This document shows positions 1-31,460 of a stretch of DNA of 31,460 bases, piece by piece. Each line of letters begins with the position of its first letter. The stretch's first letter is position 1. The notes under the pieces were generated by a model. That model saw nothing but the letters and a program-made list of their open reading frames with translations, had not been told where the DNA came from and did no database searches. Both the position numbers and the translations under genes were made by a program. The stretch is from a virus: positions 1-31,460 of the IMG/VR virus record IMGVR_UViG_3300012920_003396; one strand, given 5' to 3'.

Positions 1-75
1 CAAAATAATTTAAAATATTTTTTTCGGTGCATGGGCTCCCTCTTTTCTCTACGTGTGTACGTGTGAAACGTAGCA

Positions 76-102
76 GGGGTAAGGGATACGAGGGCAAAGG
101 GG
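76..102 (+). other. Canonical G-quadruplex motif
   Basis: Four G-runs occur in order: GGGG at 76-79, GGG at 83-85, GGG at 92-94 and GGGG at 99-102. The loops are 3, 6 and 4 bases. This fits the usual rule of three or more G with loops of 1-7 bases. Further GGGG runs follow at 114-117, 122-125 and 162-165, and a run of six G lies at 252-257. Such runs are rare elsewhere in this AT-rich window. Formation in the cell is inferred only. Confidence 0.6.
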
Positions 103-312
103 TGCAGGTGGCAGGGGTGCAGGGGCGTACGTGTGCGAATAGCTACAACGTAGGCAGGGCAGGGGCTACAGACAAAAACAAAACGCCAAAAAATTGGGAC
201 GGCACCACAGAAAAACAAAATCGAGGGCAATAAAATATCGGTTTTGCAGATGGGGGGTCGTTGCGTGAAATACCATAGGACCCAATACCTACGGGTATCT
301 AATATTTTTTTG

Positions 313-320
313 TACCTTTG
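313..320 (+). promoter_or_regulatory. Bacteroidota-type -7 promoter box
   Basis: TACCTTTG matches TAnnTTTG and lies 22 bases before the ATG at 343. No convincing -33 TTTG is present at the usual spacing. Confidence 0.6.
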
Positions 321-342
321 TATATAATTAAAATAATATACC

Positions 343-534
343 ATGGATGGATTAACAATAAAAGATGGTAGGTTAATTAATAACCGACCTAATAGTATTA
401 CAGGAATAGAGGAGGCTGCTATGTTGAAGAGAGCTGCGAAGAAAGCGAGAAAGGTTGAGCAGATTGCGGCAGGAATGGAGATGGCTGAGTCTATGAAAGA
501 GATGAGAACCATCATGAGTAAGAGAAAATTCTAA
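343..534 (+). CDS. Small basic protein of unknown function
   Basis: This 63-residue protein starts at the ATG at 343; a second ATG lies two codons in. It has a short N-terminal part with a G-R-L-I-N-N-R-P stretch, then a Lys/Ala/Met-rich segment from about residue 25 to the end that should form one long amphipathic helix. I do not recognise the family. It is a single-gene unit, with a TAnnTTTG box immediately upstream and a factor-independent terminator just after the stop. That supports it as a real, separately expressed gene. Function is unknown; a small nucleic-acid- or protein-binding accessory factor is only a guess. Confidence 0.6.
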   Translation: MDGLTIKDGRLINNRPNSITGIEEAAMLKRAAKKARKVEQIAAGMEMAESMKEMRTIMSKRKF

Positions 535-560
535 CAACAAATGTCCTTAATGTTGTTTAG

Positions 561-588
561 GGGATACCTTTATGGTGTCCCTTTTTTA
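561..588 (+). terminator. Intrinsic terminator
   Basis: An 8-bp stem (561-568 with 574-581, one G-T pair) has a 5-base loop and is followed by six T. A second weaker hairpin (AACAACA at 533-539, TGTTGTT at 551-557) lies directly before it, overlapping the stop codon of the small gene. Confidence 0.85.
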
Positions 589-596
589 TTTCACTG

Positions 597-696
597 TGTC
601 GATAATAATATAGTTAGTGTCGATTCTATGTCGATTTCAAAATAGTTAAGTAGTTGATTCATAGTTAGTTATTTTTTTTTATGTCGATATGTCGAT
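597..696 (+). repeat. Five TGTCGAT direct repeats
   Basis: Copies lie at 597-603, 618-624, 629-635, 682-688 and 690-696, all in the same orientation. The first four are 21, 11 and 53 bases apart, close to 2, 1 and 5 helical turns, so they would lie on about the same DNA face. The fifth is only 8 bases after the fourth. This suggests a protein-binding array. Confidence 0.7.
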
Positions 697-765
697 TTTA
701 AAGTCTCGTATATAAGAAAGAGTTACGCAGTAGTAATAATATATATATATATATAGGGGAAAATT

Positions 766-801
766 TTTGACACATGACATAAGAGATATTTATTATCTTT
801 G
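766..801 (+). promoter_or_regulatory. groEL promoter
   Basis: The -7 box TATCTTTG is at 794-801 and a TTTG is at 766-769. The spacing of 24 bases is slightly longer than the usual 17-23. The groEL ATG follows 22 bases after the box. Confidence 0.7.
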
Positions 802-823
802 TAAAAATTAAATTTAATTCAAT

Positions 824-2437
824 ATGCAACAACATGGATACAATCCGAAGGAGTTAAACTTCGGAGAGGAAGGACGAAAGAAGTTAGAAAGCGGAATCAC
901 GAAACTCGCTAATGCTGTAAAGAGTACACTCGGTCCTCGAGGTAACACAGTATTAATTGAATCACCACATCACACATCAGGTATCACAGTTACTAAAGAT
1001 GGTGTCACTGTAGCTAAGTCAATAGACTTGGTAGACCCGGTGGAGAATCTCGCAGTCAAGATAATGAAAGAGGCTGCGGATAGGACTGCGACTCTTGCAG
1101 GAGATGGAACAACCACAGCGATAGTATTAGCTGAAGCTATTATTAATATTGGTAATAAATATATTACTGATACACACAATCGTACTGAGGTACTAAGAGA
1201 GTTGGTCTTAGCTAAGGATTATGTAGTTGAGATGTTAGCTAAAGATTCTCTTAATATAACTGACAAGACGTTGAAAGATGTGGCTATAGTATCAGCGAAC
1301 AATGATGCTGAGGTGGGAGAGTTGATAACTGAAACTTATCTTGAGGTAGGCAAGGATGGTCTTGTTACAGTAGAGAAGGCACAGGGTGCTGAGACTTATT
1401 ATGAAACCACTAAAGGTTTACAAGTTGATAGAGGTTACATGTCAAACATGTTTGTGAACAATCACAAGAATGATGAGTGTATACTTGAGGATGTACATAT
1501 ATTAGTATCTGACTCAGAGATAAGTAGTATCATGCAGATTGATGGTGTATTGAAACCATTGGTAGCTGACCGACATAATATAAAGTTATTAATCATTGCA
1601 CCTTGTTCCAAGGAAATGGAGAACACGCTAACAGCTAATGTAGTAAAGAATGGTTTAAAGATATGTTCTATACCACCTCCCAACTTTGGATACAAACAAC
1701 ATGAGTTGATGAGCGACATTGCTGTGTCAGTAGGAGCAACATACTTCAGTGAGAAGACAGGAGATGATTTAAGCCTTATCGAGTTCAGCGACTTGGGTAA
1801 AGCTAAGAAGGTTATAGTGGGTAGGTCAAAGACAGTCATCATTAATAATGATGATGAGGATTTGGTATACAAGAGAGACCTGAGAGTTGAGGAGCTATGG
1901 GTTCAACATAATAATACAAAGAAGAAAGCAGATAGGGATTTTATAAAATCTCGAATTGCCACCCTTACGGGTGGCGTGGGTGTCATACATGTAGGAGGAG
2001 ACACTGACATAGAGCAGAAAGAATTATATGATAGAGTTGATGATGCAGTATGTGCTGTTCGAGCTGCACTAAGTGAAGGGATACTTCCGGGAGGAGGAGT
2101 TGCTTTGATGAGATATGCAGATATGTATAATCGCATGGACCACAAGGACAAGAACATAAAGGCAGCTATACAGATAATGTCTGAAGCGTTAATGGCTCCT
2201 GTTGTACAGATACTTACTAACGCAGGAAAAAACTTTGAGGATATATATACAGAGATACCAAAGAAGAACCATGGCTATGATGTGAAGAATGAAAAGAAAG
2301 GAGACTTGATAAAGATGGGAGTAATAGACCCATCCAAAGTAACAAGGTCTGCTCTTATCAATGCTATGTCTGTAGCGACAACAATACTAAGTACAAATGC
2401 AATAGTAACAATGGCGAGAAGTTATGAAACCAATTAA
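824..2437 (+). CDS. groEL: Phage chaperonin GroEL (HSP60)
   Basis: This 537-residue protein is full length compared with about 548 in Escherichia coli GroEL. It would form the ATP-driven ring that encloses and folds client proteins in the host cytoplasm. The equatorial ATP-binding signatures are all present: TLGPRGN (35-41), TKDGVTVAK (57-65, with Asp59 matching Asp52) and GDGTTTA (93-99, Asp94 matching Asp87). So are RVDDA (Asp407 matching catalytic Asp398) and GGGVAL (423-428). Residues about 205-345 look like the apical domain. The flexible Gly-Gly-Met tail of bacterial GroEL is absent; the protein ends shortly after the last equatorial helix. It has its own promoter, overlaps a groES-like gene by 14 bases and is therefore probably co-translated with it. 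The intact catalytic residues argue for an active ATPase. Confidence 0.97.
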   Translation: MQQHGYNPKELNFGEEGRKKLESGITKLANAVKSTLGPRGNTVLIESPHHTSGITVTKDGVTVAKSIDLVDPVENLAVKIMKEAADRTATLAGDGTTTAIVLAEAIINIGNKYITDTHNRTEVLRELVLAKDYVVEMLAKDSLNITDKTLKDVAIVSANNDAEVGELITETYLEVGKDGLVTVEKAQGAETYYETTKGLQVDRGYMSNMFVNNHKNDECILEDVHILVSDSEISSIMQIDGVLKPLVADRHNIKLLIIAPCSKEMENTLTANVVKNGLKICSIPPPNFGYKQHELMSDIAVSVGATYFSEKTGDDLSLIEFSDLGKAKKVIVGRSKTVIINNDDEDLVYKRDLRVEELWVQHNNTKKKADRDFIKSRIATLTGGVGVIHVGGDTDIEQKELYDRVDDAVCAVRAALSEGILPGGGVALMRYADMYNRMDHKDKNIKAAIQIMSEALMAPVVQILTNAGKNFEDIYTEIPKKNHGYDVKNEKKGDLIKMGVIDPSKVTRSALINAMSVATTILSTNAIVTMARSYETN

Positions 2438-2681
2438 TAAATATATTATAATAAAACCTATTGATGAGGAAATAAAAACCTCATCAGGTCTTTTACTATC
2501 TGCACATGATGTAGATAAGTTTAGATATAAGAAAGCAAAAGTAATAAAGCCGGGAACAACAGTTGAGGATATAAAGGAGGGAGATGAGATTTACTTTGAT
2601 AAACGTACAGGCTACTCTATGATGCTTAACAATGAGAAGGTAACTATCATTGTTGAGAGGGACGTTGTTGTTGTCTTGTAA
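2424..2681 (+). CDS. groES: GroES-like co-chaperonin
   Basis: This 85-residue protein would be the lid for the chaperonin ring. The start K-P-I-N-K-Y-I-I-I-K-P matches the first strand of GroES. Residues 16-31 fit the mobile loop, with Leu-Leu-Leu at 23-25 in place of the Ile-Val-Leu that docks on GroEL. KEGDEIYFD (51-59) matches the conserved G-D-x-(V/I)-x-F core. The C-terminal hydrophobic strand is also present. It is shorter than the bacterial protein (97 residues), mainly in the roof region. It overlaps the end of groEL by 14 bases, so the order groEL-groES is the reverse of the usual bacterial operon. Its 3' end overlaps the minus-strand gene by 35 bases. T4 gp31 is a known phage example of this role. 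Confidence 0.85.
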   Translation: MKPINKYIIIKPIDEEIKTSSGLLLSAHDVDKFRYKKAKVIKPGTTVEDIKEGDEIYFDKRTGYSMMLNNEKVTIIVERDVVVVL

Positions 2682-3087
2682 TCTTATTCATTTTCTTAAT
2701 CATGTTTCGGTACACCTTGTCGGTGTACTTTACATTCTTGTTGAACATAGGATTGATGTAAGGTTCTTCAGATAGTTCCTTACCACTAAGTTGATTATAC
2801 ATATTAGTCATCATACGTTGTGACTTAAACGATACTTTGTATATTGTTTTGTGAGTATGATTCTTTTTCTTGGAGAATACTTCAATCCATCCGTCACGTA
2901 GTAGTTCGTCAAACCTTCTCTCTCTCCAAGGAAGTAGTTCATCAAACTCCTTAAACTTTTGTTTGGTAAAGTATTTCTCTGAACGTAAGAAGAGTAGCAT
3001 CTCAAGTTCCGCAGTCTTGAGCTTATACTTTTGCAAAGTATAGTATCTGATTACCCTCCAATACTTGAGGTAGTCATCTTGAGCCAT
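2647..3087 (-). CDS. Probable winged-helix DNA-binding protein
   Basis: This 146-residue protein is the only minus-strand gene in the window. Residues 25-86 read as a MarR-like winged helix: a helix at 25-35, a second at 41-51, a likely recognition helix at about 55-66 (R-E-R-R-F-D-E-L-L), and a basic hairpin wing at about 70-86. The tail is basic and helical (Y-T-D-K-V-Y-R-N-M-I). I have the impression that similar proteins are common in marine phages next to small basic virion genes. It converges on groES with a 35-base overlap and shares its upstream region with the gene at 3146. It could regulate that gene, the repeats before groEL, or both. The fold is inferred by eye and the regulatory role is a guess. 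Confidence 0.7.
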   Translation of the reverse strand: MAQDDYLKYWRVIRYYTLQKYKLKTAELEMLLFLRSEKYFTKQKFKEFDELLPWRERRFDELLRDGWIEVFSKKKNHTHKTIYKVSFKSQRMMTNMYNQLSGKELSEEPYINPMFNKNVKYTDKVYRNMIKKMNKITRQQQRPSQQ

Positions 3088-3102
3088 TAAAATAAATTTA
3101 AT

Positions 3103-3110
3103 TAAATTTG
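3103..3110 (+). promoter_or_regulatory. -7 box for the gene at 3146
   Basis: TAAATTTG fits TAnnTTTG and lies 35 bases before the ATG at 3146. It overlaps the dyad shared with the opposing promoter. Confidence 0.55.
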
Positions 3111-3122
3111 TATTTTACAAAT
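3106..3122. promoter_or_regulatory. Perfect dyad between opposing promoters
   Basis: ATTTGTA (3106-3112) and TACAAAT (3116-3122) are perfect inverted copies separated by three T. The dyad is built from the two TTTG ends of the facing -7 boxes. It could be a repressor site, or simply a by-product of the two boxes. Confidence 0.5.
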
Positions 3123-3125
3123 ATA
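3118..3125 (-). promoter_or_regulatory. -7 box for the minus-strand gene
   Basis: Read on the minus strand this is TATATTTG, 30 bases before the ATG at 3087. It points towards the + strand box at 3103-3110, so each transcript would start by crossing the other promoter. Confidence 0.55.
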
Positions 3126-3145
3126 TAAATTAAAATTTTTTTATC

Positions 3146-3697
3146 ATGGCATACAAAAGAGACATGTCTTCGCCTTTAGCTGTTACTCCTAATCCGGGTG
3201 ACCCTGTAAAGAGGATGAAGAAAAGAATAGCTAAAGCTAAATTAAAAAACGAGTTAAAGGCTGTTAAAGCAAAAGGGAAAAACAAACGTAAAGTAACAAA
3301 AGCTAAAGCAGATGCGAAAGCAGATGCAATCTTGAAAAACAAAAAAGATAGACGAGCAAAAAGAATCTCATCAGTTGCGAAAAGCGTTAGAACTAAAAGC
3401 GTAAACGTAAAAGGAGATAGAAGACTGTCAGGTGACAACGTAACAAAGACAACTAAGATTACGAAAACCAAAAACGTAAACAAGAACAAGAACACTTCCC
3501 TAACTAACCAACAGAAGCAAGCTCAAAAGCAAAAACAAAAAGGAGCAAAAGCTTACGGAGGAGCAGGAGGAAGTTCTCGTGCAGGAGCAGGTTCACGTTC
3601 ATCTGCTGACAAAAGCAAAGTTACTTATAAGTCAAAGAACTATAGCGGATACAATGCAGAAAAAAGAGCGAGGAGAATGAGAAGAACAGCCCCGTAA
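3146..3697 (+). CDS. Lys/Arg-rich basic protein
   Basis: This 183-residue protein is extremely basic and has almost no hydrophobic core. Residues about 20-90 are Lys/Ala/Arg-rich with repeated K-A-K and A-D-A-K words. Residues about 95-130 are Lys/Thr/Asn/Gln-rich. Residues about 135-155 are Gly/Ala/Ser-rich, and the tail is Arg-rich (K-R-A-R-R-M-R-R). This composition resembles histone tails and DNA-condensing virion proteins. A role in packing or neutralising phage DNA, or in binding host nucleic acid, is plausible but inferred from composition alone. It has its own TAnnTTTG box and is followed by a long hairpin at 3730-3767. Confidence 0.75.
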   Translation: MAYKRDMSSPLAVTPNPGDPVKRMKKRIAKAKLKNELKAVKAKGKNKRKVTKAKADAKADAILKNKKDRRAKRISSVAKSVRTKSVNVKGDRRLSGDNVTKTTKITKTKNVNKNKNTSLTNQQKQAQKQKQKGAKAYGGAGGSSRAGAGSRSSADKSKVTYKSKNYSGYNAEKRARRMRRTAP

Positions 3698-3729
3698 AGC
3701 GGATGATAAAAAAAATAAACCAAATACAC

Positions 3730-3767
3730 GCATTCATATCCTTTCTCAATAGAGAGAGGATGAATGC
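3730..3767 (+). other. Long RNA hairpin without T-run
   Basis: Left arm 3730-3747 and right arm 3752-3767 pair over 16 positions with one G-T pair and a 2-base bulge, around an AATA loop. No T-run follows, so it is not a standard terminator. It may be a processing site or a stability element between the two basic-protein genes. Confidence 0.65.
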
Positions 3768-3800
3768 TATGGTACATTCACACACTCCAATATTTTAATC

Positions 3801-4094
3801 ATGGCAATAAAGAACAAAGAGGAAAGGAAAAAGAAATTAGAAGCTTATAAAAAATATCAAAAGGAAGCTGCATCAAGAACAAAGATGGCTAAAGAAAAAA
3901 GAGATAAGCTAAAGTCTACGAAGAGAAAGTCCATGGAGAAAAAAAATAAAGAGAAGAAAGAAAGGATGTTGAAGTTTGTAGAAGCATCTAAACAACAGAG
4001 ACAAGAGAATGAGTCTCAAAGAAAAGCAAGAAGTTATAACAGAGATACAGGTTCAGGTATTAAAAAGCTTCAGTGGTTAAAGACCGGAATCTAA
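3801..4094 (+). CDS. Small basic helical protein
   Basis: This 97-residue protein is rich in Lys, Glu and Arg and predicted by eye to be one long charged helix over residues 1-80, ending in K-L-Q-W-L-K. I do not recognise the family. It lies in a run of small basic genes between the winged-helix gene and the first virion surface genes. No promoter box is visible directly upstream, so it is probably read from the promoter at 3103 through the hairpin at 3730-3767. A nucleic-acid-binding or virion core role is possible. Confidence 0.7.
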   Translation: MAIKNKEERKKKLEAYKKYQKEAASRTKMAKEKRDKLKSTKRKSMEKKNKEKKERMLKFVEASKQQRQENESQRKARSYNRDTGSGIKKLQWLKTGI

Positions 4095-4114
4095 AGTATA
4101 TTAATTTTTATCAT

Positions 4115-4122
4115 TATCTTTG
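4115..4122 (+). promoter_or_regulatory. -7 promoter box
   Basis: TATCTTTG lies 21 bases before the ATG at 4144. The leader is A/T-only apart from the box. Confidence 0.7.
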
Positions 4123-4143
4123 TTTAAATAAAAATTTTTAAAA

Positions 4144-4368
4144 ATGAAAAAGCAAGGTTACAACGCAAGACTTGATGAGTCAATAGGTGGAAGACACAAA
4201 GGAGCTCACAAGCAATCAATGAAAGACAGAAGAGACGAAAGTAAAGCTATGTCTAAAAAAATGTATGGTCACTCTTATGGAGCAGACAAAGGAATGTCTT
4301 ATCGTCATTCTCATCCTGAGTGCGTTAACTATGTGAAGAAGCATCTATCAGGATTGATTAAAAAGTAA
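4144..4368 (+). CDS. Small basic His-rich protein
   Basis: This 74-residue protein is basic and rich in His, Lys, Ser and Gly. It has a middle part S-M-K-D-R-R-D-E-S-K-A-M and a C-terminal stretch with H-S-H-P-E-C-V-N-Y-V-K-K-H. The single Cys with nearby His residues might bind a metal, but one Cys and scattered His are weak evidence. It has its own promoter. Its stop codon overlaps the start of the next gene (TAATG), so the two are probably translated together. I do not recognise a function. Confidence 0.7.
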   Translation: MKKQGYNARLDESIGGRHKGAHKQSMKDRRDESKAMSKKMYGHSYGADKGMSYRHSHPECVNYVKKHLSGLIKK

Positions 4369-4535
4369 TGGATAACAACACATCAAAAGGTCTTGGAGAC
4401 TCGATAGAAAAGTTCACTACTAAGACAGGCATTAAGTCTGTAGTAAAGAAAGTAACTAAAGCTATGGGAGTTGAGGATTGTGGTTGTGGGAAAAGACGTG
4501 ACGCATTAAATAAAGTTGTACCTTATAAAAAATAA
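4368..4535 (+). CDS. Mini-protein with CGCGKRRD motif
   Basis: This 55-residue gene starts at the ATG overlapping the previous stop (TAATG) and ends 3 bases before the next ATG. The first 30 residues are Lys/Thr-rich and probably helical. The C-terminal half has E-D-C-G-C-G-K-R-R-D-A-L-N-K, with Cys38 and Cys40. I have a recollection of similar C-G-C-x-K-R-(R/K)-x-x-L-N endings in small proteins of many Bacteroidota phages, which makes this a real gene despite its size. The function is unknown to me. The Cys pair could bind metal, perhaps in a dimer or oligomer, or be redox active. Confidence 0.75.
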   Translation: MDNNTSKGLGDSIEKFTTKTGIKSVVKKVTKAMGVEDCGCGKRRDALNKVVPYKK

Positions 4536-4538
4536 ACA

Positions 4539-5012
4539 ATGGCATATCAAAAATTACAAGCCGGGTCTGCATTAGCTGTTATAAAAAGTGATGATGTAGA
4601 CATCCCTAATCCTGCATCATTAATGGTGTCATCTACAACAACGTCTGCTACAGCAAGTCAGTTAAACGATACAAATCAAAATTTTAATACATTGGGTGTA
4701 AAACCGGGTGATATTATATATGATAGTAGTAACACTGTTGCTTCAAAAGTAAACTTTGTTGTAAGTGACAATGAGTTAAATGTAACTCCTGCTATAGCAA
4801 GTGGTGCAAATTATAAACTATATGCACAATCATCACTACCAAGCAACGGGTGTGTATTATACATTGGCTCAGGTGGAGATGTAAGCATTACTACTGTTAG
4901 TGGAGACACTGTATTATTTAAAGGATTAGTAACAGGACAGTTTGTTCCTGTCCAAACTATACGTGTTAATAGCACAGGTACAGCAGCAGCAGACATAATC
5001 GCATTGTGGTAA
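4539..5012 (+). CDS. Putative virion surface protein
   Basis: This 157-residue protein is rich in Ser, Thr, Val and Ala and reads as nearly all beta strand. The C-terminal part (G-C-V-L-Y-I-G-S-G-G-D at about 104-114, then V-P-V-Q-T-I-R-V and I-I-A-L-W at the end) resembles a conserved small protein I associate with the structural regions of many marine phages. There it is usually annotated as a virion or spike protein. Residues about 40-90 hold a separate beta module (V-K-P-G-D-I-I-Y-D). The gene starts 3 bases after the preceding one and ends 3 bases before the lectin gene. A decoration or adaptor role is inferred, not shown. Confidence 0.7.
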   Translation: MAYQKLQAGSALAVIKSDDVDIPNPASLMVSSTTTSATASQLNDTNQNFNTLGVKPGDIIYDSSNTVASKVNFVVSDNELNVTPAIASGANYKLYAQSSLPSNGCVLYIGSGGDVSITTVSGDTVLFKGLVTGQFVPVQTIRVNSTGTAAADIIALW

Positions 5013-5015
5013 GAG

Positions 5016-5852
5016 ATGAATCTATCAGGACTCGCTAACATAATAGGAAACTCCATTGTTGGAGGTATTCCCGGAGGGGGAGGAGGAACACCACCTCAAC
5101 CTGCGAATGCGTGGTCTATGCTTACAGATGGTGTTAATCAATATGCTCAGTCCGTTACTACACCTTACAGTACACTTGATGGAGATTCTAAGTGGTCTAT
5201 TAGTATGTGGTTAAAACCTGATAACTTTACCCACCATAGAATAGTTTTTTATATATCAAGAGACACTACTGCACAAAACTCACAATGCTTTGCTTTTTTA
5301 AGAGCAGGGGGTAAACTACAGTTTTCTATAAAGCAAGGAAATTTTCATAAACAAACATCTGTTGCTTTAACTGCAGGTGTATGGCAACATGTAGCAATAA
5401 CAGTTGACTTAACAACAGGAGTAAGTTACACTTATGTAGACATGTATATAAATGGTGTTCTTTCTAATGGAACAGACACTATGCAATCTACTTTTGGTAT
5501 CACAAGTGCACCAACATCTACGTCAAAAATAGGCATAGGTGAGGATGCGGTTTCAAATTATCTACCTACATACTACGGACATATTGATGAGTTTGCCATA
5601 TGGAGTGGTATAAAATTAAGTTCCTCAGATGTATTAGGTATTTATAATCAAGGCGGTGCAGGAAAGCCCGGCAACTTAAATCAATTAACTAACCCACCAA
5701 ACTTGTGGTACAGATTCGGAGATAACAACACACCTCCCGGAAGTGGAACTGCTATTCCTAATCAAGGAAGTTCAGGAGCTACGGATAATGCAATCGCTAT
5801 CAATTACTTATCTCCCCCTGCTCAGGGTCCTTTTGTAAATGATACACCTTAA
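5016..5852 (+). CDS. LamG-type lectin-like virion protein
   Basis: This 278-residue protein has a short N-terminal segment, a Gly/Pro linker (about 18-30) and a concanavalin-like LamG/pentraxin-type jelly roll at about 40-220. The diagnostic stretches are W-S-I-S-M-W-L-K-P, G-V-W-Q-H-V-A-I-T-V-D, the Y-I-N-G-V strand, and G-H-I-D-E-F-A-I-W near the end. Such domains bind sugars. In a phage structural region the likely role is surface display and attachment to host or environmental polysaccharide. The N-terminal 20 residues probably anchor it to the particle. It lies between two other probable virion genes. Confidence 0.82.
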   Translation: MNLSGLANIIGNSIVGGIPGGGGGTPPQPANAWSMLTDGVNQYAQSVTTPYSTLDGDSKWSISMWLKPDNFTHHRIVFYISRDTTAQNSQCFAFLRAGGKLQFSIKQGNFHKQTSVALTAGVWQHVAITVDLTTGVSYTYVDMYINGVLSNGTDTMQSTFGITSAPTSTSKIGIGEDAVSNYLPTYYGHIDEFAIWSGIKLSSSDVLGIYNQGGAGKPGNLNQLTNPPNLWYRFGDNNTPPGSGTAIPNQGSSGATDNAIAINYLSPPAQGPFVNDTP

Positions 5853-5862
5853 TATATAAACT

Positions 5863-6117
5863 ATGGCAGTAAGAAGTACATATAATTTTTACGCAGTGAT
5901 AAATGTAAGTGACCTTAATAAAATGGATTACTCACAAATATCAACCACCTCACGAGAAACAGTTAGATACAACATTGCTAATACAGAGTTTATAACTTCA
6001 TGGAACACTACACCTACTTTTATTAGTGATGGAAGTGTTACTCCTGTTAGCACAATGAACCATGCTGATGCAGTGGAGCTTGTTGCTTCTGCTGATTGGA
6101 GTCTTCCTATAGAGTAA
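5863..6117 (+). CDS. Small protein of unknown function
   Basis: This 84-residue protein starts with Y-N-F-Y-A-V-I-N-V-S-D-L and ends L-V-A-S-A-D-W-S-L-P-I-E. The middle is Thr/Ser/Asn-rich. I do not recognise it. It starts 10 bases after the lectin gene and precedes a promoter, so it closes this transcription unit. By position it may be a small virion protein or a partner of the lectin protein. Confidence 0.65.
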   Translation: MAVRSTYNFYAVINVSDLNKMDYSQISTTSRETVRYNIANTEFITSWNTTPTFISDGSVTPVSTMNHADAVELVASADWSLPIE

Positions 6118-6130
6118 AAAAATAATTTTG

Positions 6131-6138
6131 TATATTTG
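6131..6138 (+). promoter_or_regulatory. -7 promoter box
   Basis: TATATTTG lies 32 bases before the ATG at 6171 and would drive the first lysis pair. Confidence 0.6.
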
Positions 6139-6170
6139 TGACAATGAATTAATAGACACTTTTTTATGTC

Positions 6171-6437
6171 ATGAATCTATCAGAAAAAACTAAAATAACT
6201 TTTACTCCTGCTAACTTACTTTCACTTGTAACAACAGTAGTCGCAGTAACAGGAATATGGTTTCACCTTAATGGTCAAATCGAAGAAGCAAAAGAACTTC
6301 CTAAGAATGAAAATGATAAAGTTGTAAGAGAAGCCGTTCTAAAAATGAACGCTGATATGCAATACATTAAAGATGAGATAACTGAAATAAAATCTCGGAT
6401 GGAGAAAATGGAAGAAAGGCTTTACCAACTTAAATAA
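6171..6437 (+). CDS. Membrane-anchored coiled-coil protein
   Basis: This 88-residue protein has one membrane segment at about 14-32, ending G-I-W-F-H-L. A charged coiled coil follows from about 47 to the end (heptads around I-K-D-E-I-T-E-I and M-E-K-M-E-E-R-L). The layout fits an inner-membrane protein with an extramembrane coiled coil. It lies 3 bases before a putative cell-wall enzyme, so a holin or lysis-accessory role is likely. The product is too short to assign to a known holin class by eye. Confidence 0.72.
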   Translation: MNLSEKTKITFTPANLLSLVTTVVAVTGIWFHLNGQIEEAKELPKNENDKVVREAVLKMNADMQYIKDEITEIKSRMEKMEERLYQLK

Positions 6438-6440
6438 AAT

Positions 6441-7049
6441 ATGACTCTAATAGAACAAATGACTCTTGCTAAGGTGCAAGAAGTATTCAAAGAAAAGAAC
6501 TATGCGTTCTTCACTAAAGGAAATTACAACTTAAACATAATAGGAGTACGAAGTCCTAATCAAGTAGCTAATAGCTTTGATGACTATATGCTTGTTATAT
6601 ATAAAAAACTTGACAAGTGGGTTATCAATGAGTTTACCATTACTACAGATGCAGGTTTGTATTGGTTACAAAATCCTATGAATAAAAAGGGAACAGCACT
6701 ACTTGTTCCTAATCAGTATAGAAGTACATATAAACTTGATGGTCATGGAAGAACAAGATACGAAGCGTTGTGTCAGAGACTTGCTAATGTAGAAGTATAT
6801 CGTGATGACAACAAGGATAAGATACTTGACTATGATGACGCAACGAAGGAGTGGGGGATGTTTGGTATAAACATTCACCGGTCACATCCTTACCATGAGA
6901 AAGACACAGTAGATAAATACAGTGCAGGCTGTCAGGTCTTTCAATCTATATATGAGTATAATGATTTTATAGCATTATGCAAAACCTCATCAAGACTTTA
7001 CGGAAACAGTTTTACATATACCCTTCTTTTAGAAAGTGATTTACTATAA
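6441..7049 (+). CDS. YkuD-like cell-wall enzyme, putative endolysin
   Basis: This 202-residue protein has a C-terminal signature G-I-N-I-H-R-S (142-148) followed by K-Y-S-A-G-C-Q-V-F (159-167). The spacing between His146 and Cys164 and the S-x-G-C motif match the catalytic His/Cys of L,D-transpeptidase (YkuD)-type enzymes. The usual Arg after the Cys motif is replaced by Gln-Val-Phe. No signal peptide is seen, as expected for an enzyme released through a holin. Position next to a membrane protein supports peptidoglycan cleavage at lysis. The match is by motif only, so another Cys/His wall hydrolase fold is possible. Confidence 0.72.
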   Translation: MTLIEQMTLAKVQEVFKEKNYAFFTKGNYNLNIIGVRSPNQVANSFDDYMLVIYKKLDKWVINEFTITTDAGLYWLQNPMNKKGTALLVPNQYRSTYKLDGHGRTRYEALCQRLANVEVYRDDNKDKILDYDDATKEWGMFGINIHRSHPYHEKDTVDKYSAGCQVFQSIYEYNDFIALCKTSSRLYGNSFTYTLLLESDLL

Positions 7050-7060
7050 TTTTATTTAGT

Positions 7061-7068
7061 TATCTTTG
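7061..7068 (+). promoter_or_regulatory. -7 promoter box
   Basis: TATCTTTG lies 16 bases before the ATG at 7085, giving a very short leader. It would drive the coiled-coil gene and the fibre. Confidence 0.7.
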
Positions 7069-7084
7069 TATAAAATTAAATACA

Positions 7085-7309
7085 ATGAAATTAACTAAAG
7101 AAGAATTAGAAAGAGTTCAGGAATTGAACAATTCGTTTACTCAAGCAAAATTAGCTATTGGAGAGTTAGAACTAAAACGCCATGGAATGTTACAGGAAGT
7201 GGATAAGTTGAGACAATCTTTTGCTATTGAGGAACAGAAATTAATTAGTAAATACGGAGCTGATTCTGTTATCAACTTACAAACAGGAGAGGTGACAGAA
7301 AAGAAATAA
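7085..7309 (+). CDS. Small coiled-coil protein upstream of fibre
   Basis: This 74-residue protein is one amphipathic helix over about residues 4-55, with heptads around L-E-R-V-Q-E-L and V-D-K-L-R-Q-S. A short tail reads V-I-N-L-Q-T-G-E-V. I have a sense of having seen similar proteins in other Bacteroidota phages but know of no function. It lies one base before the fibre gene behind a shared promoter. It could be a fibre assembly partner or an oligomerisation factor; this is inferred from position. Confidence 0.72.
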   Translation: MKLTKEELERVQELNNSFTQAKLAIGELELKRHGMLQEVDKLRQSFAIEEQKLISKYGADSVINLQTGEVTEKK

Positions 7310-7310
7310 T

Positions 7311-9338
7311 ATGTCAAAGATAAGTAACCAAAGTGCGTATCCTGCAGCAGCACCTGCATTAGATGATTATTTAATTGGAACAGATGTTAGTGATAGTAAT
7401 GCAACCAAGACATTTACTCTTGGGGATATTACAGGTTTAACACCTGCAGATACTTTAGAAGAAGTATTAACAGCAGGAAATGTTGCAACTAATAATATAG
7501 TTTTAACAGGTGATATAACTTGTACCAACATAATCCCAACAAACATTGTAGATAATAATGGGTTAACAGGTACAGCAGGACAGCAACTTATTATTAGTGC
7601 AACCAATACACTTGCGTGGGGAGCAGGAGCAGCAGATACTTTAGAAGCAGTTTTAACTGCAGGTAATACTGCGACAAATGATATTAACCTTACAGGTGAT
7701 GTTAACTGTACAAACTTAGTAGCAACTGCAGGCGTAACAGGAACACTTGTTGTAGGTAATACTTCGGTTACTACTCCATTAGTTAGACCAACTAACATTG
7801 AGGATAGCATAGGAAGTACAGGATTAGCAGGACAATACTTACGTTTTCAACCCGGAGGAATTGTGTGGGAAACAGTGGGAGCGAATACATTACAAGAAGT
7901 CTTGGATGCAGGTAACACTGCAACACAAGACATTAACCTTACAGGAAACATAACTTGCACTAATTTAACTGCAACTCAGGATGTTAATGGAGATGTGTTT
8001 AATGCTACTACTCAAGTTAGCACTCCACTAATGGATGCTACAGACATTCAAGATGGTGCAGGTGCTACAGGAACTGCAGGGCAATATCTTACCGCTACAG
8101 GTACAGGATTGCAGTGGCAAACAGTTAGCCCTACAGCCATTCCTTTAGCGGATGTATTAGCAGCCGGTAACAGTGCAGTAAACGATATTAGTCTTAACGG
8201 AGATATAACTTGCAATATAATGGCGGCAGGAGGTATTCAAGATAATGCAGGTTCACTCGGAACAGCAAACCAAGTACTTTCCAAAAACCTTGCAGGTGAT
8301 TTAGTTTGGGAATCACTTCCGGGTCCTTTACTACCTTTAAATCAATATAAATATTTTGTTGGGGACGCATCTAATCAAGCAAGTGAATCAATCTTACTAA
8401 CAGAAACTGCAGCAGGAAGAGTGAACGCTACAAAGTTTACTACTCCTGACTTTGAATGTATTGGTGCAGGTTCTACATTTGTTCAAGAAGGAATGAATCC
8501 TTTAGGTGGTGGAACTAATCTCTCTATAGGAGCAAATAATTTAATTACAAATTTACATAGTCAAACTGTCATAGTAGGTAGAGGAAACAATGCAGCAAAT
8601 GTGGCAGGAGGGATAGGCAATGTTATCATGGGTAACGGAAACTTATCCGCATTAAATGGGACGCTTAATGGTAATTATATTTTTGGTGATGAGAGTATAT
8701 CATCAGAGACAACTTCTGTTGTCGATAATATTGTAATGGGTAGACGTGTAATGTTTAACACCACATCTGCACCAAACAATAATATTGTAATGGGAGCCTT
8801 CACTGCAAGTGTAGGAGCACAATCATCAGCTATGTTTAGTAATGTTGTGATTGGACATCAAGCAAGTAAGAACATAACAGATACTATGCGTAGTAATGTT
8901 GTGATTGGGCAAGCTGCTTTAGATGAAGTTACCACAAATGCAGCAGGTGTAGTAGTAATTGGAAGTAATGCTTTGAATGGAGGTACAGCTAAAACAGATT
9001 TAGCTTCGAGTATTGTTATTGGTGCAGATGCAGATACAGGTGCAACCACTTCTATTACTAATGCTATTGTTTTATCTAATGGAGCTGTAAACATTCCATA
9101 CGGACCAACGCAAACAGGAGTACAAGACAATGAAACTTTTATTGGTAACGCTTCAACTACTTACGCTCAGATTGAAGGGAGAATAAACTTCCCTCTTGTT
9201 GGAGCTGTAGGTGGAGGGTTTAAAGATGATGCCACAGCAGGTGCAGCAGGACTGACACGAGGTGATGTATACATGACTGATGGTACAGGAACAGTTGCTC
9301 CTCTAAATGTAGCAGGCATCTTAATGATAAAACAATAA
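7311..9338 (+). CDS. Tail fibre with tandem repeats and YadA-like roll
   Basis: This 675-residue protein is Gly/Thr/Asn/Ala-rich with three parts. Residues 1-45 include a short segment ending F-T-L-G-D-I and probably join the particle. Residues about 46-345 hold four copies of a module beginning (T/A)-L-(E/Q/A)-(E/A/D)-V-L-x-A-G-N and continuing I-x-L-(T/N)-G-(D/N)-(I/V)-x-C. They start near residues 46, 108, 191 and 277. Residues about 415-600 hold repeated N-x-V-(V/I)-(I/M)-G turns 15-25 residues apart, like the YadA head beta-roll of trimeric adhesins. This suggests a homotrimeric receptor-binding fibre. No C-terminal self-cleaving chaperone domain is seen. It overlaps the next gene by TAATG. 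Confidence 0.85.
   Translation: MSKISNQSAYPAAAPALDDYLIGTDVSDSNATKTFTLGDITGLTPADTLEEVLTAGNVATNNIVLTGDITCTNIIPTNIVDNNGLTGTAGQQLIISATNTLAWGAGAADTLEAVLTAGNTATNDINLTGDVNCTNLVATAGVTGTLVVGNTSVTTPLVRPTNIEDSIGSTGLAGQYLRFQPGGIVWETVGANTLQEVLDAGNTATQDINLTGNITCTNLTATQDVNGDVFNATTQVSTPLMDATDIQDGAGATGTAGQYLTATGTGLQWQTVSPTAIPLADVLAAGNSAVNDISLNGDITCNIMAAGGIQDNAGSLGTANQVLSKNLAGDLVWESLPGPLLPLNQYKYFVGDASNQASESILLTETAAGRVNATKFTTPDFECIGAGSTFVQEGMNPLGGGTNLSIGANNLITNLHSQTVIVGRGNNAANVAGGIGNVIMGNGNLSALNGTLNGNYIFGDESISSETTSVVDNIVMGRRVMFNTTSAPNNNIVMGAFTASVGAQSSAMFSNVVIGHQASKNITDTMRSNVVIGQAALDEVTTNAAGVVVIGSNALNGGTAKTDLASSIVIGADADTGATTSITNAIVLSNGAVNIPYGPTQTGVQDNETFIGNASTTYAQIEGRINFPLVGAVGGGFKDDATAGAAGLTRGDVYMTDGTGTVAPLNVAGILMIKQ
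7446..8340 (+). repeat. Four diverged repeats inside the fibre gene
   Basis: The in-frame modules start near 7449, 7635, 7887 and 8143. The conserved core is about 75 bases; the spacing (186, 252, 258) differs because the parts between cores vary in length. The DNA copies have drifted while the protein motif is kept, so the duplication is old and the repeat is under selection. Confidence 0.75.
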
Positions 9339-9562
9339 TGGATATTAGAAAGATTTCTGTTGGACCTGACTATAAGTCGGGAGCTATGCACTACTTGGTT
9401 GGTCAAGATGTGCTTAATGGAAGTCACAAGATACATCTTATTCAATTTGATGTAGATAAAAAATCATTTAAGATTTGGATTATAAGGTCCAATGAAGTAG
9501 TTTTATGGAAAGAGTTTACATCTCAAATCCCTATTTCAATAGAATATAACATAAACTTTTAA
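9338..9562 (+). CDS. Conserved small phage protein, function unknown
   Basis: This 74-residue protein reads I-R-K-I-S-V-G-P-D-Y-K-S-G-A-M-H-Y, then a beta-rich core and a final V-x-L-W-K-E-F followed by I-S-I-E-Y-N-I-N-F. The V-G-P-D-Y-K-S-x-A-M-H-Y start is one I associate with small proteins of other marine phages, but I know of no assigned role. It overlaps the stop of the fibre gene (TAATG), so it is probably translated together with the fibre and may help its folding or regulate its synthesis. Confidence 0.72.
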   Translation: MDIRKISVGPDYKSGAMHYLVGQDVLNGSHKIHLIQFDVDKKSFKIWIIRSNEVVLWKEFTSQIPISIEYNINF

Positions 9563-9564
9563 TT

Positions 9565-9753
9565 ATGAAAAATAGATTAATATCAAATTACGTTACTACA
9601 ATCGTAGGACTTTTAATTATGTCTTTTTGCCTTGTAATGATTTACACAGGTAAGGCTGATAGCACAGATATGAGTGGATGGTTAGCAGTATCTTTATTAT
9701 TCTTACGCTCTAAAGATTCCTTAATTGCTTTACCAAAGGATGAAGGAAAATAA
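9565..9753 (+). CDS. Holin-like membrane protein
   Basis: This 62-residue protein has a positively charged N-terminus, a membrane segment at about 9-28, a short polar turn with K-A-D-S-T-D, and a second shorter hydrophobic segment at about 37-48. A charged tail follows (K-D-S-L-I-A-L-P-K-D-E-G-K). The two-segment, class II layout and position before a spanin-like gene fit a holin that opens the inner membrane at lysis. Alternatively it may anchor another lysis protein. Its 3' end overlaps the next gene by 14 bases. Confidence 0.68.
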   Translation: MKNRLISNYVTTIVGLLIMSFCLVMIYTGKADSTDMSGWLAVSLLFLRSKDSLIALPKDEGK

Positions 9754-10453
9754 AAATGATATAACCACTATTAAAAATATTATTATAGCAATACTTATTC
9801 TATTGTTATGCATGAGTGGTTGTGCTGTATGGAGTAACTACAAGAAGTTAAAACACTACGAGAGACAAGTTAGTAAACTAAATATTGAAGGACAGTCCTT
9901 TGATACTCTTAGAGATGAAACAGGTAAGCTACTTGCAGAACAAGAACAAATCATTTTAACTCAAAAGCAAGCGATTGACTATGGGTGGACAGCCTACAGA
10001 AAATTAAAAAAACTACAAAGCAATGTAAAAGTAAAAACTGTTACAAAGCTTGATAGTATCTTTATTCCTTATACAAAAGATAGTATTGTAATTAAATATG
10101 ATACAGTGTATATGGATACTACAAAACATTTACATTCTATTACTGTTCCTCGTAAGTTTAGTATCTTAGACGAATACTATGCCATAGGGGGTAGAGTAAA
10201 AAAAGATGGGGTAGTGGTAGATAGCTTGAAGATATTTAATACTATGAATGTAAACATAGGTCTTAAATCTCAAGGACTATTTAAAAAACCTAAGCCTATT
10301 GTTATGGTAGATTATGACAACCCTTATGTTAGTACAATAGGATTGTCTAATATTATTATAAAAGATGAAAAGAAATTTTATGACCGAAAGTTATTTTGGT
10401 TTGGACTTGGATTAGTGAGTGGCATAACAACTACTGCAATTATACTTAAATAA
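9740..10453 (+). CDS. Spanin-like protein with two membrane ends
   Basis: I start this gene at the ATG at 9740 (237 residues); an upstream TTG at 9725 would add five residues. A membrane segment lies at about 12-30 and includes L-C-M-S-G-C, a weak lipobox-like pattern around Cys28. A coiled coil at about 35-95 and a beta-rich middle follow. A second hydrophobic segment makes up the last 20 residues. Membrane-tethered coiled coils beside holins are typical of spanins, which join inner and outer membrane in Gram-negative lysis. The C-terminal segment resembles a unimolecular spanin in reverse. I do not have a firm family. Confidence 0.68.
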   Translation: MKENKNDITTIKNIIIAILILLLCMSGCAVWSNYKKLKHYERQVSKLNIEGQSFDTLRDETGKLLAEQEQIILTQKQAIDYGWTAYRKLKKLQSNVKVKTVTKLDSIFIPYTKDSIVIKYDTVYMDTTKHLHSITVPRKFSILDEYYAIGGRVKKDGVVVDSLKIFNTMNVNIGLKSQGLFKKPKPIVMVDYDNPYVSTIGLSNIIIKDEKKFYDRKLFWFGLGLVSGITTTAIILK

Positions 10454-10459
10454 AATAAA

Positions 10460-11023
10460 ATGCGTTCACCTGAAAGGTTTATAGTTCGTCCCTATAATGG
10501 GAGGAGGTATGACAATATAAAAAATGTAGAAGGAGTCAATGTAATCATTGGAACTTCAGAAGAAAACTATAAAGTTTCTAATAGAGAAGCTGAGGTAATA
10601 TCTGTACCTTTAAACTATAAAGGAGAGATAGAGCCCGGAGATACTTTGCTTGTTCACCATAATGTCTTTAAGTTTTATAATGACATTAAAGGTAGAAGGA
10701 GGAGTGGTAGAAGTTTTTTTAAAGATGATTTGTTCTTTATTGAGGACGACCAATTTTTTATGTATAAAAAAAATGGTAAATGGAAGGCTTATGGAAAGAA
10801 TTGTTTTATAAAGCCTTTACCCAAAAAAGATACAGACATATATAAGACAGGTCAATACGAACCTTTAATAGGAACTGTTAAATATATTAATGAAGATTTA
10901 AAAAACTTTGGACTTAAAGAAGGGGATGAAGTAGGGTTTGAACCTGAGAGTGAGTATGAGTTTAGGGTAGATGGCGAAGTATTGTACAGAATGTTTACTA
11001 ACAATATAACATTTTTAGTGTAA
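10460..11023 (+). CDS. GroES-like protein, apparently tandem
   Basis: This 187-residue protein reads as one or two GroES-like folds. The first half (about 5-118) starts F-I-V-R-P-Y, has a loop with G-V-N-V-I-I-G (25-31) where GroES has its mobile loop, then E-A-E-V-I-S-V and E-P-G-D-T-L-L-V-H (58-66). The second half (about 135-187) gives I-G-T-V, K-E-G-D-E-V-G-F (153-160), the F-R-V-D-G-E-V-L-Y strand (168-176) and a final I-T-F-L-V. These match the GroES (T-R-G-E-V, V-G-D-x-V-x-F, I-x-x-E-E) core. A likely role is as a co-chaperonin or a structural relative. It lies directly before the packaging genes, far from groEL, and overlaps the next start by TAATG. I am fairly sure of the fold, less of the function. 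Confidence 0.68.
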   Translation: MRSPERFIVRPYNGRRYDNIKNVEGVNVIIGTSEENYKVSNREAEVISVPLNYKGEIEPGDTLLVHHNVFKFYNDIKGRRRSGRSFFKDDLFFIEDDQFFMYKKNGKWKAYGKNCFIKPLPKKDTDIYKTGQYEPLIGTVKYINEDLKNFGLKEGDEVGFEPESEYEFRVDGEVLYRMFTNNITFLV

Positions 11024-11304
11024 TGGAATCAAGTGAACTTAAATTAAAAATAATAGCAGCAGGTAAAAAAGCTGTAAAGGAGTTAATAAAAGTTGCTCAA
11101 GAGGAAATAATAAAGCCTGACCCTGAAGATGAACTTGCTGCAGATAGATTAAAGAACGCTGCAGCTACTAAGAAGTTAGCCATTATAGATGCGTTTGATA
11201 TATTAAAACGTATAGATGAAGAAAAAGAAAGATTAGATTACGAGAGTAAAGGAACAACACGAACAGATACAAAACAAGGATTTGCAGAAAGAAGGTCTAA
11301 ATAA
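11023..11304 (+). CDS. Putative small terminase partner
   Basis: This 93-residue helical protein has K-A-V-K-E-L-I-K-V-A, then D-E-L-A-A-D-R-L-K-N-A-A-A-T-K-K-L-A-I and F-D-I-L-K-R-I-D-E-E. Its length, helical make-up and position immediately before terL fit a DNA-recognising small terminase subunit. I see no clear helix-turn-helix, so the assignment rests on context. Its last 23 bases overlap the longest likely terL frame in a different reading frame, which has no ATG start. The two products may therefore be linked by unusual initiation or frameshifting. Confidence 0.65.
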   Translation: MESSELKLKIIAAGKKAVKELIKVAQEEIIKPDPEDELAADRLKNAAATKKLAIIDAFDILKRIDEEKERLDYESKGTTRTDTKQGFAERRSK

Positions 11305-13516
11305 TTTATACACTGTAGTTAAAGACTATATTCCATCTTCTCATATTAAGAAACATAATAAGAGAAAATCATGGACTTATGGGTATAACAAAGACTTTGA
11401 TGTTGTAGTTATATCTCGCACCGGACAAATAGGTGAGGTGGTTTGTATTAGTGGATTGCACATTGCCTTACCTTTAGCACCTCAACAGCTCGTTGACGAG
11501 CCATTTAATTATTGGCATAGAAAGGATTATCCTAAAGAGTTAGATAGAATAAATAGTATTTTTCAATGGAATGAAATGCCACGAGAGTTTAAAGACAAAT
11601 GGGTAGACTACATTGAAGAAGAGTTTGACCGCAGAGAAGAAGGTCATTGGTTTATAAACAAGAATAAACCTACTTATATTACAGGTGCTCACTATATGTA
11701 TCTTCAATGGACTAAGATTGATGTAGGGTATCCGGATTACCGAGAAGCTAATAGAATATTCTTTATATATTGGGAAGCTTGCAAAGCTGACAAAAGATGT
11801 TTTGGTATGGTGTATTTAAAGATAAGGCGTTCAGGTTTTTCATTTATGGGTTCAGCAGAAGCAGTTAATACCGCAACCATAGCGAGAGACTCAAGGGTAG
11901 GCATACTATCTAAGACAGGTTCAGATGCAAAGAAGATGTTTACTGATAAGGTAGTACCTATATCTCAACACTTACCATTCTTTTTTAAACCAATTCAAGA
12001 TGGTATGGACAGACCAAAGACTGAGCTTGCTTATAGAATACCTGCATCTAAAATAACCAAAAAGAATATGCATGAAGTAGGTGATGATGAGATGGAAGGA
12101 TTGGATACTACAATAGATTGGAAGAACACAGATGACAACTCTTATGATGGTGAGAAGTTATTATTACTTGTACATGATGAGAGTGGTAAATGGCTAAAGC
12201 CAAATGATATATTAAATAATTGGAGGGTAACCAAAACTTGTTTAAGGTTAGGTAGTAAGATAATTGGTAAGTGCATGATGGGTTCTACATCAAATGCATT
12301 AAGCAAGGGAGGAAGTAACTTTAAAAAGTTATACGAAAGTTCTAATGTAATGAAAAGAAACTCCAATGGTATGACAAAGAGTGGCATGTATTCTTTGTTT
12401 ATTCCTATGGAGTGGAACATGGAAGGCTTTATAGACAGGTATGGATATCCTGTATTCAGAACACCAAGCAAAGAGGTTAGAGGAGTGGATGATGAGATGA
12501 TTGACTTTGGAGCTATAGACTATTGGGAGAATGAAGTTACATCTTTAAAGGGAGACCCTGATGCATTGAATGAATTTTACAGACAATTTCCAAGAACAGA
12601 GTCTCATGCATTTAGAGATGAAAGCAACTCTTCATTGTTTAACTTAACTAAGATATATCAACAAATAGATTATAATGATTCTTTAATAACACAACATCAT
12701 TTAACACGAGGTTCTTTTCATTGGCAGAACGGAGAGAAGGATACTAAGGTTGTGTTTAGTCCTGATATACGAGGAAGATTCCTTGTTAGTTGGACACCTG
12801 AGAAAGCTTTACAAAATAGAGTTGTAGTTAAAAATGGAATTAAATATCCGGGCAATGAACACTTAGGTGCATTTGGTTGTGACTCTTATGACATCTCGGG
12901 TGTAGTAGGTGGTGGTGGTTCTAATGGTGCGTTACATGGTGTAACTAAATTCAATATGGATAATGCTCCAAGCAATGAGTTTTTTTTACAGTATGTTGCA
13001 CGACCCCAAACTGCAGAAATATTTTTTGAAGAAGTATTAATGGCTTGTGTGTTTTATGGTATGCCAATACTTGCAGAGAATAATAAACCAAGATTGTTAT
13101 ATCACTTTAAGAATAGAGGATATAGAGGATTCTCTATGAATAGACCTGATAAAGTATATAATAAACTATCTAAGACAGAAAGGGAGTTAGGTGGTATACC
13201 TAATAGCTCTGAAGATGTGAAACAATCTCACGCTTCAGCAGTAGAGTCATACATTGAAAAGCATGTAGGTATAGATATGGAAGGAACTTATAGAGATAAA
13301 GATGACATGGGGTCTATGTTATTCACAAGAACATTAGAAGATTGGGCAAAGTTTGACATTAATAATAGAACTCGATATGATGCAACAATAAGCTCCGGAT
13401 TAGCTATAATGGCTATACAGAAGCACTTATATCAGCCTCAGAAAAAAGAGTCAAAAATAAGCGTTAACTTTGCAAGGTATAATAACAAGGGAAGAATCAG
13501 TGAATTAATAAAATAA
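11282..13516 (+). CDS. terL: Terminase large subunit (TerL)
   Basis: This protein of about 744 residues is the packaging motor. The ATPase part has K-I-R-R-S-G-F-S-F (about 179-188) as a divergent Walker A in which the usual Lys-Ser/Thr is not obvious. It also has L-L-L-L-V-H-D-E-S-G-K-W (about 293-304) as Walker B with catalytic Glu, and M-M-G-S-T-S-N (about 335) as coupling motif. The nuclease part (about 530-680) begins G-A-F-G-C-D-S-Y-D-I-S, with acidic residues for metal binding, and continues P-I-L-A-E-N-N-K-P-R-L. The start is uncertain: the frame opens after a TAG at 11234, with only ATT (11237), ATA (11267) and TTG (11282) as candidates, and no ATG for about 97 codons. The stop overlaps the portal start (TAATG). 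Confidence 0.93.
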   Translation: MQKEGLNNLYTVVKDYIPSSHIKKHNKRKSWTYGYNKDFDVVVISRTGQIGEVVCISGLHIALPLAPQQLVDEPFNYWHRKDYPKELDRINSIFQWNEMPREFKDKWVDYIEEEFDRREEGHWFINKNKPTYITGAHYMYLQWTKIDVGYPDYREANRIFFIYWEACKADKRCFGMVYLKIRRSGFSFMGSAEAVNTATIARDSRVGILSKTGSDAKKMFTDKVVPISQHLPFFFKPIQDGMDRPKTELAYRIPASKITKKNMHEVGDDEMEGLDTTIDWKNTDDNSYDGEKLLLLVHDESGKWLKPNDILNNWRVTKTCLRLGSKIIGKCMMGSTSNALSKGGSNFKKLYESSNVMKRNSNGMTKSGMYSLFIPMEWNMEGFIDRYGYPVFRTPSKEVRGVDDEMIDFGAIDYWENEVTSLKGDPDALNEFYRQFPRTESHAFRDESNSSLFNLTKIYQQIDYNDSLITQHHLTRGSFHWQNGEKDTKVVFSPDIRGRFLVSWTPEKALQNRVVVKNGIKYPGNEHLGAFGCDSYDISGVVGGGGSNGALHGVTKFNMDNAPSNEFFLQYVARPQTAEIFFEEVLMACVFYGMPILAENNKPRLLYHFKNRGYRGFSMNRPDKVYNKLSKTERELGGIPNSSEDVKQSHASAVESYIEKHVGIDMEGTYRDKDDMGSMLFTRTLEDWAKFDINNRTRYDATISSGLAIMAIQKHLYQPQKKESKISVNFARYNNKGRISELIK

Positions 13517-15951
13517 TGGAAGAGGTAAAGATAAATATAAATGACGTAGGTTTTCCAAATCAGTTTGTATCTGATGCAGAAAAGAAAACTGTTCAATACG
13601 GATTACAAATAGGACAAGCAATTCAATATGAGTGGTTTAGGAAAGCAGGTAATCAATGTAGATTTTATAATCAATTTGCAAACTTTAACAGGTTGAGATT
13701 GTATGCAAGAGGGGAGCAACCTATTGCTAAATACAAAAATGAATTAGCTATTGATGGTGATTTATCTTATCTAAATCTTGATTGGACTCCCGTTCCTATT
13801 ATACCGAAGTTTGTAGACATTGTTGTTAATGGAATGTCTGATAGACTATTTCAAGTTCAAGCATATGCACAGGATGCCTTGTCTCAAGGTAAAAGAAGTA
13901 AATACAAAAACTTAATTCGTTCTCAAATGATAGCAAAGCCTATCTTAGAAAACATAGAACAGAATTTTAAAATCAATCCTTTTACTGTAAATAAAGAGGA
14001 GCTTCCTAATACAGATGAAGAGTTGTCTTTATACATGCAACTCAATTATAAACCTGCTATTGAGATAGCAGAGGAAGAAGCTATTAACACTTTGCTTGAA
14101 GCAAACCATTACAATGACTTGCGTAAAAGATGTGACTATGACTTAATGGTATTAGGTGTAGCCATGACTAAACATGAGTTCCTTATTGGAGATGGAGTTA
14201 AAATAAAATATGTAGACCCGGCTAATGTGGTATATAGTTATACTGAGGACCCACACTTTAAGGATTGTTTCTATTGGGGTGAAATTAAAACTATTCCTAT
14301 TAGTGAGTTAATAAAAATAGACCCTACCCTAACTAACGAAGATTTAGAAAAAATTAGTCAGTATAGTCAGAGTTGGTATAATTATTATAACACAGCACAG
14401 TTCTATGAGAACAGCATGTTTTATAAAGATACTTGCACTGTTATGTATTTTAATTACAAGACCACAAGCAAAATGGTTTATAAAAAGAAAAACCTTGATG
14501 GTGGTGGTTCACGTATAATAGAGAAAGACGATACTTTCAATCCACCTGAAGATATGATGGAGGAAGGTAACTTTGAAAAGTTAGAGAAGACTATTGATGT
14601 GTGGTATGATGGCGTAATGGTAATGGGAACTAACATAATGTTAAAGTGGGAGCTTGCTAAAAACATGGTACGACCTCAGTCAGCAACACAACACGCTTTA
14701 CCTAACTATGTTGCAGTAGCACCAAGAATGTATAAAGGAGCTATTGAATCTTTAGTAAGACGAATGATTCCATTTGCTGATTTAATTCAGATAACACATT
14801 TAAAACTACAGCAGGTATTATCACGAGTAGTTCCTGATGGAGTGTTTATAGATGCTGACGGATTAAATGAAGTAGACTTAGGCACAGGTAATGCTTATAA
14901 CCCGGAAGATGCATTAAGACTATACTTTCAAACGGGTAGTGTTATTGGTCGAAGTTATACACAAGATGGAGACTTTAATCAAGCACGAGTTCCTATTAGA
15001 GAATTAAATTCTTCTTCAGGTGCAAATAAAATGCAGATGTTAATTCAAAACTATAACTACTATTTAAGTATGATTAGGGATGTAACAGGATTAAATGAAG
15101 CAAGAGATGCTTCTACTCCTAACCCTGACTCTTTAGTTGGATTACAAAAGCTTGCGGCATTAAATAGTAATACCGCTACACGACATATTCTTGATGGAAG
15201 TTTATATCTAATTAGAAGTTTAGGTGAAGCATTAACTTATAGAGTGGCAGACATATTAGAGTATTCTGATTTTGCAGATGAGTTTGTAAATCAAATTGGA
15301 AAGTATAATGTATCTATCCTTCATGAAATAAAAGATTTATACATATATGACTTTGGTATATTTATTGAGGTAAGCCCTGATGAAGAACAAAAAGCTTTGC
15401 TTGAACAAAATATTCAAATGGCTTTATCTAAGAATGATATTAATCTTGAAGATGCTATTGACATTAGAGAGATTAAAAACATTAAACTTGCAACTCAATT
15501 ACTAAAAGTTAAGAGAGAACAGAAGGCAGCTAAGGAGCAACAGATGGCTATGCAACAACAAGCTATGCAACAACAAGCTGCAATGCAAGCACAACAATTA
15601 AAAGACCAAGCTGATATACAAAAGATACAATTAGAAACTCAATCTAAAATACAAATAGAGCAAGCTAAGATTGCATTTGAAGTAGAAAAGATGCAGGCGG
15701 AAGCAGCGTTAAAACGTGAGCTTATGGCTGAAGAGTTTAATTATAATATGGGTCTTCGTGATATTAGTGAGAAAGCATTGAAAGATAGAGAGACTCAAAG
15801 AGAAGAAGCTAAGTCTGAAAGAATAACTCAGCAAAACAATCAACAATCAAAATTAATCAATCAAAGACAAAATAATCTACCTCCTCAAACCTTTGAGTCT
15901 AATGAGGATAGCTTAGATGGATTTGACTTCGCAGAGTTCAATCCAAGGTAG
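13516..15951 (+). CDS. Portal protein
   Basis: This 811-residue protein should form the ring through which DNA enters and leaves the head. It directly follows terL with a TAATG overlap. The N-terminal 100 residues and the middle (about 180-560) have the mixed alpha/beta look of large podovirus portals. They contain the stem-like region A-N-V-V-Y-S-Y, I-P-F-A-D-L-I-Q-I, and V-T-G-L-N-E-A-R-D, a conserved type of portal motif where a loop precedes the tunnel helix. Residues about 670-745 are a Gln/Ala-rich coiled coil, as in barrel-type portal ends, followed by a Gln/Asn-rich tail. The length fits the 750-820 residues of crAss-like and related Bacteroidota phage portals. Confidence 0.9.
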   Translation: MEEVKININDVGFPNQFVSDAEKKTVQYGLQIGQAIQYEWFRKAGNQCRFYNQFANFNRLRLYARGEQPIAKYKNELAIDGDLSYLNLDWTPVPIIPKFVDIVVNGMSDRLFQVQAYAQDALSQGKRSKYKNLIRSQMIAKPILENIEQNFKINPFTVNKEELPNTDEELSLYMQLNYKPAIEIAEEEAINTLLEANHYNDLRKRCDYDLMVLGVAMTKHEFLIGDGVKIKYVDPANVVYSYTEDPHFKDCFYWGEIKTIPISELIKIDPTLTNEDLEKISQYSQSWYNYYNTAQFYENSMFYKDTCTVMYFNYKTTSKMVYKKKNLDGGGSRIIEKDDTFNPPEDMMEEGNFEKLEKTIDVWYDGVMVMGTNIMLKWELAKNMVRPQSATQHALPNYVAVAPRMYKGAIESLVRRMIPFADLIQITHLKLQQVLSRVVPDGVFIDADGLNEVDLGTGNAYNPEDALRLYFQTGSVIGRSYTQDGDFNQARVPIRELNSSSGANKMQMLIQNYNYYLSMIRDVTGLNEARDASTPNPDSLVGLQKLAALNSNTATRHILDGSLYLIRSLGEALTYRVADILEYSDFADEFVNQIGKYNVSILHEIKDLYIYDFGIFIEVSPDEEQKALLEQNIQMALSKNDINLEDAIDIREIKNIKLATQLLKVKREQKAAKEQQMAMQQQAMQQQAAMQAQQLKDQADIQKIQLETQSKIQIEQAKIAFEVEKMQAEAALKRELMAEEFNYNMGLRDISEKALKDRETQREEAKSERITQQNNQQSKLINQRQNNLPPQTFESNEDSLDGFDFAEFNPR

Positions 15952-15976
15952 CTAAAAAATTGTAGTATTTTTTATG

Positions 15977-15984
15977 TAACTTTG
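15977..15984 (+). promoter_or_regulatory. -7 promoter box
   Basis: TAACTTTG lies 17 bases before the ATG at 16002 and would drive the scaffold and major capsid genes as one unit ending at the terminator at 18569-18597. Confidence 0.65.
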
Positions 15985-16001
15985 TAACAAAATTAAATCA
16001 A

Positions 16002-17105
16002 ATGGAAATAAAAGTAAGAGAAATTAGTGGAGGTGAAAGTAAAAGCGTACAAGAAGTAGAAAAAGAATTGCTTGAAAAGCATGAAGAAAAAATGCAAGCT
16101 GAAGAAGTTAATAACGATTCAGTAAATGTAACGCAAGAAACAGAGACGCAAGAAGCAGAACCAAAACAAGAAACATCCTTAACGGATGAAGAAGTTCTTT
16201 CATATATTGGAAAAAGATACGGAAAAGATATTAACTCATTTGATGAGTTAATGCAGGAGCGTGAGACATCAGAAGAATTACCTGAAGATGTAGCCGCTTA
16301 CTTTAAGTATAAAAAAGATACAGGTCGTGGCATGGATGATTATGTTAAGTTACAACGAGACTTTGACTCCATGGAAGACGACACTTTGTTAGCTGAGTAT
16401 TATTTAAGTACAGAAGAAGGTATAGACCGAGATGATGTAAAAGATATGATAGACGAGTATTCATATGATGAAGACATTGATGAAGATAAGTTTATTAGAA
16501 AACAAAGGCTATCAAAGAAAAAAGAAATTGCTAAAGCTCGAAAGTATTTCACTGAGCAGAAGGAGACATATAAACAACCACTTGAGTCAAGTTCGGTTGG
16601 GGTGTCTACAGAAACACAGGAACAACTTGATGAGTATAAGCGATACTTAGCGGATGCTAAAAACTATGAGGAGGAGACTAAACGTAAATCAGAATGGTTT
16701 ACTAAGAAAACAAATGATGTCTTTAATAATGAGTTCAAAGGTTTTGAGTTTAACATTAATGATAAAAATTTTCAATATTCTCCCGGAGACCGAGAAGAAT
16801 TAAGAAAGGCTCACTCAACTCCTATGAACTTTTATTCAAAGTTCTTGGATGACAATGGTCTTTTAAATGACGCAGAAGGTTATCATAAGTCGTTAGCTAT
16901 TGCTATGAATCCTGAAAAGTTTGCTAAGTTCTTTTATGAGCAAGGCAAGTCTGAAGCGGTTGATGATGTAATGCGTAAACAAAAGAATGTCAGTATGACA
17001 ACACGCAGAACACCTGAGACAGTCAGTAAAGATGGATTAAAAGTTCGTGCTATAAACTCGGATTCGGGTAGAGGTTTACGAATTAAAAGTATAAAACGAG
17101 GTTAA
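16002..17105 (+). CDS. Scaffold-like head assembly protein
   Basis: This 367-residue protein is strongly acidic over the first 180 residues, rich in Glu, Asp, Lys and Gln, and mainly helical. Coiled-coil stretches lie at about 10-60 and 160-235. The C-terminal 40 residues turn basic (K-V-R-A-I-N-S, then G-R-G-L-R-I-K-S-I-K-R-G). A charged helical protein with a basic C-terminal end between portal and major capsid genes is typical of capsid scaffolds, where the basic end contacts the coat protein. I see no protease motif. The assignment rests on composition and position. It has its own promoter box. Confidence 0.75.
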   Translation: MEIKVREISGGESKSVQEVEKELLEKHEEKMQAEEVNNDSVNVTQETETQEAEPKQETSLTDEEVLSYIGKRYGKDINSFDELMQERETSEELPEDVAAYFKYKKDTGRGMDDYVKLQRDFDSMEDDTLLAEYYLSTEEGIDRDDVKDMIDEYSYDEDIDEDKFIRKQRLSKKKEIAKARKYFTEQKETYKQPLESSSVGVSTETQEQLDEYKRYLADAKNYEEETKRKSEWFTKKTNDVFNNEFKGFEFNINDKNFQYSPGDREELRKAHSTPMNFYSKFLDDNGLLNDAEGYHKSLAIAMNPEKFAKFFYEQGKSEAVDDVMRKQKNVSMTTRRTPETVSKDGLKVRAINSDSGRGLRIKSIKRG

Positions 17106-17129
17106 ATTAATTATTAAAAACTAAAAAAA

Positions 17130-18554
17130 ATGTCAGTACAATCAACACCGGGGTTCGATTTGCAACCCTCATCAGAGCGAGTGGCACTTGAGAGTAACTA
17201 TCTTGGGGACGCAAGCTTTAATTTTATGAATCAATATCTGCCTGACACATACGAAAGAGAATTTGAAAGATACGGAAATAGAACTGTAGCTTCTTTCTTA
17301 CGTATGGTAGGAGCAGAAATGCCATCTAACTCAGACCTTATCAAATGGGCAGAGCAAGGAAGGTTACACACAAAATACACTCAATGTGGTACAACTGCAG
17401 GAGCAGGAGATGATACAGCCACATGGCAGGTAAATGATACTTTAGTTCCTACAGGAGGAAGTATCGCAATTAGAAAAGGTCAAACAATTTTAGTAGACTT
17501 TAATGGTGCTACTACCGCTTCTAACAAAGCAGTTGTTACATCTGTAGATTATGCAGCAGGTACATTTGACGTAGCTTACTACGAAGGTGGTGGTCAAGGA
17601 GCTGCAGGTACAACTGCAGCAGCAAGTGATGCGACAATAATGATTTACGGGTCTGAATTTGTTAAAGGTAGCGACTCTATGGAGGACTCTTTAGAAGCTA
17701 ATGATGTTTTCTTTGACAACAAACCAATCATTATTAAAGATAAGTATGCAGTATCAGGTTCTGATATGGCACAAATCGGATGGGTTGAAATCACAACTGA
17801 GAATGGAGGAACAGGATACCTATGGTATTTAAAGTCTGAGCATGAAACAAGACTACGTTTTGAAGATTACTTGGAGACTGCAATGATTGAAACAGTTCCT
17901 GCAGAAGCAAATTCAGGAGCAATCGCAGCGACTGTTTTAGGAAACCCATCAGGTTCAGAAGGTGTATTCTACACAGTTAATGATAGAGGTAATGTATGGC
18001 AAGGAACAAACCCTGCTACATTAAATGCATGGGATACTATTGTACAACGTCTTGACAAACAAGGTTCTATTGAAGAGAATGCTCTTTTCTTGAATCGTCA
18101 GTTTGGTTTTGATATTGACGATATGTTAGCTCAGCAAAACTCTTATGGAGCAAACGGGTCTTCTTATGGACTGTTTGACAATGATGAAGAGATGGCTCTT
18201 AACTTAGGTTTCTCAGGATTCCGAAGAGGTTATGACTTCTACAAGACTGATTGGAAATACTTAAATGACCCAACAATGAGAGGAGGATTGACTTCTGATG
18301 TTGTTAATGGTCTTTTAGTTCCTGCAGGTTCTACATCTGTATACGACCAAATTCTTGGGAAGAATGCTAAGCGTCCTTTCTTACACGTTCGTTACAGAGC
18401 TTCTGAAACAGAAGATAGAAGATATAAGAATTGGGTTACAGGTTCCGCAGGAGGAGCAAGAACATCAGGGAAAGATGTAATGGAAGTTCACTTCCTATCT
18501 GAAAGATGTGTTTGTGTTCTTGGAGCTAACAACTTCTTTATTTTCAAATCATAA
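17130..18554 (+). CDS. Major capsid protein
   Basis: This 474-residue protein follows the scaffold after a 24-base A/T leader and is followed by a strong terminator, as expected of a highly expressed coat gene. The N-terminal arm (about 1-60) leads into F-M-N-Q-Y-L-P-D-T-Y. A beta-rich stretch at about 90-165 (I-A-I-R-K-G-Q-T-I-L-V-D-F) looks like an inserted surface domain. Residues about 180-330 and 370-474 are alpha/beta, ending in a C-terminal strand (C-V-C-V-L-G-A-N-N-F-F-I-F). This fits an HK97-type coat with an insertion. I recognise it by context and style more than by one diagnostic motif. Confidence 0.85.
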   Translation: MSVQSTPGFDLQPSSERVALESNYLGDASFNFMNQYLPDTYEREFERYGNRTVASFLRMVGAEMPSNSDLIKWAEQGRLHTKYTQCGTTAGAGDDTATWQVNDTLVPTGGSIAIRKGQTILVDFNGATTASNKAVVTSVDYAAGTFDVAYYEGGGQGAAGTTAAASDATIMIYGSEFVKGSDSMEDSLEANDVFFDNKPIIIKDKYAVSGSDMAQIGWVEITTENGGTGYLWYLKSEHETRLRFEDYLETAMIETVPAEANSGAIAATVLGNPSGSEGVFYTVNDRGNVWQGTNPATLNAWDTIVQRLDKQGSIEENALFLNRQFGFDIDDMLAQQNSYGANGSSYGLFDNDEEMALNLGFSGFRRGYDFYKTDWKYLNDPTMRGGLTSDVVNGLLVPAGSTSVYDQILGKNAKRPFLHVRYRASETEDRRYKNWVTGSAGGARTSGKDVMEVHFLSERCVCVLGANNFFIFKS

Positions 18555-18568
18555 CACATAATATATTA

Positions 18569-18597
18569 GGGAGGGTTAATCCCCTCCCTTTTTTTTT
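18569..18597 (+). terminator. Strong terminator after capsid gene
   Basis: A perfect 7-bp GC-rich stem (GGGAGGG at 18569-18575, CCCTCCC at 18582-18588) is followed by nine T. Confidence 0.95.
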
Positions 18598-18615
18598 AAT
18601 TTTAAATCTAATCAA

Positions 18616-19365
18616 ATGAAAACAAAACAAACATCAAAGACTCGTATCTATAGATTAACAAGAGACCGAGCACCATTATCATGGACGCTTTCAACCGGAA
18701 CGTCTAAAAGAACAGCCTTATTATATTTTGACGAAGAGAAACAAGAGAATAGAGTATTAAGATACGCTTCTAATCAGAGAAGTCCGTTTGAAGATGAACA
18801 GGATGGAAACGTAGTTCTTGAGCCTATTGTATTTGAAGATGGTTTTTTAACTGTCCCTACAAATAAACCTGTTTTACAAGAGTTTTTATATTATCATCCT
18901 AAAAACGGAATAGACTTTGAGGAAATAGATAAGGAACAAGAAGCACAAGAAGATATATCTTTCTTAGAAGAAGAAGTAAATGCATTGATAAGAGCAAAGT
19001 CATTAAGTATAGATGAGCTTGAGCAAGCGTATAGAGTTTTATTTAATGGTGACCCTGACACTGTAACTACTGCAGAAATGAAAAGAGATATTCTTGTGTA
19101 TGCAAGAAGAGAGCCACATAACTTTTCTATAATCTTAGATGACCCACAATTACAATTACATAACACAGTTAGAAAACTATTTGCAGCTAACTTATTAAGT
19201 AAAAGAAATAAAGGTCGTGATGTATATTTTAATACACCATCAAATAAGAAGAGAATGCTTGTAGTTCCTTATGGAGAAGATGCTAATGATATAGTAACTT
19301 CTTACTTTCAAACTGAAGAAGGAGTGGAGTCATTGAAGATGCTCGAGAAATTATTAGAGCAATAA
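18616..19365 (+). CDS. Conserved phage protein, function unknown
   Basis: This 249-residue protein starts with a basic segment (R-I-Y-R-L-T-R-D-R-A-P-L-S-W), then L-L-Y-F-D-E and R-Y-A-S-N-Q-R-S-P-F-E-D-E-Q-D. A helical acidic middle follows (about 100-135). The last third includes V-Y-F-N-T-P-S-N-K-K-R-M-L-V-V-P-Y-G-E-D. I associate this pattern with conserved proteins of marine phages found near the major capsid gene, but I know of no assigned function. It follows the capsid terminator after only 18 bases with no visible promoter box, so it may depend on read-through. A head-completion or DNA-end role is possible. Confidence 0.75.
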   Translation: MKTKQTSKTRIYRLTRDRAPLSWTLSTGTSKRTALLYFDEEKQENRVLRYASNQRSPFEDEQDGNVVLEPIVFEDGFLTVPTNKPVLQEFLYYHPKNGIDFEEIDKEQEAQEDISFLEEEVNALIRAKSLSIDELEQAYRVLFNGDPDTVTTAEMKRDILVYARREPHNFSIILDDPQLQLHNTVRKLFAANLLSKRNKGRDVYFNTPSNKKRMLVVPYGEDANDIVTSYFQTEEGVESLKMLEKLLEQ

Positions 19366-19376
19366 AAATTAATGAC

Positions 19377-19384
19377 TATCTTTG
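19377..19384 (+). promoter_or_regulatory. -7 promoter box
   Basis: TATCTTTG lies 29 bases before the ATG at 19414. Confidence 0.7.
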
Positions 19385-19413
19385 TAATATTATAAACACA
19401 TTTATTTTTAACA

Positions 19414-20121
19414 ATGGCAAAATATTTTAAATTTGTATATGACGCTGATGCAGGCATATCAGAAAGTCTACTTGTAGATAATCTACAATATATTCATACG
19501 GATATTAAGGGAACAATATCATTTATTCCTTCTGACTTTAATAATCAAGGAGTGGTTCAGATGATTCTTAATCAAGAAGACCCAAGAAGAAAAGTAAAAA
19601 CTTACCTTGAAGAACAGTGGGAAACATTAATAAACAGTAATCAAACTTTCATAGATATACCTATAAGAGAATTACCTGCTACAGAAACTTCACTTTGTGA
19701 AGACAACACTTGGCAATTTTGGGAATTAACTGTGGCTTTTGACCCAACTGATTGTGATGTAATATTATCGGCAACGATTGAGCCTGAAGGTTTAGGTACT
19801 ATCACTATCGGGGAACCAATTATAATAGAAGGAAAGTTTCGCGGTTACTACGCTCAGGCAACAGGCACACCATGTGGTACGCAAGACTTAGTATTTCTTC
19901 AGGGTTCTGATTGTGGAGCACCGGGACAACCTGTACTCGAAGAGGGATTTGAAGAATATGTATATACAGGTCAGCAAGTAGGTTGTGAAGGTGAAGGAGG
20001 AGAGCCTGTATCATATTGCTTGATAGCAAAACCTGTGTTTAAAACTACAGGTTTTACAGGAACATTATCATTTGGTAAAATTACTGTACCGGAACCACCT
20101 GAAGAACCTGAATTACCTTAA
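19414..20121 (+). CDS. Cys-containing virion-region protein, unknown
   Basis: This 235-residue protein has an N-terminal alpha/beta part (about 1-85, containing N-Q-E-D-P-R-R-K-V-K). A beta-rich part with about seven Cys at roughly 95-205 follows (S-L-C-E-D-N, T-P-C-G-T-Q, S-D-C-G-A-P, Q-V-G-C-E-G). The end is Pro/Glu-rich (P-E-P-P-E-E-P-E-L-P). The Cys pairs could form disulfides in the finished particle, which would suit an exposed protein. I do not recognise the family. It has its own promoter box, as does the next gene, so each can be expressed apart from the capsid unit. A head decoration role is a guess. Confidence 0.68.
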   Translation: MAKYFKFVYDADAGISESLLVDNLQYIHTDIKGTISFIPSDFNNQGVVQMILNQEDPRRKVKTYLEEQWETLINSNQTFIDIPIRELPATETSLCEDNTWQFWELTVAFDPTDCDVILSATIEPEGLGTITIGEPIIIEGKFRGYYAQATGTPCGTQDLVFLQGSDCGAPGQPVLEEGFEEYVYTGQQVGCEGEGGEPVSYCLIAKPVFKTTGFTGTLSFGKITVPEPPEEPELP

Positions 20122-20132
20122 TATTTTTTAAG

Positions 20133-20140
20133 TATCTTTG
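20133..20140 (+). promoter_or_regulatory. -7 promoter box
   Basis: TATCTTTG lies 31 bases before the ATG at 20172. Confidence 0.7.
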
Positions 20141-20171
20141 TAGTATTATTAACCCATTAAATTTTTAAACA

Positions 20172-20450
20172 ATGGCAACTAAATATTTATCTTTCACTAC
20201 AGACAATGGAAAGGAATTAGTAAACGCAGGAGCAATCTCTTTTGTTAAATTAAACAGTGCAACTAAAGTTGAAATGTATGAGCTTACAGGAGCGAAGAAG
20301 TTTGAACTGACAACAACAGGTGCAACTCAAGAATTTGTTGATTCAATTAATGAATCTTTACAACAAGCAGCAGAGACTTCATGGCATAAAGCTGTGGTTC
20401 CGGTAGCAAACGAAGGTGTTACAAGTATCACAAAGATTGAAGTAGCTTAA
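20172..20450 (+). CDS. Small virion-region protein, unknown
   Basis: This 92-residue alpha/beta protein reads Y-L-S-F-T-T-D-N-G-K-E-L-V-N-A-G-A-I-S at the start. A middle E-M-Y-E-L-T-G-A-K-K-F-E-L strand pair, a helix at about 53-68, and a final strand (V-T-S-I-T-K-I-E-V) follow. It is a private one-gene unit, with its own promoter and a strong terminator just after it, which suggests high or separate expression. I do not recognise a family. Candidates are an abundant small decoration protein or a DNA-associated virion protein, neither of them shown. Confidence 0.7.
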   Translation: MATKYLSFTTDNGKELVNAGAISFVKLNSATKVEMYELTGAKKFELTTTGATQEFVDSINESLQQAAETSWHKAVVPVANEGVTSITKIEVA

Positions 20451-20476
20451 TTCTAATTTATTTAAACTTATAAAAG

Positions 20477-20509
20477 AGAGGGTGTAAAAAATACATCCTC
20501 TTTTTTTTT
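20477..20509 (+). terminator. Strong intrinsic terminator
   Basis: A stem of ten pairs (20477-20486 with 20492-20501, one G-T) with an A5 loop is followed by a T-run to 20509. A new promoter box begins four bases later. Confidence 0.93.
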
Positions 20510-20512
20510 CTT

Positions 20513-20520
20513 TATCTTTG
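20513..20520 (+). promoter_or_regulatory. -7 promoter box
   Basis: TATCTTTG lies 15 bases before the ATG at 20536. It would drive the connector and hub genes. Confidence 0.7.
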
Positions 20521-20535
20521 TATAAACTATAAAAC

Positions 20536-21288
20536 ATGATAGACTCAGTAAGAGAAACAGTTTTATCTATAATAAATAAGAATAACTACGGATACATATC
20601 TCCGGAGGATTTTAATCTATTTGCTAAACAAGCACAATTAGATTTGTTTGAAGATTATTTTTATACGTATAACTTTCAAATTAATAAAGAGAATACAAGA
20701 CAATCAGGCACAGGTTATGCTGATATAAAAAAAGGATTAGCAGAAGTAATTGAATTTTTTTCAGTTAGTGCTGACCTAACACATATATCAAACAATAACT
20801 TTACTGTCCCAACTGCGGCTACTACAGGTAGTGATTACTACCTTATTAATAAAGTTTTGTTTAATAGTGGTGTAGCTGCTACTCCATTAAGAGAAATGGA
20901 AAAGGTAAGTCATACTAAAATTACTATGTTAAATAACTCTTTACTTACTGCACCTAATGAAACTTTCCCTGCATACACTTTGGAAGGAGATGTTATTACA
21001 GCTCATCCTTCTACTATAAATGCAACGGGAGGACAGAAAGTTAACTGTCAATACTTTAGATACCCTAAAGACCCTAAGTGGACATACAAAATTATTCCGG
21101 TTAATCAAGGGTCTCCATTGTTTGATTCTACTCAGCCTGATTATCAAGATTTTGAATTACCTTTATCAGACCAACCATACTTAGTGGTTAAGATATTAGA
21201 GTACGCAGGAATTTCTATCAGAGAAACAGAAGTATATCAGTTTGCTAAGACAGAAGAAACACAAAACATTCAAGAAGAAAGTAGATAA
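20536..21288 (+). CDS. Head-tail connector/structural protein
   Basis: This 250-residue protein begins with a helical segment (I-D-S-V-R-E-T-V-L-S-I-I-N-K) and S-P-E-D-F-N-L-F-A-K-Q-A-Q-L-D-L. It continues as a beta-rich body with Y-Y-L-I-N-K-V-L-F and ends with Y-L-V-V-K-I-L-E-Y-A-G-I-S-I-R-E and a Glu-rich tail. The N-terminal F-N-x-x-A-x-Q-A-Q-x-D segment is one I associate with a structural protein encoded between the capsid and tail-adaptor genes of marine podovirus-like phages. It probably joins the portal to the tail. It is translated almost end to end with the next gene (2 bases apart). Confidence 0.72.
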   Translation: MIDSVRETVLSIINKNNYGYISPEDFNLFAKQAQLDLFEDYFYTYNFQINKENTRQSGTGYADIKKGLAEVIEFFSVSADLTHISNNNFTVPTAATTGSDYYLINKVLFNSGVAATPLREMEKVSHTKITMLNNSLLTAPNETFPAYTLEGDVITAHPSTINATGGQKVNCQYFRYPKDPKWTYKIIPVNQGSPLFDSTQPDYQDFELPLSDQPYLVVKILEYAGISIRETEVYQFAKTEETQNIQEESR

Positions 21289-21290
21289 CC

Positions 21291-22214
21291 ATGGCATATT
21301 TAACTCAATATCAATATTACGAGAACGGAGGTAACTTACCTGAGAATGCTAATTGGGGTTCATACCAATACGTTAGTTTAGAAGATGTTGTTAACAACTT
21401 TATGTTAATGTATAATGGGAACCATGAGTTAGTTAATAACGAAGAAAGATATAAGGTTTTATTTCACGCAAAGAGAGCTATACAAGAATTAAACTATGAT
21501 GCGTTTAAAGAAATTAAAACATTAGAGCTTACAGTGTGTGATACATTAAGATTTGTATTACCTTCTGATTATGTTAATTGGGTTCGTATATCTTTATATA
21601 AAGACCAAGTACTAAGACCTCTTACTGAGAATATTCAAATCAACGGAGCGACAGCATATCTACAAGACAATGATTGTAGAATATTGTTTGATGCAAGTGG
21701 TAATGCATTATCACCGCAAAACTCTCAACTTGATTATGACAGAATAACAGGGTCAAAGAAAAGCATTTACTTAAATGAGAATAGTCCTTATAATGGTAGA
21801 CAAGGATATTGTTGTGATGGTGCTTGGTATTTTGAATATAATATTGGAGCAAGGTTTGGATTAAATACAGAAACTGCTAACTTTAATCCTACGTTTAGAG
21901 TAGATAATAAAGCAGGAGTAATAAACTTTAGCTCAGGTGTAGCAGGAGAAACTATTATTTTAGAATATGTGTCAGATGGTATGGAAGGTGGTATTGATTC
22001 TAATGTTACAGTTAATAAATTATTTGAGGATTACATATATGCATACATTCAATATGCTATTTTAAATAGTAAATTAGGTGTGCAGGAATACATAGTAAGA
22101 CGAGCACAGAAAAGTAAATCAGCTTTGCTTCGTAATGCTAAGATTAGAATAAGTAATATTCATCCGGGTAGACTCTTAATGAATCTACGAGGAAGAGATA
22201 AATGGATTAAATAG
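21291..22214 (+). CDS. Tail adaptor, P22 gp4-like by position
   Basis: This 307-residue protein has helices at about 25-70 (F-M-L-M-Y-N-G-N-H-E-L-V and H-A-K-R-A-I-Q-E-L). A beta segment ends L-P-S-D-Y-V-N-W-V-R-I-S-L (about 102-114), and a helical end includes Y-I-Y-A-Y-I-Q-Y-A-I-L-N-S. The order helix bundle, strand with P-x-D-Y-V-x-x-x-x-I, then basic C-terminal tail (M-N-L-R-G-R-D-K-W-I-K) fits ring-forming tail adaptors that bind under the portal. It is followed one base later by the large hub gene. The P22 comparison is structural inference, not sequence identity. Confidence 0.72.
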   Translation: MAYLTQYQYYENGGNLPENANWGSYQYVSLEDVVNNFMLMYNGNHELVNNEERYKVLFHAKRAIQELNYDAFKEIKTLELTVCDTLRFVLPSDYVNWVRISLYKDQVLRPLTENIQINGATAYLQDNDCRILFDASGNALSPQNSQLDYDRITGSKKSIYLNENSPYNGRQGYCCDGAWYFEYNIGARFGLNTETANFNPTFRVDNKAGVINFSSGVAGETIILEYVSDGMEGGIDSNVTVNKLFEDYIYAYIQYAILNSKLGVQEYIVRRAQKSKSALLRNAKIRISNIHPGRLLMNLRGRDKWIK

Positions 22215-22215
22215 A

Positions 22216-25200
22216 ATGCCGAACATTCAAAGAAATTTTATAAAAGGTAGAATGAACAAGTCTATTGACGAAAGACTTGTAGCTAACGGAGAATACATTG
22301 ATGCAATGAATGTCCGTCTTGGTTCTACCGAAGATACTGAGATTGGCTCAGTAGAAAACTCTAAAGGCAACACTGCTTTAAGTGCTATTACTTATAACTC
22401 AGTTACATTAAGTGATGATGCAAAATGCATAGGAGCATTTGAAGATGGAGCAAGAGAAACAATATATTGGTTTGTTACTGACCCAAACTTTTCAGGTAGT
22501 ACTAATACAGGGAAGTTAGATTTAATTTTATCTTTTAATGTAGCTACAAATTTATTAACCTATCATGTTATTAGCATTGATGATGGTGGTGGTGTTAATA
22601 CAACTTTAAACTTCAATTCTAAATATCTTATTACAGGAGTAGATATGGTAGAGGATTTATTATTCTTTACAGATGATTACAATCCTCCTCGTAAAATAAA
22701 TATTACAAGAAACTATGCAGACCCTAACCCCATAGGAAGTGGAGTAGATGAGTCTACATTAGCAGATGATTTACTTGTAATTAAAGCTCCACCTGTAATG
22801 GCTCCGAAGTGGAGTTTCCCCGGAGTTAATGCACCTAATCAAGAAAACTATATTAAAGAAAGATTTATTTGCTTTGCGTATAGATACAGATATGCGGATG
22901 GAGAATATAGTGCTACGTCTCAATTCTCAAAGGCAGCGTTCTTGGCTTCTAACTATGCTATTGATAGTACAAGTTATTTAAACACAGGAATGACAAACTT
23001 GTATAATCAAGTAGATGTTTCTTTTAATGCAGGAGGTCCTCTTGTAAAAGATATAGAATTGTTATTTAAAGATTCAGACAGTTCTCTTATAAGAGTTATA
23101 GAAAAATTTAATAAAGCAGAAGAAGGGTGGTTAGATAATGTAGACTATACTTACAGGTTTAACAATAGCAAAACCTATACTGTTTTATCAAGCTCAGAGA
23201 TATTAAGACTATATGATAACGTGCCACGATTTGCGAAGGCACAAACAATAATGGGTAATAGATTAATGTATGGTAACTATATAGATGGTTATGATTTAAA
23301 AGATGCTAACGACAATCCTATTAAACTTAATTATACCACTGAGGTGGTGCAGAGTGCTGTTATAATAGAAGAGTTTGAAGCTAATTTAATTCAACTTGTA
23401 GATGTAAACTATACAGTATTTACTCCTGTAACAATAAACAATGCAGGATTTACTATTGATTTAACAGGAAAGCTTTTAAATGAAGGAGCGGTATTATCTT
23501 TTACCATAAGGTTTAGACATGATTCATTTGCAGGTACAGCTCCTCCTACTGAGACTACATCAAATGTAGATATAGATGTTTCTTTTATTTTACAGCAAGA
23601 CTATGCTTCGGTATATGACCTTGCAACAAGCCCTGAGTTTTTAGCAGCAATAGGAACTAATTCTACCATACAACCATTTGCAGACGCATGTCTTGGGACA
23701 ACTCTTACAGATGAAATGAATTGTTTGATACCTCAAAACCTTGGGGCATATAGCAAAGTAGATAGTGGTATATCAGCTATAGGACAGGCTATTAATATTA
23801 TCGCTAATCCGGGTAGTAATATTATACAGTTAGATTTAGTTGCAGCTTATTATGTAAATGGTACGATTAATCTATATGAATATTATGAGATACAATTTGT
23901 GGATGCGTTTTGGCAAACCACTGACAACCTTAGAAGCCTTCATAGTGATAGAGATTATGAGGTAGGTATTGTATACATGGATAATTTTAATCGAGCTACT
24001 ACTGCGTTAGTTAGTGAGTTCAATACTGTGCATGTACCATGTGGTAACTCGGGAGGAAAGAATCAAATATTTGCAACCCTTCCTGTAGATATGCTTGCTC
24101 CAAAATGGGCAACAAGATACAAGTGGGTAGTTCAAGAAAACGTACATAAGTATGAGACTATATATAGTTTATTCTTTGTAGAAGAAGTAGATACAAATTC
24201 AATATGGTTTTTACTTGAGGGTGAAAATGCAGCTAAAGTAAATAAAGGAGATAGGTTAAAAGTAAAAGCAGATAGTAGTGGTGCAGTCAATGGATGTGTA
24301 TGGACGACAATCCTTGATAAAGAAGCTAAGCCTGCTGACTTTACTTTAGACGATTCAGTTTCCCCCTCGATAGGAGTTAAGTCTCCATCAGGAGTATATG
24401 TAAAAGTAAACCCTAATAACTTTGATGCTGTCTATGATAGTAACTCTATAATAGATTTGGGTAAACGTCAATTTGAACAAAAAAATAAAGGAGAATATCC
24501 TCAACTAAAATATTTTCTTAACGCAAACAATTCCACACAAGACTTTGATATTCCTGTAGGAAGTACAATTAGAATGGACATTGAATTTAGTAGAGAGGGT
24601 AAGGGTAGCAAATGTGGAAAAGATAGTTACTATTATGACAAGTCTTTTGTTTCATCTCAGAACTATGATAATTTTTATGATTGGTTTGTAGGAGATGGAG
24701 TTAATTTAACGACAGGTGATTGTGAAGTCAACAACGGGGAGACATGTAACGCTAACATTTTTCTTACCAATCCTCCTCCTCCTTCCGGAGCAGGTACAGG
24801 TACAGGTAATATAACTGAAGAAAACTCTAAGAATAAATATCAATTTTTTAGAGCAACTCCGACTCACCCAACAAATCCTAATGCTTTAGTATTCATGATG
24901 TCTTCAGGTACTCCTACTTGTTCAGGCTCAAGCGATAAGAGACACTCATGGATTAAGTGTCAGATAGAAGTGTTTAGAGCATCAAGTCAATTTGTTTTTG
25001 AAACAGAACCTGTAGAGACTACACCCGACCTTTACTATGAAGGGAACATGACTTACTTTATAGATGCGAATGGATACCACTTAACAACAAATCCGGATAG
25101 TCCTGATAACCAAGACCAAACTGCAACACAACAAGGAGAAGTTTATCTTGACTTTTTTAATTGTTTTGCTTTTGGAAATGGGGTGGAGAGTTATAAGATA

Positions 25201-26829
25201 CAAGACTCACTAACAGGAAGAGCTTTAACTCTTGGTAATAGAGTCGTGTCTGTATCTGCACAAGACTTTAAAGAAGCAGATAGATTTGCAGACATAACTT
25301 ATAGTGGCGTATACAATGATGAATCAAATGTAAATAAGTTAAATGAATTTAACTTAGGTTTATTAAACTTCTTTCCATTAGAAGATTCTTATGGTGAGTT
25401 ACAAGTACTACATGGTAGAGCTACTGATATACTTTCACTACAAGAAGATAAAATATCTTATGTAACTGTAGGTAAGAACATTTTAACTGATGCTGTAGGT
25501 GGAGGTACAGTAACCTCAGTACCTGAAGTATTAGGTCAACAAGTAGCACGACAAGATGCTTATGGCATTAGTAATAATCCTGAGAGTTTTGTGGCGTATG
25601 GATATGATAAATACTTTACAGATTCTAAACGTGGAGCTGTATTAAGATTAAAAGGAAGTGCAGGAAGCAATGAACAATTAACTGTAATCTCTGAGGCAGG
25701 TCTTCGGTCTTGGTTTAGAAATTTATTTATTGATTATCCTAACACTCAAAAACTTGGAGGATTTGACCCTTACATGAATGAGTTTGTTTTATCTTCTAAT
25801 GAGCGACTGTTACCTGCTGAAGAAAAATGTATAGGCTGTGGAGTCTTACAAGACTTGTTTATTAAAGCAGGCAAGACATATACTTTTTGTATAGAGTTAG
25901 GTTCAGAAGTAGGTTCAACGGGTATTAGTTACAACATTCAAGAAGGTATAGCAGACATATCAGTGGTTTATAATTCTGTTACTTCATCTACAGGAAATGT
26001 TTCAGGAGCAGGTTCATTAACTTATAATAAGTCTTTACCCGGGGTTACTAAGGCAAGCATAACTATTACACCAAATGCAGTGGACACTACATTAAGCATT
26101 CAAGCACTGTGTCCTTCAGTAGTTTCACTAACAGTTATTCAAGTGTGTGTTACTAATAACTCAGAAGCATTTCAAAGTATACATAATCAATACAATTATA
26201 CAGATGGAACGTATGTTTCTCCTACTAACTCGACAGGAGTTATCTTTGCTTCAGGAAGTACAAACCCTTTAATAACATCTTATACAAGTTTAACAGGAGG
26301 AACAGGAGATTCTAATTGTCCTACGGATGGAAGCACAGTAACAATGTTTTCTAATAAGCTTGGAGCAGACAGCTTTGTGTTTGACCCAACAGGTTCAGAT
26401 AAGTTTAGATTTTTAAAAACAAATACACTTTATGCGAACAACCCTGCTTCTGTTCAAAGTTTAATTAGTGCGTCTACGCAAGCCACACCTTTAATCACTA
26501 CGTTTGCTCCTAACAGATACTCGGCTCAATTTACTATGCCTTCAGGTGTAAACACGTATCTATATTTAATATGGGATTATAGAGATTCAATTCAACATGA
26601 TTTATGTTTTGACTCTGTACTATTAGATTCTTGTTGTGGATGTACACAACATTGGTATCTAATGAGAAACTCAGCAGATAGTCTTGAAGAGTATCACGTT
26701 CAATCTCCTGTAGCTTTAACATTAGGAACTTACTATACTCTTATTGGAATGGGAACAAGATGTTTTGAAGTAATAAGTACAACAACAACAATTCCTACTA
26801 AACACATTAACACAACATGCACACCTTAA
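22216..26829 (+). CDS. Large tail hub/stabilisation protein (gp10-like N-terminus)
   Basis: This 1537-residue protein is the largest in the window. Its start (F-I-K-G-R-M-N-K-S-I-D-E-R-L, then N-G-E-Y-I-D-A-M-N-V-R) is the signature start of P22 gp10-like tail stabilisation proteins, which plug and extend the short tail. Residues about 80-400 suit a beta-propeller-like domain (I-Y-W-F-V-T-D, F-F-T-D-D-Y-N-P-P-R-K-I-N). Beyond about 420 it is much longer than P22 gp10 (472 residues) and consists of added beta domains, so tail hub and fibre-base functions may be combined. The C-terminal 340 residues contain Cys clusters (1205/1208, 1299, 1473/1474/1476) and share a domain with the next gene. 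Confidence 0.82.
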   Translation: MPNIQRNFIKGRMNKSIDERLVANGEYIDAMNVRLGSTEDTEIGSVENSKGNTALSAITYNSVTLSDDAKCIGAFEDGARETIYWFVTDPNFSGSTNTGKLDLILSFNVATNLLTYHVISIDDGGGVNTTLNFNSKYLITGVDMVEDLLFFTDDYNPPRKINITRNYADPNPIGSGVDESTLADDLLVIKAPPVMAPKWSFPGVNAPNQENYIKERFICFAYRYRYADGEYSATSQFSKAAFLASNYAIDSTSYLNTGMTNLYNQVDVSFNAGGPLVKDIELLFKDSDSSLIRVIEKFNKAEEGWLDNVDYTYRFNNSKTYTVLSSSEILRLYDNVPRFAKAQTIMGNRLMYGNYIDGYDLKDANDNPIKLNYTTEVVQSAVIIEEFEANLIQLVDVNYTVFTPVTINNAGFTIDLTGKLLNEGAVLSFTIRFRHDSFAGTAPPTETTSNVDIDVSFILQQDYASVYDLATSPEFLAAIGTNSTIQPFADACLGTTLTDEMNCLIPQNLGAYSKVDSGISAIGQAINIIANPGSNIIQLDLVAAYYVNGTINLYEYYEIQFVDAFWQTTDNLRSLHSDRDYEVGIVYMDNFNRATTALVSEFNTVHVPCGNSGGKNQIFATLPVDMLAPKWATRYKWVVQENVHKYETIYSLFFVEEVDTNSIWFLLEGENAAKVNKGDRLKVKADSSGAVNGCVWTTILDKEAKPADFTLDDSVSPSIGVKSPSGVYVKVNPNNFDAVYDSNSIIDLGKRQFEQKNKGEYPQLKYFLNANNSTQDFDIPVGSTIRMDIEFSREGKGSKCGKDSYYYDKSFVSSQNYDNFYDWFVGDGVNLTTGDCEVNNGETCNANIFLTNPPPPSGAGTGTGNITEENSKNKYQFFRATPTHPTNPNALVFMMSSGTPTCSGSSDKRHSWIKCQIEVFRASSQFVFETEPVETTPDLYYEGNMTYFIDANGYHLTTNPDSPDNQDQTATQQGEVYLDFFNCFAFGNGVESYKIQDSLTGRALTLGNRVVSVSAQDFKEADRFADITYSGVYNDESNVNKLNEFNLGLLNFFPLEDSYGELQVLHGRATDILSLQEDKISYVTVGKNILTDAVGGGTVTSVPEVLGQQVARQDAYGISNNPESFVAYGYDKYFTDSKRGAVLRLKGSAGSNEQLTVISEAGLRSWFRNLFIDYPNTQKLGGFDPYMNEFVLSSNERLLPAEEKCIGCGVLQDLFIKAGKTYTFCIELGSEVGSTGISYNIQEGIADISVVYNSVTSSTGNVSGAGSLTYNKSLPGVTKASITITPNAVDTTLSIQALCPSVVSLTVIQVCVTNNSEAFQSIHNQYNYTDGTYVSPTNSTGVIFASGSTNPLITSYTSLTGGTGDSNCPTDGSTVTMFSNKLGADSFVFDPTGSDKFRFLKTNTLYANNPASVQSLISASTQATPLITTFAPNRYSAQFTMPSGVNTYLYLIWDYRDSIQHDLCFDSVLLDSCCGCTQHWYLMRNSADSLEEYHVQSPVALTLGTYYTLIGMGTRCFEVISTTTTIPTKHINTTCTP

Positions 26830-26838
26830 TAAAATAAT

Positions 26839-27795
26839 ATGGCATCATTTGGAACATACTACATAGACTCGAATACTTTTGCAGGAGCAACAGGAGTGTA
26901 CATAGATGCATCCTTAACTACGGGTGCTCCTGATGGATATTATTCGGATGGAATTATAACACGTTTACAAACTGCAGGTGTGTTATCAAGAAGTATTTTA
27001 TGTCCTGAATGTAATCCTCCCTGTTCATCCACTATAAGCCGTTCAGCAGCTACTACAAATGGAGGGGTGTACTATTTAAACTTTGATGCAGGAAATAGTT
27101 TAGGAGCAATCATTATTACTTTAACACCATCAGCAACTTTTATTCCTGTAGGATTAACTGCAACATATGATAGTGGAGTTTATACTTCTTTTAGTTCAGT
27201 TAATGATGGTTTTCTTGGAGGAACCCCGACTAATGCTCCGACTTATGTAGGAGATACTGCGGCAACTTGTAGTCCTTTTGCAGGAGTAATTCACACTGAG
27301 GATGAATTTGAATATGATGTTTCATCAGGATTGTTTGTTTCTACAGGAACGCAATTAGCCTTTGGAATATCAGCCTCTCAAGTTCAAACAACTACAGGAA
27401 CACCCGGAGCTTGTGTTATGGCTATACCTAAAGTTAACCCATCACCTAATACTGTAGCTTTAGCTATATTTGCTCCTTGTCCAAGCACGACTTTTGCTAT
27501 TGAGGTTGCGTGTCCTGCATTACTTACTTCTTTTGACAGTACAACTTTACCTGCTGCCACTGAAAATGCAGCTTGTAGTGGAACAGTAGAAGGATTATAT
27601 TATAATGTCCCTGTAACAGGAGTAGCAGGAAGTCCAAACACTCATGATATAATATACACAGATGCTTACGCACAACAAAGATTATCTAATGCGGCAGGAC
27701 CGGGATATTATAAATGGGATGATGGCACAGCAAGTGGTGCGTGGTTTGAAATAGATAGTAATAGTGTAATAATTAATAACGGAAGTTGTCCATAA
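26839..27795 (+). CDS. Cys-containing adhesin-like virion protein
   Basis: This 318-residue protein is rich in Thr, Ser, Ala and Gly and almost entirely beta. It starts T-Y-Y-I-D-S-N-T-F and A-P-D-G-Y-Y-S-D-G-I-I. Cys pairs follow at about 56-63 (L-C-P-E-C-N-P-P-C). A later repeat unit with A-P-C-P-S and I-E-V-A-C-P (Cys214 region) is shared with the C-terminal part of the hub protein. The last segment (Y-Y-K-W-D-D-G-T-A-S-G-A-W-F) looks like a small binding or capping module. The neighbouring hub and composition suggest an exposed receptor-binding or tail-tip protein. No reverse transcriptase or template repeat for diversification was seen nearby. Confidence 0.72.
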   Translation: MASFGTYYIDSNTFAGATGVYIDASLTTGAPDGYYSDGIITRLQTAGVLSRSILCPECNPPCSSTISRSAATTNGGVYYLNFDAGNSLGAIIITLTPSATFIPVGLTATYDSGVYTSFSSVNDGFLGGTPTNAPTYVGDTAATCSPFAGVIHTEDEFEYDVSSGLFVSTGTQLAFGISASQVQTTTGTPGACVMAIPKVNPSPNTVALAIFAPCPSTTFAIEVACPALLTSFDSTTLPAATENAACSGTVEGLYYNVPVTGVAGSPNTHDIIYTDAYAQQRLSNAAGPGYYKWDDGTASGAWFEIDSNSVIINNGSCP

Positions 27796-27799
27796 AGAT

Positions 27800-28177
27800 A
27801 TGAGTAATTATAACAAACCAAGTTTAAGAAAAAGAATAGTAGCTCAGGTAAAGGCAGGAACTAAAGGAGGTAAAGCCGGACAATGGTCTGCTCGTAAAGC
27901 ACAGATTGCAAATAAAAAATATCAATCAGCAGGTGGAGGATATACAGGAGCTAAAACTAAAAAACAAAAAAGCTTATCTAAGTGGACTAAACAGAAGTGG
28001 ACTACAGCAAGTGGTAAGCCTTCAAGTAAGACAGGAGAAGTATATGCTCCTAAGAAAACTATAGATAGATTAAGAGGTACAAGTAAGTTAGCTAAAGCAA
28101 ATAGAATAAAAAGAAAAGCAACACGTGCAGGAAAGCAACACGCTAACCATGGTTTGCATAAAGGTAAAAAAAGATAG
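27800..28177 (+). CDS. Basic DUF5872-like protein
   Basis: This 125-residue protein is very basic. It has K-P-S-L-R-K-R-I near the start, then G-T-K-G-G-K-A-G-Q-W-S-A-R-K-A-Q (21-36), A-G-G-G-Y-T-G, K-K-Q-K-S-L-S-K-W-T-K-Q-K-W (about 55-68), S-G-K-P-S, and a Lys/Arg-rich tail. The G-G-K-x-G-Q-W-S-A-R-K-A-Q and S-L-S-K-W-T-x-x-K-W blocks are what I recall of the DUF5872 family, found in phages and some giant viruses, with no known function. It is translated in a pair with the next basic gene (2 bases apart). The assignment is from memory of the motif. Confidence 0.82.
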   Translation: MSNYNKPSLRKRIVAQVKAGTKGGKAGQWSARKAQIANKKYQSAGGGYTGAKTKKQKSLSKWTKQKWTTASGKPSSKTGEVYAPKKTIDRLRGTSKLAKANRIKRKATRAGKQHANHGLHKGKKR

Positions 28178-28179
28178 TC

Positions 28180-28476
28180 ATGCCAAGTAAATTAAAAAAT
28201 AGAGGTATATTAAAACGCTTAGGAGTAAGTGGTTATAACAAACCTAAACGAACTCCTAATCATCCTAAGAAGTCTCACGTAGTTGTGGCTAAGGAGGGCA
28301 GTAGAACTAAGACAATTAGATTTGGTGAGCAAGGTGCAAGTACAGCAGGCAAACCAAAAAGTGGAGAGTCTTCAAGAATGAAAGCAAAGAGAAAGTCTTT
28401 TAAGGCAAGACATTCAAGAAACATAAAGAAAGGAAAAATGTCTGCAGCATATTGGGCAGATAAAGTAAAATGGTAA
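28180..28476 (+). CDS. Conserved basic phage protein
   Basis: This 98-residue protein has K-R-T-P-N-H-P-K-K-S-H-V-V-V-A-K-E-G (23-40), K-T-I-R-F-G-E-Q-G (44-52) and a C-terminal R-K-S-F-K-A-R-H-S-R-N-I-K-K-G-K-M-S-A-A-Y-W (70-91). The F-K-A-R-H-x-x-N-I-x-x-G-K-M-S-x-x-Y-W-A ending is one I recall from small proteins in many unrelated phages and large viruses. No function is known to me. Its net positive charge and place among virion genes suggest a nucleic-acid-contacting virion component. It ends 3 bases before the next gene. Confidence 0.82.
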   Translation: MPSKLKNRGILKRLGVSGYNKPKRTPNHPKKSHVVVAKEGSRTKTIRFGEQGASTAGKPKSGESSRMKAKRKSFKARHSRNIKKGKMSAAYWADKVKW

Positions 28477-28479
28477 ACA

Positions 28480-29289
28480 ATGGCAGAGTACACACTAACA
28501 TATAGCGAGAGTGTTCAAGGGTTTCCCTCGTTCTATTCTTACATTCCTGACATGATGATAGGAATGAATAATTATTTTTATTCGTTTAAAAACGGAAATC
28601 TATGGAGACACAATACTAATGCCAATAGAAATAGTTACTATGGTTTGGTAGCAGAGTCAAGTCCTTCAAGTATAACAAGTGTGTTTAATGAATCTCCCTT
28701 AGAAAATAAAATATTTAAAACCATTAACCTTGAATCAGATGATGCTTGGAGTGTTACCTTAAATACAGACTTACAAACAAATGGATATATTGATTCTCAA
28801 TGGTTTGAGAAAAAAGAAAGCGATTGGTTTGCTTTTGTAAGAGCAACCAATACTACACCTGCTCCTGATGCTGAGTACTTGTTGCGTTCAGTTGGTGGTA
28901 TAGCTGATTGTACTGCAGTAAGTGGTTCGGGAGGTCCTTCAGCTATCGTAGACTTTGCACTTACTGTTCCTATTGGAAGTATTGTAAGTGTAGGTGATTA
29001 CTTTTATTTTGGAGTTTCTCCTACTTACGCACCACAATGGGGAGGAACAATTAGAGAAGTTAATATAGATTTAAAAAACAGTATAAACAATATAAAGGTA
29101 GACAACGCTCCCATTCTTGGGGTTAATCCATTACCTGCTGCACCTTTCTATTGTATGTACGTTAAGAACTCCATAGCTGAGTCTCATGGTATGTTAGGAC
29201 ACTACTGTGAGTTTACATTAACGAATGATAGTGTAACAGCTACAGAGCTTTTTGCAGTAGAGTCTCAAGTAATGAAAAGCTTTCCTTAA
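28480..29289 (+). CDS. Conserved virion protein
   Basis: This 269-residue beta-rich protein has the start E-S-V-Q-G-F-P-S-F-Y-S-Y-I-P-D-M-M-I-G-M-N-N-Y-F (continuing to Y-S-F-K-N-G-N-L-W-R-H-N). It also has F-N-E-S-P-L-E-N-K-I-F-K-T-I-N-L-E-S-D and W-F-E-K-K-E-S-D-W-F-A-F-V-R. I associate this set with a widespread virion protein of marine tailed phages lying between tail and internal-protein genes. Its exact place in the particle is unknown to me; a tail or fibre-base part is likely. It ends just before a promoter, closing the long hub transcription unit. Confidence 0.75.
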   Translation: MAEYTLTYSESVQGFPSFYSYIPDMMIGMNNYFYSFKNGNLWRHNTNANRNSYYGLVAESSPSSITSVFNESPLENKIFKTINLESDDAWSVTLNTDLQTNGYIDSQWFEKKESDWFAFVRATNTTPAPDAEYLLRSVGGIADCTAVSGSGGPSAIVDFALTVPIGSIVSVGDYFYFGVSPTYAPQWGGTIREVNIDLKNSINNIKVDNAPILGVNPLPAAPFYCMYVKNSIAESHGMLGHYCEFTLTNDSVTATELFAVESQVMKSFP

Positions 29290-29297
29290 AAATTTCT

Positions 29298-29305
29298 TAT
29301 CTTTG
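29298..29305 (+). promoter_or_regulatory. -7 promoter box
   Basis: TATCTTTG lies 8 bases before the ATG at 29314, so the leader would be at most a few bases long and the transcript nearly leaderless. Confidence 0.7.
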
Positions 29306-29313
29306 TACTTAAC

Positions 29314-29832
29314 ATGGATGTAGTTAAGACAATAGAAAAGGATTTACCCGAACAAATATTATCTTGCGTACATCAATATAGAGGATTGTTGTGGGAAAAG
29401 ATTGAGTCGTTTAGACAGCAATTAGCTGTGGTAAATGGGTCAGTCTCACATCATACTGAAGAGATGGAAGAAGCATTTCCTACTACACACCATATTGAAA
29501 ATGGTTTGTATACTCGGGAAGTCTTAATGCCGAAGGGTTCGTTAGTGGTTAGCTTTATACACAAACAAAACCATCCATCATTTTTTCTTTCAGGTGAGAT
29601 GTCAATCCTAACAGATGGAGGAGAAATAAAAAGAATTAAAGCACCAATGAAAGTAATGACAGAAACAGGCACACAAAGAGTAGCTTATATGCACGAAGAT
29701 TGTGTGTGGGTTTGTGTTTATAAAACAGATAAAGAAACTGTTGAGGAAGCAGAGAAAGATGTCTATACATTAGACTATAAAGAGTTACCTCAACATATAA
29801 TATTAAACCAAAAACTATTATGTCAGGAGTAG
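29314..29832 (+). CDS. Cupin-like phage protein
   Basis: This 172-residue protein has an N-terminal helical part (1-55) and a cupin-type double-stranded beta-barrel at about 60-140. The first motif region reads S-F-I-H-K-Q-N-H-P-S-F-F-L-S-G-E (80-95; His83, His87 and Glu95 could bind a metal), and the second has A-Y-M-H-E-D (124-129; His127). Small cupins of this sort occur near structural genes of several phages, with no settled role; tail attachment or a sugar-binding function has been suggested in general for cupin folds. It has a near-leaderless promoter and overlaps the next gene by 13 bases. Confidence 0.75.
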   Translation: MDVVKTIEKDLPEQILSCVHQYRGLLWEKIESFRQQLAVVNGSVSHHTEEMEEAFPTTHHIENGLYTREVLMPKGSLVVSFIHKQNHPSFFLSGEMSILTDGGEIKRIKAPMKVMTETGTQRVAYMHEDCVWVCVYKTDKETVEEAEKDVYTLDYKELPQHIILNQKLLCQE

Positions 29833-30827
29833 CATTAGGAATCACAAGTGCAGCGATTAGCTTAGGAGGAGCGACAGCATCTTTTATTCAAGCAGGTCAA
29901 AGAAATAAGGACATTAAAGAAGCAGAAGCTGCGGCTAATGCAGCAATGGAGGCGGCTCGTAAAAGAACGGAAGTTAATTACATGGAACAGCTTGGTATAC
30001 AAAAGGACGCATATCGTCAAGCGTATGAAGCCAACTTGGTTACAAGTAAAGCATTAATGGATGCTTCAAGAGAGGGAGACCAAAGAGGTGGAGGTGCAAC
30101 AGCAAGCAGAGTTTTAGCCGGAAGCTTAGACCAAGCTAACAAAGTAAGGGCGGCTCAAGAAGGAGAGATGGTTGCACGTGACCAAGCTATTGCTACAGAA
30201 AACCAAAGACTAAATGATATTAATATTCAGTTAGACTTAGAAGAAGTAGCAGGAGCACAGCAAGCTATGGCTGATGCAGAACTTGCAAAAGGGATGGCGA
30301 TACAAGAAGGTATCAGTGGACTAAGTGATGCTGCCATGGCAGGAGCTGAGACTGTTCCTTTATATATGAAGAAGAGGGGAGCAGCAGATGCAAACAACCT
30401 TACGCATGGAATGAAAGTTAATAAATTCACCGGAAAAGGAGAGGTAGTTACTCAAGGAAGCCGAAGAGACAAAAAAGCATTTAAACAAAATGTTGCTGAA
30501 GGACAAAAATTATTAGACAAAGCAAACCAAGATAGAATTGCTAATCCTTTAGGTTTAGATAGCGGACCAAGAACAGCATTTGATACTAAAGGGATGCCAA
30601 CACAACTACCTTTATTTAAAAAAGATTTACCTCAAATGAGTTCTGTTATTAGTAATAAAAAACAAGGAGACGCATTTAGAGAATATGTCGTAAGCAAGCA
30701 TCCTGAATATGCAAAGAATATGTATTCAGATGGACTGTCTAAGTCGGGTAGTTTTGATAACAAATATATAAAGAAAGCATATGATGATTATGGTTTAGAA
30801 TATTTAAACTTTCAAAGAGGTTATTAA
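29820..30827 (+). CDS. Internal virion (ejection) protein
   Basis: This 335-residue protein starts with a hydrophobic Gly/Ala/Ser-rich segment (about 1-25, G-I-T-S-A-A-I-S-L-G-G-A) that could insert in a membrane. An Ala/Glu/Gln-rich helical region (about 30-175) follows, with V-N-Y-M-E-Q-L-G-I-Q-K-D. The basic C-terminal third contains K-K-R-G-A-A-D-A-N-N. This matches the make-up of T7 gp14-like internal proteins of short-tailed phages, which form a channel through the cell envelope for DNA entry. It overlaps the cupin gene by 13 bases and is followed by another long gene that would be part of the same set. Confidence 0.78.
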   Translation: MSGVALGITSAAISLGGATASFIQAGQRNKDIKEAEAAANAAMEAARKRTEVNYMEQLGIQKDAYRQAYEANLVTSKALMDASREGDQRGGGATASRVLAGSLDQANKVRAAQEGEMVARDQAIATENQRLNDINIQLDLEEVAGAQQAMADAELAKGMAIQEGISGLSDAAMAGAETVPLYMKKRGAADANNLTHGMKVNKFTGKGEVVTQGSRRDKKAFKQNVAEGQKLLDKANQDRIANPLGLDSGPRTAFDTKGMPTQLPLFKKDLPQMSSVISNKKQGDAFREYVVSKHPEYAKNMYSDGLSKSGSFDNKYIKKAYDDYGLEYLNFQRGY

Positions 30828-30837
30828 AAGATAAGCA

Positions 30838-31460
30838 ATGGCAAAGACATTTTATAAATACGTACAGAGAGACCAAGAAGCAAGAGTTAATTGGGCTGAT
30901 GTTGCAAAGAATTTTTCAGACTCTTTAAAGGAAGAAGCTGAGGATAGACTTCGTAGAAAAGAAGAGTTAAGGTTAGCTCAAGACGAGTACTTAAAATATG
31001 TACAAGAACCTCCTCAAGGAGATAATCAAACTTTAAATTCAAACATACAAGGCTTTGCTAATTCTGCTATGGAACAAGCAACAGTAATGTATGACCTTCT
31101 TACAAGCGGACAGTTAAATCCTCGTGACTATAAAATGAATATGCAAAACCTTGCAGATGATACACAAGGTTTATATGATGTGTGGACACAATATAGTGAT
31201 GACTACACAAGCATGCTTGAAAGACAGAATGTTCCTGAAGGACAACTATACTCAGAAGGTGCAGAGCTTGAAGGATTTATGTGGCAGAACATGGAGTTCT
31301 TTAGTAACTTTGAAAACTTCAAACCAACTATAGACCCTACATCAGGCAGGGTGTATTATGCTAAGGTAGATAAGAATGGTAATATTAGTACCAATCCAAA
31401 TGACAGAGCAAGTATAATGGATTTACGTACACGACTTAGAACAAAGTATGACAACGTAGA
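30838..31460 (+). CDS. Start of probable internal virion protein (partial)
   Basis: An open frame runs from the ATG at 30838 to the end of the window (at least 207 codons) without a stop, so only the N-terminal part is seen. It starts F-Y-K-Y-V-Q-R-D-Q-E-A-R-V-N-W-A-D-V-A-K and is helical, Glu/Lys/Arg/Gln-rich, with an Asn/Asp-rich stretch later. It lies 10 bases after the ejection-protein gene. Large internal virion proteins (T7 gp15/gp16-like) are commonly encoded here, and helical content fits. A virion RNA polymerase or other large cargo cannot be excluded without the rest of the gene. Confidence 0.7.
   Translation, partial: MAKTFYKYVQRDQEARVNWADVAKNFSDSLKEEAEDRLRRKEELRLAQDEYLKYVQEPPQGDNQTLNSNIQGFANSAMEQATVMYDLLTSGQLNPRDYKMNMQNLADDTQGLYDVWTQYSDDYTSMLERQNVPEGQLYSEGAELEGFMWQNMEFFSNFENFKPTIDPTSGRVYYAKVDKNGNISTNPNDRASIMDLRTRLRTKYDNV

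Follow-up and report, generated by a model that had tools for sequence, protein, structure and literature searches.

A GroEL/GroES pair and a predicted double GroES-like protein encoded by a Bacteroidota-type phage

A viral genome that encodes a GroEL followed by a GroES raises the question of what a phage does with a chaperonin of its own. The window, the whole stretch of 31,460 bases analysed here, belongs to a virus of Bacteroidota-type bacteria and carries genes for terminase, portal, head and other virion structural proteins. Judged from the sequence, the most likely role of the pair is to provide a chamber reserved for the folding of virion proteins, and we put the probability that GroEL and GroES work together as a cage at about two in three. 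The groEL-groES stretch is 98% identical in nucleotide sequence to a 60.8-kb IMG/VR contig. The nearest named relative is podovirus MW202828 from a Manatee Spring metagenome (TerL 74% identity), followed by Elemovirus of Flavobacterium (TerL 45%). The terminase large subunit gene (11282–13516, + strand; phrog_6681, E=3.5e-176) attests to the origin from a phage and serves as the landmark for a second co-chaperonin-like gene described below. It is followed by the portal gene (13516–15951, +; phrog_6547, E=1e-150) and by a gene for a 474-residue virion structural protein (17130–18554, +; phrog_13704, head and packaging, E=1e-96), which is probably the major capsid protein from its position after the portal and a putative scaffold. 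In relatives the structural cluster closes with a giant gene of ~3,700–3,860 codons (741–12320 in record L357, 33719–44803 in record L003), which would fall past the right end of the window. The left end (27–240) is G-rich and repeat-like, and the remainder of the window is AT-rich. The Bacteroidota promoter pattern TTTG-N17-23-TAnnTTTG has 3 matches against 2.0 expected, giving no evidence of such promoters.

The groEL gene (824–2437, +) encodes a group I chaperonin of 537 residues. The protein matches Pfam Cpn60_TCP1 (E=4e-58, 197.7 bits, cut-off 34.3), PHROG 'chaperonin groEL' (5e-125) and NCBIfam NF009487 (488, cut-off 352), while its score of 455 against the TIGR02348 GroEL equivalog is under the 582 cut-off. 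Residues were tabulated for the window protein and 81 clade members and compared with 33 bacterial GroELs. T30, K51, D52, D87, T90, D398 and D495 (E. coli numbering) are the same in the window protein and all 81 clade members, so that the nucleotide site is apparently intact, and the full-length GroEL with ATP-binding and catalytic Asp residues (D52, D87, D398) of the preliminary description is borne out. That description was also right about the missing Gly-Gly-Met tail. The window GroEL ends in ...MARSYETN, and none of the 81 relatives has the GGM tail, compared with 30/33 bacterial GroELs. A GGM-rich tail is usual in GroEL but not obligatory. Its loss had been read as a sign of a changed cavity or client range; taken by itself the tail is a weak argument for a changed GroEL, and the apical groove and the inter-ring positions make a stronger one.

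In E. coli the apical groove residues bind both clients and GroES. The hydrophobic groove found there is typical of GroEL, if not strictly defining, and the window GroEL departs from it. Across the clade, the position of L234 is acidic (Glu/Asp) and V264 is replaced by Ala, each in 81/81 members, R231 and Y203 are replaced by Leu/Met, and V263 by Ala/Ser/Thr. The window protein has L234D, Y203M, V263T and V264A, and keeps Y199, F204 and L237. The alignment is gap-free in helix H and anchored by N265 in helix I. These clade-wide changes in the groove make it probable that the phage GroEL favours its own lid and accepts few kinds of client. A second group of changes lies between the rings. R452 (33/33), E461 (or D), S463 (or A) and V464 (or I) are near-fixed in bacterial GroELs, whereas these positions are scattered in the phage clade, and the window has V, N, E and D. 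They are the four positions changed in the E. coli single-ring mutant SR1, and because all four differ in the window, GroEL may act mostly as single rings. The residue pattern thus points to a GroEL that is possibly single-ring and client-restricted.

The groES gene (2424–2681, +) encodes 85 residues and overlaps the groEL 3′ end by 14 nt (2424–2437), as had been described. The protein is assigned as Cpn10 by Pfam (E=7e-11, 42.4 bits, cut-off 21.1) and by PHROG ('co-chaperonin GroES', 2e-16), and the AlphaFold2 model (pLDDT 92.9) finds Cpn10 structures in Foldseek. The mobile loop is kept, TSSGLLLS, with its hydrophobic tripeptide, and its positions G22 and L25 are invariant in 31 sequences. 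The roof loop of GroES is variable in length and not strictly defining. In the window protein the roof segment has 8 residues (between G44 and G53), compared with 12 in a Flavobacterium GroES and 17 in E. coli GroES; the roof of Bacteroidota GroES is already short, and the difference between the phage and a likely host is only ~4 residues. T4 gp31 is also a phage co-chaperonin without roof loops, and it folds the capsid protein gp23 (PMC6318259). Foldseek matches the window GroES to gp31 (1g31), although the identity is only 12%, T4 uses the host GroEL, and the window mobile loop aligns at GroES length and is not lengthened as in gp31. The groES 3′ end is overlapped by the end of a 146-residue ORF on the opposite strand (2647–3087, −; phrog_17028, unknown function), whose counterpart at the same place in MW202828 is annotated 'repressor protein'.

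The reversed gene order, groEL first, is a trait of the clade. Among 80 related viral loci in IMG/VR, groES lies downstream of groEL on the same strand in 79, at spacings from a short overlap to ~2 kb, and in the sole exception the contig stops 395 nt past groEL. The order is shared with MW202828 and Elemovirus; in Cellulophaga phage phi38:1, cpn10 lies upstream of groEL. The pair had been called uncommon in phages, which is untrue for Bacteroidota podovirus-like phages: besides the IMG/VR loci, Elemovirus (68 records), phi38:1 and Maribacter phage Panino carry both genes, and published reports of GroEL and GroES exist for Panino and for Southern Ocean viruses (PMC11590407, PMC8407431).

The second co-chaperonin-like gene, missed in the preliminary description, lies near the terminase (10460–11023, +). 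Its 187-residue product matches phrog_13932, co-chaperonin GroES, over the whole length (2e-23). The C-terminal half (residues ~112–187) is, by profile comparison, a GroES domain: hhalign aligns domain 2 with the bacterial GroES profile over 75 columns (P=2.6e-9), and in a phi38:1-like relative (L258) the same part passes the Pfam cut-off with 36.8 bits. Domain 1 gives P=0.003 in hhalign, which is not significant, a profile search of the protein reaches GroES only at E=0.5, and phmmer finds no match to it among PDB sequences. The AlphaFold2 model (pLDDT 80.8) is mostly β, and its top Foldseek matches in the PDB, over the whole length, are 7ekq_R and 7ekq_Q, the former named a Cpn20 co-chaperonin subunit. 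The architecture is accordingly a predicted double GroES fold, with domain 1 assigned by fold prediction only. It resembles the Cpn20 of chloroplasts and apicoplasts in having two predicted head-to-tail GroES folds, and those systems also encode a single-domain Cpn10. It differs in coming from a phage rather than a plastid, in a domain 1 without significant sequence similarity and in a shortened mobile loop in domain 2 (KKDTDIYKTGQYEP), which has no obvious GroES tripeptide. In a Cpn20 a mobile loop with the tripeptide is expected in both domains; here a loop-like motif is found in domain 1 only, in a long loop modelled with low confidence whose consensus, similar to GGVxFIxSTS, is reminiscent of GGIVLTGS in the GroES mobile loop. 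The double protein of phi38:1 (4848–5432 of record L246) has NGLRVI in its domain 2 loop, which there resembles a GroES mobile loop, a feature lost in the window clade. This suggests that the two halves have diverged in function. The double GroES structure is called specific to eukaryotes of plant lineages in a 2013 paper (PMC3542282), and algal and plant Cpn20 and Cpn10 combine into seven-domain rings (PMC5780408). A limited set of publications, represented mostly by titles and abstracts, contained no description of the two-domain nature of the phage protein. IMG/VR contains many of its relatives (at least 468 and at least 587 confirmed stretches in two scans whose sets may overlap), and several are already annotated as co-chaperonins.

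The chance that the double protein is a lid falls just short of even. The competing explanation, that the GroES fold has been put to another use in building the head or packaging the DNA, for instance at the portal or terminase, is a serious one at somewhat less than even odds. It would account for the conserved place of the gene beside terL, for the domain 2 without a clear tripeptide, and for the strong conservation in domain 1, where GD60-61 and HHN66-68 occur in 74/74 non-redundant sequences (many fetched with a pattern containing GD..HHN, 19 fetched otherwise). It accounts less well for the Cpn20 co-chaperonin as top structural match, the loop motif of domain 1, the deposition of a relative from Cellulophaga phage phi18:3 as 'Chaperonin cpn10', and the constant company of GroEL. 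In 25/25 records longer than 56 kb, of 32 compared, GroEL, GroES and the double protein are all present. One of the seven shorter records has all three genes and six are without one or two, absences that fragmentation can explain. Most of the 32 records were picked for GroEL or the double gene, and the figure describes the company of the genes rather than their frequency among all phages. Of 15 additional records selected for the double gene, 12 have both GroEL and GroES and three (25–54 kb) have neither, so natural loss is possible. Between the double gene and the terminase lies an ORF of 93 residues (11023–11304, +), helix-rich in appearance, with 58% identity to its MW202828 counterpart and no PHROG match; it is a candidate small terminase. 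The ORF is missing before the terminase of Elemovirus, Panino and phi38:1, whose TerL has an N-terminal extension instead. Fusion of the ORF into these longer terminases was rejected, as it has no significant similarity to the extension.

The same three genes are already known and annotated in Elemovirus, and the GroEL/GroES pair also from phi38:1 and Panino. MW202828 shares the double co-chaperonin, annotated there as hypothetical, the terminase neighbourhood and apical changes of the same type, but its GroEL is only 57% identical to that of the window and its GroES 45% over part of the length. Elemovirus (Flavobacterium phages elemoA-F) has, besides the pair, a separate ~180-residue co-chaperonin GroES directly before the terminase; its GroEL, however, is 37% identical, is not on the same strand as the late genes and retains L234, and its GroES has 83 residues. 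phi38:1 and Panino likewise have a GroEL, a Cpn10-like gene and a ~190-residue double protein before the terminase or structural genes, while their GroELs are very divergent. The added interest of the window lies in its double co-chaperonin, its altered groove and the changes at the ring interface.

We propose that the phage would supply a group I chaperonin system of its own, reserved for its late proteins. In it GroEL would assemble into seven-membered, ATP-driven rings, and the small GroES would bind a ring through its mobile loop (SSGLLLS) and close the chamber; with a roof loop as short as this, a feature shared with T4 gp31, the dome would be more open. The putative capsid protein of ~52 kDa is the most likely client. 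At 474 residues it would fit the GroEL cage, whereas the structural protein of 1537 residues would be far too big, and the large hub protein suggested as a client in the preliminary description is therefore unlikely. The double protein would probably be another lid, of the Cpn20 kind, acting by itself or together with the small GroES in a ring of seven domains. A working cage is favoured by the invariant nucleotide residues, the constancy of groES, the three-gene set with its conserved terminase-side place, the mobile loop and the short roof. Some observations count against it: E. coli GroEL without its last 13 residues cannot substitute for GroEL (PMC11978752), the roof is short in Bacteroidota generally, domain 2 has no tripeptide, and domain 1 is fold-predicted only. 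For phi38:1, GroEL peptides have been detected both in infected cells and in a sample of free virions (PMC13288928). That GroEL is made in infection and occurs in virion preparations, which alone shows no role. The fullest form of the proposal, in which a widespread group of Bacteroidota phages has a self-contained system with a Cpn20-like double lid, possibly joined by the single-domain GroES in a seven-domain ring, a single-ring GroEL and a client-restricted groove, we regard as rather unlikely in all its parts at once.

The chaperonin might instead be a general auxiliary one that enhances protein folding in the infected host, for instance under cold conditions, with mostly host or replication proteins as clients and no part in virion assembly. 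GroEL/GroES genes are reported to be frequent in Southern Ocean viruses and have been read there as cold adaptation (PMC8407431), and in the window the pair lies 8 kb from the head genes, beside small genes without known function. The clade groove, however, departs from the general-purpose bacterial pattern, and in Elemovirus and Panino the terminase and portal genes come immediately after a co-chaperonin-like gene, so that we consider this role unlikely. Four small proteins very rich in Lys/Arg (3146–3697, 3801–4094, 27800–28177 and 28180–28476, all +) are possible DNA-condensing or internal virion proteins. The gene at 5016–5852 (+) encodes a protein with a Laminin-G/concanavalin-A-like domain (Pfam PF13385, 6.6e-20), possibly a host-binding protein.

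Less probable again is a GroEL that works without encapsulation, as an aggregation-preventing ring, with the small GroES vestigial or acting on host GroEL like gp31. The chaperonins of phages EL, OBP and AR9 are also phage-encoded GroELs with altered ring-ring contacts. EL GroEL hydrolyses ATP but neither encapsulates nor uses E. coli GroES (PMC7185714), and by this analogy a lid may be dispensable for the GroEL of a phage. The changed inter-ring positions, the missing tail and the acidic residue in the GroES-binding groove fit such a ring. Unlike EL and OBP, which work without a co-chaperonin (PMC5934643, PMC7185714), the window has groES adjoining groEL; the small GroES persists in 79/80 loci, is highly conserved and has an intact mobile loop, which points to a functioning pair.

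The GroEL/GroES pair is genuine and old. The best cellular GroEL among the matches listed has 41% identity (84,980 genomes searched with two short patterns, by which a closer one may be missed). In the full tree with all phage sequences the branches are long and deep placement is unreliable, and the GroEL tree was therefore rebuilt without the seven long rows. The window GroEL forms a clade with MW202828 and the 14 viral contigs sampled (support 96–100), and the near-identical flavobacterial placement that would have spoken against the preliminary description does not appear. Recent capture of groEL/groES from a host, or contamination in the assembly, conceivable for a common bacterial gene in a Bacteroidota-type phage and given some room by the AU test, which does not reject grouping of the clade with Flavobacterium-like GroELs (p=0.31), is rejected as highly improbable by the low cellular identity, the supported viral clade, the adjoining phage genes without a composition break and the AU rejection of a single clade with all sampled Bacteroidota (p=0.008). 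An ancient, distant flavobacterial source is compatible with the AU test (p=0.31).

Phage chaperonins studied so far either work without a lid (EL, OBP) or consist of a lid only (gp31). A phage set of GroEL, matched GroES and double GroES-like protein would reveal how a virus adapts a complete folding chamber to the needs of its capsid, and would put a repeated origin of the Cpn20 design to the test. Such work is feasible in Elemovirus, phi38:1 and Panino, relatives whose hosts are in culture.
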